From a virus, in the IMG/VR virus record IMGVR_UViG_3300005663_000029, positions 110,886 to 174,885 of that record: 64,000 bases of DNA. One strand, 5' to 3'. Position 1 is the stretch's first letter. Each line of letters starts with the position of its first letter. Of this stretch, positions 1-64,000 are shown one piece after another. The translations under genes were made by a program, and so were the position numbers. Under the pieces are notes generated by a model. It was not told the DNA's origin and ran no database searches. It saw only the letters and a program-made list of their open reading frames with translations.

Positions 1-583
1 ATGTCACCTCTCCCAGACACTTAGCCAACATCACAGGATCGCTAGAGTGAGGACTTAGTCCTATAGATACAATTCTCTGATAAGGGCTTATGTGTCTAAA
101 CTGAGACCAGGAAGCATCTGTCATTATAGAATCATTACAAAAATAGTAGTAGAACATTTTAATATCTTCTATCGTCACATCGAAGTCTCTACCCACCAAA
201 CTATCTCTAAACATATGAAAAATATTCGGTGATCTAAGACGTCTGTAGTAGAACATGTAAGACGTAAAAGCTCTCCAAAAGTCCCAGTCAGAAGCTAGTG
301 ATGCCAACTTCTTGGCAGATCTAGATGGGTAGTGTAGAGACAACACACCTAAACTCGTTAACCATTGTTTATAGGAAGGGTTTGTAACGCTCTGTAATTT
401 TTCGGATACAGGACAGCTACCTACTTGTATCTGTATTGGAGCGAAAACTTCATCAGACAACTCTGGGCAAAGATACTGCTTCAGTTGTGCATTAATATCT
501 GTTAACTGGAAGACCCCGGTAGAGATCAACCACTTAATAAAATACTCAAATGGAAGTCTATACTGTGTAGACGGTACTCTCAC
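1..583 (-). CDS. Hypothetical protein, 3' part cut by window edge
   Basis: A minus-strand frame is open without a stop from 583 to the left edge, about 194 codons. It probably starts with GTG at 583, one base after the stop of the upstream 681-residue gene, which suggests translational coupling; no strong Shine-Dalgarno site is visible. The visible N-terminal part begins MRVPSTQYRLPFEYFIKWL and is rich in aromatic residues. I see no recognisable domain or signal peptide. Its place in a run of minus-strand virion genes suggests a structural or assembly role, but that is inference from position only. The end of the gene lies outside the window. Confidence 0.6.
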   Translation of the reverse strand, partial: MRVPSTQYRLPFEYFIKWLISTGVFQLTDINAQLKQYLCPELSDEVFAPIQIQVGSCPVSEKLQSVTNPSYKQWLTSLGVLSLHYPSRSAKKLASLASDWDFWRAFTSYMFYYRRLRSPNIFHMFRDSLVGRDFDVTIEDIKMFYYYFCNDSIMTDASWSQFRHISPYQRIVSIGLSPHSSDPVMLAKCLGEVT

Positions 584-584
584 G

Positions 585-2630
585 TTAGGTCAGCAGTGTC
601 CTATTCTGCTGCTCTAATACTGAGAGGCCTTTCATTACCTCATCTATAGCTGTAATAGCTCTACGGACAGCGGACTCAGGAATAGAAGGAATACCTAACC
701 TTACCCCAATAAGTAACTCAGATAATCTAGACTGAATAACTTTTAACTGAGGTAGAGATTCAATAAAGACATTTATGTTGTCGGGATTGATAAAACTTAA
801 TGATAGTATCGCATCTACTGACGCTTCATCTGGAACTACAGCAGCCTCTTTTACCAGGTTTCTTTTTAGTTTATTGGTGAATTCATACACCGGTTGAATA
901 GCTTCTTTAATCTTAGCTACTTTGGACATAGGAGGATTAACTATTCTGACGGCACCATCAAGATATTGTGTTCTTCTAGTTCTGTCAGCAGTATCTAGAA
1001 CAGGGTTGGACATAGAAGAACTAAACCCCGCAGCTCCTAAAACCATCCTGGCAGCTTCTTTGTTAAGAAACTCTTTGTCCTTCGAATCTAGTGTGTCTAC
1101 CGGATTACCACTAAGAGTATAAGAGCCTCCAGATGACTTAATAACTACACGTCTAGAAACACCTTCTAGTGAAGCTATTTTGTCAAACTCAGCAGAATCT
1201 TTTATTAACCCCACAGGTTGGGTGCCTATAGGTAGGAACTTTAATTCTGAAGGATATAAATAAGATCCTTCTCCCGTAGCCATGAACTTTGTAACATTAG
1301 AATCAGGGATAAGAGTAACTGGATTGTCTTCGATAGTGGTACAGACGTATTTAGTAGCACCAAGGTCTCGTATAACAGTGACAATTTTAAGAGGGATTGT
1401 CACCACTGAGTCGTAGTTAGTGGCTTTATTTTCGTCTACTACAAAAACACCAAGGTCACCAGCAGCAGGAATCTTAAATAATTTCTTACTACCTCTGTCA
1501 TCTAAATATAACTTTTTCAGACTATCTCCAGCGATACTTTCTTGGTAGCTGTACTGAGAAAGGTTTGTGAATAAACACACAGGGAGTAATACGTTGTCAA
1601 AATCAACTATCCTATTGAAGTACATACCTATAGTAGACCTGCCAGATCCTGCGTCTTTAGCGACAATAATATTACTGTTATCTAATTTTTTACTCTGAGG
1701 TTTTTTAATCAAATCCTCTAACTGAGCTGGTCTAGAGGTCTTCTCTACAGAAAGTGGTGTAAGGTCTGCTTCTTTAACAAACTCTTCGTTAGTTGCAAGG
1801 ACAGCTTCTGCTTTGTTTATATTAAGAGTGATAGGGGCATAACCCTCTGCATTAGCTGTCTTTAAGATGTACGAATTAGGACGTGTTTTACGTAAAGAAA
1901 TAACGTCAGGGGAAACAGACAACACAGCAATTGCAGACGCTTCTTTTGTAAACTTAGGTTCTGCTGCAACAATAATGTCTAGTGAACCAATTGTGTCATT
2001 GTTCGTCATTGCGTGCACAATATTGTCGTCTAGCGAATTTAAAAACACATTCTTATCAGTATCTATCATAGACGCAGTAGCTTCTTTAAGCAAAGAAATA
2101 GGAGTAACGTTTGCTGAACCTTGTTTAAGGAGATTAGTTACCCCTAAACCGAACCCATACCTATCCTTCACTGCTGGCTCTAAGACATCTAGAATAGACG
2201 TATCAAAGTGACGATTCTTGGTAATCAGTTCAAAAATGCTGGGATTGAAGAGAGCTTCAGCTAAACGATCTTGAGTAAGCGGAAAGAACTTCGTACTAAT
2301 TCGTAATATATCTAGGTTAAAAAGCTTATTGTCTTTAACGATTATAGGAATGACTACATCAAAGTCCTTAGTGGTGGCTCCACTAGTGCTCTCAGTAGTA
2401 CCTGTTTTTGTTTTAACCGAGATATAACCTAACGCTGTTCCACGCTCTTCATCTTTTCGGTCCAGTACAAGTGTAGTTTGATAATCACCTAGATACGGAA
2501 CCTGTTTGTAGGCCTCTTGCAGAATCTCTTGATCCCATTTGCCTGCATAGTCACTCAGTTGAGCAGCAGCCATTTTTTCGAACTTAAGTTCGTGGTTTAA
2601 AAATAGATCCGGTCTTATTTGGGCTTCCAT
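585..2630 (-). CDS. Putative virion structural protein (681 aa)
   Basis: A long minus-strand gene starting at ATG 2630 with a GGAGATATCA leader just upstream (Shine-Dalgarno GGAG). I do not recognise the family. The protein is mostly alternating hydrophobic and polar segments typical of beta-rich structural proteins, with no membrane segment and no enzyme motif. It contains five K-E-A tripeptides (TKEAS, LKEAT, VKEAD, NKEAA, VKEAA), which recur in other putative virion proteins here and could be processing sites. It lies downstream of the gpV-like spike gene and 10 bases after a small gene, within one likely transcript. Role in the virion is inferred from context. Confidence 0.6.
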   Translation of the reverse strand: MEAQIRPDLFLNHELKFEKMAAAQLSDYAGKWDQEILQEAYKQVPYLGDYQTTLVLDRKDEERGTALGYISVKTKTGTTESTSGATTKDFDVVIPIIVKDNKLFNLDILRISTKFFPLTQDRLAEALFNPSIFELITKNRHFDTSILDVLEPAVKDRYGFGLGVTNLLKQGSANVTPISLLKEATASMIDTDKNVFLNSLDDNIVHAMTNNDTIGSLDIIVAAEPKFTKEASAIAVLSVSPDVISLRKTRPNSYILKTANAEGYAPITLNINKAEAVLATNEEFVKEADLTPLSVEKTSRPAQLEDLIKKPQSKKLDNSNIIVAKDAGSGRSTIGMYFNRIVDFDNVLLPVCLFTNLSQYSYQESIAGDSLKKLYLDDRGSKKLFKIPAAGDLGVFVVDENKATNYDSVVTIPLKIVTVIRDLGATKYVCTTIEDNPVTLIPDSNVTKFMATGEGSYLYPSELKFLPIGTQPVGLIKDSAEFDKIASLEGVSRRVVIKSSGGSYTLSGNPVDTLDSKDKEFLNKEAARMVLGAAGFSSSMSNPVLDTADRTRRTQYLDGAVRIVNPPMSKVAKIKEAIQPVYEFTNKLKRNLVKEAAVVPDEASVDAILSLSFINPDNINVFIESLPQLKVIQSRLSELLIGVRLGIPSIPESAVRRAITAIDEVMKGLSVLEQQNRTLLT

Positions 2631-2639
2631 TGATATCTC

Positions 2640-3080
2640 CTACGGAGTTGGATAGGCGAAGTATATATTAGTACATACTGCCATAGCTAATGTCTCAAGT
2701 CCAACACCAAATGCAGCCTCTGGCATTGAAGCTACGTAAGCAGTTTTAAACGTGGTTATCATTTTTTCTGCTAGTGGGTGTATTGGCGGTCCTGGATTCG
2801 GTGGAGCTGTTGGTAGGTATATTCCTTGACTCTCTGTAAATGTTGCTTCAAAGGCTGCGTCTAAAGCTATACCGGCCTTTGTGGTCTGCATTGTAGCCGG
2901 AAGAGCAGCTAAAAGCGCGAATCCTTTTGCTTGTAATGGTACAGCAGCTACTAGTATTGCGTCCATAGCAGATAGAGCAGCCATAGATTCAGTTACAACG
3001 TTCGTAGGACCTGCTCCTACTACCGGAGTAGCCTTCCCCCATGCATCTATCCAATCAGGACTTCCTTGAGCTAATGGCAT
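2640..3080 (-). CDS. Hypothetical small structural protein (146 aa)
   Basis: A minus-strand gene whose ATG at 3080 shares its A with the TAA stop of the spike gene (TAATG overlap), so the two are probably translationally coupled. The protein is rich in Ala, Pro and Thr, with a Pro-rich centre (PTAPPNPGPPIHP) flanked by amphipathic helices. I do not recognise it. Because it directly follows the gpV-like spike it could be a spike partner, chaperone or tip protein, but it lacks the repeated histidine and glycine pattern expected for a PAAR tip. Function left open. Confidence 0.6.
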   Translation of the reverse strand: MPLAQGSPDWIDAWGKATPVVGAGPTNVVTESMAALSAMDAILVAAVPLQAKGFALLAALPATMQTTKAGIALDAAFEATFTESQGIYLPTAPPNPGPPIHPLAEKMITTFKTAYVASMPEAAFGVGLETLAMAVCTNIYFAYPTP

Positions 3081-4078
3081 TATTCGATCAACACTTTCAG
3101 GGAAGCTATAGTGCTTACTTGTCCTAGAATAGTAGTCAGCTCAGTAATAATTGCTGGATTAGTGACTACCGGAGCACCCATATTGCCGAGCGTAGATATC
3201 TCTGAATTGTTTATAAAGGCGTTTAAGAAGCTAGTAAGTAGTTGAATAACGGCATCACCTTTAGCGGCCGGAGATGAGGCAGCTATTGATCCGAATTTTA
3301 TAACAGGGGCTGTGATTGTCTTACCTGTAAGCCAGGTCTCAGAACTTTCTAACCCTTTCATCTCGCAGTTACCTACAGCGTCTATTCTCATCGTAAATAG
3401 ACCTTCGCCAATAGAAAGTAATCCGTGAATATCTGCAGGAGCTGTTACACCTGTCATAGGTAGCTCATCTAATAAGCCTGTAAGATCTCCAAGAGCAAAC
3501 TTTATTGTAGGCGGTAATTCTGCTTGTGTCTTAGCTCTTAGTTCGAATGCTGTTTTATTTAAAAGTGTTTTGTTAACTACCCAAGTCATAGTTCCTCCAG
3601 CACTAAATAATTGGAAGTTTTCACAGTAGTCTTTAATGAAGTTGTTAATAGGTATAAACATCCTCTGGCAGATAGGTGTAGACATTATCTGAGTCACACC
3701 ACCTTTTCGTACTATAACACCGTTACCATCCTCAGAAATCATAACTTGATCTCCTGGATTGAGTTTTTTACTTCTACCACCTCGATAAAAATCGGTACTC
3801 TGAGGCATTATAAATGTCAAAAAGAAAGGGTCTGTGTTGTCGGAGGGTATTACGACATATCCGCGAGAACCTACTTCTGGGATACAATAAGTTCCTTGCC
3901 CTTGATTTATGTTGACATAAGGAGATGCCCACGGAAGACTGAAGAAGGATCTATTACCGATGTCCCCTACAGCTGTAAGTGTGTACTTATCAAGATCCAC
4001 ATTACTGACTCTACAGTAAATAATCTCCGGCATCCTGTAATCTGAAACAGGAAACCAAGGTTTTGATTGGCGTCTCAT
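3080..4078 (-). CDS. gpV/gp5-like baseplate spike protein with OB fold
   Basis: Residues about 15-110 look like the N-terminal OB-fold of phage baseplate assembly protein V / T4 gp5: beta strands ending in VDLDKYTLTAV, then LPW, then a G-x-G-x-Y-x-I-P-E-V-G turn (GQGTYCIPEVGSRGYVVIP), the usual signature of that fold. The middle (residues about 200-270) has short repeated beta strands that could form the trimeric spike shaft; the C-terminus is helical. There is no lysozyme domain as in T4 gp5. It would sit at the central tail tip and pierce the cell envelope. Length (332) fits gpV-like spikes with a shaft. First gene of a minus-strand group, divergent from the plus-strand gene at 4164. Confidence 0.65.
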   Translation of the reverse strand: MRRQSKPWFPVSDYRMPEIIYCRVSNVDLDKYTLTAVGDIGNRSFFSLPWASPYVNINQGQGTYCIPEVGSRGYVVIPSDNTDPFFLTFIMPQSTDFYRGGRSKKLNPGDQVMISEDGNGVIVRKGGVTQIMSTPICQRMFIPINNFIKDYCENFQLFSAGGTMTWVVNKTLLNKTAFELRAKTQAELPPTIKFALGDLTGLLDELPMTGVTAPADIHGLLSIGEGLFTMRIDAVGNCEMKGLESSETWLTGKTITAPVIKFGSIAASSPAAKGDAVIQLLTSFLNAFINNSEISTLGNMGAPVVTNPAIITELTTILGQVSTIASLKVLIE

Positions 4079-4095
4079 CGCTAAAATTCCGTCCT

Positions 4096-4110
4096 AAAAA
4101 TTGTTATAAG
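4096..4110 (+). promoter_or_regulatory. Candidate phage promoter element (TATAAG type)
   Basis: The sequence AAAAATTGTTATAAG ends at 4110, 53 bases before the ATG of the plus-strand gene at 4164. The same [C/T]ATAAG core is found upstream of the other three plus-strand transcription units (11414, 15652, 42438). No TTGACA-like -35 box is visible at the usual spacing. It is read as a -10-like element; strand and function are inferred from the repeated position. Confidence 0.4.
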
Positions 4111-4163
4111 AACTATGAAGGCAATTAGCCTGAAACTCTAACACTCTCCTAGGAGGATAGCTC

Positions 4164-4943
4164 ATGTCAACAGACATAAAAAACCAATTAGAAGCGGCCG
4201 GATTTGAAAAAAGCGAAGTAACCGAATTTGTGAAAGAAAGGTCTGTGTGGATCAGAAACAACGGACACAAAAATGCGTCGTGGCTGGTAGAAAACCTGAA
4301 AAGGTATTTAATCAACCTCGGTAGATTTAAGGCCCCTGTGGAATTTATTACATACTCTGACTTTCTAGACATCGAACAAGGGGTCCAGGTCTTTAGAGAT
4401 TTTAGAGGCCACGGTCTTAGATGTACCATCTTCCTACCGCCAATGCCCCACATGGGTATAGATGTGGAGGTGCAAGCCAGAATTCCTGACGACAGGGCGC
4501 ACATTGAATTCAATAACAATGTAGATAGGGACTGGCACGCTGAGACAAAGATGCTGGTTATCGCTGGTATACTTGAAGTCGCCATCGGTGCCTCAAAAGC
4601 ATCAGAGGATCTCTCAAAAGGCAAACCAATAGATACCAGCCGACGTATGATTGATATCTTGATGCCTGGTCGCAGCCTTCTACCAGAAGAAGCTTCTGGA
4701 GAAGTAGAGCTAGTCCAAGTAGCAGGTCTGACAGTATCAACGGACAAAACAACCGGTAAAGTGGTGTCGGTTAAAGAAACCAAAACCGTTGAAACTAAAA
4801 AGAAAGCCCCGGCCAAGAAAGCAGCTAAAAAGACTGCGAAGAAACCTGTAGCTAAAGCAAAAACCTCAACCAAGAAAACGAAGAAGAAACCGACCACCAA
4901 TAAAAAAGCAGCTCCTAAAAAGACGATGGCGAAAGCCTCGTAG
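4164..4943 (+). CDS. Unknown protein with histone H1-like Lys/Ala-rich tail
   Basis: A 259-residue plus-strand gene with a strong Shine-Dalgarno site (AGGAGG) 8 bases before ATG. Residues 1-200 form a mixed alpha/beta domain I do not recognise. From residue about 203 to the end the chain is almost only Lys, Ala, Pro and Thr, with repeated KKAPAKK/AKK blocks like the C-terminal tail of histone H1 and bacterial H1-like proteins. Such tails bind DNA or RNA non-specifically, so a DNA-compacting or nucleoid-binding role is plausible. It stands alone between minus-strand genes with its own promoter-like element and terminator, suggesting separate and perhaps strong expression. A long reverse-strand reading frame here is an artefact of the AAG/GCT-rich tail. 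Confidence 0.75.
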   Translation: MSTDIKNQLEAAGFEKSEVTEFVKERSVWIRNNGHKNASWLVENLKRYLINLGRFKAPVEFITYSDFLDIEQGVQVFRDFRGHGLRCTIFLPPMPHMGIDVEVQARIPDDRAHIEFNNNVDRDWHAETKMLVIAGILEVAIGASKASEDLSKGKPIDTSRRMIDILMPGRSLLPEEASGEVELVQVAGLTVSTDKTTGKVVSVKETKTVETKKKAPAKKAAKKTAKKPVAKAKTSTKKTKKKPTTNKKAAPKKTMAKAS

Positions 4944-4963
4944 GAGTCTCCTAGTAAGAGTGG

Positions 4964-4999
4964 GAGGGTGTGGGGGCTTAATGTCCCCACCCCTCTTTT
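4964..4999 (+). terminator. Rho-independent terminator after the Lys-rich gene
   Basis: A GC-rich stem (left arm 4964-4975, right arm 4985-4995, sequence GAGGGTGTGGGG pairing with CCCCACCCCTC with one bulge) is followed by TTTT on the plus strand. It lies 20 bases after the stop of the plus-strand gene. There is no T-run on the other strand, so it should not stop the RNA polymerase gene transcript. Confidence 0.75.
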
Positions 5000-5001
5000 A
5001 G

Positions 5002-8000
5002 CTAGTACGCCCAAGGTTTATCTTCCGGTGGTTTACCTATCTCAGCTCCGTAAGCTAAAGCCGGTATAGGGTTAGAGCTGTGTACATCAGAAATCCAACC
5101 TTGACCTGCTGCTTCGAGCACAGTCTCTTTTAAACGGTTGAAGTTCATTCTGGCCATCCAGTCTTCACTAACAGCTAACGGGGCCATCTCAACCCCTTTG
5201 AGATTAATTTCAGAAATTATAGGATCTGCAGCTACCTTAACAGTTTGTATACCATGCCTCTTAAGTTTTTGTATGTCGTCTTCATTAAGACGTTTACCTC
5301 TACTCAAACCAGCAACTGGTTCTAGTAAAGTAGAATTGAAAGCATCTACCGGAGCTACAGTTCTAATCCTGCCTGTGCGATTAAAATTCTCTACCAAAGT
5401 CGTCGGTACAATATCTCCGGGAACCACAACCTCATTACCTCCAGGGTCTCTGACCTGAGAGATATTCGTAATACCTCTAGTCATAATCTCGGCATGTCTA
5501 CGATTAATAGGCCCCTCTGTCTTGTAGGAATCGTACAGTGAACCAGCTATATAATTCTGGGTAGCGTCGATACCTTTTAATTCTAACAACTCTCTTGGGT
5601 TTATAACCCCACCACTGATAGGTGACCCTTTTTTAACTGTCTGACCTTTTTTTATTCTCAAACCTCTGTCTTGAGGGATGTAATGAGCTATACCTCCTAA
5701 ACTTACATTCCACCCACCGGCCGGAGCTTTGTTGATACTTTCAATAGATCCGTCAGAACCAGCTAAAGTAGCAGATCCCGGTACTGTTTTTGGTAGGCGT
5801 ACTAATTGAGACACCCGGTCAAAGGTATTTAATACATTACTCTTAGCAGATACAGTACCTCCTGTATGGAAGGCTCTCATTATTAACTGAGTTGATGGTT
5901 CCCCTAAAGATTGTGAAGCTATGGCTCCAACATTAGTGCCTATCTCAGGGAACGCTCCAGTCTCATTTTTTCCATAACATTTTTGGCATACGCCGTTTAT
6001 AGATTCGCAACGCATAGGTGATCGAACAACTATCTTAGGTATTCTATTATTAATCAGACGGGTAATAACTTCTGGAGTTATAACAGTCCCACGCCTGACT
6101 GAGATGGAGCCTACTTTAACTCCATTAGCTAGTACCCGACCTATGATCTCAGGATCTTCGGTCTCTAAAGAAATACCCCTTTTAGTACCACAATCAGCCT
6201 CAGATATTACCATACCTATCGTTGTGTTCATCAACTGTTTTGTTAAATATCCAGGATTACGCACCTCAATAGTTTTCTGTATCATAGTCTTACGTGCAGC
6301 AGACATAGAATTCCAGTAACTACCTAAATCCAGTCCTTCAGAGTAGGATTTTGTTACTGGAACTGGTAGAGGTTTATCATCTGGTCCAGTTACAACACCA
6401 GGAGCACTGATCATAGATCTTACTTGAGCGGGCTTATTTACAGCACCAGATAATAATAAAGCACCTATCCCGGAGTCAGAACTTTTAAAGTGATCGATCA
6501 TCTTTTTGTCTAACGTTTTAACTACCTCCATAAATACAGCAGCCTTCTTTTCATTACGCTCATCTTTAGATAAAGACTTATCTTTGTCGATCTTGGCAGC
6601 TTCTTTCTCAGCAGCTTTAAACAGTCTATCTCTTGTGCTTTTGTTAATAGGTTTAAAATCGGCTAACTTAAATGAGTACCCAGTAGCCTTCTCATTACCT
6701 AGGTTCTTTATCTTATTGACTATTACCCCGAACCTTCCTGGATCTCGTTTTGCAGCTATGTTTAAGAATTCAGTGAGCACGTTCCTATCGAAAGTCTTCT
6801 TCACAACCCTTAACATTTCTTTAGTCTGCATACCTTTAGGTAACATTCCTCTTATTATCTCTTTACCGATAGTTGTCTTTCTACCTTTAAGGGTAACAAC
6901 ATCGTCTATTTTAAGACGGCGTTGTTTAAAGGCTGTCATAATATCTTTTTGGGATGTGAAAGACAGACCTGTCTTCTTACCTTCTTTAGTAAGTAGGAAC
7001 AAACCTAACTGTGCTTCTTGTGTCGGTTTGTACATCAACTTACCGTGAGCTGCAGAAAACAGGTTATTAGAAGGCTTTAATCTATGTGCTTCTGCAACCG
7101 CATCTTTAGAAATAGGTAAGAATATAGGCATTTTATCACCATCGAAGTCAGCGTTATAGCTACTAGTTACAAGAGGGTTAATCTTGATAGCACGGCCAGC
7201 AGTAATGATAGGATCAAACGCTTGTACGTTATATTTGTGTAAAGCAGGATCTCGCTTAGCCAGTACTGGCCTATCTTTCATCACTCTACTTAACGCTGTA
7301 CGTGCCAACTTACTCTTCTTCGAGACTTCCTCTCTAGCTCTAAGAGGGGCCATAAAAAGAGTTTTAGTCAGATCTTTAATGATAAATGGTTTGTATAGTT
7401 CCCAAGCAAGGTTCTCAGGTATACCTATCTCATCTAAACCTAACCTTGGTTCTGGAACAATAGTTGTTCGAGCTGTAAAATCTTGTCGACGCTTCAGTAC
7501 CTTGTTCTGGAAGAAACCTTCTTTAGCAGACACACGTTGTTCTGCACCAGATTTACTGGCACCTAGTATTTCCATGATACCTTTTGGTCTACGACCTTTG
7601 CCACCAATACTTATATGACCTCCTATACCTGTAAATGCTTGTAGAGCATCGTATATTTCAGTACGTAGCTTATTTAAATCCTCATCAGGTAATCCTACCT
7701 TCTTAGCCTCTTTGAATTTGTCAGCCAGTAAAAACACTCCTTTGTAAATACCATTGAGACCTCGATCTCGTATGTTACCTTCTTCAGTAATGGTCAACGG
7801 TCTAAAAGCTGGAGGTAATACAGGTAGAGATTTTTTAACGTAAGCCTCTTCTGGTCTGATACCTAACTCTTTCAAAGACTTCAAGTATCGAATACGACGA
7901 TGAACTTTGGATGTCGTGGCTGCTTTAGACTTTCTAGCTTTCTCTATAGCTTCTTTAAGCTCTTTATCTACATCTACCTTTTTCAGCATATCGTAGAAGA

Positions 8001-11000
8001 GATCTCCTCCAGTTTTGCCTTTAACTACAGTCTTACCATTCTTAATATCCTCGAACTCCTTCTCAGATATATCTAGAATATACTTCAGTGGTTTCTCAAA
8101 TACAGGATTAGCGAACCTCTCTCCGAGATCTATATGAGTCCATTTGGTTCCTTCAAGGCCTCCAGTCAGCTCTTCATCAAACAGGCCATTTCTAATAGGC
8201 TTCAAGCTCTTTCCTTTAACCATTTGTCCGGCGTCTTTGAGTTCACCGCTACTCATATCTAGTATCTGCTTCTCTGTGAAAGGGATTAACTGAAATTTAG
8301 TACCTTTCTTTTCTACATTTACTCCGAGAGCGTTTAGATACCCGGTAAACTTGTCAAACACAAATGCTGGTTTAGTTTTAGGAAGTGGAGCGCCTTCAAC
8401 TAAAGCGTACCAAACATCATCGTTTCGCTCTGTTTTATAGTTATAGGCATCAAACAAGTTAGCTTTAGCTCCATGAGCCAGCATCGCGTAGTTGCCCAGT
8501 TCTCCTAACCTACTAGCACTAGCTTTACCTCCACGAGCTGGTGCTCTTGATGTACTCTCATAAGGGCCTGTAGAGCGAGTAGAAGTACCCTTATCTATCT
8601 GGTGGATAAGCTTAAGCATATACTGCTTACCTACCATTACTTTACCTATTGAACGTCCGGTCTTTGGATCTAAGACGTCTTCAGTGTCAGATAGTTTATG
8701 TTTCTTAAGTTCTTTAATTAAATGGTCAACAGCATTCTTGCCATCAAAGTTAACCATTTTTAGAGGCTTTCCAATCTTATCAGCAATCTTACCTGCCATA
8801 GTCTCTAAGACCTGGCCAGGGTTAATACGTCCAGGTACACCTGTAGGGTTCAATAATACTTCTAAAGGTTTTCCACTCTTAGTTGTAGGCATCTCATTTT
8901 GAGGTACTATCATTGTGACAATACCTTTGTTTCCGTGTCTGCCGATCAGTTTATCTCCTACAATCATAGGCTCTTGTGTTTTTACATAGACAACTACATC
9001 TTTACCAGATACCGATACATCAGTGACAGTTCCCGGAAATCTCTTATCCCACATAATACTCTTACTAGTACTATAAGCAGAAATCAGAGAGCTTTTAAAC
9101 TTACGCATCATTACTTGCTCTTTAGTAAGCTCCACTTTATTGAGGACCGCTACAAGATAATCTTCCTCATAAACAGTCGACCCTTTCTTTACAACACCTC
9201 TAGAGTCTAGTTTCTCTAAGTTTTTTACTGAAAGTATATTAGGACTGTGTGCAGTAAACTTCCTAAGACTTAATTCAGTATTTGGACCCACAGTAACTAA
9301 GAATTTATAAAGGTGCTCAGAGGTCAGCTTCTCAGCAGCTTTTTCCGATATAACTATACCATCTTCATAGTTGTATCCTTTGAACGGCATGTAGCCTACA
9401 TCCAAATTTACTCCTAATGACAACACACCATTTTTAGTAAAGTTAGAGTCAGCCAATAACTGTCCTTTTGTAACCGTGTCCCCAGCCCTTACAACTGGTG
9501 TGGCGTGTAACATCTGTTTACTATTGAGCGGGAAATTATTGTAGTAAGGTACTTTTATACTCTTACCATTGTCCCCTCGAACATAGATGTCTGTTTCAGT
9601 TACCCTTGTTACTTTGCCGTCAATAGGGGATATGTGAGCACTGGTTCGTCCTACAGCTCTTTCAAAAGTATGTTCTGATTTGTCTGACGCTCTTACCTGA
9701 ACTAAAGGTTCTTCTCTGTGTACTAAACTGACAGCTTGCTCTATCTGTTTAGAAGCCATGAAGGCTCTAGCACCTGAGTTGTTACTCAGAAATGGTATCA
9801 TGTTTGTAGTGACATCAAAAAGCACGGACGGGCTTGGTATAACATAATCAACCGTAGTAGCTGGGACTTTTTGTATCTCACCATCTTTAGAGACTACTTT
9901 TACTATTTTTTCTTTAGGAGTATATGTCCCATCAGACTCTTTAATGTATTGATCAGCAAAAGCTACTACGGAATGAATGGACTCCAGAGGGGACACCTTC
10001 ACAAGTTTTTTGCGTTTAATAGAGTAAAAAGTTGTACGTAGCTCATTACCTTTTTTACTAGCACCGATAGGTAGGTTCAATGTTATACCGGTCTTATCTC
10101 CTTCTGGTGTATGGATAGGGTCTAGGAATCCTAAGTGAGAAGGATTAACCTGACGCAGATTCGGTCGTATTTTATTGGGATCAGTAATACCTCCTCCTTC
10201 TCCCATAATGGTGGTTTTTAATTGGCCGCTAATCATCTCAAGAGGGTTAACCTGCTCCGGCTTGTCCGACAACTGTGTACTAGTAAAGAAACTTCTTACA
10301 GGTTCGGTAAAATAGGAAGACGAGACTATATCCCTAATAGCAACTTTGTCATTAAGGTTATTCTTGATCTTGCGATGGATCGTCTTCACCTTTGCCTCGA
10401 TATGTTCCGAGATAAAATCGTCTATGTCAGCAAAGTCTTTGAAGGCCAGTGAATCTGTGTCATCCGGTTTGGCTTCTCCTTTTGACAACTTAATCAGCTT
10501 AGATGAAGTAAGCAGAAGAGCTTCTCCATCTAGCTTAGATACAGCCTTACCGAGAGTTATTTTTGTAGAGTCTTCCCTAAGCTTAGTACCTTTAAATGAG
10601 TCTAATAAAAGACTCTTTACTGCATCTTGGTCAGTAGATTTCTCACCAGTAAGTTTTGCGTATAGCTTGTTTAGATTTCGTTCTTCTTTACCAGAACTAA
10701 AGGTTCGATTAGTTTCTAGTAATTCCTTACCCCAATATCTTTGCATCTGGGCATCACCGATACCCATCATTTTGAGTATAGGGTACAGGAGTATTGAAGT
10801 ACCTGTAGAAGTCTCAGGCAAGAAGTAAAAGATTCCGTTGGCCTGATCTAGTTTTACATGTGAACTTCCTCCCCATCCTTTAAGCCCGATTACCATGTTT
10901 ACCTTAGCTATAACTTCGCCCTTACCACTGATTGTGGAGTACACACCAGACTTAAGCCTGAACTGCCCTTTAGGTTGATACTCTGTTCCTCCAACAATAA

Positions 11001-11307
11001 AAGAGAACCTGCGAGTAACCTTTGGAAGATTCATAATACGGATCTTCGGCCGCTCGTCTATAATTTTTCCGGTCTTCGAATCTTTGAGTACCAGGTGAGC
11101 GTTTACAGGTACAGTCCAGCTACCACCTTTTAGTTTAGCATCTTTCTGTGATCCTAAATCATTGATAGATAGTGAGTCATCAACCCAAATCTTTTTAGCC
11201 TCTAATGTGTGCTTACCACCTGTTATAGGGAACACAGTAGTCTGTAAGGTTTGGACTACCCTTTTTTTAAGAGATTCGAATTGGTCGGCTGGGTTTAGAT
11301 GCGCCAT
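5002..11307 (-). CDS. rpoBC-like: Single-chain DNA-dependent RNA polymerase: fused beta and beta' subunits
   Basis: This 2101-residue protein contains the bacterial RNA polymerase beta subunit (about residues 1-1005) joined directly to beta' (about 1010-2101). Beta motifs: GYNYEDG 644-650, GDK 784-786 and HGNKG 791-795 (active-site lysines K786, K794), NPTGVPGRINPGQ 820-832, GPYESTSR with GGKA 914-929. Beta' motifs: KPIRNGLF 1036-1043, the catalytic NADFDGD 1385-1391 (D1387, D1389, D1391 bind Mg), bridge helix about 1663-1691, second zinc site C1706, C1767, C1774, C1777 with bacterial spacing, trigger loop with Q1807, M1810, R1811, H1814, and the C-terminal PRELLELKG 1904-1912. The N-terminal beta' zinc ribbon is absent and the large lineage-specific insertions are missing, which explains a length well below the E. 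coli sum (about 2750). No alpha or omega gene is visible. Start ATG 11307 has AAGAAGG 8 bases upstream. All catalytic residues are kept, so it should be active. Confidence 0.96.
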   Translation of the reverse strand: MAHLNPADQFESLKKRVVQTLQTTVFPITGGKHTLEAKKIWVDDSLSINDLGSQKDAKLKGGSWTVPVNAHLVLKDSKTGKIIDERPKIRIMNLPKVTRRFSFIVGGTEYQPKGQFRLKSGVYSTISGKGEVIAKVNMVIGLKGWGGSSHVKLDQANGIFYFLPETSTGTSILLYPILKMMGIGDAQMQRYWGKELLETNRTFSSGKEERNLNKLYAKLTGEKSTDQDAVKSLLLDSFKGTKLREDSTKITLGKAVSKLDGEALLLTSSKLIKLSKGEAKPDDTDSLAFKDFADIDDFISEHIEAKVKTIHRKIKNNLNDKVAIRDIVSSSYFTEPVRSFFTSTQLSDKPEQVNPLEMISGQLKTTIMGEGGGITDPNKIRPNLRQVNPSHLGFLDPIHTPEGDKTGITLNLPIGASKKGNELRTTFYSIKRKKLVKVSPLESIHSVVAFADQYIKESDGTYTPKEKIVKVVSKDGEIQKVPATTVDYVIPSPSVLFDVTTNMIPFLSNNSGARAFMASKQIEQAVSLVHREEPLVQVRASDKSEHTFERAVGRTSAHISPIDGKVTRVTETDIYVRGDNGKSIKVPYYNNFPLNSKQMLHATPVVRAGDTVTKGQLLADSNFTKNGVLSLGVNLDVGYMPFKGYNYEDGIVISEKAAEKLTSEHLYKFLVTVGPNTELSLRKFTAHSPNILSVKNLEKLDSRGVVKKGSTVYEEDYLVAVLNKVELTKEQVMMRKFKSSLISAYSTSKSIMWDKRFPGTVTDVSVSGKDVVVYVKTQEPMIVGDKLIGRHGNKGIVTMIVPQNEMPTTKSGKPLEVLLNPTGVPGRINPGQVLETMAGKIADKIGKPLKMVNFDGKNAVDHLIKELKKHKLSDTEDVLDPKTGRSIGKVMVGKQYMLKLIHQIDKGTSTRSTGPYESTSRAPARGGKASASRLGELGNYAMLAHGAKANLFDAYNYKTERNDDVWYALVEGAPLPKTKPAFVFDKFTGYLNALGVNVEKKGTKFQLIPFTEKQILDMSSGELKDAGQMVKGKSLKPIRNGLFDEELTGGLEGTKWTHIDLGERFANPVFEKPLKYILDISEKEFEDIKNGKTVVKGKTGGDLFYDMLKKVDVDKELKEAIEKARKSKAATTSKVHRRIRYLKSLKELGIRPEEAYVKKSLPVLPPAFRPLTITEEGNIRDRGLNGIYKGVFLLADKFKEAKKVGLPDEDLNKLRTEIYDALQAFTGIGGHISIGGKGRRPKGIMEILGASKSGAEQRVSAKEGFFQNKVLKRRQDFTARTTIVPEPRLGLDEIGIPENLAWELYKPFIIKDLTKTLFMAPLRAREEVSKKSKLARTALSRVMKDRPVLAKRDPALHKYNVQAFDPIITAGRAIKINPLVTSSYNADFDGDKMPIFLPISKDAVAEAHRLKPSNNLFSAAHGKLMYKPTQEAQLGLFLLTKEGKKTGLSFTSQKDIMTAFKQRRLKIDDVVTLKGRKTTIGKEIIRGMLPKGMQTKEMLRVVKKTFDRNVLTEFLNIAAKRDPGRFGVIVNKIKNLGNEKATGYSFKLADFKPINKSTRDRLFKAAEKEAAKIDKDKSLSKDERNEKKAAVFMEVVKTLDKKMIDHFKSSDSGIGALLLSGAVNKPAQVRSMISAPGVVTGPDDKPLPVPVTKSYSEGLDLGSYWNSMSAARKTMIQKTIEVRNPGYLTKQLMNTTIGMVISEADCGTKRGISLETEDPEIIGRVLANGVKVGSISVRRGTVITPEVITRLINNRIPKIVVRSPMRCESINGVCQKCYGKNETGAFPEIGTNVGAIASQSLGEPSTQLIMRAFHTGGTVSAKSNVLNTFDRVSQLVRLPKTVPGSATLAGSDGSIESINKAPAGGWNVSLGGIAHYIPQDRGLRIKKGQTVKKGSPISGGVINPRELLELKGIDATQNYIAGSLYDSYKTEGPINRRHAEIMTRGITNISQVRDPGGNEVVVPGDIVPTTLVENFNRTGRIRTVAPVDAFNSTLLEPVAGLSRGKRLNEDDIQKLKRHGIQTVKVAADPIISEINLKGVEMAPLAVSEDWMARMNFNRLKETVLEAAGQGWISDVHSSNPIPALAYGAEIGKPPEDKPWAY

Positions 11308-11404
11308 TATTACAACCTTCTTGGTGTTGGAGGTAGCGTATAAGTTCTCTTAATAGTAATACCACATCCTAAAATGTTAGGTCAATCTATGAAATAGAGT
11401 AGTG

Positions 11405-11419
11405 GTTTTATGTCATAAG
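11405..11419 (+). promoter_or_regulatory. Candidate phage promoter element (CATAAG type)
   Basis: GTTTTATGTCATAAG ends at 11419, 40 bases before the ATG of the micro-gene at 11460. It shares CATAAG, and a preceding T-tract, with the elements at 15652 and 42438. The core TTATGTCATAA is a near-perfect dyad, so the same site could also work toward the RNA polymerase gene on the other strand. A CGTAAAAACCCTAAC motif (11429-11443) that recurs upstream of the minus-strand gene at 35307 lies just downstream. Confidence 0.4.
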
Positions 11420-11459
11420 GTAATTGAACGTAAAAACCCTAACTTTAAGGAGTTCCGTA

Positions 11460-11537
11460 ATGGACGACTACGATCCGTGTGAAGACTTACAAGATACATT
11501 AGAAGATATGTGTGGTATCAGCGGGGCTGAGGAGTGA
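11460..11537 (+). CDS. Micro-gene, 25 aa acidic peptide
   Basis: ATG at 11460 is preceded by TTAAGGAG with a 7-base spacer, a strong ribosome binding site, and the frame runs 25 codons to TGA. The peptide (MDDYDPCEDLQDTLEDMC...) is strongly acidic with two Cys. Its stop overlaps the GTG start of the next micro-gene (GTGA). The good ribosome site, candidate promoter and coupling are the support; there is no recognisable family. Its position beside the RNA polymerase gene makes a regulatory peptide possible but unproven. Confidence 0.5.
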   Translation: MDDYDPCEDLQDTLEDMCGISGAEE

Positions 11538-11698
11538 CCCTAGATAGGACTACAATTATCCTAATCTCTACAGGTTTATTATCTGGATTATTTATGGCAC
11601 TGGCAGAAGCGTTAATAGAGTGGAGCGACATCGTAAAATTTTTTAACAGTCCACACTCTATCAATGACTATGTAGAATTTAGAAGCAGGTTTAGCTAG
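11534..11698 (+). CDS. Small membrane-type protein (54 aa)
   Basis: GTG at 11534 overlaps the stop of the 25-residue gene by four bases (GTGA). The 54-residue product has one likely transmembrane helix near the N-terminus (TTIILISTGLLSGLFMALA) and a polar C-terminus. Its stop overlaps the end of the convergent portal gene by eight bases. It could be a small inner-membrane phage protein; no family is recognised. The alternative is that only the first micro-gene is real. Confidence 0.5.
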   Translation: MTLDRTTIILISTGLLSGLFMALAEALIEWSDIVKFFNSPHSINDYVEFRSRFS

Positions 11699-13574
11699 TA
11701 GAACCAGCTACCTGACCTCCTACTTTTCTACGTGGCGGCTTGATTTCTGGTAGTGGTTTGTTTTCTGACTTGGAAGGATCTCCTCCAGTGAGCATCTGTA
11801 TAAGCTTACCGTGAAGTTCAGGCATCTCACCCTTCATTTTGTCTAGAACAGCCTGTTTCTGAGCCTCATTCATTTCAGACATCTCTTTAGCGTAGTAGTT
11901 AAGAAGATTGCGGGCATCTATATTCACAGCACCATCTTCGGCTTCTTGACCTCTGTCTAATACTTGTTGGGCTTCTTGGGCTTGATTTTGTACCCCTTCT
12001 GGCACAGTTGCTCCAGCCTCTCCGATACTTCCTATAAGCTCTTGTAGCTTTTGTTGGTAACGTTGTTGTATCAACATAGACTGCCCTTGCAGCATCGCGT
12101 TGATGTCGTTCTCTACCTTCCTGAAATGAAGTTTCTTTTTTAGCTCGTCCTCAAGCATGGCAGATTGTTCATCATAGTCGAAACCGAATTCGTCCAACAA
12201 AGCGTGATCTGATATCTTCTGCGATGCATTAAGTGTAATGAGAATCTGCTTCTTCTGCAGATCATCAGCCATTTTGAAGTCAGTCATTCTAGTAGATACA
12301 GAAGGCCATCCTAGGTACACATGGACACGTTCTAATACCCATTTGAGGAAACCATTTTGAGAGGTACGATACCGTATAAATAAGTTCTCCAACATTCTAA
12401 TACTCATACTAGAACCAGAGTATGTCAGGCCACCAAATACAAATTCTCGTGGTACACCCATACCGGCGATAGTTTCTTCCATCCTCATACGTATTTCTTG
12501 TGTAAGCATCATGGCCTTACCCTGGCCACCAAAAGATTGCAGTCCTATAGGTAATGGGAAGATAGGGATATGATTGGGGTCCAATCTCCAACGTTTAATC
12601 TCAGTCTCTACGTTAGTCTTCCAAGTACTTAAGCTTAACGATGAATAGGCTGTACCGTGCTCAGTTTGGCCGGATGGGTAAATAACACGTAGAGGAACAA
12701 TGTGCTCCATAGCAATGGCTTCATTAGCCTTACGTAATACCTTTAAATAGAACAGGTCTTGTAAAACAGGCATAGGTAATGGAGTTCCCCATCCATTGAA
12801 TTTACCTGAGATACTAGGTCGCTTGAAATGATAGATTGATCCAGGATTAAAAATAATCGGTTTATTCTTAATAGCAGCCTCAATAAAAATGTTAGGTAGA
12901 TCTTTTATAGTATTACGATCACCTTTTTTTATTAGCTTTCGGGTAGCTGCCGGTATAGTGTATGTGTACACATTTTTATGTGTAAGAGGGTTGTATATAA
13001 TACCTATATCATGCGGGTTCCAACGTATCAGATTCAGTTCCTTCTCTGATTTACGGTAAACATCTTCTGGATCCATCAAAGATATTTCTTTGCAGTTTGG
13101 ACAAGCGCCTTTAAATTGAAACTTACCTTCAACCAACTTAAAGTTCACTTCTTCGATATTGCTGTACTTCTTACAGTTACGGCACTTGAGCCTCTTCTGT
13201 AGCGGGTAATTAATAGAGGCAAAGGCATTACCATAATTGAAGTAATCCATACCTATCTCTATTTGGAAGTCATAGATCTTTAAGTTTTCTTCAAACAACA
13301 ATTCGTATCTAGAAATAATGTCTTCATTATCGTGCTCGAAAGACAGATCAGTTATAGGGTAAGCGGCCATATTCATTATAGCCGCGTTTAAAAATCCTGT
13401 AGAGCTAAAGTAATACTCTAAAAGATCAAACAACTCTTTTATCGAACTAGGAAGATATGTCTGAGCTACATTAAAAAATGGGTGAGGGTAACGAATGATC
13501 CCTCGACTAGCTAAGTCGGACCGGGTTCGTCTATTAAACCTAGAAGTACTACCTACAGTTACCAAAGAAGACAT
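11691..13574 (-). CDS. Portal protein
   Basis: A 627-residue protein with the layout of phage portal proteins: N-terminal region, a long alpha/beta core with the stretch MGVPREFVFGG followed by YSGSSMSIRMLENLFIRYR typical of the portal stem/crown in large phages, and a Gln/Glu-rich helical C-terminal region (about 480-600) as in many portals. Portals form the dodecameric ring at the capsid vertex through which DNA is packaged and ejected. It carries an unusual inserted zinc ribbon, two CxxC knuckles (CRNCKK and CPNCKE, roughly residues 130-165). The gene lies directly downstream of two unknown genes on the same strand. Confidence is based on overall pattern, not alignment. Confidence 0.72.
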   Translation of the reverse strand: MSSLVTVGSTSRFNRRTRSDLASRGIIRYPHPFFNVAQTYLPSSIKELFDLLEYYFSSTGFLNAAIMNMAAYPITDLSFEHDNEDIISRYELLFEENLKIYDFQIEIGMDYFNYGNAFASINYPLQKRLKCRNCKKYSNIEEVNFKLVEGKFQFKGACPNCKEISLMDPEDVYRKSEKELNLIRWNPHDIGIIYNPLTHKNVYTYTIPAATRKLIKKGDRNTIKDLPNIFIEAAIKNKPIIFNPGSIYHFKRPSISGKFNGWGTPLPMPVLQDLFYLKVLRKANEAIAMEHIVPLRVIYPSGQTEHGTAYSSLSLSTWKTNVETEIKRWRLDPNHIPIFPLPIGLQSFGGQGKAMMLTQEIRMRMEETIAGMGVPREFVFGGLTYSGSSMSIRMLENLFIRYRTSQNGFLKWVLERVHVYLGWPSVSTRMTDFKMADDLQKKQILITLNASQKISDHALLDEFGFDYDEQSAMLEDELKKKLHFRKVENDINAMLQGQSMLIQQRYQQKLQELIGSIGEAGATVPEGVQNQAQEAQQVLDRGQEAEDGAVNIDARNLLNYYAKEMSEMNEAQKQAVLDKMKGEMPELHGKLIQMLTGGDPSKSENKPLPEIKPPRRKVGGQVAGSTS

Positions 13575-13577
13575 AGA

Positions 13578-14465
13578 TCATAACTCCGCTATCTGACCAT
13601 GCAGCTCTGCACTCCTCTTACTAACATAGTCTCTAGCTAAAAGAAGTTTTTGTACCTGTATACCAATAACATCCTCTTCAAATCTTACAGAATCTGAAGG
13701 CATTTCTTTAACCTGATTGTAAGTTTTAGATATTTTAGACGGTTCAAAGGCCGGTAACTCGTTCTGTGTAGCTAGTATACCTAACAGAGGTTGTGCAAAT
13801 TTTATTAAGGGAGGTGCCCACCATAAACCACTATTGAAAAAGGCAGCAGCTATATAAGCTCTGACCTCGTGGCTAAAGGTATTTTTCTCAAATAGGTTGG
13901 CTAACGTCACACTCCAAAGAATTTGAGATATAGTCGCCTCTTGTCTTAGAGTAAATATAGGAATGTTATTATTAAAAGCTTGGGTTATCTTCTCAAATAT
14001 ATCTATATCGTTCCAATAATCGTCTGAATTACGCATCAACTGTACCGCAAGAATCTTGTCTTTTGTAAGCCTAGATGGTTCTACTCCAAACTCTTCCTCT
14101 ATACCAGACCAGATAGTTTCTGGAGTCCATACATCTTCATACAAATCATCCGGGGCTATCCAGTTATTGCCGAACAATCGACGCAGAAGGATTTCGTAAA
14201 CCAATGGAGATATATCGTCTTCGACGAATATGACTCCTACTTTAAGTCTAGAAGAAGAAAGATCGTCGGCCGGTTTGTTTATGATGGTAGCGTAAGAAGT
14301 CTTTTCTTCGACCGATTCTGCCTCTTTTTGAAGATCTGCTTCTATAGGCGCAGCAGGGTCGGAGAGACGTGCCATAAACAGGCTCTCAGGAGTAGGTATG
14401 GTATCAGCGGGTATATACTCCTTACCTGGGACACCTATATAAAATTCAGAGTCTTTATCGCTCAT
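13578..14465 (-). CDS. Hypothetical protein upstream of portal (295 aa)
   Basis: A 295-residue acidic, mainly helical protein with no recognised domain. It has short gaps to its neighbours (3 bases before portal, 2 bases after the upstream gene) and is surely co-transcribed with them. One KEA tripeptide (LQKEAES) occurs in a low-complexity N-terminal part, as in other putative virion proteins of this phage. Sequence such as VGVIFVEDDISPLVYEILLRRLFG suggests a compact folded domain. A head or neck assembly role is a guess from position beside portal. Confidence 0.6.
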   Translation of the reverse strand: MSDKDSEFYIGVPGKEYIPADTIPTPESLFMARLSDPAAPIEADLQKEAESVEEKTSYATIINKPADDLSSSRLKVGVIFVEDDISPLVYEILLRRLFGNNWIAPDDLYEDVWTPETIWSGIEEEFGVEPSRLTKDKILAVQLMRNSDDYWNDIDIFEKITQAFNNNIPIFTLRQEATISQILWSVTLANLFEKNTFSHEVRAYIAAAFFNSGLWWAPPLIKFAQPLLGILATQNELPAFEPSKISKTYNQVKEMPSDSVRFEEDVIGIQVQKLLLARDYVSKRSAELHGQIAEL

Positions 14466-14467
14466 GT

Positions 14468-15562
14468 CTATGCTGGTGTGGCGTTTGAAGTACCTATATC
14501 GTTAGCTACACGGCACAGAACTAACTTCTGTGGCAGGGGTAACGATTCAAAGATGGTAACTGGGTCACTTTTAAACGCTGACACAAACTCCTCGGTAAAG
14601 TTATTCTTTAAAACTGTAGGGTTCTCAGCTAGTATACCCAACTGATCTCCGGTAACTCTGTCATTTCCGTGTAGGAAAGTAAAGCCTGCTTCTTTAGCTA
14701 AACCAAACACGCTTTGGAAGGGGTCAGGTACTTGAGTATATTTATAGTCAAACCCAGCTCTACGATCTATCTCTTTAAATGCATCAACAATCTCGCTGTC
14801 CTCCAAGTCATTTACAGCCGATGCTAATTTATGAAGAGCTTCTCTGTGAGGTTCGTTCTCTTCAATATCATTTAACCGAGTTAGTCTAAGGTTTATGCCA
14901 ACATTTAAATTCTCTTCAGACCTTTGATTAGAGGCATGTTTAGAAATAAATTCGCTAGGACTAACACCCCAAGCCTGGCATCTGGTAGACAGTTCTTTGG
15001 CTACCTCACGCTTGTTATCAGGAGATAGTGTATGAGCCATCTTCTCAAATTCTTTTATCGAACTTGTAGCGGCTTCTTTTGTAGAAGTACTGAACAGACC
15101 CTCTTCTTTATAAGCAAAGTTCTTAGGAACACTTGCTTCTTTTAACAAATAACCTGAGAGATCATCAAGAGAGTAATCGTTCTTATCCCTAACCACAACA
15201 TTTAAGGTATCTTCGTCAGCATTAAACTCGCTGATCATTGAAGGAACTTTTAACCCAAAACTTTTACATGCTTCAGATAAATTTACAGCCGCTGTTTTAG
15301 CAAGAGCTGTAGGTATATGCCCAGTGCTTGCTGCGAAATAAACTAAAGAAGCTAAAGTCGTCTCTGGATTTATACAAGCGAACTTTCTAAGCGTCTCACC
15401 TTTACCTGCTACTACAAGAGCGAATGCAGAATCAGGGAGTTCTTTATAATTAACCTCGGCTACTTTCTGCATTACAGCAGGGCCGAGAGATGGACCTAAG
15501 TTGCTTACCAGGATTTTACCAGTAGGATCGTCAGAGTGATCGAATAAACCTTCTAATGCCAT
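14468..15562 (-). CDS. Hypothetical structural or assembly protein (364 aa)
   Basis: First gene of the minus-strand portal group, divergent from the replication operon. ATG 15562 has a GGAGGC site 7 bases upstream. The 364-residue product is helical and Ala-rich with no family I recognise. It has three K-E-A tripeptides (LLKEASV, TKEAATSS, LAKEAGF) in inter-helix positions, the same pattern as in the 681-residue protein at 585. It could be an internal head protein or scaffold processed by a prohead protease, but neither role is shown by sequence alone. Confidence 0.6.
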   Translation of the reverse strand: MALEGLFDHSDDPTGKILVSNLGPSLGPAVMQKVAEVNYKELPDSAFALVVAGKGETLRKFACINPETTLASLVYFAASTGHIPTALAKTAAVNLSEACKSFGLKVPSMISEFNADEDTLNVVVRDKNDYSLDDLSGYLLKEASVPKNFAYKEEGLFSTSTKEAATSSIKEFEKMAHTLSPDNKREVAKELSTRCQAWGVSPSEFISKHASNQRSEENLNVGINLRLTRLNDIEENEPHREALHKLASAVNDLEDSEIVDAFKEIDRRAGFDYKYTQVPDPFQSVFGLAKEAGFTFLHGNDRVTGDQLGILAENPTVLKNNFTEEFVSAFKSDPVTIFESLPLPQKLVLCRVANDIGTSNATPA

Positions 15563-15642
15563 GACTTTTGCCTCCGATTATGGATACAGGGTTTCATTAT
15601 GATTCTCTACTAATAGCCTTCTAACGTCAAGTAAGGGTACGG

Positions 15643-15657
15643 ATTTAATAGCATAAG
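15643..15657 (+). promoter_or_regulatory. Candidate promoter element of the replication operon (CATAAG)
   Basis: ATTTAATAGCATAAG ends at 15657, directly against an ATG at 15658 and 57 bases before the ATG at 15715. If this is a -10-like element, transcription would start downstream of 15658, so 15658 cannot be the start codon and 15715, which has its own ribosome site, is favoured. The core matches elements at 4105, 11414 and 42438. Confidence 0.4.
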
Positions 15658-15714
15658 ATGTTTACACGCAGCAGTTTGTTACCCACTTTTAACCAAGAGG
15701 AGCTACACCTTACA

Positions 15715-16209
15715 ATGAGAGATAGAGATAATCGAGATTACTGTTACAGTATGCACTACGAGGATGGTAATTCTGAATGTGAATACTGCTTCGAAAAATC
15801 TAGTTGCAGAACTGAAACTATAAACAATGAAGCATCGAGACCGTTGTTAAAGAAATCTAAGAAAGCGAAAGGAGCAGGCTCAGTATATGATACTCACCCA
15901 TGTTATGGAACTTATGAAGAAGGTCACCGTGAGTGTGTTAAGTGCGCTAAACGGTCCTCTTGTAAAATATCTGCTTGGGGAGGTAATAGTGGTGCTACAG
16001 ATATTGATCGCACAAACCATAACCACCCAAGGGAAATACCTCCTTTGCTAGAAGCAGTGGAAAGTAGACCTTTTAAAGAGGTAATGATTGAGGTAGCAAT
16101 AAGATCTATTGAAAGGGCTATATCTGCCGCAGCTAGAGAAGTTTCAGACTATTTTCTAACCAGGAGATTTAAAGTTGCCAAAACGAAGAATATTACCCCT
16201 AAAAAATGA
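15715..16209 (+). CDS. Cys-repeat protein opening the replication operon
   Basis: First gene of the plus-strand replication operon, 164 residues from ATG 15715. I prefer this start over 15658 because AAGAGGAG lies upstream of it and a promoter-like CATAAG abuts the earlier ATG. The protein has two copies of a C-Y-x(9)-C-x2-C-x5-C unit (CYSMHYEDGNSECEYCFEKSSC, shown here only by its key residues: first Cys, then ECEYC, then C; and again C, ECVKC, C), which could bind zinc or an iron-sulfur cluster. The C-terminus is an Ala-rich amphipathic helix followed by a basic tail. Function unknown; possibly a small regulatory or DNA-binding protein. Confidence 0.65.
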   Translation: MRDRDNRDYCYSMHYEDGNSECEYCFEKSSCRTETINNEASRPLLKKSKKAKGAGSVYDTHPCYGTYEEGHRECVKCAKRSSCKISAWGGNSGATDIDRTNHNHPREIPPLLEAVESRPFKEVMIEVAIRSIERAISAAAREVSDYFLTRRFKVAKTKNITPKK

Positions 16210-17563
16210 TACTGCGTACAAGATATTCGACCTACTGTTGCCGAAGAAGCTGGTTAACGTACAGGTAGTTAAAAACTCGTTGACGTTTTTTCCATCTACA
16301 GGAACAGTTAGGAGTATAGCTATATGGAAAGAGACAGATACACACCTAATAGTTCCTCGTAATTTTTATACCCAGGAGCAGCTACTTAAAGCCGGTATAC
16401 CTTTTGTAGACATAAGTGTCTATAAAGAATTTGAAAAGGTTAACGTACACTCGTCTATAGAACCCAGGGACGATATTCAAAGGGAGGCTCTAAAAGCTAT
16501 AAGAGGTAAGGAAGGTACACTAGTTCTGGCATGTGGTAGAGGTAAAACGGCTATATCATTAAAGGAGGCACTAATCGCTCCTACTCACCCTATTATAGTA
16601 GTGGTAAATAAAACACAGCTTATGAGTCAGTGGTCTAACGAAATAGAAAAACTAACCCTCTGGGATAAAAGAGACATAGGGCTGGTGTCGGGAACCAAAT
16701 CAATCAACGATAAAAATTTTCTAAAGCCTATCGTTATAGCGATGATACATACTTTAGCTTCTAGCCGTGGGAAAGTTAGTATGCGCTACAGGTTAAGATT
16801 CGGAACAGCTATCTATGACGAAGCACATCATGTAGCGGCCGAGGTATTCTCTAGAGCAGCGAATCTCTTTATAGGCCGTAGATTAGGTATAACAGCTACA
16901 CACGAACGGTCTGATGGTATGGAGAAGATTTATCAGTATCATCTAGGAGAACCTCTATACATAAATCTGGAACAGCCGTTAAAAATAAATATCAGGTTTT
17001 TAAGAACAAAAACAGAAGTAAAGAATCTAGATGATTATGTAAATCTAGATACAGGACGTATTATATCCTCTAAGATTGTTAAATTCGTCCTCGAAGATGA
17101 AGATCGAAACTCTTTTATTTTACAAGAGGTTATGAAAGCGATTAAGGCAGGAAGAACTATAATGATCTGTACCCCTACAAAAGCTCACGCTGAATATCTA
17201 CACGAACAGTTGACTAACCTTGGTGTTGATGCCAAGCTGATCTATGGAGTAGTTGGTAAGGGTAGGAGGGCTAAGCGACAACAAGATATAACGGAAGGCA
17301 AGGTCTTAGTAGCTACACATGAGTTAGGATACGAAGCGTTAGACAAGGAAGAACTAGACACTATTTTTGTCACCATACCTTACTCTAAACCGATATTCTG
17401 GAGACAGTTGTTGGGAAGAGCGCAAAGAGAGTATGAAGGAAAGAAAGACCCTCTCTGTATTGTATTCGAAGATCCGCTTATTGCCCCTACTTACAGCACA
17501 GCCAAGAAAGCTAAGAAGGTCTTAGCCGAAATGGGTTACGATTTTATATCAATCAAGGTTTAG
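16175..17563 (+). CDS. Superfamily 2 DNA/RNA helicase (UvsW-like)
   Basis: A 462-residue helicase with SF2 motifs: Walker A ACGRGKT (about 119-125), DEAH at about 215-218, motif III ITATHERSDG (about 236), and the C-terminal RecA lobe with QLLGRAQRE (motif VI, arginine finger). This arrangement resembles T4 UvsW and RadD/XPB-like DNA helicases, which unwind branched DNA and help replication restart. It starts with TTG at 16175, overlapping the previous gene by 35 bases, with AGGAG upstream. Residues 1-95 form an N-terminal damage-recognition-like or substrate-binding region before motif Q. Part of the replication operon. Confidence 0.88.
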   Translation: MPKRRILPLKNDTAYKIFDLLLPKKLVNVQVVKNSLTFFPSTGTVRSIAIWKETDTHLIVPRNFYTQEQLLKAGIPFVDISVYKEFEKVNVHSSIEPRDDIQREALKAIRGKEGTLVLACGRGKTAISLKEALIAPTHPIIVVVNKTQLMSQWSNEIEKLTLWDKRDIGLVSGTKSINDKNFLKPIVIAMIHTLASSRGKVSMRYRLRFGTAIYDEAHHVAAEVFSRAANLFIGRRLGITATHERSDGMEKIYQYHLGEPLYINLEQPLKINIRFLRTKTEVKNLDDYVNLDTGRIISSKIVKFVLEDEDRNSFILQEVMKAIKAGRTIMICTPTKAHAEYLHEQLTNLGVDAKLIYGVVGKGRRAKRQQDITEGKVLVATHELGYEALDKEELDTIFVTIPYSKPIFWRQLLGRAQREYEGKKDPLCIVFEDPLIAPTYSTAKKAKKVLAEMGYDFISIKV

Positions 17564-17575
17564 GAGGCCTACAAA

Positions 17576-17947
17576 ATGTCCAAACTATTTGTCATAACTG
17601 ATTCAGTGGCTAGAGATTACATATCTGAACTTTCCGACGAAGAGGTGGGAACACTTAGATCCTCTTTCGGACAAAGATATGTTCTAGAGAAAACTGCCAG
17701 ACTTTTGGTTCAGATGGGTATGGTTCAAGGCCCCCAAGGGATGATGGCTCAACAAATCACAGTGGTTCTATCACTAGAGCCTGGTATAAACGAACTGGTC
17801 AAAGTAGAAATAATGCCAGTGGCTCTACAAGAGATAACTGACTCCCCAGAGAGTCAGATTCGAAAAGAGTATCTAAGTTTTAGAGGCCGTAACAGTGGAC
17901 TAGAATTCGCACCAGCCAACTCAATACCAAGACCTAAAAACCCCTAG
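17576..17947 (+). CDS. Hypothetical protein (123 aa)
   Basis: A small plus-strand gene with a very good ribosome site (AGGAGGCCTACAAAATG). The product has an N-terminal helical part (ITDSVARDYISELSDEEV), a Met/Gln-rich centre (MVQGPQGMMAQQ) and a C-terminal Pro-rich tail. No domain recognised. It lies between the SF2 helicase and the uracil-DNA glycosylase in one operon, so a DNA-metabolism role is likely but not specified. Confidence 0.65.
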   Translation: MSKLFVITDSVARDYISELSDEEVGTLRSSFGQRYVLEKTARLLVQMGMVQGPQGMMAQQITVVLSLEPGINELVKVEIMPVALQEITDSPESQIRKEYLSFRGRNSGLEFAPANSIPRPKNP

Positions 17948-17959
17948 GAGGAAAAAAGG

Positions 17960-18679
17960 GTGCTATTAACTAAACAAGAACGATTACAAGAACTTGAAGC
18001 CCAGTATAAAGATTGTAAGAAATGCTCGAACCTGTATCAGTGTAGACTAGACTCCAAAATTGAAGACGAGGAGTTAGGTAACACCGTTTTCGGTACGGGC
18101 AACTTAAATGCCAATATCCTGATCGTAGGTGAAGCACCTGGATTGGAAGAAGATTTAACAGGAGAACCTTTCGTAGGTCCATCTGGTAAGATGTTAGACA
18201 AACTATTACATCAAGTGTGTCTAATATCTAAAGATTCTCCCAGAACTGAAGTTTTGTACACCACAAATGTTGTGATGTGTCGACCTCCTAGTAACAGGAA
18301 GCCCACCAAAGATGAGATCACTAACTGTTGGAAACGTTTGTGTGAAACTATTTACATCATAGACCCTCTAATAGTCTTATTATTAGGGAACGTAGCTCTC
18401 TCAGCGTTCTTCGGTGATAAAAAAAAGATAACATCTTCTAAGGGAGAAATGCATACAGTAGAGATTCCTGGGATGTTCGGTCCAGTTCGTTACCCAGCCT
18501 TCCCTATATTTCACCCATCTTACTTACTACGTAATCCGAGTGAGAACAAAAAAGATGGTCCTATAGTATCTACTATTCTCGATCTACAAAAGATGTTGGC
18601 ATCACTAGATACATTTCAAAAAATTGAGAACAAAATTGATATACCTATAAGAGATATAACAGAATTACGGGAAGGATAG
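17960..18679 (+). CDS. Uracil-DNA glycosylase, family 4 type with Fe-S cluster
   Basis: A 239-residue protein with the family-4 uracil-DNA glycosylase motifs: GEAPG (57-61) followed by a D-L-T-G-x-P-F-V-G-P-S-G loop, the NVVMCRPP strand, and HPSYLLR near residue 190. Cysteines C19, C22, C107 and C123 match the C-x2-C ... C-x15-C pattern that holds a 4Fe-4S cluster in this family. It removes uracil from DNA. GTG start at 17960 has AGGAGG upstream. In a phage it could protect the genome from deaminated cytosine; its presence argues against a uracil-containing genome. Confidence 0.92.
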   Translation: MLLTKQERLQELEAQYKDCKKCSNLYQCRLDSKIEDEELGNTVFGTGNLNANILIVGEAPGLEEDLTGEPFVGPSGKMLDKLLHQVCLISKDSPRTEVLYTTNVVMCRPPSNRKPTKDEITNCWKRLCETIYIIDPLIVLLLGNVALSAFFGDKKKITSSKGEMHTVEIPGMFGPVRYPAFPIFHPSYLLRNPSENKKDGPIVSTILDLQKMLASLDTFQKIENKIDIPIRDITELREG

Positions 18680-18683
18680 AGAT

Positions 18684-19139
18684 ATGGGAAGGATAGACAA
18701 ACTAATTCCTAAACCGATTAAGGAACACATAAAGGCTCTGAAGCGTGTACGGGGTTTCGAAGAAGATAATGCAGATATTCTAGAAGAATACACCCTGATA
18801 CTTAATGAACTTAAAACACTTGAGGAAAAGTCAAAAACTTGGGTGAAGTCAAAAGGGATCGCTAGAGCGTTTGATGATATTGAGTTCAAATTAACAGAAA
18901 GAAAGACCAAGATAATTGATGTAAAAGCTTTGTTAAAGAAATTCCCTGGTCTAGAAACCGAGACTATAGACGTAGAAGGTAAAGACACCTCTATTATAGT
19001 GAAAGAAGCAAATCCTAAAGCCTTAACTATATGGGCAGACAATAACAATATTGACCTGTCGGACTTTATAACTGTAAAAGTCAGTAGTGTGGCAGTCACA
19101 ATTGAGGAGAAGGTGCATGTCGAACAACAGCATAGTTAA
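18684..19139 (+). CDS. Hypothetical coiled-coil protein (151 aa)
   Basis: ATG 18684 sits 4 bases after the glycosylase stop with GGAAGGA upstream. The protein is Lys/Glu-rich and mainly helical in the first 100 residues (a likely coiled coil around residues 25-85), followed by a short beta-rich part with the motif VKVSSVAVTIEEKVHVE. No family recognised. The gene overlaps the following one by 23 bases. Function unknown; replication-operon context. Confidence 0.65.
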   Translation: MGRIDKLIPKPIKEHIKALKRVRGFEEDNADILEEYTLILNELKTLEEKSKTWVKSKGIARAFDDIEFKLTERKTKIIDVKALLKKFPGLETETIDVEGKDTSIIVKEANPKALTIWADNNNIDLSDFITVKVSSVAVTIEEKVHVEQQHS

Positions 19140-19332
19140 GTTGAGACCTAAGTCTACTGAGAGAGTTGTAGGCTTCCTATCTGCTCACGAAGATGAATTA
19201 GAACGTGTGGCTATAATTGGTTTAACAAAAGACGGAGAGCACCTTATAGCTTACACAGAAACCAGTGTCAGCAGTCTATTGGGTGATCTAGAGATTCTCA
19301 AGGCAGACATTCTCAATGGAGGTTCTCAATGA
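19117..19332 (+). CDS. Hypothetical protein (71 aa), DUF-like small protein
   Basis: The likely start is ATG 19117 (MSNNSIVKLRPK) because GAGGAG lies 7 bases upstream; an ATG 30 bases earlier has no ribosome site and deep overlap with the previous gene. The 71-residue product has a beta-alpha-beta pattern (VVGFLSAHEDELERVAIIGLTKDGEHLIAYTE split here only for description). The stop overlaps the next start (ATGA). A small protein of unknown role. Confidence 0.6.
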   Translation: MSNNSIVKLRPKSTERVVGFLSAHEDELERVAIIGLTKDGEHLIAYTETSVSSLLGDLEILKADILNGGSQ

Positions 19333-19676
19333 GTGCATCTAAAATTACTGGAATAAGGCTTTCGTCTGTCCACATAAATGCCAAATCAGGTACCACTAAT
19401 TGTGAGTATGAATTGATAGATGATAAAGGAGTATCATACGGAGCCGGTACATGGCCTTCTCTAACATCCAAAGAAGTACACGATGCTATACTGGTATTAG
19501 TAAAAAGTGCGATCAACGAACTGCTACCTGTCTTATTCGAAGATGTGTCACCGGCTACCGCAGAAGAACTAACTATTGATTTGAGGAAAAAGACAGATTT
19601 GAGGCGTAAAGCAGAAGAAATAACAGGAGAGGACATCTTTGCACACTTTGAGGAGTCTGAATTAGATGCCGGTTAA
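19329..19676 (+). CDS. Hypothetical protein (115 aa)
   Basis: Start ATG 19329 overlaps the previous stop by four bases (ATGA) with GGAGG upstream. The N-terminal 60 residues look like a beta-sandwich strand pattern (TGIRLSSVHINAK ... CEYELIDDKG) and the C-terminal 55 are helical and charged. It ends inside the first codons of the DnaB-like helicase gene. Position directly before the helicase could suggest a loader or accessory factor, but no loader motif (no Walker A) is present. Unknown. Confidence 0.65.
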   Translation: MSASKITGIRLSSVHINAKSGTTNCEYELIDDKGVSYGAGTWPSLTSKEVHDAILVLVKSAINELLPVLFEDVSPATAEELTIDLRKKTDLRRKAEEITGEDIFAHFEESELDAG

Positions 19677-21045
19677 CTGGGAGCTACTCTTAATCAGTAA
19701 GATAATTTATAGTGGACAACTGAAAGAGGTTATCAGACGAGGAATTACACCCGCTGACCTGACTAATCCAAACTGTTCCGAAGCTCTAGAGAAAATACTG
19801 ACCAACTATATAGATTTTGGTACAGTACTTTCAAAAGAGATGTTCTTTGAAAAGATGGGTCCTGTCGAACTACCTAGGCCTACTAGAGATTCCCTGGAAG
19901 CTATTCTAGACCAAGTCCAGTCTGCTCTGCTGGAAAATGATATAAACAATCTACAAGTTTCTATAGCTGAAGTAGTAGAAGCTGAACCATTCTCTGCATT
20001 AGATAGGCTACAGGCAGGGTCTACTACTCTTTCTGGTAGGTACTCCGATCCAGATGATATGGTTATAGGCGATGGGATGAGTGAAGTACAAGAAGAGTAC
20101 TACATGGTTAAGGAGCAGAAAGGACTCACGGGTATACCGTGGAGATTCGACATTCTAAACACCGAGTTGGGTGGTATACACGAAGAAGATTTTATTGTTT
20201 TTTACGCTCGTCCTAAAAATGCGAAGACATGGATGCTACTAGCTGAGGCAGTACATAAGTTTGAGAGAGGTTATAAAACGTTAATAGAGACAAAGGAGAT
20301 GTCTAAAAAGGCTTTAATGCGTAGGTGTGCTGCCATTATTGCTAAACTTGATTACCGACGATTCAGACAAGGTAAACTCACTACTCTGGAAGAACAGCGT
20401 TTCAATCAAGTAGTAAAAGATATCTCTAAGAACAAACGGTTGATTATCAGCGCCCAAAAAAGCGGAGGTCGTAGAAGACAGTCTGGCGGCGGTGTAACAG
20501 CATTAAGAGCTAAAATTGAAGAGGTCTCTCCAGACATAGTGTTCTTAGACGGTATCTATCTTATGCGCGATGACCGTAGCACCAGTAAGACTTCTGACTG
20601 GAGAGCTATGTATAACATCACTCAAGACCTTAAAGAGTTAGCTCAGTCCACAAAAATACCTATAATAGGTACTACCCAACAAAATAGGTCTGCAGTTAAA
20701 GCTAAAAATAAAGGTGGGTCTGATGTAGATGATATAGCGTACGCAGACAGTTTTGGTCAGGATGCCGATCTGATTATCAGACTACGGTTCAACAAAAGTG
20801 AGGGCTACATAGATTGGGTACTAACTGGTGCCAGAGAGACTGCTCTATACGGATTTAGAGCAAGAGCTAGGCTGGCTCAAGACCTAAGATTCTTAGGCCT
20901 GATTGAAGAAAACTACGAAGAAGACCAGAACCGGAAAGATGGTGTTAATGAGAAACGTACGGCAGATGTATATAACCCAGGAGAGTTCGACGAAAGTGAT
21001 ATGGACTTAACAGTAGAGATGGGTAGAAGGAAAAAACCTAAGTGA
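19666..21045 (+). CDS. dnaB-like: DnaB-like replicative helicase with degenerate Walker A
   Basis: A 459-residue RecA-fold protein with the DnaB/gp41-type layout: a helical N-terminal region (1-140), a linker ending in G-I-P-W-R-F-D-I-L-N (compare G-I-P-T-G-F in DnaB), and a C-terminal ATPase. The Walker A is ARPKNAKT (181-188) instead of GxxxxGKT: both glycines are replaced while K187-T188 stay. Walker B is IVFLDGIYLM, followed by a TQQNRS region matching motif H3 (Q) of DnaB. It should unwind the lagging-strand template at the phage fork, with the primase encoded next. The four-base GTGA overlap with the primase gene indicates coupled synthesis. Confidence 0.85.
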   Translation: MPVNWELLLISKIIYSGQLKEVIRRGITPADLTNPNCSEALEKILTNYIDFGTVLSKEMFFEKMGPVELPRPTRDSLEAILDQVQSALLENDINNLQVSIAEVVEAEPFSALDRLQAGSTTLSGRYSDPDDMVIGDGMSEVQEEYYMVKEQKGLTGIPWRFDILNTELGGIHEEDFIVFYARPKNAKTWMLLAEAVHKFERGYKTLIETKEMSKKALMRRCAAIIAKLDYRRFRQGKLTTLEEQRFNQVVKDISKNKRLIISAQKSGGRRRQSGGGVTALRAKIEEVSPDIVFLDGIYLMRDDRSTSKTSDWRAMYNITQDLKELAQSTKIPIIGTTQQNRSAVKAKNKGGSDVDDIAYADSFGQDADLIIRLRFNKSEGYIDWVLTGARETALYGFRARARLAQDLRFLGLIEENYEEDQNRKDGVNEKRTADVYNPGEFDESDMDLTVEMGRRKKPK

Positions 21046-22133
21046 GTATAGAAGATCTGGTATATGGTTTCTCTGAATCCAACCTAGATGGGTATAAAGT
21101 GACCTCTAGTGGTAACGTTATATCGAGATGTCCTTTTCCTTGGCATGACGATAATACGCCTAGTTTTACCTTAAATATTCATGAAGGAGTCTTTAACTGT
21201 TACGGATGCCATACTGCAGGTCCATTCCAGTACCTATTGAAATTAATGAACTCACCGACATCTGTAATCAACAGAGCAGCTAAAATTATATCAGAAGACA
21301 CTCAAGACAAAGACATAAAGAAGCGTATAAGAAGGAAGAACGAACGTTACGAATTAATTGAGGCCCCTGTTATCCCAGAATCCTACTTAGGTCTGTATGA
21401 CTTTTGTCCTACAAACCTTATCGAGATGGGTTTCAAAAAAGAAGTGCTTCAGAGATTTGAAGTAGGTTTTGACAATAAAGGGTATCGAATAACTTACCCA
21501 GTGAGAGATCATCAGGGTAACTTACGTATCGTTTATGCAAAAACTATTTTACCTAATATAGTCCCACAACTAGTGATGTATGACCACTTGTACGATATCG
21601 TAGAAGCTAGTAAAGACAAAATTATCAAGGGCGGTTATCTATATAATCTTCACAGAGTCTATCCTAAGTTACTCTTAGGAGATCTTAAAGAGATAGTTGT
21701 AGTAGAAGGTCAGAAAGATTGTATATGGCTTTGGCAGAAAGGTGTGCACAACGTAGTCGCTACATTGACTTCGGTTATTACAAATCGACAGCTGGAGCTA
21801 CTAGGTATGTTTGATTTGAAAGTAATACTGGCATTAGATAACGACGAAGCAGGTCAGGAAGGGACTCTCAGATCTTTAGGTAGACTTCTAAAACGAGCTG
21901 GTATAAGGGTAGAGATAGCATCATATCCAGAACACAGGAAAGATGCTGCACCAGAAATCGATGCACAAGGAGAAGTTAAAGCTGGTATGACTAGAACAGA
22001 TATAGAAACTCTCTTAAAACAAACGGTGACCCCATTGGTCTATAAAACACAAACCAAGAGAAAGAAAAGGAACCAACTAAATGAACAAGTTCAAAACCAA
22101 GGCACAAAAGAATCTAAAAGGTTCTGGAGGTAA
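21042..22133 (+). CDS. dnaG-like: DnaG-like primase
   Basis: A 363-residue bacterial-type primase. The N-terminal zinc-binding domain has C30, H35, C53 and C56 (CPFPWH ... CYGC). The TOPRIM catalytic core has VVVEGQKD (E222) and LALDNDEAG (D266, D268), the acidic residues that bind Mg. It lacks the large C-terminal DnaB-interacting domain of cellular DnaG, as in many phage primases. It makes RNA primers for lagging-strand synthesis. GTG start at 21042 overlaps the helicase stop (GTGA). Its basic tail (residues about 330-363) is read through by the next gene, which overlaps by 53 bases. Confidence 0.92.
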   Translation: MSIEDLVYGFSESNLDGYKVTSSGNVISRCPFPWHDDNTPSFTLNIHEGVFNCYGCHTAGPFQYLLKLMNSPTSVINRAAKIISEDTQDKDIKKRIRRKNERYELIEAPVIPESYLGLYDFCPTNLIEMGFKKEVLQRFEVGFDNKGYRITYPVRDHQGNLRIVYAKTILPNIVPQLVMYDHLYDIVEASKDKIIKGGYLYNLHRVYPKLLLGDLKEIVVVEGQKDCIWLWQKGVHNVVATLTSVITNRQLELLGMFDLKVILALDNDEAGQEGTLRSLGRLLKRAGIRVEIASYPEHRKDAAPEIDAQGEVKAGMTRTDIETLLKQTVTPLVYKTQTKRKKRNQLNEQVQNQGTKESKRFWR

Positions 22134-23073
22134 TTTTCCTAAGTGGCACGGAATCCCCGCATTCTGGCCACCAAAGAAAGATTCTGACTCAGCCAAGGTC
22201 AGATTTATAAAGAACGAGATTACCATCGAAGTCCCTTACGGTGACGGTATAGATACAGATCTCTTCTCCTATAAAGAGCATTGGATCAACAGACCCAGCA
22301 AAGATGGTAAACGTAAAGGCTTTAACATGATCTGCTCGACAGATACAGACAAGCAAGGAAGATGCCTTAGCTGCCATTACGCATCTGCAGGTAAAAAACA
22401 CATCAGTCCGTTTAGGATTATGACTCCCCTACAACTGATCGACTATACAGTAGGGCATCTAAAGCCTAACGACGATTCTAGTAAGAAGCCTCGTTTCGAA
22501 CCCTGTACCATGTCCAGACCCTGTAAAGGCAGTTGCGAGAAGGATATGGACATGACTATCGCTGGTGCCCGTATGTTAACTCTCGGACCATCACACCTGT
22601 CGCACCTCGGAGAGTTTCAAGAACACATAGGTAAAACCTGCAGAAGTTGTGGAGGAGATATCCATGTAGTATCTTTTGACTGTCCAGCCTGTGAAGGAGA
22701 GATAGTTTCTGCTGACGATCTAACTGAATGGTCACCCAAAGAAATTAATGAGTTCTCTGGTCGTGAGGGTTCTTGTTCTCACTGTGACTACGAAGGTACA
22801 CCGGAGGAAGTCATAGACTGTGAAAGTTGTGATAATCCTGAACGCACCGAGATTTATGATGTCGACGTACACATAAAGAAAGCCGGTGAAGGTACACAAT
22901 CGGCGTTACAACTCCAGAAATCGGGTCAGACAGGAAGGCTTGGTAAGGAGTTCAAACAACATATCGAGTTGTTCGAGTTCCAAAGCATATTGGTAGCGCC
23001 AACACTAGACGAGCAAGCTGCTATACTCGGAGAACCAAATATCTTCGAGGGTAGTAAGTCGTCAAATTACTAA
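22081..23073 (+). CDS. Multi-zinc-ribbon protein, possible ssDNA-binding protein
   Basis: A 330-residue protein directly after helicase and primase. It contains many paired Cys motifs: CLSC with H nearby (about 99-105), CTMSRPCKGSC (about 142), CRSCGG (about 187), CPACEG (about 201), CSHCDYEG (about 233) and CESCDN (about 248), enough for several zinc ribbons. Residues 40-90 and 255-310 look beta-rich. T4 gp32, the phage ssDNA-binding protein, also carries zinc, and position in the operon fits such a role, but I cannot show an OB fold. It could equally be a zinc-rich replication accessory protein. ATG 22081 has AAGGA upstream. A hairpin follows the gene. Confidence 0.6.
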   Translation: MNKFKTKAQKNLKGSGGNFPKWHGIPAFWPPKKDSDSAKVRFIKNEITIEVPYGDGIDTDLFSYKEHWINRPSKDGKRKGFNMICSTDTDKQGRCLSCHYASAGKKHISPFRIMTPLQLIDYTVGHLKPNDDSSKKPRFEPCTMSRPCKGSCEKDMDMTIAGARMLTLGPSHLSHLGEFQEHIGKTCRSCGGDIHVVSFDCPACEGEIVSADDLTEWSPKEINEFSGREGSCSHCDYEGTPEEVIDCESCDNPERTEIYDVDVHIKKAGEGTQSALQLQKSGQTGRLGKEFKQHIELFEFQSILVAPTLDEQAAILGEPNIFEGSKSSNY

Positions 23074-23088
23074 ACCACACGACGATCT

Positions 23089-23120
23089 AGATAGGGGTAG
23101 GTTTTCCTACCCCTATCTTC
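23089..23120 (+). terminator. Strong hairpin, likely terminator or attenuator inside the operon
   Basis: A perfect 13-base-pair stem (AGATAGGGGTAGG pairing with CCTACCCCTATCT) with a TTTT loop, followed by TCTTCTTCC. The pyrimidine tract is mixed, so termination may be partial. It separates the primase/Zn-ribbon part of the operon from the polymerase part and could reduce downstream expression. Confidence 0.6.
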
Positions 23121-23136
23121 TTCCAGGAGTTAATTA

Positions 23137-23652
23137 ATGTTTACCCCACAAACTTTTGTGGCGGATTCGTTTGAGCTAGTTGCTCTTAAAGAACATTCCG
23201 CTAGATTCTGTACAAGGTTAGCCGAAGCTCTAGAAGAACTAGACACATTGACCGGAGTAGAAGTCAAAGAAGACTTCCTACAAACAGTCTCTAAATACAG
23301 AAGTAATGTAGAACTGGATGTGGCAGTTATAGCTCAACGTAAAGACCTTAAAAGTGAAGTATTGTCTCTCCCTGCATATGAAGAATTAGGTTTAGGTAAA
23401 ACAGACACAGTCAGAACGGACATCGGAAATAACAAGCTGTATACCCCAATACGGTCTGAGATGTTTAGGACTATAGCTATCAATCCACAACTACAAATTA
23501 AGTTGTACAGGCAAGCCTCAATAACTTCTCCACTCTTAGTGAGAGGTAAAGACTTACTAGGACTAATCAAACCCTTAGAATACCCATACGAGATACAAAA
23601 AAAGTTATGGGCTGATAAAGACGCACTCTCAAAACTTCTACAAGAGGTATAA
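23137..23652 (+). CDS. Hypothetical protein (171 aa)
   Basis: ATG 23137 follows CAGGAG with a 7-base spacer. The 171-residue product is mixed alpha/beta with no recognised motif; it has no Cys pairs or ATPase signature. It ends one base before the DNA polymerase start, so the two are co-translated. An accessory function in replication is inferred only from position. Possible alternatives include a polymerase processivity or regulatory factor; nothing in the sequence decides. Confidence 0.65.
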   Translation: MFTPQTFVADSFELVALKEHSARFCTRLAEALEELDTLTGVEVKEDFLQTVSKYRSNVELDVAVIAQRKDLKSEVLSLPAYEELGLGKTDTVRTDIGNNKLYTPIRSEMFRTIAINPQLQIKLYRQASITSPLLVRGKDLLGLIKPLEYPYEIQKKLWADKDALSKLLQEV

Positions 23653-23653
23653 T

Positions 23654-25666
23654 ATGAAGTTTGTAAAACTTCCTGACCCAATAATTATAGATACTAGAGA
23701 AGAGGTAGACTGGTTACTTGAGCAGCTTGTAGATGTAAAATTGGTTGCGATTGATACAGAAACTGACGGCGAATCTGTAAAGAAAAAAGTATCGGCAGTA
23801 GGTAAAGATAGAATTTACTGTTGGTCGATGTGTTGGGGGATTAAGAATAGGATTCTCCTTACTAGACGCACAGTACATATGATGAAGAAGTGGTTAGAAG
23901 ATCCATCTGTCGACCTCATAATGCACAATGCTAAGTACGATATGCACGTCTTTGCCAATCACGGAATTATGTTAGGCGGCATACTCTACGATACCTTTAT
24001 GATGGATTGTTTAGTAGACGAGAACCGCTACGGTAGTCATAACCTTAAGAGTTGTGCCACTGATTATCTAGGTCTACAGATGGTCTCTTTTAAAAAGCTG
24101 TTCGGGAATGTTCCGTTACATAAAGTTAAGCCTGACGTGCTAACCGATTATGCCACAAAAGATGCTTGGGCTACCTACATGTTATTCAGGTGCCTTCGTA
24201 TCCTGTTAAAGCTCATAGATTGGCAAGACAGCACCTACTGGGATTACTACGTACAGTACGAAGTACCATACACTCGCGTACTTTGGAATATGGAACGTAG
24301 AGGTATCTCTGTCGATATTGATATGTTGGCCGAAGTCGGTAAGAAGATGGCTAAGCGTATCACCGAAATAGAACGAGAGTTTACTAAATTGCTAGGTAGA
24401 ATTGTAAACTTGAATTCACCTACACAATTAATAGGAGCATTGTACGGAGATGTTAACCCAGAAGATGATGCTGATGCTAAAGGTTTCGGTTTGCCTATTC
24501 TCAAATGGACTAAAGGAGGTAAGTCAGGAAATAAACAGCCATCGACAGCTGCCGGTGTATTAGAAGACTTAGCTGAAAGAGGATACGAGCCTGTGAAACT
24601 ATTGTTGGAACACAGGGAACTCTCTAAAGCAAAAGGAACTTACTCTGATGGTCTTACTAGAAATGCTAAAGATCACATAGAGCATCGGATACACACGAGC
24701 TTTAACCAGGGTGGTGCTACTACAGGGAGACTCTCAAGCTCTCAACCAAACCTGCAGAATGTACCAAGACCTGGGTCTGATCAGTTTGGTCTTAGAAAAG
24801 CTTTTGTACCACCTCCTGGTCGCGTTCTAGTTGCTGCTGACTATGGGCAGATAGAACCACGTCTTACTGCACACTTCAGTCAAGACGAGAATATGCTATC
24901 AGCTATTAGAGATGGCCTAGATAACCACAGCTACACAGCAGCTCTTATGTACGGCCAAGACTATGATGAAGTTATCTCAGCTAAGAACGCAAAAGAGAGT
25001 GGGGAGCAGCTAACTCCTAAACAGAAGGAACTATTGGAGTTCAGAAACCAGGGAAAGATTACCAATCTAGCTGTTACTTATGGTCAGCAAGATAATTCGA
25101 TGGCCGCTAATTTAGGAAAGTTTGTCGAGTACACAGATAAAGAAACCGGTAGAGTAGAGAAACGTCCTGACAAGCAAGCTGCTCAAGAAGCTAGGAAGAA
25201 ATACTTTGACGGCTACCCGATGGTGTATGAGTGGATCCTTGATGTACAGATGGAAGCAGAGACACAAGGCCGGGTGTTCTCTCTATTAGGAAGGTACCGC
25301 CGTTTAAACGTACCTGATTCAGTCTTCGCAAATAAGGATGGTGTCACTAGAGAGACCTACAAATCCATGCAGGAGAGGGCGAGTATCTTTCGACAAGCTG
25401 TAAACTTCTTACCTCAAGGTTCTGCAGCAGACATCATCAAATGCGCCATGATCGAAATAGAGAATAATGAACGTTTACGTGAACTAGAAGTTGAGATGTT
25501 ACTCCAAGTACATGATGAACTAGTGTTCTACATGCCAGACGATGAGAGAGCAGACGAAGCTATGGAAATCATTGAGAAAATTATGATTTCACAGTTCTCT
25601 GACATCCTCACAATCCCTCTAGTAGTCGATATCCACAAAGCTTATGCATGGGCTGATGCCCATTAA
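23654..25666 (+). CDS. polA-like: DNA polymerase I (family A) with 3'-5' exonuclease
   Basis: A 670-residue family A polymerase. The proofreading exonuclease domain is complete: Exo I DTE (D34, E36), Exo II HNAKYD (D96), Exo III YATKD (Y166, D170). The polymerase domain has motif A VAADYGQIEPR (D396), motif B RNQGKITNLAVTYG (R464, K468, Y476) and motif C VHDE (H620, D621). There is no 5'-3' exonuclease domain. The residue matching E. coli Phe762 is Leu472, a variant linked in marine virus surveys to slower or less strictly lytic replication; this is literature knowledge, not shown here. Motif A has DYGQIEPR instead of DYSQIELR. It should be the replicative polymerase of the phage. Confidence 0.96.
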   Translation: MKFVKLPDPIIIDTREEVDWLLEQLVDVKLVAIDTETDGESVKKKVSAVGKDRIYCWSMCWGIKNRILLTRRTVHMMKKWLEDPSVDLIMHNAKYDMHVFANHGIMLGGILYDTFMMDCLVDENRYGSHNLKSCATDYLGLQMVSFKKLFGNVPLHKVKPDVLTDYATKDAWATYMLFRCLRILLKLIDWQDSTYWDYYVQYEVPYTRVLWNMERRGISVDIDMLAEVGKKMAKRITEIEREFTKLLGRIVNLNSPTQLIGALYGDVNPEDDADAKGFGLPILKWTKGGKSGNKQPSTAAGVLEDLAERGYEPVKLLLEHRELSKAKGTYSDGLTRNAKDHIEHRIHTSFNQGGATTGRLSSSQPNLQNVPRPGSDQFGLRKAFVPPPGRVLVAADYGQIEPRLTAHFSQDENMLSAIRDGLDNHSYTAALMYGQDYDEVISAKNAKESGEQLTPKQKELLEFRNQGKITNLAVTYGQQDNSMAANLGKFVEYTDKETGRVEKRPDKQAAQEARKKYFDGYPMVYEWILDVQMEAETQGRVFSLLGRYRRLNVPDSVFANKDGVTRETYKSMQERASIFRQAVNFLPQGSAADIIKCAMIEIENNERLRELEVEMLLQVHDELVFYMPDDERADEAMEIIEKIMISQFSDILTIPLVVDIHKAYAWADAH

Positions 25667-25676
25667 GGAGTCAATT

Positions 25677-25919
25677 ATGAAAACATATATGTGTTACCTA
25701 ATCTTCTCTGAGTCTGGTATTAAACGTCAGACAAGAAATAAACCTAGTCTGAAGGCTGGAGAGTATGCAGTACAGGTCAAACTGAATCTACCTAAAGGAT
25801 TTCTTAATAGAGCCTTTCCTGTAGCTTCTGTGACTATACCAGAAAATGCTATAGTCGAACCTGAAGTAGAAGTCTCTGTAGTTAAAGAGACTAAACCTAA
25901 ACAGAAGAAGAAAGGATAA
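25677..25919 (+). CDS. Hypothetical small protein (80 aa)
   Basis: The start is taken as ATG 25677 (MKTYMCYLIFSESG) because AAGGAG lies 7 bases upstream; an in-frame ATG at 25644 lies inside the polymerase gene. The product has beta strands in residues 1-50 and a basic Lys-rich tail (KPKQKKKG) that may contact nucleic acid. No family recognised. Together with the next gene it links polymerase and recombinase genes. Confidence 0.6.
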   Translation: MKTYMCYLIFSESGIKRQTRNKPSLKAGEYAVQVKLNLPKGFLNRAFPVASVTIPENAIVEPEVEVSVVKETKPKQKKKG

Positions 25920-25922
25920 ATC

Positions 25923-26102
25923 ATGGAAAAATTAGGAGTAGATCAAGGTCAAGATGATCTTACTAAACAAGGAACATCGGACGTATTATGTCCCGAATGT
26001 GGAGTAAAAATGGAACAACACGGACAGGTTATGAAATGCCCTGTCCACGGAACCGAACCTTTAGAGAAGGGATCAAAGAATGTCGCCAAGGACAAAAAGT
26101 AA
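25923..26102 (+). CDS. Small zinc-ribbon protein (59 aa)
   Basis: ATG 25923 starts a 59-residue frame three bases after the previous stop, with GAAAGGATAAATC upstream (AAAGGA ribosome site). It carries CPEC and CPVH knuckles 16 residues apart, a classic small zinc ribbon, and a Lys-rich C-terminus. The end overlaps the start of the RecA-like gene by 23 bases. Zinc ribbons of this size often bind nucleic acid or polymerases; the target here is unknown. Confidence 0.65.
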   Translation: MEKLGVDQGQDDLTKQGTSDVLCPECGVKMEQHGQVMKCPVHGTEPLEKGSKNVAKDKK

Positions 26103-27402
26103 AACCCCTGTCAGCCGAAGAGCTTCTAAATTTAAAGCTGCACAGGATTTAGTAGATCAGCAGAACGCTGAACTCAAGAAGCGTAAGATTAAGGCAGAGA
26201 TAGTAACTGCTGATGAGATGGTCAACACGTTCACTGAGAGGACTTCTACAGGCCTTCTAGGACTAGATCTTATAGTGGGAGGAGGTCTACCTGACGGAGC
26301 TGTGGTTCAATATAAAGGTAAGCCTTCTTGTGCTAAGACTACAGCCGCCTACAGACACGCTGCAGAGGTTCAGAAGAAGTTCGGTGGGTATGCTGTCATA
26401 GGTCATATAGCTGTTGAGCACCCAATAGACAAACCTTGGGCTAGACGTAACGGGTTCCTTGTAGCATACAGCGACGAAGAGATAGCCAATATGGAGAAAG
26501 TACGTGGTGCTCAATTTAGTAAAGCTGTCCTAGCTACTCTTAGAAGTCAGATAGGAGCATTCTACGAAGTCCATGCACTAACAGGTGAGGACCAACTGCA
26601 GATACTTCTTGACTGGGTAATGTCGGGTACTTTCGATTTGATAATCTTAGATTCAATTGGAGCATTGACTACCAGACATGCAATGGAAGTAGATCTTGGC
26701 GGCGAAAAACCTGGTGACGGTGTTCCTCTAATGATGACTTCTTTTACTAAGAAGCTACACTCAGCTCTTAATATGAAAGCAGACGACGGTGAACCTAACA
26801 GAACTACAGTATTAGGTGTTAATCAGTTCCGAGAAAAGATTAATACGATGGGCAGAGGACCTACAAAAAGTTCACCGGGAGGTAACGCTTGGAAACATAT
26901 AGCTTCTCTGGATGTAGAATTCTCCCACATAGAGTCAGGAAAGCTTTATGATGGCACTAAAAACGATCCTAAAACTTATCACTTGTGGGGGAAAGAGATC
27001 AGAATACACATCGGTAAATCTAAGAACGGTGCTCCTGAAGGCGGGATAACTAGTATCGAGCTTATATTAAATAGGAAGAACCCTCATAACTTACCAGTAG
27101 GTTCTATAAACCTGGCGATGAGTATACGTACTGCAGGCGATAGATTCGGATTGTTTAAAATTAAAGGTAGGAGCAATGAGATAGTCAAAGAACATAAAGT
27201 GTTCTTTAAAGACAAGCTCCCGGAAGGTCACTCTATGGTATGGACAAGTAAGGGAGACCTATTAGCAGACCTCAATAAGTATAGAAAGTTTAGAGATTAT
27301 GCCCATCATTATATCTTAGAACTTTCTAATGTTAGACAAACAGGGATAGGTATTGAAGAAGATGACGAACCACAAGAGGAAGAAGTCGGACAGGCTGACT
27401 AA
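26080..27402 (+). CDS. recA-like: RecA/UvsX-like recombinase with unusual Walker A
   Basis: A 440-residue RecA-fold protein. Walker A is GKPSCAKTT (80-88), with Ala in place of the glycine before Lys86. Walker B is DLIILDSIGAL (about 184-194). The L2-type region GVNQFREKINTMGRGP followed by SSPGGNAWKHIAS matches the RecA strand-exchange loop. The C-terminal part (about 330-440) is charged and ends in an acidic tail, as in RecA. It should coat ssDNA and drive strand exchange in recombination-dependent replication and repair. It overlaps the small zinc-ribbon gene and the resolvase gene that follows. Confidence 0.9.
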   Translation: MSPRTKSKTPVSRRASKFKAAQDLVDQQNAELKKRKIKAEIVTADEMVNTFTERTSTGLLGLDLIVGGGLPDGAVVQYKGKPSCAKTTAAYRHAAEVQKKFGGYAVIGHIAVEHPIDKPWARRNGFLVAYSDEEIANMEKVRGAQFSKAVLATLRSQIGAFYEVHALTGEDQLQILLDWVMSGTFDLIILDSIGALTTRHAMEVDLGGEKPGDGVPLMMTSFTKKLHSALNMKADDGEPNRTTVLGVNQFREKINTMGRGPTKSSPGGNAWKHIASLDVEFSHIESGKLYDGTKNDPKTYHLWGKEIRIHIGKSKNGAPEGGITSIELILNRKNPHNLPVGSINLAMSIRTAGDRFGLFKIKGRSNEIVKEHKVFFKDKLPEGHSMVWTSKGDLLADLNKYRKFRDYAHHYILELSNVRQTGIGIEEDDEPQEEEVGQAD

Positions 27403-27850
27403 GCAGCTTGCTTCTAAAATAGGTGCTAGAGTAAACATTAATAGCGGAGCGTTCCACACAGATAAAGGTGACCTATCCCTAGAAGATGACTACGGAGAAT
27501 CCTGGAAAATAGAGCATAAGTATACTGACGCGGCCCACTACACCCTAAAACTATCGACGTTCTTAAAGGCGGAACAAGAAGCTAAAATAACAGGCTCACA
27601 CCCAGTGATGGTTATTGAATTCACTGGGGGCAGAAGCAGCCTCAAAAGATCTCTGGCAGTGTTAGACGGTTCTTGGTCTAATGAGATACAAGTCTCAGAA
27701 GAACTAAGCACAGACAAAAAATCTGTGAGGATTTCCCCGTCTCTAGTGTCCATTAAAAAACCGCTAAAGATCTTATTCGAATCAGATAAGAGAACGCTAC
27801 TACTTACTACAGCCATAGAATGGCAACAATTACTCGAAAGAGATAACTAA
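27353..27850 (+). CDS. Holliday junction resolvase-like nuclease (Hjc type)
   Basis: A 165-residue protein (TTG 27353; ATG 27362 is an alternative). Near the N-terminus it has K-G-D-L-S-L (Asp about 40) and W-K-I-E-H-K-Y (Glu53, Lys55), the spaced D...ExK pattern of PD-(D/E)xK nucleases, and upstream G-A-R-x-N-x-x-S-G-A resembling the Hjc/RecU substrate loop. Archaeal Hjc-type and related phage enzymes cut four-way DNA junctions. It overlaps the recombinase gene, which fits a joint role in recombination. A general PD-(D/E)xK nuclease is the alternative. Confidence 0.65.
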   Translation: MKKMTNHKRKKSDRLTKQLASKIGARVNINSGAFHTDKGDLSLEDDYGESWKIEHKYTDAAHYTLKLSTFLKAEQEAKITGSHPVMVIEFTGGRSSLKRSLAVLDGSWSNEIQVSEELSTDKKSVRISPSLVSIKKPLKILFESDKRTLLLTTAIEWQQLLERDN

Positions 27851-29590
27851 ATGTTTAACGAAGATGACGTAATACAGGTATACCGTAGCTTATTGAGTAA
27901 TCTTGGATACACACCTAGGTTCACCCAAGAGGATGCCATCAAGCGAGTAACACAAGCACTTAATGATTACGACGATGTGATTCTAGAATCACCGACTGGG
28001 TCAGGTAAGAGTGTTATAGCTATGGTGTTTGCTAAATACATCAGTGATACGCTCGAAGGTAACTCATTTCTACTGACACCTAGAAAAGAATTACAGGATC
28101 AGTATAGTGAGTCTTTTTCTGACAATGTATTTGTGTTTAAAGGAGCTGCCAACTACCCATGCCACTTAGGCATATCAAGTGGTATACCTGATGCTGATTG
28201 TGGACCGACAGCTCAATGTGCTAAAGGAGGCTTCGGTGGTAGAAATTATGGGTGTTGTATTGGAACACCGTTAGCTGAAGTAGATTTTCCGCTAGGTCCT
28301 GTACCTTTAAACACACAAGATCTTGACTCAGAAAAAGTGTACTGTAATTATTTGTACAATCGTCATCTGGCATTACAGAGTGAAATACTGGTTATGAATT
28401 TCGCACTGTTTCTATCTCATGTTAATTACACAGGTATCTTCCATAAGAGGTCTCTATTAGTATTAGACGAAGCCCATAGATGTGAAGAATGGTTAGTTTC
28501 ATTCGCAGGAGTAAAACTAAACGAAGATAGACTTAAGAGATTAGTTCCAGACCTTGATATACAATCTTTATCTCAATACATTGAAGCTGTAGCAGATGAT
28601 GACCCTTTAGGATCAGCTTTTATGAAAGACTGGTTAGGATCAGAATTACTTAAAATACGTAAAATAGCTGAGATAATGGAAAAAACAGGGGGACGCCCCT
28701 CAGATATACATTACCTATTATCTGACGTAATACCTGGACTGTCTCTTATGAATTCATCACTAGATCATACGAAATGGGTAGGTGACCGTGTAGAGATTAT
28801 ATCTAAAGGGTTTAAAAATAAAATTGTTTCGTACAACTTTTCTCCAGTATTTGTAGATAAGTTCGCTAAATATATGTTGCTAAATAAGGCACCTAAAAGA
28901 TTATTTATGTCGGCCACTATCTTGGACTCAAGAGCGTTTTCAAAGTCTCTCGGTATAGAAGAGCACGCATTTGTTAGGATCGCTTCAGAGTTTCCTGCAG
29001 AGAACAGACCTTTCATTATTTCAAATACAATAGGATCTCTTGCTTACCCTAAAAGAACTGACGAGAAGATGGCGAAAGTAACTAAAGAGATATGTGACAT
29101 TGTAGAGCACCATTCTGATTGTAAAGGTATTATTCACACACAATCCTACAAGGCGACTAATATAATAAGTAACGCTTTAAAGGAAAACTCTACTACTAGA
29201 GATAGGGTAATCACTCATCTATCTGGTGCTAGAAGACTAAACATGTTCAAAGAGTATACCGAACGAGAGGATAACCCTGTATTTATTACACCATCTTTTA
29301 CCGAAGGAGTTGACTTAAAGTTTGATCTGGCTAGATTTCAGATTATGGTCTTTGTACCTTACGCCAGCATTAGTGATAAACGAGTAAAAGTAAGGATCGG
29401 ACTTGGCGGGTGGCCTTGGTATAACTGGTTAACAGCCCTGTCAATAATGCAGACATACGGAAGAATTGTACGTGACGTCGAAGACACAGGTGTTACGTAC
29501 GCACTTGATGAAAGATTTACCGATTTTATCAGTAGACACAACAGTTTGTTTCCGGACTGGTTTACAGAGGCAGTAGAATATTATGAGTAA
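27851..29590 (+). CDS. XPD/DinG-like superfamily 2 helicase with Fe-S cysteines
   Basis: A 579-residue SF2 helicase: Walker A SPTGSGKS (47-54), DEAH at 206-209, motif III-like MSATILD (about 355), and motif VI YGRIVRDVEDTG (about 535). Between motifs I and II are cysteines C104, C117, C123, C135/C136 and C165, in the place where XPD and DinG hold a 4Fe-4S cluster used in 5'-3' unwinding. The cluster cysteine spacing differs somewhat from E. coli DinG. It likely resolves R-loops, G-quadruplexes or replication blocks. The end overlaps the next gene by 8 bases. Confidence 0.85.
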   Translation: MFNEDDVIQVYRSLLSNLGYTPRFTQEDAIKRVTQALNDYDDVILESPTGSGKSVIAMVFAKYISDTLEGNSFLLTPRKELQDQYSESFSDNVFVFKGAANYPCHLGISSGIPDADCGPTAQCAKGGFGGRNYGCCIGTPLAEVDFPLGPVPLNTQDLDSEKVYCNYLYNRHLALQSEILVMNFALFLSHVNYTGIFHKRSLLVLDEAHRCEEWLVSFAGVKLNEDRLKRLVPDLDIQSLSQYIEAVADDDPLGSAFMKDWLGSELLKIRKIAEIMEKTGGRPSDIHYLLSDVIPGLSLMNSSLDHTKWVGDRVEIISKGFKNKIVSYNFSPVFVDKFAKYMLLNKAPKRLFMSATILDSRAFSKSLGIEEHAFVRIASEFPAENRPFIISNTIGSLAYPKRTDEKMAKVTKEICDIVEHHSDCKGIIHTQSYKATNIISNALKENSTTRDRVITHLSGARRLNMFKEYTEREDNPVFITPSFTEGVDLKFDLARFQIMVFVPYASISDKRVKVRIGLGGWPWYNWLTALSIMQTYGRIVRDVEDTGVTYALDERFTDFISRHNSLFPDWFTEAVEYYE

Positions 29591-30320
29591 AGCTCTAAGA
29601 AAAGCAGTACGAAACAGGAGTAAAAGGAAGTTAGTAGGTTTTACTGATGAAGCTTTAGAGATAGTGTCTAATCTAGATAAAGCACTTCTAAAAGATGTTG
29701 AAGAAAAGAGTATCAAACACAAACGACGCACAGGAGTATTCCATCCTAGTGAGATAGGGTCTATGTATCCTTGCAATAGACGATTGTACTATTCTTACCT
29801 GGACGCTCCACGTATAAATCGCTTCAGCCCACAACTTCATAGAATTTTCAGAAATGGACACACTGTACACGACAGGCTACAGTACCTTTTTGGTAAAGCT
29901 TATCCAGGAAATTTCGAAGCAGAAGTCCCTGTCTCTGTTAAAGAGTATGAAATATTTGGACATGCAGATGGTGTATTAACAACAAAAGTAGGAACCTTTG
30001 TTATTGAGATAAAAAGTGCAGCTAGTGGCTCATTGGCAAGTTTGACTAAGCCTAAACTATTCCATGAAAGACAAGCTACTTGTTACGCTAAAGGTCTTGG
30101 GTTAAACAGAATACTGTTCTTGTATGAAAATAAAGATAACCAAACCCTCATACCCCTATTTGTTAACGTCAGCGATATTACATGGGGTAGTGTCGAAAAA
30201 CTAATAAACTCTGTTAAGTCTGATATTGAGAAGGGGGTACTGCCTTTAGTCAATAAAGGTTCATGGTGTACTACCTGCGCCTTCTTAACTCAGTGTAAAC
30301 AAGACAACAAGGAAGGATAA
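29583..30320 (+). CDS. Cas4/RecB-like PD-(D/E)xK nuclease with Fe-S cluster
   Basis: A 245-residue nuclease with the Cas4/AddB-type plan: one cysteine early (C64, YPCNRRLYY), catalytic GHADG (D129), EIK (E142, K144), the QxxxY motif (Q164, Y168), and a C-terminal CxxCx5C (C229, C232, C238). The four cysteines together would bind a 4Fe-4S cluster. Such nucleases resect DNA ends; in phages they work with recombinases or degrade host DNA. No cas1 or CRISPR array is nearby, so a CRISPR role is unlikely. ATG overlaps the helicase gene. Confidence 0.85.
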   Translation: MSKALRKAVRNRSKRKLVGFTDEALEIVSNLDKALLKDVEEKSIKHKRRTGVFHPSEIGSMYPCNRRLYYSYLDAPRINRFSPQLHRIFRNGHTVHDRLQYLFGKAYPGNFEAEVPVSVKEYEIFGHADGVLTTKVGTFVIEIKSAASGSLASLTKPKLFHERQATCYAKGLGLNRILFLYENKDNQTLIPLFVNVSDITWGSVEKLINSVKSDIEKGVLPLVNKGSWCTTCAFLTQCKQDNKEG

Positions 30321-30983
30321 ATGGCAAAGTTACCACTAGGTCCACGAGACCTCTCTAACGAAAAGATATGGTCAGAGGCTCAAGGAAGGTACTCACAAGT
30401 ATCTAATATTGAAGAAGAGCTTCACAGCTTAGGTCTAGAGCTTCCTACACTACCTCATGCCCTACAAGTAAATTTTATCGAATATACAAATGAAGGTATG
30501 GGACAGCCCAAAATACCTACAGATATATCTCGATTAACACTGTCTCAGATCAGTACTCTTCAAAGCGTCTTTGCTGAATGGTTTGAATACGTGGTTATAT
30601 TAAACACGAAGTTCAACGTACAACTAAGTGCGTTAGAAGAAGTCAAAGATCTTACTTGGGCTGCGATCAGGAAAGAGCATACCGATAAGAGTATGACTGT
30701 GTCAGACAAAAACGACGCTGTTAGAACTGATATCAGGTATGTAGAAATCAACGCCGAGTATTTGAAAATGAAGTACTTACATAATGTAGTAAAGGGAATA
30801 GCCACTGCTATGGAACGAGGACTAAAGGTAATTTCCAGGGAAATTACTATTAGGTCCAGCTCATACGATACGTCGACCAAGATGAAATCTCCGGAGGCAG
30901 TAAAGAGAGGTTTGACTAAAAGGAGTAAGGGAGTAGCTAACACTGCAGTTTCCAGAAGGGGTGCCCGTAGAGATGGAGAATAA
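30321..30983 (+). CDS. Hypothetical helical protein (220 aa)
   Basis: ATG 30321 lies directly after the previous stop (TAAATGG) with GGAAGGA upstream. The product is helical, with a basic C-terminal tail rich in Lys, Arg and Ser (residues about 180-220) likely to bind nucleic acid. Position between a resection nuclease and a resolvase would suit a recombination mediator, but I see no family signature. Overlaps the RusA-like gene by 23 bases. Confidence 0.65.
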   Translation: MAKLPLGPRDLSNEKIWSEAQGRYSQVSNIEEELHSLGLELPTLPHALQVNFIEYTNEGMGQPKIPTDISRLTLSQISTLQSVFAEWFEYVVILNTKFNVQLSALEEVKDLTWAAIRKEHTDKSMTVSDKNDAVRTDIRYVEINAEYLKMKYLHNVVKGIATAMERGLKVISREITIRSSSYDTSTKMKSPEAVKRGLTKRSKGVANTAVSRRGARRDGE

Positions 30984-31479
30984 GACACTAGTATCCGACT
31001 TCTTTATACCGTTCATGCCTCCTAGTGCTAATAAAGTGTACAGCCACAACTGGGTTATGAAGTACACTTATCTTTCTACTGAGGCTACTGAGTTTAGAAG
31101 TAAGTTTAGAAACCATGTTATAGACAACTATTTGAAGGAGACTGCTCTAACACCTTCCTCTTTCCCTAAAGACAATGTGCCTTATCGAGTAGTGATCTGC
31201 TTCGTAATACCTGACCTGATCAATAAGGGATGGCCTAAGACGAAAACCAAGTACAGGCGTAAAGACCTCAGTAACTGGGTGAAACTGTTAGAAGATTGTG
31301 TTAAAGACTTATTCGCTTACGATGACTCGCAAAACGTACAAATAATACTGGATAAGAGAAGAGGTAATAAAGATTTGTGTGGAGTTAGAATACAGATTTT
31401 TGAACTAGACCCAGAAGATGTAGACACCGTGATCGTAGACGAGGACCACTTAACGGAGATTATAAATGGCTGGAAATGA
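30961..31479 (+). CDS. rusA-like: RusA-like Holliday junction resolvase
   Basis: A 172-residue protein with the RusA pattern: PPSANKVY near residue 20, then R-R-K-D-L-S-N-W-V-K and L-E-D-C-V-K-D with D-D-S-Q (about 100-125), the acidic residues and lysines that form the RusA active site. RusA cuts four-way junctions symmetrically. GTG 30961 or ATG 30973 may be the start; the upstream AAGGGG allows either. It is the second resolvase-type enzyme in this operon. Confidence 0.85.
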   Translation: MPVEMENKTLVSDFFIPFMPPSANKVYSHNWVMKYTYLSTEATEFRSKFRNHVIDNYLKETALTPSSFPKDNVPYRVVICFVIPDLINKGWPKTKTKYRRKDLSNWVKLLEDCVKDLFAYDDSQNVQIILDKRRGNKDLCGVRIQIFELDPEDVDTVIVDEDHLTEIINGWK

Positions 31480-32098
31480 CAAACCAAAAAAGATAGGTAC
31501 TAAAGAACGAGGAGCAGCTATAGCTGTTGCTGAACACCTACTTCAACGTCTAGAATCTATTGGAGGTTCACTAATCTCTATAGGCGACGACGATGACATG
31601 CAGCACCAGATCCTCAGACAATGGGGTACTGAACTAATGGGTCTAGCTGAAGGTTTCTCTCAAAATATACAAGAGCTTTCTAAGGTATTTGTAGAAGAGC
31701 AAGCTGAGAAAGCGATCAAGAAGATTGCTGCCTCTAAACGTAAACGAGAACGTGAGTTAGAAGCCTTAATACTAGACGAACCAGGCTTAGATTTATGTAA
31801 CAAAACCGAAATCTTACAGATACTGGGTATGCATGGATACTTCATTTCTAGAAGTACCGACCTAGAGACTTGTAAGAAAATTTTAAGAGGGGAGAAGGAT
31901 GTAGAAGAGTTCAGTGTAGTAGACCAATTGAAAGGTACTATAAACAATCTCATTAGACAGGACTGGAAGAACATGGAAGGCCAGTTGTCGTGCGATGCAG
32001 ATTGTTATATGTGCCCAAGTTGTAAAGTAACTGAGTGTTATTTAGATAATAAGGCGCACCTAAATGGCCGTCCAGATATGCCAAAATTCAAACTCTAA
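31466..32098 (+). CDS. Hypothetical protein with C-terminal Cys cluster (210 aa)
   Basis: Start ATG 31466 overlaps the resolvase stop by 14 bases. The first 100 residues are helical (likely coiled coil, with KIAASKRKRERELEA), and the last 35 hold a cluster C-x3-C-x2-C-x2-C-x4-C (CDADCYMCPSCKVTEC) that could bind zinc or Fe-S. I do not recognise the family. Its late position in the operon suggests a DNA-metabolism role. Confidence 0.65.
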   Translation: MAGNDKPKKIGTKERGAAIAVAEHLLQRLESIGGSLISIGDDDDMQHQILRQWGTELMGLAEGFSQNIQELSKVFVEEQAEKAIKKIAASKRKRERELEALILDEPGLDLCNKTEILQILGMHGYFISRSTDLETCKKILRGEKDVEEFSVVDQLKGTINNLIRQDWKNMEGQLSCDADCYMCPSCKVTECYLDNKAHLNGRPDMPKFKL

Positions 32099-32110
32099 GG
32101 AGAACATATA

Positions 32111-32890
32111 ATGTCTAAGAAAAAAGGCAGTAAATTAGCCCAACCAGATGTCACATTGGAGAGCCTTGAAGATGGTTCCTCTACTCGTATAGACCTCAAC
32201 CGCTTCCTCATATCGAGAGGTATGAAATACAGTGAGGAGGTAATGGGTATGGATCTAAAGGAAATGAAGAAGAAAGCTGCTGAATTCATAGTTAAGGAAT
32301 CAGAAGCAGATGGTCAGAAAGAAGATCCTGAACCTAAGAAGAAAGCTGCTGGCAAAGAACAGGAAGATAAGCCTAAAGTTAAACGAGAACCTCGAAAGAA
32401 GGCTGTAGAAGTTCCAGACGACGCTATAGCGAAACTACAAGAAGAACTAGCTGCAACTAAGTCTGAGTTAGCAGCCTTCCAAGTTAAAGTTGTAGACCTA
32501 CACGTATGTGTAGATCAGTTAACCGACTTTGTCGGAGAAGCTCTTGGATTCGAGAGACCGAAAACCGAATCTGCAGAAGAAGTAAAATCTACTACCAGGA
32601 AGAGAACACGAGGTGCTGCTAAACAAGCAGTAGAGTCTGAAGAGTATGGAGAACAAAATGACCCAGGCGGCGACGGAGAGTATGTGGAAGGTCAAACACC
32701 GCCCGATGTTAGACTCACTGACGAAGAACTCAGGGATTTGACTATACCTGATGATTTGAAGCACCTTGACCTAGAAGGATTGATCCAATGGACTGGACTT
32801 AATCTAGGGATCGAGTATGATGAGGGTGACACCGATTATGAGAGTCTAATGGTACAGATAGACAACTACCTAGCGGATATGTTTGCCTAA
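32111..32890 (+). CDS. Charged coiled-coil protein, last gene of the operon (259 aa)
   Basis: ATG 32111 follows AAGGAG with an 8-base spacer. The product is highly charged: Lys/Glu-rich low-complexity 60-105, a coiled coil about 106-150 (KLQEELAATKSELAAFQ), an acidic part, and a C-terminal folded domain (about 200-259) with repeated L-D/E patterns. No enzyme motif. It may be a scaffold or regulator of the replication complex. A strong terminator follows within 25 bases. Confidence 0.65.
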   Translation: MSKKKGSKLAQPDVTLESLEDGSSTRIDLNRFLISRGMKYSEEVMGMDLKEMKKKAAEFIVKESEADGQKEDPEPKKKAAGKEQEDKPKVKREPRKKAVEVPDDAIAKLQEELAATKSELAAFQVKVVDLHVCVDQLTDFVGEALGFERPKTESAEEVKSTTRKRTRGAAKQAVESEEYGEQNDPGGDGEYVEGQTPPDVRLTDEELRDLTIPDDLKHLDLEGLIQWTGLNLGIEYDEGDTDYESLMVQIDNYLADMFA

Positions 32891-32912
32891 CATTAGAGCA
32901 CGCCGCAAAGGG

Positions 32913-32942
32913 AAGGGAGAGTTTCGACTCTCCCTTTTCTTT
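32913..32942 (+). terminator. Terminator of the replication operon with UUCG loop
   Basis: A perfect 10-base-pair stem (AAGGGAGAGT / ACTCTCCCTT) closed by a TTCG tetraloop is followed by TTCTTTT on the plus strand. It lies between the last gene of the replication operon and the convergent minus-strand gene ending at 32942; on the minus strand a weaker T-rich tract follows, so it may act in both directions. Confidence 0.85.
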
Positions 32943-33319
32943 TAGCTACTAGGATTCTTGTCTGTTACTACTAGGCTCTTTGCTCCGTAAAGACTTCCAG
33001 CTGCAGCTGCGGCTAAATACTCACCGGGTATAGTTACCTTACCCATTTTCGGTAATTTGATAGTAACCGGCCTAACTGATTTTTTAGTCTTGAGTATTGC
33101 TCTACCTATACCAGTTGCTCCTGCAGCTACACCAGCACTTAGACCTACGTCTTTCAGAACCTTATTAACTTTCTTGGGTGGAGAGATATCCGCACCACTA
33201 GGAGCAGCCTCTATGTACACAGGAGTCTTGAATGTTCTTGGAGTGGAGAGGGTGAGAGGTTTATTAGAAGATTCAGCGGTCTTCATTAAACACTCAGCGA
33301 ATTTATCCCAGTTGCTCAT
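32942..33319 (-). CDS. Hypothetical protein, Ala/Gly-rich hydrophobic centre (125 aa)
   Basis: Last gene of the small minus-strand group 32942-35307. The N-terminal MSNWDKFAECLMKTAESSN resembles the opening of other small proteins here (compare MDSTYWTSFKDELTKLGA at 53661). The centre is Ala/Gly-rich (GLSAGVAAGATGIGRAIL; EYLAAAAAGSLYGA) and may contain one or two weak membrane segments. It overlaps the upstream gene (ATGA type). Possibly a lysis or internal virion protein; unproven. Confidence 0.55.
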   Translation of the reverse strand: MSNWDKFAECLMKTAESSNKPLTLSTPRTFKTPVYIEAAPSGADISPPKKVNKVLKDVGLSAGVAAGATGIGRAILKTKKSVRPVTIKLPKMGKVTIPGEYLAAAAAGSLYGAKSLVVTDKNPSS

Positions 33320-33756
33320 AGCAGTATTATCGCAATCAGGAGAACAGTTGTAAAGCTAAAGGAGCATGTACCACCCCAACCAAGGTATAACCACATACCG
33401 TCTTCAACACCTTCAGCCTCTACTTCAGCCAATTCATCTACCTTTTCTTTAAGGAACTCGTTATACTTACCCAGGCGCTCATTATCTTTGTCGAGGACTT
33501 CAATAATACCATCCTTGGTTTCTGATATCCGAGAGTCCAACTCGCTTCTCTTTTTTAGCGTACCGTTTTCGATTCGGAGTAGTTTATACCCTTCTTCGAA
33601 TAGTCTAAGTTGTTTATACTCCTCAAACGAATAAGCTTGCACAGTCTTATTATCTATAACAGCCCTCTTCCCTACAGGAAAGTCCTCTGCTAAGGAATTG
33701 GTCGCTAAGACCAGTATACTGATCGTAGTAATTAAACCCGGTCCAAGTCGTCCCAT
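33316..33756 (-). CDS. Secreted, C-terminally anchored coiled-coil protein; spanin-like
   Basis: A 146-residue protein with an N-terminal signal-like segment (GLITTISILVLATNSLAED, cleavage likely after SLA), a long periplasmic-type coiled coil (about 55-115), and a C-terminal transmembrane segment (FSFTTVLLIAIILL). Signal at the N-terminus plus membrane anchor at the C-terminus is the plan of one-component spanins, which fuse inner and outer membranes at the last lysis step. There is no lipobox cysteine at the signal end, so this match is incomplete. Neighbours are other small membrane proteins. Confidence 0.5.
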   Translation of the reverse strand: MGRLGPGLITTISILVLATNSLAEDFPVGKRAVIDNKTVQAYSFEEYKQLRLFEEGYKLLRIENGTLKKRSELDSRISETKDGIIEVLDKDNERLGKYNEFLKEKVDELAEVEAEGVEDGMWLYLGWGGTCSFSFTTVLLIAIILL

Positions 33757-34052
33757 GATTTGGCCTTTTTAATGTCTTTGATAGTAGCCTCAATACCTGC
33801 TTCAATGTTATTACTAGCATTCTCTGTAGCTTCTTTTTGGTCTTTGAGATTACGTATTCTGTTATCCAGAATAGATTTAGCCTTAACAGTATACGCAGCA
33901 GCCTTAGCCTCTTGGATGGCTCTAATATTAACATCATTCGTTAAGAGCTTCTTCTGTAAAAGAACAAGCTTCTTTTTACGGAAGTAGTTTAGAACGACAA
34001 GACCGGCTACCAGTATTGTCGCAACCACTCCAGCGTTTACCTTGTCTGTCAT
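33732..34052 (-). CDS. Small protein with N-terminal membrane anchor and coiled coil; i-spanin-like
   Basis: A 106-residue product: one N-terminal transmembrane helix (GVVATILVAGLVVLNYF), a basic stretch RKKK, then about 75 residues of helix suited to a coiled coil. This is the topology of inner-membrane spanin subunits. It overlaps the next gene by 25 bases, a common feature of spanin pairs. The call depends on topology and context only. Confidence 0.45.
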   Translation of the reverse strand: MTDKVNAGVVATILVAGLVVLNYFRKKKLVLLQKKLLTNDVNIRAIQEAKAAAYTVKAKSILDNRIRNLKDQKEATENASNNIEAGIEATIKDIKKAKSWDDLDRV

Positions 34053-34468
34053 TTTTTATGGCTTTCCTTCGACGACTTCATATCATTAGACATTTTACCT
34101 ATAGTCGGACCTAACACTACCTGTACAATAGCAGCTTGCCAAACCACACCAGCTGTTACAAGACCTAAAACCGCTGCTGTAGTACTAAATAACATATTTA
34201 GTATAGCTGCAGAATAAGGAACTAAGGAAGGGCTTACCTTCTCAAGTAGAGTACCAAACTGTTTGTGTACTTTATATTTCTTACAGACCTGTGTGAGTAG
34301 CTGTACAACTACTATAGCAATAACTACAAAATCTCCTCCTGGGACGATTTCGATCAACTTATTTATTAGTCCCATTTCCGTAGCTTCTGTGACAGCATTT
34401 ACAGCTGCCCACACTAACGCCGGAGATATAGCTAAAAATGTCAGAGCTAGGTAGGTTATTTTTTTCAT
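34049..34468 (-). CDS. Holin-like membrane protein (139 aa)
   Basis: A 139-residue protein with an N-terminal hydrophobic segment (signal or first helix), a second helix (GGDFVVIAIVVVQLLTQV) and a long hydrophobic region with probably two more (NMLFSTTAAVLGLVTAG; VVWQAAIVQVVLG), ending in a charged Lys/Ser-rich tail (SNDMKSSKESHKK). Several helices plus a charged tail suit phage holins, which open the inner membrane at lysis. No endolysin gene is seen in this window. It overlaps its downstream neighbour (ATGA). Confidence 0.5.
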   Translation of the reverse strand: MKKITYLALTFLAISPALVWAAVNAVTEATEMGLINKLIEIVPGGDFVVIAIVVVQLLTQVCKKYKVHKQFGTLLEKVSPSLVPYSAAILNMLFSTTAAVLGLVTAGVVWQAAIVQVVLGPTIGKMSNDMKSSKESHKK

Positions 34469-34477
34469 TTTGTTTTC

Positions 34478-34651
34478 CTATACTATACGGGTTTCAGCAC
34501 TAGGTATTAAACAATTCACAAGTCTCTGAGCTTGTTCAGCCCCAAGATTTCTAATTGCTGCAACAAGCTGTGCCGATAATACTTTAGGAGCTTCAAACTG
34601 TTTTTGTAGTTCTAAAGCTCTATCCTTTACTTCGTCAAGTGTCTCTTCCAC
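34478..34651 (-). CDS. Small helical protein (57 aa)
   Basis: GTG 34651 is preceded by AGAGG with a 7-base spacer on the minus strand and starts 57 codons ending in TAG at 34478. It overlaps the end of the upstream gene by 17 bases. The product (MEETLDEVKDRALELQKQF...) is a single amphipathic helix region with one Cys. No family recognised. It fills what would otherwise be a 166-base gap in a tightly packed group. Confidence 0.5.
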   Translation of the reverse strand: MEETLDEVKDRALELQKQFEAPKVLSAQLVAAIRNLGAEQAQRLVNCLIPSAETRIV

Positions 34652-34955
34652 GAGGTAACCTCTCTTTTATGGTTGTTAGAAATTCCGATAATACTTCTGT
34701 ATTACTTTGAATTGTAGCTAGTGCTTGAGACTGTAATCCCCTCATAGCTTCAAATATTTCTCTTACATCAGAGGCCCATTGTTTACGCTCATCAGCACCA
34801 GTCTTAGCCAGGGCCTGCATAGTTTCGTTTAACTCCTTAATAGTTTCACGATGAGATAACCTTTCACGCCAACGGAAAACCTCTACCACCACCACTGTGA
34901 TAAGAACAGGTCCACCGATCTTTAGAATATCTAATATTGTACTAGGGTCGTCCAT
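34635..34955 (-). CDS. Small membrane-anchored coiled-coil protein (106 aa)
   Basis: One N-terminal transmembrane helix (IGGPVLITVVVVEVF) followed by a charged helix of about 75 residues (residues 30-100) with heptad-like spacing. Same plan as the 106-residue gene at 33732, so this group has two N-anchored coiled-coil proteins. Could be a spanin subunit or a holin partner. The ATG at 34955 starts 20 bases after the upstream stop. Confidence 0.5.
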   Translation of the reverse strand: MDDPSTILDILKIGGPVLITVVVVEVFRWRERLSHRETIKELNETMQALAKTGADERKQWASDVREIFEAMRGLQSQALATIQSNTEVLSEFLTTIKERLPRGRDT

Positions 34956-34974
34956 ACGATACTACTCTTCTGTG

Positions 34975-35307
34975 TCAGGTTTCTTTTTCTTCTTCTACAT
35001 TATCTATCTTCTCTAATACTTCTAGAGCTTGCATAGGCCAGTCTTGCTTGTTTCCAATTATATTTTTGAAGAATTCAAACTCAGTCGGATTAAATTTCAG
35101 ATCTACTGATAGGTTATCTTTCCAACGTGCTTGTCCGTTAGGAAGCTCTTCATACATAACCCCGTCTTTTTCGTCATCAGTTAGTTGAAGTATATCTAAT
35201 ATACTTCCTCCTTGTCTTAAAAGAATGAGTGATCCTTTCAATTCGTTAAAGGCTCTCGATAGTAATATCCTTTCAGCTACAGTTAGGTTTAGTGTTATAG
35301 AAGTCAT
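34975..35307 (-). CDS. Hypothetical protein (110 aa)
   Basis: First gene of the small minus-strand group, after a 118-base gap. The 110-residue product is soluble, mixed alpha/beta, with an acidic end (EEEKET). N-terminal TSITLNLTVAERILLSRAF looks like a beta strand plus helix. No domain recognised. A GTAAACCCGTAAACCCTAAC motif lies 44-63 bases upstream of its start. Confidence 0.6.
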   Translation of the reverse strand: MTSITLNLTVAERILLSRAFNELKGSLILLRQGGSILDILQLTDDEKDGVMYEELPNGQARWKDNLSVDLKFNPTEFEFFKNIIGNKQDWPMQALEVLEKIDNVEEEKET

Positions 35308-35350
35308 AGTGGGCCTTACTTTCTTTCCAGGGTTAGAGGTTTAATGTGAT

Positions 35351-35370
35351 GTTAGGGTTTACGGGTTTAC
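35351..35370 (-). promoter_or_regulatory. GTAAACCC repeat upstream of the lysis-type group
   Basis: In the 118-base gap before the gene starting at 35307, the minus strand reads GTAAACCCGTAAACCCTAAC: two direct copies of GTAAACCC and then TAAC. A similar CGTAAAAACCCTAAC lies at 11429-11443 upstream of the plus-strand micro-genes. Two leaders with the same element suggest a regulatory site; the binding factor is unknown. Confidence 0.3.
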
Positions 35371-35425
35371 TTTTAACATTGTACTTTCATTTTGACCTCG
35401 TTGAACTATTACATCAACTTAGCAA

Positions 35426-38400
35426 TTAAAATTCTTCTATCGAAACGTAATTAGACGTTGTGCTAGCTAAGATGATTCGCGTACTACCTGAATTTTGGTA
35501 TATTCTAATATCTATCCACTCTTCGTTCAGCAGTGACACAATGTCACAACCGTTAAGGGACGCCCTCCACGTTGCAGGAGAGCTGGTAAGTTCGTTTCGC
35601 GTTAACTGTGAATACGGGCCATCGCTTTTATATATCCATAATTGAATTTGCTCGCCCGCACTCCAAACACTCGACGTCTCAAACTGCACTGCTGCGTTTA
35701 CACGAACTTTCATGTCCCGGTCAGCAGTGAATTTCCAGTGGTTAGTTTGATCGTCTGGAGGACTGGCTATTGTGACTCGATCAGTCCCCGGATCATCAAA
35801 AGTTTTGGTTTTGAAATCTACAACAGTATAGATTTGATGAGTTATACTTTGACCCCCGTTAATTATATAACGGGCGGACACTAAATCCATTTTAGGAGTT
35901 GTGACAGCTAAATCCTCGATAGCAACCGTCGGGACTGAATTAGCGCCAAGATCGCCGCCCTTGCCCACTGTATGATCGTGAACTTTTAAGCTCGCACCGG
36001 CATCAATTAAAAAATCTTCGCCAACACCTACTTGTAAGGATCGATTGCTTAGAACAGTTGCGGATGATCGGATAATTGCTGGCAAGTTGTTGTCACCGAG
36101 AAGCAATTGATTTAAATCATTTACTGCGGCAAGAATTTGAGTGCCGCCGCCAGTTTCTTTTGCGAGAAGAGTGACGTTGTTTGCCAGAACAAGAGATTCG
36201 GTAAGAACGGCAATTTTAGCTCCGGTAACTGCATCATCGACTAAAGCATCTGTATTTATCAGCGCACCGTCGCCGCCAATGTGGTCGTGCGAATTACCGT
36301 TTAATACGCCCTCTCCGGATGGTGCAGCACCAATGTCAGCGAGGGTCACGACATGAGGATTACCGGATACTACTCCTCTATGAGTCGTATTAGGCGTAAT
36401 CTGAGCTTGCAACCCTGTACCACCATTGATTCTATAATCCTTTCCTAATGGGACATTTATCGAATCACCCGCCTCAATCCGAGCTGAAGTCTGGAGAAAC
36501 AACGGAAGACTTGGATTACCGACAAGCACCTGATCGGAAGAGTCTACCCCAATAAGGCTATACGAGGTATCTTGAGCTGCATTATGTCCCTCAAGATAAA
36601 CATTATTTTCTAGCAGAGGCCGGGCAGTAAACAGCACAATCCCTGCTGCCGTAGTCGGCGCATCTGAACGCAAGAACGATACGGCGTGAAGTGAATCCAC
36701 GGTATCTGCGTCGGCTATACCAACAATAGAATCGGTATTATCTAATCTAAGTTTTAAATTATCGAATGCGCCATAAGTATCGGATAGACGGGCATTACGA
36801 AGTTCATCATATATCGGGACTAAGGTTCTAAAATTATTAAATGGGGTAGGTAGTGTAGTTTCATAAACTGTTTGCCTGGACCACTCTACTTTTAATCTGG
36901 CAAATTTCTGTGTATCTAATGTTTGACCCATGCCTGTGTTACGAATAAATACATCTGCTTCTATTGTAGTAGTACCTGTAACAGTAGCAGGTACTGTTAC
37001 ACTGCCCCACAGTTTATACCAATCCCAAACTGCACCGAATCCACTAGTAATAGTAAAAGCTACAACGTCTTGAAAATTGGCTCTACCGATATCATAGAAC
37101 CTAAGCCCTACTTCTATAGGAGATCCTGGATTTGCCGATTGTGCATATTCAACTGATAAAAGTAACTCATCTCCCAGAACTAATGTTCCGGTAAAAATCG
37201 CGTAAGAAGGATCTGAAACAATATCCCATACTGCTGGAGCGCCAGTATTGAGTTTTAAGAAAGGATAAGCATTATTGACATTCGCAGCAATAGTAGTACC
37301 ACCAGCATTATTAATCCAACCTTGAGGTACAGCTTGGCCTACACCTTCAATAAGCATAAAGTCACCATTGACAACCAAGTTAGGTGCTACTGGTAGACTT
37401 TGACCGTCTAAGTTTATTCCATTCGCTGTAGGAGGTGCTATTCTAGAAAATCCTGCTGAAGGTGTAGGGTCATCTACATGAGAATGTAGAGCTATACGAG
37501 CCTCGTGGTTAAAGAGGTCTTTATTGTCATCTACAGGTGTTTCTAACGAAGCGCCTTTTATGTCGACAATGGCTGAGATCAAATTAGCATCTTCTATTAC
37601 ACCAGCTATAGACTGTTTAATAAGAGCATCTGGAGGAAGAGTGGAGATATCTCTCTTAACACCGTACCTGAAGGCATACTTAACGCTAGACGGTATAAAA
37701 TGACTGAAGCGTAAGTAAGGTCTAGGTTCTGTAGGCGAACCACTAGTTCCATAAAAACCATCAGCATTACCGTTTACAGTATTGCCAGCCGAATTTATAC
37801 TGACATCGCCTATGACTAAATCCATAATTATCCAGTATTCGTCAGTAGTATTATCTGGATCAGCCCCGTTCCATCCTTCTACTGTTACCACACCAGCAAT
37901 AAAGTCTGTGATTCGTTTAAACTCCCAAGTCCCGTCTAAGCGTGATAAATGTACATAACCATTATTATAAAGATCATCAGCCCCAGCTAAATTACCGCTG
38001 CTATCCTCTAAGGTAGTAGCTGTACCTCCACCGATCCAAGCACTTCCCCAACCTCCTGAAGATTTTACACCGTTAGTTTTGTCTCCAATACCTGGAACTG
38101 TAAGGTTAGCGTCGTCAGGATCTTCGTAGAATGTTAAAGCTACAGGAACTACTGGGTAAGGGTTGCCAGGATTGAGATCGTCTCTTAACAGAGTGACAAA
38201 GGTTGTAGTATCAACAATATCCGATAAGAGAATAGCGTTAGTGAACTCAAAAACATCTACCCAAATTTGATCGTCTAGAACCCTTAGAGACCACTCACCT
38301 ACACTAGTTAGTTCTCCAGTGATATTAGGATAAGCTATAGGAGCATCCTCAACAGAGGACATACGTATATCTAGATTATTTGTGTTGTCTGCTAAAGCGT

Positions 38401-38494
38401 CGTGAGGACGGTTAGCGATAGTCTCATCAATTACGTTCTCGCCAGAACGTATCCAATCCTGTGACTGTAATTGCTGCTTCGTTTTAAACGCCAT
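35426..38494 (-). CDS. Tail fibre protein with C1q-like tip
   Basis: A 1022-residue fibre. The N-terminal 300 residues probably attach to the baseplate. The middle holds a jelly-roll-like region (about 375-520) and shaft-type segments with H-x-H motifs (SHDHIGG, KVHDHTVG) as in trimeric phage fibres. The last 140 residues resemble a C1q/TNF-like beta sandwich: F-D-D-P-G ... NHWKFTADRDMKVRVNA ... LQLWIYKSDG-like strand, ending NYVSIEEF. This would be the receptor-binding tip. Bases 35426 to about 36750 (last 440 residues) are clearly richer in GC than the rest, suggesting the tip was acquired by recombination. The ATG overlaps the upstream stop by one base. Confidence 0.75.
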   Translation of the reverse strand: MAFKTKQQLQSQDWIRSGENVIDETIANRPHDALADNTNNLDIRMSSVEDAPIAYPNITGELTSVGEWSLRVLDDQIWVDVFEFTNAILLSDIVDTTTFVTLLRDDLNPGNPYPVVPVALTFYEDPDDANLTVPGIGDKTNGVKSSGGWGSAWIGGGTATTLEDSSGNLAGADDLYNNGYVHLSRLDGTWEFKRITDFIAGVVTVEGWNGADPDNTTDEYWIIMDLVIGDVSINSAGNTVNGNADGFYGTSGSPTEPRPYLRFSHFIPSSVKYAFRYGVKRDISTLPPDALIKQSIAGVIEDANLISAIVDIKGASLETPVDDNKDLFNHEARIALHSHVDDPTPSAGFSRIAPPTANGINLDGQSLPVAPNLVVNGDFMLIEGVGQAVPQGWINNAGGTTIAANVNNAYPFLKLNTGAPAVWDIVSDPSYAIFTGTLVLGDELLLSVEYAQSANPGSPIEVGLRFYDIGRANFQDVVAFTITSGFGAVWDWYKLWGSVTVPATVTGTTTIEADVFIRNTGMGQTLDTQKFARLKVEWSRQTVYETTLPTPFNNFRTLVPIYDELRNARLSDTYGAFDNLKLRLDNTDSIVGIADADTVDSLHAVSFLRSDAPTTAAGIVLFTARPLLENNVYLEGHNAAQDTSYSLIGVDSSDQVLVGNPSLPLFLQTSARIEAGDSINVPLGKDYRINGGTGLQAQITPNTTHRGVVSGNPHVVTLADIGAAPSGEGVLNGNSHDHIGGDGALINTDALVDDAVTGAKIAVLTESLVLANNVTLLAKETGGGTQILAAVNDLNQLLLGDNNLPAIIRSSATVLSNRSLQVGVGEDFLIDAGASLKVHDHTVGKGGDLGANSVPTVAIEDLAVTTPKMDLVSARYIINGGQSITHQIYTVVDFKTKTFDDPGTDRVTIASPPDDQTNHWKFTADRDMKVRVNAAVQFETSSVWSAGEQIQLWIYKSDGPYSQLTRNELTSSPATWRASLNGCDIVSLLNEEWIDIRIYQNSGSTRIILASTTSNYVSIEEF

Positions 38495-40977
38495 TATACT
38501 TTTATTCCTAGTTCTGTATCCAAACCGATACTTTCAAAACCGTAGGTTAGGGGTATGTCTAGCTGCTGGCCATAAACCAAAGAATCGAAGTCTATTACTT
38601 CTGATATACCACCATAACGGAGCACCGGACGCCCGTCAATATCCGTAAAAACTTGCCTAGCATAGGTTGGTCTAATGAGATGTGTAAACACTAGAACGTT
38701 CCTAGCAAAATCTTCCCAAGGTAGATTTAATGGACCCAATCGCACATTAAAGGTATGATACTTCTGAACTTCGGACATACCTAGGATCATATGCCGAGCT
38801 AACAGTATAACAAAATCATCCTCTACAGCAGAAGCACGTTTAGAAAGTTTAACTTCACCAGAACGGTAGTTGATTCCATAATCACTGTAGCGGGTTAAAG
38901 GTGTAGTAACTACAGCTAGCTTGGTCTGCCCAACTACAGGCTCTTTACCTATAGCGAAACTCCCGTCAAGTCCTAACTCTGCTATATTACCGCCAATAAA
39001 TGTATAGGAATTAATCGTGTAGAGAACAGGTTCGGCTCCAGGCCCTTCTACAAACACTATACTAGAGCCTACTATACCAGCTGTAAAATTTGAGTCATCG
39101 TGCATATTTGCCGCTTGATAGTCTACTCGGATAGTCATTGCGTCAACGTCGACAGCAACAATCGAATCCTCTTTGTTAAGGCTGTACATACTAGCTAAGT
39201 ATATATCTTCAGATTCTATGACAATGTTAGGTACGTAGAAGTGGCTCAGTTCAATGTAGCTGTAATCCATATCTGGAGGATTGGTAGTAGCTATTAAAAG
39301 AGTTAAATCTCCGTTAGTATAATCTACTGTGTAGTTAACAGTTTCCACTAAGACAGCAGCTCCATCCCTCACTGTTACGCTCCCAGGAATTATCGGACTG
39401 AACTGGGTTCTGTATGGACCTAACCCTCCACCGACCGGGAACTCTCCAGTTACCGTTATATCAGTCGCAAGACTGTGCCTTATAGACTCTAGTATGTACC
39501 AATCAGGGTCGTTTATATAATCACGTATTGTAACCGCATCTGCTGTCAATGGGGTGAATTTAGGTAAGATGTCTCCAACACTAAATTGCGTAAAAGAGTC
39601 TGGGAGGTATCCGTGACGCAGTCTGGTATCGTATTCATAGTCAATACCTTCTACAACGATAGTCCCTATACCATTCCCAGGGAAAGTTGTGTCAATCCTA
39701 GTAACCTCCCCTGCTACCTGTACAAATGGTTGCCCTATATTAATCTGGATTCCGGATTCGATGTTCTCAGGAGTAGGTCCATTTAAATAAACAAACCACA
39801 ACCCTTGAACAGAATTTAGATACCTCTCAGAGTTCTCCTGAAACAACCCGACAGGCCAACCAAAATTATCCCTCACCACCTCTAAGTTTAAAAACGAAAA
39901 CTCTGCCCACAATCCATCAGGATCTTCTTCAATAAAGAGATTTATACCTCCATCTTGTATAGTAAAATCTATCCCGTTCCTATAAATATTAGGAGGGTTC
40001 TCAGGAGTATCTTGGAAGTACGGTACCTCTACTACCTCTGGGTACACCGAGTAATCTTTGTAAATAAATCTAGAGATCGACGCATCCATAAAAGCATTAG
40101 TTAAAGGCTTGAAGAACGTCGAAACAGGATGTGTGAAAGAAGGTATAGAAAGATTGGAAATACCATAACTGTCGAGTATAATTTCTGCCTGTATTTTTAT
40201 GCTAACATTAAAAACAGTGGCTCCAGCTAATCCTACAGCTACCCGAAATTCATCCCCTAAATAAGAACATCTAACTGTATAAGTTCTCTCATCTACAGTA
40301 AATACGTCAGGGAATCGTATAGTTTTCTGAACCCCTTCCTCGTCAACAACTATAGCCAATAAAGACCTGTCATCAGCTATAGCTACAGATGCTGAATTAT
40401 TTAAATTATTACTCCTAGAATCAAAAGCTCCTACTACAATAGCTCCGGTGCCTCCAGAGAAGATACCAAAATCAATATCGACCTCCCAAAAAGCTTCTGC
40501 TGTAGTGTTTTTGAATGGACCTCTCGTACAAAAATAAGCTTTGTCTTGTGATGTCTTGTTAATAGCCTTTATATCAAAAGACCTAGTGGTTGCATTATAC
40601 ACAAAGTTTTGCGCTGACTTACCTTTAAAAATTACATCTGTTGGAAAGGCGTTGAGGTCTAAGAACTTAGAGAATTCATACCACACCCACTTACGCTGGT
40701 AATAGACAGGTACTCTAAATAACTCCCTTGCCGCATGGAGTTGGTGTATATCTAAAAGAAGGTCAGCTCCTTCTTGAAACATAGCTTTCCAAATCTCTTC
40801 AAGAGAATCTCTGTCAGCTTGTGGTAAATCTACAAGGGCACTAGGAATAAATCCCCACAGAAAATTAGTATCTACAGTTCCGAAAGTCTTAGTAAGTTCG
40901 AACGGAATGTTTGTAATAGAAGCACCTTCCGTTATCAGAATTTCTGACCCGGTATCTCCAGCTACAATGAAACTCAT
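38494..40977 (-). CDS. Large tail/baseplate protein with DYxxDY repeats (827 aa)
   Basis: An 827-residue protein between the fibre and a 462-residue tail protein. The N-terminal 120 residues are helical with W-rich segments; then beta-rich domains follow. It carries two copies of a short beta-hairpin motif shared with other tail proteins here: NYTVDYTNGDLTL (about 39304-39342) and DYGINYRSGEVKL (about 38845-38883). The C-terminal stretch NVRLGPLNLPWEDFARNVLVFTHLIRPTYAR is the best candidate for a conserved functional part. Likely fibre connector or baseplate periphery; exact role unknown. Overlaps both neighbours slightly. Confidence 0.6.
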   Translation of the reverse strand: MSFIVAGDTGSEILITEGASITNIPFELTKTFGTVDTNFLWGFIPSALVDLPQADRDSLEEIWKAMFQEGADLLLDIHQLHAARELFRVPVYYQRKWVWYEFSKFLDLNAFPTDVIFKGKSAQNFVYNATTRSFDIKAINKTSQDKAYFCTRGPFKNTTAEAFWEVDIDFGIFSGGTGAIVVGAFDSRSNNLNNSASVAIADDRSLLAIVVDEEGVQKTIRFPDVFTVDERTYTVRCSYLGDEFRVAVGLAGATVFNVSIKIQAEIILDSYGISNLSIPSFTHPVSTFFKPLTNAFMDASISRFIYKDYSVYPEVVEVPYFQDTPENPPNIYRNGIDFTIQDGGINLFIEEDPDGLWAEFSFLNLEVVRDNFGWPVGLFQENSERYLNSVQGLWFVYLNGPTPENIESGIQINIGQPFVQVAGEVTRIDTTFPGNGIGTIVVEGIDYEYDTRLRHGYLPDSFTQFSVGDILPKFTPLTADAVTIRDYINDPDWYILESIRHSLATDITVTGEFPVGGGLGPYRTQFSPIIPGSVTVRDGAAVLVETVNYTVDYTNGDLTLLIATTNPPDMDYSYIELSHFYVPNIVIESEDIYLASMYSLNKEDSIVAVDVDAMTIRVDYQAANMHDDSNFTAGIVGSSIVFVEGPGAEPVLYTINSYTFIGGNIAELGLDGSFAIGKEPVVGQTKLAVVTTPLTRYSDYGINYRSGEVKLSKRASAVEDDFVILLARHMILGMSEVQKYHTFNVRLGPLNLPWEDFARNVLVFTHLIRPTYARQVFTDIDGRPVLRYGGISEVIDFDSLVYGQQLDIPLTYGFESIGLDTELGIKV

Positions 40978-42362
40978 TGTCCAACACCTACTATCCTGTC
41001 TAGTCTACTGAATCCGAAATCGGCCGCGTCTGTACGTCTAACAGTCCTGCCATTTATAGCATTGAGTTCGTGCACAGCATCTGTAGTAATGATACCTAGT
41101 AGACCAGTAGTAGGGTCAATTGTCATCTTCTTAATACCAGAATCTGTAGAGTCTATGGTGTACGTTTTACTGACTCCGGAATTGTTAGATGAGAATAACA
41201 TCCGTTGGTCTGATAAATCTAGAGTAGCTTCGATCATACCTCTATTAGTCGAAATATATAAACTGTTCCTAAGTAGGACTAAGTCCGTCGCCACTACAGT
41301 TTTTTGCGGATCGCTAGTCAACATCAATATTTTGTACGGGACTGTATTTTTAGGTAGGTCTTTCCACCAATCGGCCCATAAAGCTAAGTAAGATACATTC
41401 CCTTGATTATAAACGAAATATAGATGCCCGTCCTTCTTATTTACAACAGCTTTTATCACCTGACCAGGAATATTTAAATGATGTTTCCTGGTCTCTCGAC
41501 TAAGAACTGTGATCCCAAACGACCTGAGTAAAATAAAATAAGGATTCTCGTCGATAGAATAGCTAAAAATTCCGTGACTAGCTCTACCTTTTGCTGGCCA
41601 ATTATCTGCCTGGAAGAAGGGGTGTCGTACTGATTCTTTCCCTACAGGACTTTCTAACGGCAAGACTATTACTGTAGAACCTTCAAGCTTGTTTCTATTT
41701 ACTATCTTATTATCGGCATATCTAATCACTACTTGTGGGAGAGTAAAAGGATCTCCTCCAGCATAGCTCGTAACTTTGTCATTTATAAAATCTATAAAAG
41801 TTAAGGAGTTAGCGTAGTTATCTAAGTAGTCCTGATATCCTGAAAATCCTGAATCTATTGACAGAACTGTATTCGAGTTTAGTACTGCTAGTACTCCATC
41901 TGCAAAGGCTGTAAATAGCCTTGGATGGACTACCCCAGGAGACTCTATTGGACCTCCACCGTAAGGAGGTGGCGCATAGAGAGGGACTGCGGAAACAGCC
42001 GTTGTAATAGAAGGTAGGGGATGTACTATAAATCTCATCCAGACATTTCCAGACCTGGAGTTGATAATAGTTATCTCCCGCTCTGTAGAGATAACAAAGA
42101 ATCGCTCCGGCATTTTTACAGCCGAACCTCTATGTATATGTGGAGTTTCAGTTGCCCACGACGCCAGGTTTGTAGCAATTTGGTTGCCGTTGATATACTT
42201 TACACCATCTGCCCCATAACCAGTGAACTTTGGATTTAAGGTAGGGAAGAAGAAAGAAGACTCTGTTATTTCAAAATATTTCCAGTCAAGAATTTTCCCG
42301 GAGATGAGGTGGGGATTTCCTCTTTCATCTCTAGTATTGACATTGTACAGAGTGGTAGGCAT
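40974..42362 (-). CDS. Putative beta-propeller tail protein (462 aa)
   Basis: A 462-residue protein first in the fibre group, with regularly spaced short beta strands and turns (for example RFFVISTEREITIINSRSG, LYFVYNQGNVSYLALWAD, LYISTNRGMIEATLD, LLGIITTDAVHELNAINGRT), suggesting a WD40- or YVTN-like beta-propeller. No catalytic motif. It may bind the host surface or connect fibres to the baseplate. The stop of this gene overlaps the start of the next by four bases (ATGA). Fold call is from strand pattern only. Confidence 0.5.
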   Translation of the reverse strand: MPTTLYNVNTRDERGNPHLISGKILDWKYFEITESSFFFPTLNPKFTGYGADGVKYINGNQIATNLASWATETPHIHRGSAVKMPERFFVISTEREITIINSRSGNVWMRFIVHPLPSITTAVSAVPLYAPPPYGGGPIESPGVVHPRLFTAFADGVLAVLNSNTVLSIDSGFSGYQDYLDNYANSLTFIDFINDKVTSYAGGDPFTLPQVVIRYADNKIVNRNKLEGSTVIVLPLESPVGKESVRHPFFQADNWPAKGRASHGIFSYSIDENPYFILLRSFGITVLSRETRKHHLNIPGQVIKAVVNKKDGHLYFVYNQGNVSYLALWADWWKDLPKNTVPYKILMLTSDPQKTVVATDLVLLRNSLYISTNRGMIEATLDLSDQRMLFSSNNSGVSKTYTIDSTDSGIKKMTIDPTTGLLGIITTDAVHELNAINGRTVRRTDAADFGFSRLDRIVGVGQ

Positions 42363-42428
42363 AGCGACTCTACGATACCTAATCAGATCACCTCAGTCAA
42401 CAGACTAATGTAAATGAATTTATTACAA

Positions 42429-42443
42429 ATTTGTCAGCATAAG
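42429..42443 (+). promoter_or_regulatory. Candidate promoter element before RNase HII (CATAAG)
   Basis: ATTTGTCAGCATAAG ends at 42443, 34 bases before the TTG start of the RNase HII gene. It is the closest match to the element at 15643-15657: both have TTT, four to five bases, then GCATAAG. It lies in the divergent gap between the minus-strand tail gene and this plus-strand pair. Confidence 0.4.
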
Positions 42444-42477
42444 AATACTACCAAACAATCGTTAAAGGAGCAATATC

Positions 42478-43059
42478 TTGATAGTAGCCGGTATAGATGA
42501 AGTAGGGTATGGAAGCTGGGCAGGTCCTGTCACAGTAGCTTGTGTCTCCATTGAAGGGGAATTATATGAAGTAGGTCCGCTGGAAGATGTTAGAGACTCT
42601 AAAAAACTTTCTAAGCCTAAGATAAAAAAGCTAGCTAGAGTAATCTCAGCTAAAGCTGACTACCTCGGTTTAGGGTGGTCGTTCCCAAATGAGATCAATT
42701 TAATAGGTTTAAAGGCAGCCACAATACGTGCGGTCAACAGGGCTATACTAAACTGCAATATACCAGTAGATCTAGCTATTATGGACGGTAGTTATAGAAA
42801 AGACTGGCACCTTAAAGCCAAGGAAGTTGAATGGGTAGTCAAAGGAGACAGCAAGATATTCAGTATTGCCTGTGCCTCTATCGTGGCTAAAGCTGAGCGA
42901 GATCTATATATGGAGAACCTAATACACTCAGAGTACCCTCAGTACGGCTTTTATAATCATGTAGGCTATGGTACAAAAAGACATCAAGAAGCTTTAGAGG
43001 ACCACGGATTTATAAAAGGTCTTCACAGAGTAAACAATGGAACTAAAAAATATGTCTGA
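42478..43059 (+). CDS. rnhB-like: Ribonuclease HII
   Basis: A 193-residue RNase HII with the full set of motifs: GIDEVGYG (D7, E8), DSKKLS (40-45), MDGSY (D103), KGDSK (122-126), SIACASIVAKAERD (D142) and YGFYNHVGYGTKRH. It removes RNA from RNA-DNA hybrids, probably lagging-strand primers. The start is TTG at 42478 with AAGGAG 7 bases upstream; it gives exactly the usual N-terminus. Only one small gene follows. It stands apart from the replication operon, between two minus-strand tail gene groups. Confidence 0.95.
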   Translation: MIVAGIDEVGYGSWAGPVTVACVSIEGELYEVGPLEDVRDSKKLSKPKIKKLARVISAKADYLGLGWSFPNEINLIGLKAATIRAVNRAILNCNIPVDLAIMDGSYRKDWHLKAKEVEWVVKGDSKIFSIACASIVAKAERDLYMENLIHSEYPQYGFYNHVGYGTKRHQEALEDHGFIKGLHRVNNGTKKYV

Positions 43060-43315
43060 CAAACAACCGAACCCGCCCGAATCTGTGATGGACACTGATC
43101 TGACCTACAAGTTACTCAAAGGGTTTCATTCTGATAACAAAAAATCCTCTTTACAACGAATAGCTGATAAACAAAAGACTCCTCAGCACAAAGTACCTTT
43201 ATGTCCTAAGTGTGGTAGTGAGAAAATTCTAAAGGTAGCCTTCGAACCTAAAAGGTTTTTACCTATACCTGGTACAAAAGGAAGTCGAGTTCTTTGTTTT
43301 GAATGTTTAACTTAA
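43052..43315 (+). CDS. Small zinc-ribbon protein (87 aa)
   Basis: The likely start is ATG 43052, overlapping the RNase HII stop (ATGTCTGA); an in-frame ATG at 43037 is possible. The C-terminal half has CPKCGS and CFEC knuckles about 28 residues apart, a zinc ribbon. The N-terminal half is polar and probably disordered. Coupled to RNase HII, so a nucleic-acid role is likely. The stop overlaps the end of the convergent baseplate gene by four bases. Confidence 0.6.
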   Translation: MSDKQPNPPESVMDTDLTYKLLKGFHSDNKKSSLQRIADKQKTPQHKVPLCPKCGSEKILKVAFEPKRFLPIPGTKGSRVLCFECLT

Positions 43316-46152
43316 GAAATATCAGTTAACTCTACCTGATCTGTGTCTAATAAAAATCTCTTAGTTCTAGAACTCAATATAATTTGTGATATAGAACGTA
43401 TAGTCTTGTAACTACGCTGTTCGTCAATCTCTATCACTACTAATTCGAACGGAAGTTCTACAAAACTAGCCCCATTACCTTGTAAAACTTTTTGTACTTC
43501 AAAAGCTTCTAAAGGATCTAACGATCCGACCCCTTCTATATACTCCTCCATACCATTTACCACAGCTAGCTCGTCAACTATAGTCTCAGTCTTGTAGTTA
43601 ATTTTTAGCCTCACGAACGCAGGTAGGAAGTGACGTATCATTACATCTTCTACAACGACTCGGTTAATATCTGAAGTCACGAAATCTTGGATTTCGTTTA
43701 AACCACTACCATACTCATAGTTCAGTCGCACACTGTTGTTTGAAATAAACAACGTGTAATCATCAAACGTCGATGTGAAACCTATAGTTAGTTCTTCGTA
43801 AACAGAAAAGGAGAATTTATCATTGGCCGTTTCTAAGTACCAACCTTCACTGAAGTAATTACCGTCTACAACCACTAACTCAGTGTCTTCTGAAAAATTA
43901 CCTGTGTTGTCGATAGGGTCTGCATAGCAAAGCATGTCGAAGTAATAAAGTCCGTTATCTTTACCTCTGGCTTCCATAAATGCTTTACTGGTTCCTGGGC
44001 TTATAACCCAGTCAATGATTGTGTCGGTAACAGGAGCAGCAGTAGGTCTGTATCCATAGTCAGTAGCTACAATCGGAGTGAGGTCTTGTCGTACGATAGT
44101 AATCTTCGCAATACCGGATATGTCTGTGCTAGGTACGATATCGGTAATAATATATTGAGGTGATTGAGGAACACCGGCTATTACATCTGTTAAAATACTT
44201 CCTACTTCTACATTATCCCACGATGTATTGCCGGAAGGAAGCTCAAATATAGTAGCATTCCCTGAAGGGTCTACTGTACCTTCTGCAGTTGCTTGAGCAT
44301 AACCCGAAGTAGGGTTACCAAAATCGGCATCAACACCAATACGTATAGGGAACACCTTGATACCATCGTCAGTTTCAAATTCAGTTCCTCCATCTAAGTC
44401 TAAATTTGTCGAAAACGATGTCGGATCTAAAAAGTAAAACCTAACAGTTCCTGTAGCGTGATCAGTGCCTGGGCCAATACCATTTGGACCTCCACCGCCT
44501 ACGAAAGTGGCAGTACGTATATCAACAGGATCCTTTTTAGGTATGATCTCTCCAGTAGGTTGGAGACTTAACTGATCTATACGTTCGACAGAAACCATTC
44601 TTACTAAGGGTTTACTGACCAAATTCAAAAGTGACTCTGGGTCTTGAACAGCTATCACCTGTACAGGGTTTGTAGGGCTGATTGTCACAAGGTCATAAGA
44701 TCCAACAGAAAGGTCGGTCTCTTTGATGTAGATATCGGTCTTACCGCCAACAGCGACCTCATTAGGATCTGTCAGCAATGGTGCTGGTCCTAAAAAACCT
44801 CCAGGGATATCTGAGATAGATAACTGTTCTAAATCAGTAGAGAAATTATACCGGTATGTCGCTTTGATAACGTCCGACACAATTGGTGCTGAAACATTTT
44901 CGATAAAGTTATAGTCAGGTCCTGTACCGAAAGTCCAAGTAGGGTCTATAACATCGTTAATATATACGTCTAACGGTAAACTTGGATCAGCAGGACCTAT
45001 AGGTAACCTAAATTTCTTTAATGGCTCTCTAGTCCAACTTCCTGTTTCGTCAGCTACAAAACTTATAGGGATGTCATACGTATGTGGAGTCACGTTTGAT
45101 AGAACACTAACTCCGTTATAGCTGGTTGTTAATGTGATATTAACTTCGTTTTCATTCTCTAATCCATGATCGGGCGAAATTACGGTAGTAGTTAATCCTC
45201 CTCCAGAGGAGATAGTTCCTGTAATAGACCCCGCTGGGTCAGCTGTAACAATAGTTACCGCTATACGTTCTAGTATCACAAAGTCTTCAAGAACCCCCGT
45301 TATACGGTCTCTTCGCATTTCAGAGTTGCCGTAAGCTACTACCTCAATATCGTTAACAGCAAGAAAGTTGTCAGGTAGAACAAAGTTGATTCCTTTGAGC
45401 GTATTGATATCCCGAACAGTCAAACTGTTAGCAGCTACTGCTGCCAGATCCTCGTTAGTCTGGGGAGTTCTTCCGTCTTTAAACTGTTCTCTGTTAGTGA
45501 CCTTTATAGGGCCAGGTAAAAGTCCTTCGATAGTAGTTACTTGATTTATATCTATGTTGTACTCATCACCCTCGTTCTCAGCAATTACAGCTACATCTAC
45601 GTAGAACCTTGAACCGTCTACATTAAAAGACATATCTTCTGCCGAAATATTGGTAGTAGTAGATGGGAAGAAGGCTAAGTCATTTATAGCTAGAACTCTG
45701 TTCAATGGAGACACGGATAGAGCGACCGGATTTATATAATAGATTCTGATATTCCCAGTAGATTTGTCTCCCGAAATTCTTTCGATGAAAAAATTGGCTA
45801 CTAATGCGTCCATCTCATCTTCAGACATGATATCAGCATTTCGTAAAGACATACTTTTACGTAGAGCAACCAACTCATTCCTCAGAGGAGCAAAAATATG
45901 TGTAGCTATATTTACAGAAGTAGCGCCTAAAGCGGACCCTCCATCTGTAGATAATTGAGGGTCTATAGTTTTTATACGATCCTTAATGAGTTGCTCGACA
46001 CTGACTTCTACAGGGTTACTACCAACACGATCCAACATAGGCTGAATCACGTTAATGTCCCATTGAGATCCTACAGAGGTATCTACCGTGCTATCCATAG
46101 TAAGAATTAAGTCTTCTATAAATGACCGTAGTTGCGTATTAACTGCTGGCAT
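43312..46152 (-). CDS. Baseplate J / gp6-like wedge protein (946 aa)
   Basis: A long protein with the core of the baseplate J family (P2 gpJ, T4 gp6): an N-terminal helical part, then beta domain with G-D-E-Y-N-I-D-I-N-Q-V, then V-T-N-R-E-Q-F-K-D-G-R-T-P-Q-T-N-E-D and L-T-V-R-D-I-N-T-L-K-G, the typical order of J proteins (strand, G-x-N, N, D/G-x-E/D). At 946 residues it is two to three times gpJ length, with large inserted beta domains in the C-terminal half, closer to T4 gp6 and jumbo-phage homologues. It forms the wedge ring that changes shape before sheath contraction. The gp25-like gene lies just upstream. Confidence 0.8.
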   Translation of the reverse strand: MPAVNTQLRSFIEDLILTMDSTVDTSVGSQWDINVIQPMLDRVGSNPVEVSVEQLIKDRIKTIDPQLSTDGGSALGATSVNIATHIFAPLRNELVALRKSMSLRNADIMSEDEMDALVANFFIERISGDKSTGNIRIYYINPVALSVSPLNRVLAINDLAFFPSTTTNISAEDMSFNVDGSRFYVDVAVIAENEGDEYNIDINQVTTIEGLLPGPIKVTNREQFKDGRTPQTNEDLAAVAANSLTVRDINTLKGINFVLPDNFLAVNDIEVVAYGNSEMRRDRITGVLEDFVILERIAVTIVTADPAGSITGTISSGGGLTTTVISPDHGLENENEVNITLTTSYNGVSVLSNVTPHTYDIPISFVADETGSWTREPLKKFRLPIGPADPSLPLDVYINDVIDPTWTFGTGPDYNFIENVSAPIVSDVIKATYRYNFSTDLEQLSISDIPGGFLGPAPLLTDPNEVAVGGKTDIYIKETDLSVGSYDLVTISPTNPVQVIAVQDPESLLNLVSKPLVRMVSVERIDQLSLQPTGEIIPKKDPVDIRTATFVGGGGPNGIGPGTDHATGTVRFYFLDPTSFSTNLDLDGGTEFETDDGIKVFPIRIGVDADFGNPTSGYAQATAEGTVDPSGNATIFELPSGNTSWDNVEVGSILTDVIAGVPQSPQYIITDIVPSTDISGIAKITIVRQDLTPIVATDYGYRPTAAPVTDTIIDWVISPGTSKAFMEARGKDNGLYYFDMLCYADPIDNTGNFSEDTELVVVDGNYFSEGWYLETANDKFSFSVYEELTIGFTSTFDDYTLFISNNSVRLNYEYGSGLNEIQDFVTSDINRVVVEDVMIRHFLPAFVRLKINYKTETIVDELAVVNGMEEYIEGVGSLDPLEAFEVQKVLQGNGASFVELPFELVVIEIDEQRSYKTIRSISQIILSSRTKRFLLDTDQVELTDIS

Positions 46153-46161
46153 TTTTTTGTC

Positions 46162-46602
46162 CTATACTAATATACCGACTAGGCTGAACACGCCTTCTGC
46201 GTTAACCAGCCTAACCTCTATAAATATCGTTGTTAAAGCTTTCACATACGAAGCCTGTATTAGCGTTAAACTAAGTAATGTTTCACTAAGCGATACAGGC
46301 TCTCCAGCTTGTAAATTAAAAATCTGACGTTCTACCGTAGTTACGGAGTTACCTATAGCGGTCATCATACCAGCTATGTGAGGCTTGTCCATCGTCTTAC
46401 CTATAAGAGACTTCAACCCTCCTCCTAAACCAGGATTAAGAATATCAGTTCCTTGATCAGATAAAAGCAGCATCACTACCTTCTGAGTTAATTTGTCAAT
46501 CCCAGATAACACACCTGGATCTGCACCAAATCCCCAGAGAGCAGTTCTCTGGTAATCTCCGGGTCCTGGTATGAATGTAATTAAACCTAAATCTAAACTC
46601 AT
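46162..46602 (-). CDS. gp25-like baseplate wedge protein
   Basis: A 146-residue protein immediately upstream of the J-like gene, as in most contractile-tail phages (gpW/gp25 next to gpJ/gp6). It has the family core I-x-x-L-L-L-S-x-Q-G-T-D-I-L-N-P-x-L-G-G-G-L (about 44-66) instead of the classic I-L-T-x-x-G-E-R-x-x-x-P-x-F-G; the E-P-x motif of gp25 appears as GEPVSL (about 100). It links the inner baseplate to the sheath. Overlaps upstream gene by four bases. Confidence 0.7.
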   Translation of the reverse strand: MSLDLGLITFIPGPGDYQRTALWGFGADPGVLSGIDKLTQKVVMLLLSDQGTDILNPGLGGGLKSLIGKTMDKPHIAGMMTAIGNSVTTVERQIFNLQAGEPVSLSETLLSLTLIQASYVKALTTIFIEVRLVNAEGVFSLVGILV

Positions 46603-46856
46603 AAGAAAGACCCACTAGAAAGTACTTGTTCAAAATATTCAATAGCCGCATCCAGCCCATTACTTATAAGTTCTAATCTAGCAAGTTTACCTGGCTTACC
46701 TGTATCGGCTACTACCTCATCTTGAATAACAGAAACAGCCTCCTGGACTAGCTCATCTATAGTTAGCGCAGAGATACTTTCAGTAGTCTGCTGACTACGT
46801 GCAAAAGAAGCTGCATTAAAAGCTCCTATTAGAACTACTCTAGGTAATACGCTCAC
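46599..46856 (-). CDS. Hypothetical protein (85 aa)
   Basis: A small helical protein coupled to both neighbours by four-base overlaps (ATGA). N-terminal segment SVLPRVVLIGAFNAASFA is mildly hydrophobic, then acidic helices. No domain recognised. Its place between a large tail protein and the gp25-like gene suggests a baseplate component or chaperone. Confidence 0.6.
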   Translation of the reverse strand: MSVLPRVVLIGAFNAASFARSQQTTESISALTIDELVQEAVSVIQDEVVADTGKPGKLARLELISNGLDAAIEYFEQVLSSGSFL

Positions 46857-49201
46857 TGCACAAGTCCTTCCATTTCTTGCATCATAGCATTAGTCGCAGA
46901 AGTAAAATTAGAGTTCGTCGACGACTTTTCAAAGGTTAAGCCGAAGAAGGAAAGAAGGTCTGCCTCTAATAGAATTCTAGCTGACCTGTCTAATCCTTGG
47001 TCGTCCAATATACCAAAAATACTGTCTACCTCAATAGCTCTGGCAACAGGCCCTAAATACGTACTTGCTTCAGATATCCACAAGTTTATACCAGAAGATT
47101 GTGAATCGACTTCTGCTTGAGCAGCTATGATATCAGCAGAGTCTTTAGATCTAACAGCTGCAGCAGCCAGTGATCTTAAATCGTCGAAAGAAGATTTTAA
47201 GCCAAACGAATAATACCTGTAGTCAGACTCAATAACAGTGCCCGCTACAGGAGGTGTGCTGAAAATAATTTTACCTTCTAATTCATCGACAGAGTATAAA
47301 AGTTGACTGACTTTTACAGAGTCCGCGTAGACAGATGTAAATAATCGTACAACAGTACCTTGAGAAGATTGGGCTGTAGGTAAATCAAATTCTGTAATAA
47401 ATTCGTCACCAGACCCAAGAGATTCCAAAAGTACCTCAGTTGAGATGCTATCTATAAAGGATAAAAAGTTTGGGTGAAAAGGGCTTCCTCTCTTAATAGA
47501 GAACGTTACTTGATTGAACTTCTCATAGTAGTAAGTAACTAAAACCTCAGTACCTATTGGTGACGCTTTTGGGGCAAACGATAACTGATCTGTGGTAGCT
47601 GTGTAATCAACTATATAGTAGTCTTTCCTTGAAATCAGAACAGCACTGTCCAGATAAATGACCTCTGACCCATCTTTGATTTCAATAAATGTCCCTGTAA
47701 GACTAGCTGTAACATCCAGATCGAATATAAGATTAGAGTTATCTGGTATCGGGGTGACAGTTTCTCCGACTATAGCACTCTCATGTCTATACACAATCTG
47801 ATTAGCAGCTGTAAGTATGGTTACAGTTCCGGTACCATAATCAATTAAATAATCAGTTCCTCTAATTAGGGCAGGTCCTCCATTTGTCACTACTTCACTA
47901 CCGGCAATAACAGGAGAGTACACAGTACTTTGTGGAGAACCTGTCAAGGCCTCTGTCTCCTCTACAATACGTATGTAGTCAGCCTCGATTACTTGACCTA
48001 CATCTGGGGCAGCGAAGGCTGTAATATCTACTAAACCTGTTGTAGGGGTAACAACTGTATCTGCATCTGGTACAGGAACTCCTCCGATGGTCACAGACAA
48101 CTGGGTCTCATCTAACTCAACAAAACCACCAGTAGGTGTAACAGTGTAATCAGTTACATAGGTAGGGCTGGTGGGGCTATTGATAAAAGAATCTGAGTCT
48201 TGAAACATCATCGGTATCTGCCGATCTAACTCAATCGAGACACCTGAGATAGAAATGTTATTGAGAATCTCTACTATTTCAAACAACTCCCCAGATAAAG
48301 CTGCAGGGGTTATGATTTCTAGATAATCTTTAGCTTGAACCCCTTGAGCTAATAAATCTTCTGAAGCTACATCTACAATCAAATCTCCTACCTGTTCACC
48401 GTCTATGAAATCTAAATCACCAGTAAACGGCCCAGCCAAAAACTCGACAAACTCAGGTGCAGAGAATTCTAAAATAGTAGCTAAAGAGTTTTTCCCAGAC
48501 ACCAACTCTAAGAAGTAATCCCTACTTAATGCAGCTTGCTCAGATATAACACTATTAGCCAAAGTATCTCTAATAAGGATAATGCTTTCTCGTATCTTTA
48601 TAGTCATACTTTTAGAGGCGCTAAACTTCAGGTTCAACTGATTATAGGCCGCTAAGACACTGCTGATAATATTTATCCTATTCCATAATATAACCAGAGA
48701 GTCCTCAAGAGAATCTACTCCTGAGATGACCCCGGCAATAGAGTTTGTTGCTCCTTGTGCAGTAACATTCTCTTTTATAGGACCGACCAGGAACTCGTCT
48801 AAGTCCCCAGTAAATTCAGATAACTTATTAGTAGGATCTAGATTACTGGCAACTGCTGACGTAACACCTACTAGAGACGATAAAGCATCATCTAGCTTGT
48901 TTAAGTTAGTGATTTCTTGGTCACCTGTAATAGCGTCTATTTGATCTATATTGTCATACAAATCAGACAGATCTTCTAAAACCAGACCCATAAAACCACT
49001 CCCTAAATTATCAGAGGCGAGTTTGGTTAAGTAAAATATGGCTGTAGAATTAAGAAGGAACCCAAACGTAACGAGGTCTATTAAGTTAGTGTATAAAGAC
49101 TCAACATCTTTGGCTGTACCCTCAATACGGATATAGTCTAGAGATTGAATAAAGAAGTTAGACAGACTATCTACTACCTCCTGTTCTTGATATTCAGCCA
49201 T
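46853..49201 (-). CDS. Large baseplate/tail protein with DYxxDY repeats (782 aa)
   Basis: A 782-residue protein. The first 330 residues are helical and may form an elongated core; the middle (about 350-640) is beta-rich with several hairpin units of the shared tail motif (DYLIDYGTGTVTI at about 47815-47856; DYYIVDYTATTDQLSF; YSVDELEGKIIFSTPP); the last 140 residues are helical again. So the beta repeats look inserted in a helical protein. It ends with a Met/Gln-rich tail and overlaps neighbours by one to four bases. Structural role inferred. Confidence 0.6.
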   Translation of the reverse strand: MAEYQEQEVVDSLSNFFIQSLDYIRIEGTAKDVESLYTNLIDLVTFGFLLNSTAIFYLTKLASDNLGSGFMGLVLEDLSDLYDNIDQIDAITGDQEITNLNKLDDALSSLVGVTSAVASNLDPTNKLSEFTGDLDEFLVGPIKENVTAQGATNSIAGVISGVDSLEDSLVILWNRINIISSVLAAYNQLNLKFSASKSMTIKIRESIILIRDTLANSVISEQAALSRDYFLELVSGKNSLATILEFSAPEFVEFLAGPFTGDLDFIDGEQVGDLIVDVASEDLLAQGVQAKDYLEIITPAALSGELFEIVEILNNISISGVSIELDRQIPMMFQDSDSFINSPTSPTYVTDYTVTPTGGFVELDETQLSVTIGGVPVPDADTVVTPTTGLVDITAFAAPDVGQVIEADYIRIVEETEALTGSPQSTVYSPVIAGSEVVTNGGPALIRGTDYLIDYGTGTVTILTAANQIVYRHESAIVGETVTPIPDNSNLIFDLDVTASLTGTFIEIKDGSEVIYLDSAVLISRKDYYIVDYTATTDQLSFAPKASPIGTEVLVTYYYEKFNQVTFSIKRGSPFHPNFLSFIDSISTEVLLESLGSGDEFITEFDLPTAQSSQGTVVRLFTSVYADSVKVSQLLYSVDELEGKIIFSTPPVAGTVIESDYRYYSFGLKSSFDDLRSLAAAAVRSKDSADIIAAQAEVDSQSSGINLWISEASTYLGPVARAIEVDSIFGILDDQGLDRSARILLEADLLSFFGLTFEKSSTNSNFTSATNAMMQEMEGLVQ

Positions 49202-49728
49202 TAAGATGAGACCTCATAAACCTGTAGTTCGTTTTGTGGGAAAAATAGTTGAAAGTCATCATTAGGTATAGAAGTTAGTAGGTTCGGTAATTTAAACCCA
49301 CGCTCTGCACTGAGGTAGGTTTTTAAGGTAATGCAGTTCTCTTTAGTCAGTTTCAAGAGTTGTTCTTTTAACGCTTGCGGGTTGTAGTCGACACTCTCGC
49401 ACATACCTTCAAATGTAAAATCGTAGTCTAGAGGATTGTCGGCAATATTGTTCTTTGAGAAGATCCATGTGTAAGCCTGATACCCCCACTTGAGATCACT
49501 CTGATGCTGTCTGCTAGTTTCTTTTATACCTTCGTAAGTCATTATAGTGAACTGGAGAAAATCTCTTACAGCTCGAAGTAACGTACTCTTTTTCAGATTA
49601 GTAATACGTTCACTCTCATAGTTTTCTGGAAATTCATCTTCGTCGACATCACCATCGTCGCGTACTACACCTACTTCAAGTAGGTCACAGAAGATTTCTT
49701 GAATTAAAATGCTTCTAGGATACCACAT
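49201..49728 (-). CDS. Hypothetical baseplate-cluster protein (175 aa)
   Basis: A 175-residue mainly helical protein with an acidic stretch DDGDVDEDEFPENYE (about 24-38). No family recognised. It overlaps the upstream gene by 14 bases and the downstream one by one base, so it is part of the baseplate/tail transcript. Could be a tail completion or wedge component; nothing more specific is visible. Confidence 0.6.
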   Translation of the reverse strand: MWYPRSILIQEIFCDLLEVGVVRDDGDVDEDEFPENYESERITNLKKSTLLRAVRDFLQFTIMTYEGIKETSRQHQSDLKWGYQAYTWIFSKNNIADNPLDYDFTFEGMCESVDYNPQALKEQLLKLTKENCITLKTYLSAERGFKLPNLLTSIPNDDFQLFFPQNELQVYEVSS

Positions 49729-50575
49729 TTATAAATACTTCCGGCGCTGGGTCAACATCTGGTAGGGGTGTATAAAAAATCCCACCGCTTATTGACGAAG
49801 GACGTACATAGGAACCATCAGTTGTAAACAGAACATAGTTCCCTACTTCTGGATAAGAGACAGTCCCATTAACTGTTATACTAGAATGTCGGTAGCTCAT
49901 TATTGGTGCTGTAGGAGCTACCGTAAACGTAACCAGACCTGTCTCATAGTTGACAGTGTAGTCAGTATCTCGTATCAAAACTACAGATAAGTCTGTGATA
50001 GTCTCACTCTCTGCCAGTAGGTCATCGTTAGCTGTACTCCACTCTTCAGGAACTATTGTAGCAGTCAAACTCTCACCTAAAATTTCGGTTGCCGAGTTTA
50101 TCTCAACATCTCTTGTAACCTCTCTTGTTTGCCCATCTGTAAACAACCCATTGACTATTATAGAAAGACTCTCATCAATAGAAAGAGTAGTCTTCTCTAC
50201 TTCAAACTCTATACTTAAAAGTTCAAAAAATACGAGATCGATCAGGTTAATAGTATCGACACTAGGTATTTCTACTTTATATACTGCATCTTCATGACGT
50301 TGAAATACTATGTGGTAACTTGCTCCTCTAAAGGCAAAGAACTCTAAATAACCAAGCTGGTCAGTAGTTACGACCTCTTTACGTTTAAAGATTCCTCTAG
50401 ACTGCACAACTCCAGGAAAGTCAATCATTTGTACTTGAACACGATACTTTATTAGCGGAGTTCCTGTAGCGTCTATGAGCAGGGCTGTAACCCTACACAT
50501 ATCCTGATCGATAGGTAGAGGAGCTTCGGAGCCTCCTCCTAACAGACCTCCACTAAACCATGCTAAAGTATCCAT
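49715..50575 (-). CDS. Ig-like tail protein with one DYxxDY hairpin (286 aa)
   Basis: Residues about 25-125 form an Ig-like/carboxypeptidase-regulatory-like domain (T-A-L-L-I-D-A-T-G-T-P-L ... V-T-T-D-Q-L-G-Y-L-E ... R-G-A-S-Y-H-I), followed by a bacterial Ig-like stretch (TLSIDESLSIIVNGLFTDGQ, about 132-152) and one shared hairpin DYTVNYETGLVTF (about 49925-49965). The first domain matches the C-terminal domain of the 213-residue protein at 52742, so these two proteins are partial paralogues. Likely a decoration or fibre-connection protein. Confidence 0.55.
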   Translation of the reverse strand: MDTLAWFSGGLLGGGSEAPLPIDQDMCRVTALLIDATGTPLIKYRVQVQMIDFPGVVQSRGIFKRKEVVTTDQLGYLEFFAFRGASYHIVFQRHEDAVYKVEIPSVDTINLIDLVFFELLSIEFEVEKTTLSIDESLSIIVNGLFTDGQTREVTRDVEINSATEILGESLTATIVPEEWSTANDDLLAESETITDLSVVLIRDTDYTVNYETGLVTFTVAPTAPIMSYRHSSITVNGTVSYPEVGNYVLFTTDGSYVRPSSISGGIFYTPLPDVDPAPEVFINVVS

Positions 50576-51309
50576 TAGACAAGCTCGATTACTGGAGTAG
50601 AGTCAATAAGATTACCACTAGCGTCATAGGTAAAATAGTAAGCGATTTGCTTAGTAGGAAGATGTTCTAAAGGAAACACAATTTTATTTACAGCCCCTGA
50701 TTTCACATTACGTATATTTACCGGCACATCTGCAAAAACCACTGAGCCTGACTTAGAGAACTTCGCATACTCGAACGGACCTCTTAAAGATTCATAAGTA
50801 ATCAGGGATCCGTCTACTGGAGCTGTCTCAAATTCAAAAGTTCTAGCAGAACGATTTAATTTAACCTCGTCACCATCACCGGAAAATATTTCTCCAGAAT
50901 CAACCACTTTTAAGTAAACAGGATTGTCTGTAGCATCTGAAGTCACATCTGCTTTTACAAGTACTAACTCTAATAGCGAATTGAGGACACTCAGATCCTT
51001 GATAAAAAATACAGTAGTTACACCGTCTCCTAGAACAATTCCAGGAGCGTTCTCGCCTTGTTCTGCATCATAGTATGGAACCCCATCTATAAATGAAGAC
51101 CTAGTACCGTTAATAATTAAATCAAGATCTGGAAATACTACTGTCTCATTGTACGCTCCCATACCCAGATTAAGCTGGTGAGGAAGAGAGGCTACCATTT
51201 GTGTAAGGGCAAATGTAACAGTAAGAAAAGCATTATCCCAATCCAGTCCTGTATTGGCATCTAAGCCTAACGGAGAAACGAACCATTGTTTTCTAATAAC
51301 AGGCGGCAT
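50575..51309 (-). CDS. Tail protein with beta-helix-like N-terminus (244 aa)
   Basis: The N-terminal 60 residues (WFVSPLGLDANTG, then W-x-x-A-F-x-T-V, then GAYNETVVFP) match the usual opening of right-handed parallel beta-helix proteins such as pectate lyase-like and tail-spike folds (VsptGsDaNtG...aF.T...G.Y.E.v). The rest is beta-rich but too short for a full spike, so it may be a remnant or a short helix. Overlaps the upstream and downstream genes by 1 base or has a 1-base gap. Confidence 0.5.
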   Translation of the reverse strand: MPPVIRKQWFVSPLGLDANTGLDWDNAFLTVTFALTQMVASLPHQLNLGMGAYNETVVFPDLDLIINGTRSSFIDGVPYYDAEQGENAPGIVLGDGVTTVFFIKDLSVLNSLLELVLVKADVTSDATDNPVYLKVVDSGEIFSGDGDEVKLNRSARTFEFETAPVDGSLITYESLRGPFEYAKFSKSGSVVFADVPVNIRNVKSGAVNKIVFPLEHLPTKQIAYYFTYDASGNLIDSTPVIELV

Positions 51310-51310
51310 T

Positions 51311-51514
51311 TTAAAGCTCCAGTAATTTGTTAATGTCTGTAGTTACTACAGCTGAAGTAGACGCTGTGGTCTCATCGATTAAGCTGCTAGGTGAGGTTTC
51401 AATAGTGCTGAGGAACACGACTTCCTCATTTAACCTAAGTTGTTCCTTCAATTTCCATTCTGAGAATGATACTTTTAAGATGTTCAGTTGTAAAATAGCT
51501 GTTTCGATACTCAT
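51311..51514 (-). CDS. Hypothetical small protein (67 aa)
   Basis: A 67-residue helical protein with a Ser/Thr-rich second half (TSPSSLIDETTASTSAVVTTD). ATG 51514 overlaps the stop of the sigma-like gene by four bases (ATGA). The coupling to the sigma gene is notable: a small partner such as an anti-sigma would be encoded here, but the sequence shows no such family. Otherwise an ordinary small tail protein. Confidence 0.55.
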   Translation of the reverse strand: MSIETAILQLNILKVSFSEWKLKEQLRLNEEVVFLSTIETSPSSLIDETTASTSAVVTTDINKLLEL

Positions 51515-52329
51515 GTGTATACCTGCATCTTGTTAGCAATCTTCTTCTTTATTCTAGACACCTTCGCTGCGGCCATATTTAACTGTTTAGCTATCGCAGT
51601 AGTACCAAGCTCTTGTTTACCGTGAGCGCCTAGAGTGTATTCGTACACCAGTTTTTCCTCTGGGGTCAGTTCATAATAAATAAGTTTTAAAATATCAGAA
51701 TCCTTACTTCGTTCGAACGTAGTAACAGCCCCTGTTTCTTCTCCTCCAGTAATGTCGGCTCGTATCTCTATTTCTAGCAAAGCTACTTCAGACATCGGCC
51801 AACTCATAAATTCAGACATCTCTTGAGTAGTAGGTTCTCTGCCGTGCATATCATGTAACTCAGTCTTTGCACGTTTAAACTCACCAATCCTACGTTGTCT
51901 TTGTTCAGGTATCTTACCGAAGTTATTATATTTTTTGATGAATCTCCCTACAGATTTTAATTGATGTTGGAGATGTGTACTTAACTTAACCCCATAGGAA
52001 GGGTCGAAGGTGTTTAAGGCTTGGAGAGTCTTTATCTTAACTTCAGCTTCCACTGCGCTTCTTGGTATAGCCCAACTGGTAGCATGTCTTTGGGTATACA
52101 TATTCGTGATGTTAGACAAAGACTTCATCAACGGAGTTAAGTTCTGCTTAGTCGGAGCCTGTTTCCATGTATCGTAAAGTTGAACTTCTTTCTTCTGGCG
52201 ACTTCTTAGTTGAGTAGTAGTTAGAGGGGCAATAGGAGTCATCTTCTTAGCGAAAGACTCTTTCTCTAATACCTCTTCCTCACCATCAAAAAGAAGGTGA
52301 GCAAATTCATCTAATGCTAGATCATTCAT
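51511..52329 (-). CDS. Sigma-70-family RNA polymerase sigma factor
   Basis: A 272-residue protein with the order of sigma-70 regions: region 2 (about 60-136) with L-Q-A-L-N-T-F-D-P-S-Y-G-V-K-L-S-T-H (compare L..A...FDP.RG.KFSTYA in sigma factors) followed by a basic helix like 2.4; region 3 (about 140-190) with GREPTTQEMSEFM; region 4 (about 217-268) with LTPEEKLVYEY and the helix-turn-helix GTTAIAKQLNMAAAKVSRIKKKI. It should direct a core RNA polymerase to promoters. It may serve the phage's own beta-beta' polymerase, the host's, or both. Its location inside a baseplate gene cluster fits late expression or packaging. Residues 1-55 are an extra N-terminal part. Confidence 0.85.
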   Translation of the reverse strand: MNDLALDEFAHLLFDGEEEVLEKESFAKKMTPIAPLTTTQLRSRQKKEVQLYDTWKQAPTKQNLTPLMKSLSNITNMYTQRHATSWAIPRSAVEAEVKIKTLQALNTFDPSYGVKLSTHLQHQLKSVGRFIKKYNNFGKIPEQRQRRIGEFKRAKTELHDMHGREPTTQEMSEFMSWPMSEVALLEIEIRADITGGEETGAVTTFERSKDSDILKLIYYELTPEEKLVYEYTLGAHGKQELGTTAIAKQLNMAAAKVSRIKKKIANKMQVYT

Positions 52330-52335
52330 CGATGC

Positions 52336-52731
52336 TTATAAAACCCATTTACCGCCACGGCGTGTTTTAGTTACAGACCTACCGCCCATCATCATAGTTT
52401 TCTTCTCACCTTCTACAGCAGCCTTTCCGTACCTAGCTGTAACTGACGGCTTCACTCTAGACGCTGTCTGACCTGAGATGTCGACTATACCACGCCCATA
52501 CGCTTGAGAACCTCTCACAGCTCCAGCAGGCCTAATTGTGGTAGTTGCGGCAGGAGATAATAGTGTCTTAGCTTTCTTAGCAGCTCCTGATAATAAACCG
52601 GCTTCTTTTTGTAGTAAGAATCCAGCTAAGATATGGATCTCTTCGATAGATCCCTCTTTAACAAATTCCTGCTCCGGTTTTTCTACCTCTAATATAACAG
52701 CGGCTAATTTACGCATTTCTTCAATATTCAT
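52336..52731 (-). CDS. Hypothetical protein with KEA/KEG motifs (131 aa)
   Basis: A 131-residue protein just upstream of the sigma gene. The N-terminal half is helical and acidic and has EFVKEGS and LLQKEAGLL, the same K-E-A/G tripeptides seen in the 364- and 681-residue proteins. The C-terminal half is basic and Gly/Arg-rich (RSVTKTRRGGKWVL), possibly nucleic-acid binding after processing. Function unknown. Gap to sigma gene 6 bases. Confidence 0.55.
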   Translation of the reverse strand: MNIEEMRKLAAVILEVEKPEQEFVKEGSIEEIHILAGFLLQKEAGLLSGAAKKAKTLLSPAATTTIRPAGAVRGSQAYGRGIVDISGQTASRVKPSVTARYGKAAVEGEKKTMMMGGRSVTKTRRGGKWVL

Positions 52732-52741
52732 TGTTCTTCTC

Positions 52742-53383
52742 CTAAGAGACCTCGAATGGGAAAGTTCTGGAACGTTGCGGTTTCCAATAGTCTGGAGCCT
52801 CTCCGAACAATTCGAAGAGGTCTACTCTCAGATCGCCAGCCGATGCAGGTAGTGTGAGCCTTCTATACATACCTTTTCGTCCTACTACTGAAACCCCTAC
52901 TGAGGCTCCTTTAGGAAGAAGTGTTTCTGCGTATCCAGTATCGTCAGTCTCTATAATCACATTTCCGCTAGTCGAAGTAAAACCTCCAACTGTGCCAGAA
53001 GGTACTGTCTCTATCTCAATCAGAATCTTCTGGAAAGGTATAGCCTTTCCAGAAGGGTCTACTAGATTAACATAAGCTGTTAAAAGATTCTCGTCTGGAG
53101 ACGATACTGTAAAGTCCAGACCAGATCCTTCTAAAATTTGTTCGAAATCAACCCCAGCTACTACAAGAGTTACTACGTTCGTAGAGAACGCATAATTAGG
53201 TTTGTGTAAAATTAGAGAATAAATACCATCAGGGAGAGACACATCTGTACCGATTACAGAATTGATAAGGAAAGAAGCAAGTTCTTCGTCTCCTTCAAAT
53301 ATCGAAAGTGTTACACCCTCTATCGGAGTAGGGTCTGGTACAGTAGTAGAATCTTCAACTTTAAACGTCAGGATAGCCATCAC
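52742..53383 (-). CDS. Ig-like double-domain tail protein (213 aa)
   Basis: Two beta-sandwich domains in a row: residues 1-95 (SIFEGDEELASF, then D-G-I-Y-S-L-I-L-H-K-P-N-Y) and 100-205 (Y-V-N-L-V-D-P-S-G-K-A-I-P-F ... E-T-D-D-T-G-Y-A-E-T-L-L-P-K-G-A). The second domain is paralogous to the N-terminal domain of the 286-residue protein at 49715. Such carboxypeptidase-regulatory-like or Ig-like domains are common on tail and baseplate surfaces. Overlaps the upstream gene by four bases. Confidence 0.55.
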   Translation of the reverse strand: MMAILTFKVEDSTTVPDPTPIEGVTLSIFEGDEELASFLINSVIGTDVSLPDGIYSLILHKPNYAFSTNVVTLVVAGVDFEQILEGSGLDFTVSSPDENLLTAYVNLVDPSGKAIPFQKILIEIETVPSGTVGGFTSTSGNVIIETDDTGYAETLLPKGASVGVSVVGRKGMYRRLTLPASAGDLRVDLFELFGEAPDYWKPQRSRTFPFEVS

Positions 53384-53661
53384 ATTGCCTTTTGAAGCTT
53401 GATGTCTTTAATAGCTTTAGACATATTTATCATTTTTTGCATCATCTGCGGGTTACCTAAAACTTTAGATCCAAGATCTTTAGACGCTAAAGAATTTGGA
53501 GCCATTGACGCTGTTAGACTACCCATCGTAGGAGCAGGGCTGTTTCCAAGTATCCTACGTTGCCCAGGATCAGCTCCTGGAGTCACATGGAGACTCTTAG
53601 AAGGCAATGCTCCTAGCTTAGTTAGTTCGTCTTTAAACGATGTCCAATATGTAGAGTCCAT
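53380..53661 (-). CDS. Small hypothetical protein (93 aa)
   Basis: A 93-residue basic protein with N-terminal YWTSFKDELTKLGALPS, similar in plan to the N-terminus of the 125-residue protein at 33319, then a Pro/Ser-rich central part and a Met/Lys-rich C-terminal helix (MMQKMINMSKAIKDIKLQKAM). No domain recognised. Coupled to the downstream gene by a four-base overlap. Could be a short peptide tag-bearing virion protein. Confidence 0.5.
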   Translation of the reverse strand: MDSTYWTSFKDELTKLGALPSKSLHVTPGADPGQRRILGNSPAPTMGSLTASMAPNSLASKDLGSKVLGNPQMMQKMINMSKAIKDIKLQKAM

Positions 53662-53703
53662 GATTACCTCAGTATTAAAGAATTACTCAGTACTGTCAAC
53701 GAT

Positions 53704-56445
53704 TTATCCTACAAAACCTCTAGACCGTATAAGCTGTCGCCTATATTTTAATATTATAGTCTGGCGGGCTTTTAGTACAGGGTCTTTTACAACTTGGACG
53801 CCCTCAACTTCAACAGCTCCAGTTGAGGCAGTAACTGGGGTACCAGATACTGGATCCCCTTCCGTTTGTGCTCTAGCAAATGGCCTACCTACATATAAGA
53901 CATTGAACTTAGGAGTTAGCTTGTCTGACTCAAATTGAATAGTCGGACCTGAAACAAATTTTGGATCTCTGTCATCATACCTAATCTCATTAGCTAACTG
54001 AGCCATAGTAGCTGCATCAGCATCCCTAGGATTTACTTCACCAGCTGTGGTTAGTGCTATGTCTTCGAGTATACTAGTTGCTTCTTCTATAGGATCTGAG
54101 AGAACACCTATCTGAATTAGAGAAGCAGTAATTGCTTCAGGATCTATAATATCTAACAATTTCGCAATTGGTCTGAAAGTAATTGTGTTTATAAAATTTT
54201 GTATGTCTGCTATTTTTCCTCTAGACAGACGACTGTATGCATCTGCCAATACTTCTATAGACTTGTTAATACTCACAGGAGTGTTAGACAATTCTGCTGT
54301 AAGTGCGTCTCTAAACTCACCTACAGTAGTAGCAGTATTTAAAGGAGAATCCGCGTCGTGGATACTGGCAGAAGCTCGTTGAGTAGCATTAGTACGAAAT
54401 AATATATCTGAATCCTCTGTTTCACCTGGAGTAAACTCTATACCAAATAAACCGGAGTTGCTGGTAATTATTCCTCTAACTACTGTCTCGGCCACTTCTC
54501 TAGCTTTGTCAGCTTCCTCCTCCTCATCCAAGTAACCTACTTTTACAGAATCAATCATACTACCACACCCTAATAATGGTGCATAAAACTTAGGGCCTAT
54601 ATTTTCATTCCCATACACATCCTTATCTAACCACTTTGGGGCAATAATTTTTTCAATCGGTATAACAGTAGGAGCTGCGGTACCTAAACGAGCATTTGTA
54701 ACCGTTAGGAACTTATATATCTGGCCCTCAGTTCCGACAGCGTACCCACTCAAAGACTCATCCCACATTCGTACCTTTTCTAAAGTAAACGAAGTGGTAC
54801 CACCACTAACAGCATCTACACTGTGAGTAAGAGTAATGATACTACCAAGTAAGTGAGACGGATGAGATTCATCTAATTCACTTTGTAAGACAGGTTTATC
54901 TATTACAGCGGCAGGCAACCCACATACTAACCTCGGTAAGAACTTGGCAGTAACATTTGCCATTCTAGTTCCGAATCTCATTTTATAGAATTCATAGTTG
55001 GCTGTATCTGTTATGTGGGGAGTTGGTTGCCCTGCTGCAGCTTTAGTAGCTGTATAGCTAGGGTACTGACTTATAGATTGCCAGACCGGGATTGGGCCTG
55101 TGAACTGTTCGTGTGGGTGTTTTAAAGACAGAAATTTACTGAAAGCTCCACTACCAGGTACAACCCCAGGTATATTCTGCCCAGCCTCTATCTTCTTGAC
55201 TGATTCTATTACAGCAGTTGTAGCTGGTGCGAAATGCATAGGTTGCATATCTTGTGCGCCTGCTCCACCAGTAGCTACAGTAGCACGCTCCTGAACCAAT
55301 AACCTTGTAGGTTCAGCTAAGTAATTACGTGCGTAAGATACAGATGTGTACTCATCTGGAAATATTAAGTTACACGATGGAGGGGGAGCAAAAAACAATT
55401 CCGGTTTCATCATCAATGTATAAAGAGAGTCTTTGTCTGGATTATAATACGGAGTAGTTATAGGAGCGTGCGTGTAATATATAGGAGTCAGCGACAGCTT
55501 TAACATATCTCTCAATGTGGCTTGGTTAGCTCCGAGTTCTGAAATAGTGTTTTGTATAGATTGAAAAAAAACAGTAGTTTCCATAAGTTTGATGGCTGTA
55601 TCGTCATTTTCAGCTGCGTAAACTTGATCTAGTATTCTATTTCTAAGAAGAGCTTCTCTGAAAAAGATATTAAGTATTCTACCCCCGGCAGGTCCTGGAT
55701 CTACACCAGATACTGCTGCTATAATCCTGACAAACCCGGCTAATAAGCCATTAATTCCTTGAAACTTCACTTTGTATCTGTCGAGTAGAAAAGGACTACC
55801 GCCAGGGCTGAACAATCGTGTGATCCAGTTTGTTGCTTCAAAGAATTGCGCCGCCAAAAATGTATAATTATGATCCTGACCTTGTAGAAACATAGTCATT
55901 TGGGACTGGGCAATAGAACCCACATTTAAGTACGTCTGGTAAATGAAATCGAAATAGTTGGTATCGTCTAAACACTCTAAAGATATAACCCTATTTCCTT
56001 GAGCTGACTTAGACCACTGCCACCCAGACACTTCACCTTTAAACAATACCCTATACTTGTTTAAAACATCTCCAGAATACATATTGCCAATATCTTTACC
56101 TTCGCCTAATAACGCCTTAGTATCGGCAGTTAACTTTGACTTAGTTAAAGGCGCATCATTAGGAGGGTCTGTAGAGGTTATATCTAATAGATCAGCTTCA
56201 ATAACACCGGATGAGGCACGTTCTGCTGAATCTTCAGTCTTTATTTCAATACCAGTATAGTCATAGTAAAAAAGCTGTACAGTAGTTCTAGGCTGAATGT
56301 ATTTAGCCAAATCTGTAGGGATGATTCTAATCTGCGCTCTAGCAGGCGCGTTGATTGTAGTAGTGACATTAGCCCCGACTACAGGAATCTCAATACCATC
56401 AAGGAACAATCGTAGATGAAGTCTACCTCCGGCACCGCCACCCAT
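53704..56445 (-). CDS. Putative baseplate hub / tail protein (913 aa)
   Basis: The first 130 residues resemble the N-terminus of phage hub proteins (gpD/gp27/gp44-like): LRLFLDGIEIP, then A-R-A-Q-I-R-I-I-P-T-D, then I-Q-P-R-T-T-V-Q-L-F-Y-Y-D, and W-Q-W-S-K-S-A-Q-G-N-R-V-I-S-L-E-C. This is the usual beta-barrel beginning of hub proteins. The remainder (over 700 residues) is long for this family and includes helical parts (about 640-800). It would form the centre of the baseplate to which the spike binds. The start overlaps the upstream stop by one base. Confidence 0.55.
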   Translation of the reverse strand: MGGGAGGRLHLRLFLDGIEIPVVGANVTTTINAPARAQIRIIPTDLAKYIQPRTTVQLFYYDYTGIEIKTEDSAERASSGVIEADLLDITSTDPPNDAPLTKSKLTADTKALLGEGKDIGNMYSGDVLNKYRVLFKGEVSGWQWSKSAQGNRVISLECLDDTNYFDFIYQTYLNVGSIAQSQMTMFLQGQDHNYTFLAAQFFEATNWITRLFSPGGSPFLLDRYKVKFQGINGLLAGFVRIIAAVSGVDPGPAGGRILNIFFREALLRNRILDQVYAAENDDTAIKLMETTVFFQSIQNTISELGANQATLRDMLKLSLTPIYYTHAPITTPYYNPDKDSLYTLMMKPELFFAPPPSCNLIFPDEYTSVSYARNYLAEPTRLLVQERATVATGGAGAQDMQPMHFAPATTAVIESVKKIEAGQNIPGVVPGSGAFSKFLSLKHPHEQFTGPIPVWQSISQYPSYTATKAAAGQPTPHITDTANYEFYKMRFGTRMANVTAKFLPRLVCGLPAAVIDKPVLQSELDESHPSHLLGSIITLTHSVDAVSGGTTSFTLEKVRMWDESLSGYAVGTEGQIYKFLTVTNARLGTAAPTVIPIEKIIAPKWLDKDVYGNENIGPKFYAPLLGCGSMIDSVKVGYLDEEEEADKAREVAETVVRGIITSNSGLFGIEFTPGETEDSDILFRTNATQRASASIHDADSPLNTATTVGEFRDALTAELSNTPVSINKSIEVLADAYSRLSRGKIADIQNFINTITFRPIAKLLDIIDPEAITASLIQIGVLSDPIEEATSILEDIALTTAGEVNPRDADAATMAQLANEIRYDDRDPKFVSGPTIQFESDKLTPKFNVLYVGRPFARAQTEGDPVSGTPVTASTGAVEVEGVQVVKDPVLKARQTIILKYRRQLIRSRGFVG

Positions 56446-59400
56446 TATGTCACCTTAATTTTAAAGAAAGCTGTGTTCACTTTAGCATTGGATACTACTA
56501 TTAATCTAAGTGTGTAGTCTCCGACAACGTTAGTAATTAGAGCTGTCAAAGGACTTAAAGGAGAGTCTAAAAATCCTGCTCCAGGTATAGGTTCTTCTAT
56601 TATCTCCCATAGATATGCTGGAGTATACTCTCCAGATTCTACCTCAGACGCAACAGGTACGTATGTATCGGCTACTCCCCCATTAGAATCTCCAAATACC
56701 GTACCAGATACACTTACAGATGGGGCTACTCTGATTGGTATCTCTACAAATTTAGCCGCCACACCAGCTCCTATAACTTTACAACGCATTGTAAAATCAC
56801 CCGGTTGCCTAAACGTTACCGAAGTTCGTTGTTTAGTAGAGTCATCTATTTCAGGATCTCTACCGTTCGGAGATGTAACAACTGTCCACTCAAACGTATA
56901 AGGATGCTGCTTACCTACTGTCTGTACCATTATTTCATAAGGCACACCGACTATAGCATCATAGACTGTTGAGAGACCTCCTAAGCCTATCGTTACTGGA
57001 GGAGACTGTACAATTGCCCCAAATATAGACCCATTATTGGGTTTAACAGTAAAGAACCATTGTTCTCCTATCGAGGTCTCTACATCAGGAACAACCAGTA
57101 GATCATTAAGAGAGGTAACTATTGTGTCCGTTACTATATTATCTCGAACAAGGGGCATAGATGTAACTGGATCTACTGGTGTAAACCAGCCAGCTCTATT
57201 GTTTAGAGGACCTTCACTAATAGTCGAGAAATCTTGTGTGTACAAATTAGAGATAGCTGTCAGATCATCAAAAACAAAATCGTCAGCTAAGAACTCTACG
57301 TACCCACCAGGAGTATCGTCTCCTGTAAAAGTAAATGATCTCCTAGTGAGATCTATAGGTCCACCGCCAAGAGGGGTATCATCCCAAGCAGACTTGTCTG
57401 GTTCTATAACAGGGTTAATACCATCATCAAAAGAAAAGACAGTAGGCAATCTTGTGGCCCAATCAACAGTAAGTATCATAGTATACCACGTATCCGGTAA
57501 AATAGACCCAGGTATGGCTCCGAACAGGCCTACAGTTACATTACCCCCTAAACCATCAGTGGTAAAGAACATAATCTTAGCGAAAGTTCCGTCTCCATTT
57601 GTAAGTATAACCTTAGTGTTTCCTGCGGTCGAAAACGATGGGGATCTAACTCGTAACCGATATTGAATAGTGTTTGTAGTTAAACCACCACCCATATCTA
57701 AAATAGCTGCATCGGCTAAAGAACCTCGTCGTCGAATCACCATACCTCTATCATAAATAGCTTTGTGCCACCTTATCTCTGAACCGGATTCTGGATCGGT
57801 AGGATGCGAATAGGTATAATTAGCGGTGAGATCATCTTCATCTGCCGGAATAAAAGGAGTAATAAACGGATTTAAAGCTATCGGCTGAACTTCAATTATT
57901 CTAGCTTCGGTCGAAGTTACCCACTGACCGAAAATAGTTCCATCATTAGGATGGACTCGGTATCTCCATACCTCTCCTATAGAAGTAGCAGCGTTAGGTA
58001 CAATTGTAAGATCGTCATAAGTTGATTCTTCAACAGCCTCCCCTCCAGCAGACACTACTCTAGGAGACGCAACAGTAGGATCACCGGAACTTGTCCACGA
58101 ATCCTGAGATATAAGATCCCCGGTCTCCAGCCCACTAAAACCTTCAGAAAATATTACGACTGGTGCTCCTGTTATATCTTGTATATCAATATTGTCTAAC
58201 AACATCTCACCAAAACCATTAGCTAAAAGATAACCTGCCACAAGAATAATAGATTGAGCAGCTGGACCACCAGCAGCATTAGCGGCTGTAGAAGCTATTA
58301 CAACCGGACCACCGGCATCTACTTCTATACTTCCAGAAAAATTAGGGTTATTCCAACTAATAGTGATAACTAAATTGTGCTGAACTCCTGCTGTAGTCGA
58401 TACAGAACCTACTACTGTACTATACCCTCCACTATAGACATCGACTTTAACATTAGCCCCATCCCAATAGTATCTGACCGGGATTTCATATCCTGTACCA
58501 TTTACTAAAATCATCCATACAGAAGCATCAGTAGGTAATCCAACAGGAATAGTAAAATCAAATGTATACCGAATAGTTTTGAGATTTACAGGACCCCCTA
58601 CTTCTCGCATAACAGCTTCCCAGCCCTCATTTTCAGGTGTCGTACCGTAAGCCTTTAATTGTAAATATCGATTACCGGAAGGAGCGGCTATACTCTCCCA
58701 ACGTATTTCAGATCCAGACTCTGGATCACTGTTTGGATCATAATAAGTATAATCAGCAAATAAATCGTCTACCACAAAAGGTACTAAAGGATTTATAAAT
58801 GCCGGGTCTGCTGTAGGAGGAGGGTTAGTTAATGAAATAACTTCAGTAGGGAATGGTGAGACATATGGTCTACCGCTAGTAGTTTCAGAGTTTTTAGGTA
58901 TAACTTCAGCTCTATAAAAACCTTCTACTGTAGAAGCAGCTGGAACAGTTAATAGATTGTTCAAAGCCGGAACTACATTACCACCACCAAGTGGGACTAC
59001 ATGTCCTACATCATCTCCGAAATTATTAATATTCCCAAGATAAGTCCAGATTTCAGGTCCTACAGCAACATTTTGTCCTTGTATAGATCCTACATTTAAA
59101 CCCTGAAAGTCTTCTGTAAGTATACTTGTAGGTCCTCCTGTTATTTTCCTAACTGTTATCTGACTAAACTCGATAACTCCACCATATCCTCCAAGTTCTT
59201 GATAACCGTCTCCTAGATCATGTGGTCTAGCATCAAAGAGAAATGCGTGAGTAAGTCCGCCATCTGGACCTTCTACAGGCCATGCTGGTGAATAAAGAGT
59301 GCCGTTTATATCTAGAGTGGCAGTGGATGAAGCACCATCCCAAGTAGGTAGAATATATATATCGTGTACAGTGTCTAAGGCTAAAGTAGTTACAAATGTT

Positions 59401-60398
59401 CCAGTGGAGTAATCGGTTGTATAAACACTAAGAGTGGTTCCGTCATATTCAAGCATTAACTGGAAGAGGTAACCTCCACTATCTACAACCCAAATAACTA
59501 CCACAAGAGGGCCTGTTATAAATCCTTCACTCGATGATGGTATAGAAAATTTTAATCTATAATCCCAATCTTCTGGGGTTGAGGTAGCTGTATTGATATT
59601 AAATCCAGCAGACTGTCTATTGGGATTATCCATACCCGTAAAGACACTGGGGCCTATATCACGTAATTCCAATGCTTTATCTATAGGGGATGGGGTATGT
59701 CTCCACCTAATTTGTGACCCTGCTTCTGACTGACCATTAGAATCTCCAAAGAGATATGAAAACAACAAATCTTCAAAACCTTCAGCTGTAGGGTTTGGTG
59801 ATTGATTTATACTAGTAGCAAAAGGGATAGAGAGATAATCCACACTTACATCGGCCATATAAGTAATAGCAGCTCCGTAAGCTGTTACTTGTACGTTGTC
59901 TGCACCACTTCGAAGTACGTCATCCAACTTAGCAGTATTTTCTAAAACCGTATCTACATAACATTTGATATCAGAGTTTCTATAATCAAATACTTGTCTT
60001 ACTGTCACCCAAGCACTAGCAACAGCTCCGAGAACTACTTTAGTAAAACCGTCTTCAAACGTAACTAAGACATCAGTACCGTTTTGATCTTCAATAGTAA
60101 CTGAACGTACTTCCCCTTTCTCTAGTCCTACTTCAACCTTACCGCCGAGAGCTATATATACTTTTGCAGTAACATCCCAATCACCAAACCCTACAGGAGA
60201 TCCGATCAAACTCTTTGAAAATCCAGTAGAAATTCCACTAGTCATTTCTACTACTTGTCCATTACCTCCACCTGTGGGATCAGCGATAACAGTAAAATTA
60301 GCAGGATTTCCTCCGGCCCATCCATCTTGCCCATTTAGTGTACCTAAAGAGTAAGTTGGGCCTTCAAAAGCTCCTATGTTAAATACGTTCGTAGCCAT
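56445..60398 (-). CDS. Giant tail surface protein with three lectin/Ig-like repeats (1317 aa)
   Basis: Residues 1-195 look like a LamG/concanavalin-type domain. Three large repeats follow at about 198-523, 530-838 and 841-1138. Each begins with D-L-x-x-x-Y-x-Y/F ... ESGSEIRW, then a 150-200-residue lectin-like insert, then D-L-x-V-P ... S-I-G-E-x-W-x-x-x-V-x-P-N-(D/N)-G. The start and end together match one Ig-like repeat of bacterial and archaeal surface proteins, so lectin-like domains seem inserted in the Ig folds. The C-terminus has two PKD-like domains (about 1140-1317). No transmembrane segment. Probably sugar-binding and exposed on the tail. Confidence 0.6.
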   Translation of the reverse strand: MATNVFNIGAFEGPTYSLGTLNGQDGWAGGNPANFTVIADPTGGGNGQVVEMTSGISTGFSKSLIGSPVGFGDWDVTAKVYIALGGKVEVGLEKGEVRSVTIEDQNGTDVLVTFEDGFTKVVLGAVASAWVTVRQVFDYRNSDIKCYVDTVLENTAKLDDVLRSGADNVQVTAYGAAITYMADVSVDYLSIPFATSINQSPNPTAEGFEDLLFSYLFGDSNGQSEAGSQIRWRHTPSPIDKALELRDIGPSVFTGMDNPNRQSAGFNINTATSTPEDWDYRLKFSIPSSSEGFITGPLVVVIWVVDSGGYLFQLMLEYDGTTLSVYTTDYSTGTFVTTLALDTVHDIYILPTWDGASSTATLDINGTLYSPAWPVEGPDGGLTHAFLFDARPHDLGDGYQELGGYGGVIEFSQITVRKITGGPTSILTEDFQGLNVGSIQGQNVAVGPEIWTYLGNINNFGDDVGHVVPLGGGNVVPALNNLLTVPAASTVEGFYRAEVIPKNSETTSGRPYVSPFPTEVISLTNPPPTADPAFINPLVPFVVDDLFADYTYYDPNSDPESGSEIRWESIAAPSGNRYLQLKAYGTTPENEGWEAVMREVGGPVNLKTIRYTFDFTIPVGLPTDASVWMILVNGTGYEIPVRYYWDGANVKVDVYSGGYSTVVGSVSTTAGVQHNLVITISWNNPNFSGSIEVDAGGPVVIASTAANAAGGPAAQSIILVAGYLLANGFGEMLLDNIDIQDITGAPVVIFSEGFSGLETGDLISQDSWTSSGDPTVASPRVVSAGGEAVEESTYDDLTIVPNAATSIGEVWRYRVHPNDGTIFGQWVTSTEARIIEVQPIALNPFITPFIPADEDDLTANYTYSHPTDPESGSEIRWHKAIYDRGMVIRRRGSLADAAILDMGGGLTTNTIQYRLRVRSPSFSTAGNTKVILTNGDGTFAKIMFFTTDGLGGNVTVGLFGAIPGSILPDTWYTMILTVDWATRLPTVFSFDDGINPVIEPDKSAWDDTPLGGGPIDLTRRSFTFTGDDTPGGYVEFLADDFVFDDLTAISNLYTQDFSTISEGPLNNRAGWFTPVDPVTSMPLVRDNIVTDTIVTSLNDLLVVPDVETSIGEQWFFTVKPNNGSIFGAIVQSPPVTIGLGGLSTVYDAIVGVPYEIMVQTVGKQHPYTFEWTVVTSPNGRDPEIDDSTKQRTSVTFRQPGDFTMRCKVIGAGVAAKFVEIPIRVAPSVSVSGTVFGDSNGGVADTYVPVASEVESGEYTPAYLWEIIEEPIPGAGFLDSPLSPLTALITNVVGDYTLRLIVVSNAKVNTAFFKIKVT

Positions 60399-60401
60399 GA
60401 T

Positions 60402-62333
60402 TTAAGCCACTGCCTCCGGCGCTTCTTGTGCATTAATAAGCATCAGTGCTGCATCTCCATAAAGTCCTGGAGTATTGACATAATTAACTTTGAGTCTAAC
60501 CAAATAACTACCTGGTTTCGACGGAGAGAACGTAGTAATTGCAGCTAGGGAATCAGCTACGTCACTAAACTCCTCTCCAAGACCTACGCCAGTCTTTTCA
60601 TTACGATATACAATATTAGTCGTTCCAGGATTAAATGCTACAAGAATAGTGACCGTACCGGTTCCGTAATCTACAGAATATTCAGAAGAGTAGAACTCTT
60701 TGTATGTATAGTCTATAAATACTGCTGCCGTAGGGACACTAGAGAAGACTACCGTACCGGTTGTATAGTTAATAATATAATCGGCATTGTCGAACAACGT
60801 TTTTGTGAAATCCATAGTAGGGTTCACCGGTTCAACAGCAAACGTGACTACCCCAGTGATATAGTCGATGGAATACCCAGGTACTGGTGTATTTACATAA
60901 TCATAATCTACCACCGGGTTTGTAGGGGAAACTGCAAATACCAGCTCACCGGCTATATAGTCTATGTTGTAGTCAATACCCAGAGTAAGCGGTCCAGCGT
61001 CAGTTGTAACAACCTCACTTCCAGGTTGAACATCTGTACTAACCAACTGCCACTCGAACGCATCGTATGTGTAGTCAGCTCTAATGTCTGTAGGAGGAGG
61101 GTCTGCTATAGCATCTCTCAAGAAAATTACTTTACCGATTACATAATCAATCGTGTAATCGGTGTTCTTAATTAAAGCGACACCTTCTTCATAAATTGTT
61201 TCTGAGTCAACTACAAGATGGCTATCGGGTGCTAAGAAATGTAAGTTGTTCCCTATGTCGCCAAATCCTTCTACATTAGGAACCACACCTATCAGTTCTC
61301 CCGTCTCTTCATCATATATCCCCTCTTCAAACTGTTGTGTCTCTTCGTTAAATACAGGTGCAGCACTAGGAGTACCAACTACACCAGGAACGTTTGTCTC
61401 GTCAGCTACTAAAATAGCTTGAGTAACAGCTACAGGAGGTAATTGTGTCGGGATTTCTCCTACTATACTTTCTACAGTCTGTGCTGGGGCAGCATCTAAC
61501 GGAGTTCCATCATCATAAACTGTTTCCGTATTTACATTAATAGGGCCAGGAACTGACCACACAAGAGGATCGCTACCAACCTGAACCAATGCCTCACCAA
61601 TAAAGGGTGTTACAACAGCTTCTGCGTCTTTAGAGGCAGGTACTACGCCAATATAGACTGTCTCAGGTAATGATGTAACTCCTGTGTCTAAAGTAATACC
61701 TGGTGGAATTAAATCAGTGTTGGCCGTAGTAAACACTAAAGGATTACCTGTCGGCGTTAATGCTTCTCCTACAACTTCTGTGTCTATTTGAAATGGTTGT
61801 TGTGAGAGGATAGCGTTTAAAGGAGCTACTCTAGATGCATCTTCTATAATTATCGAACCTAGTATAGGAAGCTCTACTGTGACATGCGGAGAAGCTACAA
61901 TAGCCTCAGAAAATGCTTCGACGACATTACCGTCAGGTTCACTTATCACTTCCCATAAATACTCTAGACCTCCGGCAGCACCGGCTGTGGGATCAATACT
62001 ATCACTTCCGTTTAAATCTACAGGAGTTGAGAATAATACTTGGGCGTCAATCTGCGATAGCTGATTAGGGGTTGCTTCATTAGCATTAGATCCCTGCTCA
62101 TCATACCCAACAGCATCTATCTCAGCTGAAGGTGGTCTATATGCACTGAAAATCGCAGGAATGGCAGAAGGATCACTATCTATAGGGCTTGTGAGAGGGA
62201 ACGGTTCAGCGCCTCCTGTAGATAATAAGGTGACAATTAACTTAACAGTGTAGGTTAATTCTCTAGTGTGATCAGGGACAAACCTTGCTACACCTAAATC
62301 AGCGCCTTCTATATACGCATTGTGATCGGTCAC
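60402..62333 (-). CDS. Tail protein: PKD-like domain with inserted DYxIDY repeats (643 aa)
   Basis: A PKD-like domain seems split: first half at about 95-140 (V-D-L-N-G-S-D-S-I-D-P then L-E-Y-L-W-E-V), second half at about 595-620 (S-K-P-G-S-Y-L-V-R-L-K-V). Between lie about 450 residues, including five shared hairpins: 392 (DYTIDYVIGKVIF), 454, 486, 518 and 551 (EYSVDYGTGTVTI). The intervening part is acidic and beta-rich. Likely exposed tail or baseplate surface protein. ATGA overlap with the upstream PKD gene. Confidence 0.6.
   Translation of the reverse strand: MTDHNAYIEGADLGVARFVPDHTRELTYTVKLIVTLLSTGGAEPFPLTSPIDSDPSAIPAIFSAYRPPSAEIDAVGYDEQGSNANEATPNQLSQIDAQVLFSTPVDLNGSDSIDPTAGAAGGLEYLWEVISEPDGNVVEAFSEAIVASPHVTVELPILGSIIIEDASRVAPLNAILSQQPFQIDTEVVGEALTPTGNPLVFTTANTDLIPPGITLDTGVTSLPETVYIGVVPASKDAEAVVTPFIGEALVQVGSDPLVWSVPGPINVNTETVYDDGTPLDAAPAQTVESIVGEIPTQLPPVAVTQAILVADETNVPGVVGTPSAAPVFNEETQQFEEGIYDEETGELIGVVPNVEGFGDIGNNLHFLAPDSHLVVDSETIYEEGVALIKNTDYTIDYVIGKVIFLRDAIADPPPTDIRADYTYDAFEWQLVSTDVQPGSEVVTTDAGPLTLGIDYNIDYIAGELVFAVSPTNPVVDYDYVNTPVPGYSIDYITGVVTFAVEPVNPTMDFTKTLFDNADYIINYTTGTVVFSSVPTAAVFIDYTYKEFYSSEYSVDYGTGTVTILVAFNPGTTNIVYRNEKTGVGLGEEFSDVADSLAAITTFSPSKPGSYLVRLKVNYVNTPGLYGDAALMLINAQEAPEAVA
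60645..61160 (-). repeat. Five tandem DYxIDYxxGxVxF hairpin repeats
   Basis: Within the 643-residue protein, residues 392-563 hold five copies of [DEG]-Y-x-[IV]-[DN]-Y-x-x-G-x-[VL]-x-[FI], spaced 32-62 residues, often followed by a Pro-x-x-Pro stretch and a Y-x-Y strand. Single or double copies occur in the proteins at 38494, 46853 and 49715. The pattern is that of a repeated beta-hairpin module. Confidence 0.6.
61327..61358. repeat. Dispersed 32-base repeat, copy 1
   Basis: TCAAACTGTTGTGT followed by a T/C-rich spacer and TCGTTAAATAC is nearly repeated at 63057-63088 in the adjacent gene. In protein it is V-F-N-E-E-T-Q-Q-F-E in the 643-residue protein and V-F-N-E-A-T-Q-Q-F-E in the PKD protein. 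Short, but too similar at the DNA level to be chance, so probably a trace of exchange or duplication between the two genes. Confidence 0.5.
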
Positions 62334-64000
62334 AGGAACAAAAGATCAGTCACAGAATCTATAAACCACTTATACCCAAGAGGATCTCCTCCACCCACAA
62401 ATTGATCTATACCATTTGCATCCTTACTCAACCTTCCATCGAGTTCTAATGTAGACCCTACAAGGATGGCTCCTATTGTTGCTGGATCGATAAGAGCTTC
62501 TGGAACACCACCAGCGAACACAGTAATTATATTTTCACTCCAACCATTGAATTCATCTTCTACACGCAACCTGATTGTATAATTTCCTGAAACATCTGCA
62601 TCAAATGAAACATCTTCCCCATAAGTACCTGATGGTGTAAGTGCCCCACTAAACCCTGTTGGAAAGGAATCAAATGTCCAAATAATATTGGTAAAGGAAG
62701 CTATGTCGTCATTCTCTTCATCAGTGCTATTAACGCCGGTAAAAAGGAATGTACCTCCGACAGGAAGTACGTTTGCCGTAACTAGTAGACCAGACACAGG
62801 GTCAACAACTGTAGTTAAATTTTCTAAAACAGCTACTGGAGGAGTGTTAAGAGCTTCTATAGTGACAAACGCCTCTTCACTATCTTCAGCGTCAGACACT
62901 CTCGTAACTACAAGTCTTACAATATAAGTTCCAGGCTCTAACAAATCTAAAACAGCTACCGAGACAGTACCATTCAATAGAGTAGCTTCTACACCAGAAG
63001 TAAAATTAACAGGAGTCCATTGGTACGTTAATTCCTGTTCTTCGATCCCTGTAGACTCAAACTGTTGTGTAGCCTCGTTAAATACCAGAGAGATACCGTC
63101 TAGACTATCTAGTCCGTTCAATACCACAGATTGTCCATATGAAGCAGCAACTGCAGGCCCAGGATTAGCGATAGGCTTAATATCTGGGAATGGGGCTACC
63201 GTTATAGTTTTAGTAGTCGTACTTTCTACAAGAAGGGGGCCATTAAAATTAAACGCTCTGAGTAGAACCACATAATCACCTGGGAGTGCTAGTCTCCCTA
63301 AAGTAGTATTAGGCCCTTCACTACTACCAAATAAAGTCACACTAGTATCTGGCCCTGACAATATAGACCATTCATAATTTATCAAGTCACCGTCCGGATC
63401 TGTTACGTCAGATAAAAGACTAAGAGAAGAGCCAGGGTAAATAGTCGGAGGTTCGTTCTGTATAGTTATAGGAGTACCTCCAAAAAGAGGGCCTTGATTA
63501 TCTGTATCAATAACATTGAATTGAAAGTAAATAGGCTCTCCTATTTTTACTACTGACCCTATACCCTCTACTTCCACTACCTTACTAGGGACAGCGGATA
63601 AATGATAAACTCCTTGTTGTAGGTTAGTTATACCTATTTTAAAAACCCCAGATCCATCAATTCCTCCAGCCGTTCCTATTGTCACTAGCCCTTCATTAGG
63701 ATTTATAAAGGCCTTTCCATCTCCAGCTAACGGAGGACCATAGTCCTTATTAAAAGATACAGACACAGGTCCTTCAGGATCATTACTGGTTGCGAATACA
63801 TCAGCGAAGATTCCCGCTCCTAGAACATCTTCTCCTATAGGTAAGTCCATATCGACGACGACTCGGTTACCTACAGTCTCTGCATTAACTATGATTCCGC
63901 TAAACGAGGGTGTAAATTCGTATGATAACGTTGGAGGCTGAAGTAAATCAACTGGGCGTCTTCCTTCCTCCTCTAAACCGTATCTAGGCTGAGGAGCTTC
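62330..64000 (-). CDS. PKD-repeat tail protein, 5' part cut by window edge
   Basis: The frame stays open from the stop at 62330 to the right edge at 64000, so the ATG at 63850 is most likely an internal Met: the upstream 50 codons (…IVNAETVGNRVVVDM) continue the same beta-rich sequence without a stop or ribosome site. At least three PKD-like domains are visible, each with the G-(D/N/T)-Y-x-(V/I)-x-L-x-(V/A) end strand (GDYVVLLRA, GTYIVRLVV, GNYTIRLRV) and Y-x-W/W-T strand in the middle. PKD domains act as rigid spacers or binding modules in surface proteins. Its stop overlaps the next start by four bases. Confidence 0.65.
   Translation of the reverse strand, partial: EAPQPRYGLEEEGRRPVDLLQPPTLSYEFTPSFSGIIVNAETVGNRVVVDMDLPIGEDVLGAGIFADVFATSNDPEGPVSVSFNKDYGPPLAGDGKAFINPNEGLVTIGTAGGIDGSGVFKIGITNLQQGVYHLSAVPSKVVEVEGIGSVVKIGEPIYFQFNVIDTDNQGPLFGGTPITIQNEPPTIYPGSSLSLLSDVTDPDGDLINYEWSILSGPDTSVTLFGSSEGPNTTLGRLALPGDYVVLLRAFNFNGPLLVESTTTKTITVAPFPDIKPIANPGPAVAASYGQSVVLNGLDSLDGISLVFNEATQQFESTGIEEQELTYQWTPVNFTSGVEATLLNGTVSVAVLDLLEPGTYIVRLVVTRVSDAEDSEEAFVTIEALNTPPVAVLENLTTVVDPVSGLLVTANVLPVGGTFLFTGVNSTDEENDDIASFTNIIWTFDSFPTGFSGALTPSGTYGEDVSFDADVSGNYTIRLRVEDEFNGWSENIITVFAGGVPEALIDPATIGAILVGSTLELDGRLSKDANGIDQFVGGGDPLGYKWFIDSVTDLLFL
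63057..63088. repeat. Dispersed 32-base repeat, copy 2
   Basis: Second copy of the repeat at 61327-61358 (TCAAACTGTTGTGT ... CCTCGTTAAATAC), differing at about four positions, inside the PKD protein gene. Confidence 0.5.

Follow-up and report, generated by a model that had tools for sequence, protein, structure and literature searches.

The final 64 kb of a 174,885-base IMG/VR virus record, hereafter the window, encode a fused beta-beta′ RNA polymerase and a sigma-70-family factor (Table 1). The reading judged likely here is that this sigma factor is dedicated to the phage's own fused core, is packaged together with it, and initiates transcription after injection at a promoter-like sequence referred to as motif A (TG[G/T]TATAAG-N5-TG). 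This reading draws on the domain architecture of the two proteins, their joint occurrence across a phage lineage, the published virion proteome of the cultured Salmonella phage Arash (OQ632216), and the distribution of motif A and of a second motif among related genomes.

Table 1. Positions in the 64-kb window of the genes, protein regions and promoter-like site discussed in the text.
Feature	Position	Strand	Evidence
Motif A site TGTTATAAGAACTATGAAG, 17.4 bits, upstream of plus-strand ORF 4164-4943	4102..4120	+	matrix from other phages
Fused beta-beta′ RNA polymerase, P0004, 2101 aa, presumed core partner	5002..11307	-	profile searches
Catalytic NADFDGD motif, P0004 1385-1391	7135..7155	-	alignment
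Beta′ clamp helices, P0004 1184-1226	7630..7758	-	alignments; two-helix hairpin in model
Flap-tip helix of beta part, P0004 729-737	9097..9123	-	alignment; helix in model
Portal protein homolog, adjoining the polymerase gene as in Arash and D69	11691..13574	-	homology
Arash gp13 / D69_14 homolog, baseplate block, detected in Arash virions	43312..46152	-	homology, proteome
gp25-like baseplate wedge protein, homolog of Arash gp12 / D69_13	46162..46602	-	homology
Sigma-70-family factor, P0001, 272 aa, Arash gp10 ortholog	51511..52329	-	profiles, tblastn, alignments
Sigma region 4 / helix-turn-helix, residues 211-271	51517..51699	-	profiles, alignment, model
Region 3.2-like linker (inferred), residues 186-210, low-confidence loop in model	51700..51774	-	alignment, model
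Sigma region 3, residues 142-185	51775..51906	-	Pfam Sigma70_r3 1.1e-6
Sigma region 2, divergent, residues 47-134	51928..52191	-	alignments
Arash gp8 homolog (virion cell-wall hydrolase), upstream in sigma gene block	53704..56445	-	homology

A divergent sigma factor in the baseplate gene block

The sigma gene opens with ATG. Its product exceeds the cut-off of the Pfam region 3 model and matches PHROG 351 'RNA polymerase sigma factor' (2.4e-12, residues 102-268) as well as a number of NCBIfam sigma models (best 1.2e-9, residues 102-269), a series that covers approximately residues 43-271. A search against the sequences of solved structures returned a Bacillus-type sigma factor (1l0o, 2.9e-5) as the top match, followed by RpoD and RpoS chains. 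Regions 2 and 3, the linker and region 4 succeed one another along the protein; regions 2.3 to 4 are covered by the NCBIfam and PHROG models, and region 2 is seen by alignment only, with regions 2.2-2.4 at residues 90-134. The Pfam region 2 model PF04542 gave zero matches across the 174.9-kb record, and a region 2 of this type is barely detectable in the Arash ortholog. An AlphaFold model computed with 11 sequences is all-helical with a mean pLDDT of 72. Compared by fold with the PDB, it is matched best by sigma factors from initiation complexes (E values down to 1e-7), although the uncertain arrangement of the domains keeps whole-chain TM-scores low.

Alignment with E. coli sigma70 revealed substitution of D403 by A92, Q406 by A95, Y430 by H119, W433 by H122 and W434 by Q123. 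Tyrosine 430 and the two tryptophans are the aromatics that open the -10 element, a feature of primary sigma factors and not of the whole family, and alternative sigma factors likewise vary at these positions. None of the canonical aromatics is present in the window protein, and the position of Y430 is a histidine in 12 of 13 family members; their absence is read as pointing to a diverged promoter specificity. Judged by its sequence, the ORF is a genuine but divergent sigma-70-family protein, with clear regions 3 and 4 and an alteration in the -10-recognising part of region 2. The first-pass annotation had described such a factor with regions 2, 3 and 4 in order and had proposed a profile comparison as the check; the Pfam, PHROG, NCBIfam and solved-structure matches bear this description out, region 3 by its Pfam score and region 2 through alignment.

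The placement of the gene within a baseplate cluster, claimed by the same annotation, also holds. It is flanked by the gp8-like tail hydrolase and gp25-like wedge genes, and both Arash gp10 and the sigma gene of Vibrio phage D69 are found after the terminase and tail genes, behind the tail hydrolase and before gp25-like and gp13-like genes, so that the cluster assignment is correct and the arrangement old. By tblastn, the sigma factor is 30% identical to its counterpart in Arash and 25% identical to those in Vibrio phages D69, D181 and D148. A plain IMG/VR search for close relatives of the sigma factor found none, and a profile search of IMG/VR with a three-sequence sigma alignment yielded 15 more loci. 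Applied to bacterial genomes, the sigma profile picked up ordinary cellular sigma factors, offering no clue to the phage host.

A position inside this block, the occurrence of the ortholog in Arash particles (see below) and the loss of the standard -10 aromatics would also suit a sigma-derived structural (baseplate) protein devoid of any role in transcription. Such a protein is scarcely credible given that regions 3 and 4 show the conservation seen in functional sigma factors, that region 2 keeps the residues invariant across the family (D109 P110, G113, K115 and T118), and that a polymerase gene co-occurs.

Two further features of the record were noted. A PKD-domain protein is encoded at 62330-63850 of the window, at the record end and within the strand block that contains the tail genes. 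Twenty tRNA genes lie at positions 26741-78166 of the full record (G000), one of them with a CUA anticodon; TAG recoding, considered on account of this tRNA, was rejected, as stop use looks normal and TAG is an ordinary stop.

The fused polymerase and its docking elements

P0004 is the sole polymerase gene of its kind in the record; its product reaches 1e-178 with a fused bacterial beta/beta′ model and 1.7e-152 with a bacterial beta′ model. When aligned with RpoB/RpoC of Salmonella and Acinetobacter, it proved to have retained the features by which a bacterial-type beta/beta′ core is recognised, namely the NADFDGD motif, the bridge region, the trigger loop, the clamp helices and the flap, tip helix included, together with the second zinc-binding cluster; it lacks the first zinc finger and the large lineage-specific insertions. 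In bacteria, sigma region 4 docks on the flap-tip helix and region 2 on the beta′ clamp helices. In a structural model of residues 600-1480 (mean pLDDT 67), the clamp helices form a two-helix hairpin (pLDDT about 81-85), and the tip of the flap carries a helix.

The alpha subunit domains PF01193 and PF01000 were not found in the 174,885-base record, and PF01193 gave no match above cut-off in ten relatives. Core and sigma factor would constitute a transcription system of two polypeptides, the alternative being that alpha is supplied by the host or by an unrecognised phage subunit.

A single fused chain is common among the IMG/VR relatives. The polymerase of Arash and D69 is encoded by two genes, for approximately 1525 and 606 residues, which are split at the same place in beta′, near residue 1480 of the fused chain, with other, small genes between the halves. 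An annotated homing endonuclease occupies the split region in D181 and D148, and the split may derive from the insertion of a mobile element. The fused polymerase of one relative (L029 9986-18472) is 2829 residues long and contains intein-like insertions carrying LAGLIDADG endonuclease domains, which apparently account for its extra length. Several 'phage' records that matched the polymerase resembled bacterial chromosomes, with complete rpoB/rpoC and ribosomal protein genes, and were therefore excluded from the phage count; two of them were reused as reference sequences.

Co-occurrence and co-divergence of sigma factor and polymerase

Both genes are present in every related record of 170 kb or longer, 12 of 12 in total (the window's own record, 8 sigma-selected IMG/VR records, G029, and phages Arash and D69), a count that, like those that follow, depends on shared ancestry and does not represent independent events. 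G029 (211 kb) had been found independently via its portal protein and carries both. Starting from the polymerase instead, six fragments of 60 kb or more were obtained, some of them near-identical, and the sigma gene was detected in five; the polymerase-positive record G016, which is 94 kb long and incomplete, gave no sigma match. No sigma factor of the window type was found in the other polymerase phages YerA41, GN1, Carin-5, RHph_TM30 and Va2. In Cobetia phage Carin-5, an adjacent gene annotated 'RNA pol sigma factor' was examined as another possible case of the combination; neither the sigma profile nor the Pfam region 2 model detected it, and it was therefore left out of the count.

Changes are seen on both sides of the presumed interface. 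Beta′ residues R275 and E295, which we take to face sigma D403 and Q406, are kept in the bacterial references and replaced in the window phage, Arash and D69 (by L, V and L, and by L, L and A, respectively). In the sigma family, D403 is replaced by A in 13 of 13 members and Q406 by A, G or S in 11 of 13. This pattern, expected of a private pair, is suggestive only; together with the features described above, it leads us to infer a physical interaction of the sigma factor with the phage polymerase.

Sigma factor and polymerase in virions

Mass spectrometry of Arash particles identified the gp206 polymerase chain as the most detected protein with 3516 spectra, as well as gp216 with 1210 spectra and the sigma factor gp10 with 467 spectra, 24 unique peptides and 100% coverage, while the second Arash sigma factor, gp196, is not listed in the virion table (PMC10585845). 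Calculated from the published table, spectra per residue amount to 2.00 for gp10, 2.00 for gp216, 2.31 for gp206, 1.51 for the portal and 4.34 for the major capsid protein, which, as a crude measure, is compatible with near-equal amounts of sigma factor and polymerase in the virions. Among 114 tallied Arash proteins, none exceeds gp10 in unique peptides per 100 residues. The particles had been prepared on a single sucrose gradient and the 116 listed proteins include metabolic enzymes, so carry-over is possible, as stated by the Arash authors (PMC10585845).

The first-pass annotation had regarded the sigma factor as probably partnering the fused polymerase, and a virion-borne holoenzyme as conceivable. 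The former proposal gains from co-occurrence in every long related genome found and from the conservation of both docking elements, the latter from the abundance of both orthologs in the published Arash virion proteome. By analogy with Arash, the sigma factor and polymerase of the window phage would be packaged too, and the phage is likely to inject a transcription apparatus that is already assembled and employs a true sigma factor.

Reprogramming of the host core, in the manner of SPO1 gp28 or T4 gp55 and with no use of the factor by the phage polymerase, is the presumed role of most phage-encoded sigma factors (PMC7598289, PMC7824862), and, should alpha be required, the phage would still have to obtain it from a host. 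For the present protein this role is quite improbable: it sits poorly with the strict co-occurrence of sigma gene and polymerase gene, with the loss of the region 2.2 residues that contact the host core, paired with changes in the phage clamp helices, and with the approximately equal representation of both proteins in Arash virions.

Promoter-like motifs and a second sigma factor

Motif A occurs on the non-structural strand in five genomes, that of the window included. Its core, GGTATAAG, was observed 11 times upstream of Arash genes against 0.6 expected and 17 times against 0.8 in the relative G011, and it extends to TG[G/T]TATAAGTAA..TG. The TG located about 5-6 bases downstream of TATAAG is conserved; no conserved -35 partner was found. 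Intergenic sites lie opposite the structural-gene strand almost throughout (22 of 23 in Arash, 28 of 29 in G011, 18 of 18 in D69 and 8 of 8 in G008).

The motif was recognised from Arash and its relatives and then tested in the window's genome with a matrix from other genomes; a de novo search in the window's genome alone performed no better than the reversed-sequence control. Trained on four other phages, the matrix detected seven intergenic sites of at least 10 bits in the window's genome, all on the non-structural strand, and none of 400 column-shuffled matrices reached this number (mean 1.2, maximum 5 sites). The site listed in Table 1 is additional to these seven, its ORF having been dropped by crude gene calling. 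That plus-strand ORF starts with ATG and overlaps an opposite, minus-strand ORF at 4094-5014 with a TTG start; the motif A site and the composition of the product suggest that the plus-strand frame is the real gene. The GC-rich relatives G012 and G022 gave few motif A hits and the signal is weak in G005, all three having the sigma factor.

Being one base from the extended -10 consensus (TGnTATAAg against TGnTATAAT), motif A might be read by host sigma70. In a second reading of the system, the sigma factor still partners the phage core, the host sigma70 polymerase serves motif A early, the phage holoenzyme transcribes other, probably later genes, and packaging is incidental or belongs to another step. 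Late promoters of the window phage were looked for and none was identified, which counts for this reading, since the late genes need a reader. Host transcription also appears to be manipulated, as suggested by an annotated Srd-type anti-sigma factor in D69 (23371-23910), a phage with its own polymerase and sigma factor, and by a protein encoded outside the window at 74989-75675 of its record (L008 14989-15675), in which an N-terminal XRE-type helix-turn-helix is joined to a C-terminal Sigma70_r4 domain (2.2e-11), possibly a decoy or adaptor on a polymerase flap. Use of motif A by sigma70 nevertheless seems unlikely. The strong preference for G over T at the T-7 position is unfavourable for sigma70, and TGnTATAAT is nearly absent upstream of genes (one occurrence in Arash and none in G011 or the window's genome); the missing -35 element and the additional conserved downstream TG argue in the same direction, and the virion abundance of the sigma factor would be left needing another reason.

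A second motif, TAAAATA (motif B), was observed 8 times against 0.3 expected upstream of Arash genes, where it precedes late-type genes (portal, gp185, gp188, gp218 and endolysin). It leans to the structural strand in four relatives (7/11, 10/13, 15/19 and 12/17 sites) and is enriched in the four relatives that also carry a second, canonical sigma factor of the gp196 type. Arash gp196 (OQ632216 120656-121693; L074 20656-21693) has an intact region 2 and an intact tryptophan pair. Homologous matches to it were obtained in G004, G006, G007, G008, G009, G011 and D69, and a sigma factor of this type is present in all analysed genomes with motif B, Arash and D69 included. TAAAATA is not enriched in the window's genome, and the Pfam region 2 model found no gp196-type second sigma factor in its record. 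On the basis of this co-distribution in a few genomes, the simplest assignment would link the virion sigma factor to motif A and the second sigma factor to motif B.

Proposed mechanism

In the favoured reading, that of a packaged sigma factor dedicated to the phage core, a single beta-beta′ polypeptide without recognisable alpha would serve as core and the 272-residue protein as its initiation factor. As in bacteria, the beta′ clamp helices would receive region 2 and the flap-tip helix region 4. The two proteins would be packaged as a holoenzyme, enter the cell with the DNA and initiate at motif A on the non-structural-gene strand before any phage protein is made, so that transcription from this motif would be early. 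It is proposed that, because both the contact surface and the -10 pocket are altered, the holoenzyme and its promoter would be private to the phage. Newly made polymerase and sigma factor would carry on transcription as the same enzyme, and in Arash-like relatives the second sigma factor may redirect the polymerase to late genes. The wider proposition, in which the virion holds a two-polypeptide sigma-dependent holoenzyme lacking alpha and omega and serving its own early promoters, with the second, non-virion sigma factor and second promoter class of the relatives forming an early-late switch on the phage core, is given an even chance.

Comparison with known systems

Arash resembles the window phage in having an orthologous sigma factor in the same block and a polymerase beside the portal gene, with both proteins in its virions; it differs in its split polymerase and its canonical second sigma factor, since in the window phage the polymerase is a single chain and only one sigma factor is recognisable. 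Vibrio phages D69, D181 and D148 likewise encode the same sigma factor and polymerase in the same contexts, but with a split polymerase, 'hypothetical protein' annotation and, in D69, a second sigma factor. The Arash paper lists the sigma and polymerase proteins without analysing the system or its promoters (PMC10585845), and the bare fact that both are found in particles is therefore not new.

Phages of the phiKZ/AR9 type (Chimalliviridae and relatives) also possess multisubunit polymerases without alpha or omega, one version of which is found in the virion. However, they encode two polymerases of 4-5 polypeptides each and, according to reviews, no sigma homolog, AR9 using gp226, which lacks sequence similarity to sigma factors; the window record has one polymerase gene, encoding one chain, with a sigma factor. 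The mReC phages (Weinheimer and Aylward 2020), partly mined from IMG/VR, share beta and beta′ recognisable by cellular COG models, but separate COG0085 and COG0086 matches were required, and the words 'sigma' and 'virion' are absent from that paper. Polymerases of the crAss-like/YonO type similarly hold both barrels in one polypeptide; they are too divergent for cellular models, in contrast to the strong beta′ match of the window polymerase, and are not known to use a sigma factor. SPO1 gp28/gp34 and T4 gp55 are phage-encoded sigma factors that redirect transcription, as proposed here, whereas SPO1 and T4 have no polymerase of their own and make their sigma factors during infection.

In reviews up to 2026, jumbo phages that encode a polymerase are said to have no alpha, sigma or omega, and those that encode a sigma factor to have no polymerase, their sigma factors using the host core (PMC7598289, PMC7824862, PMC13282480). 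Against these accounts, the lineage of the window phage is an unusual variant, and the combined system, comprising a fused core, a diverged sigma factor and two promoter classes that track two sigma factors, and shared by a whole phage lineage, is not described in the literature searched.

Significance

Taken together, this phage lineage has both a polymerase and a sigma factor, and the particle of a cultured relative holds both in similar amounts per residue. If the proposed reading is true, this would be the smallest sigma-dependent bacterial-type holoenzyme known to us. It would make it possible to test directly whether assembly can do without alpha once beta and beta′ are joined in one chain, and how core and sigma factor of a phage co-evolve away from their host counterparts, with the Salmonella phage Arash as a laboratory system for the holoenzyme question.
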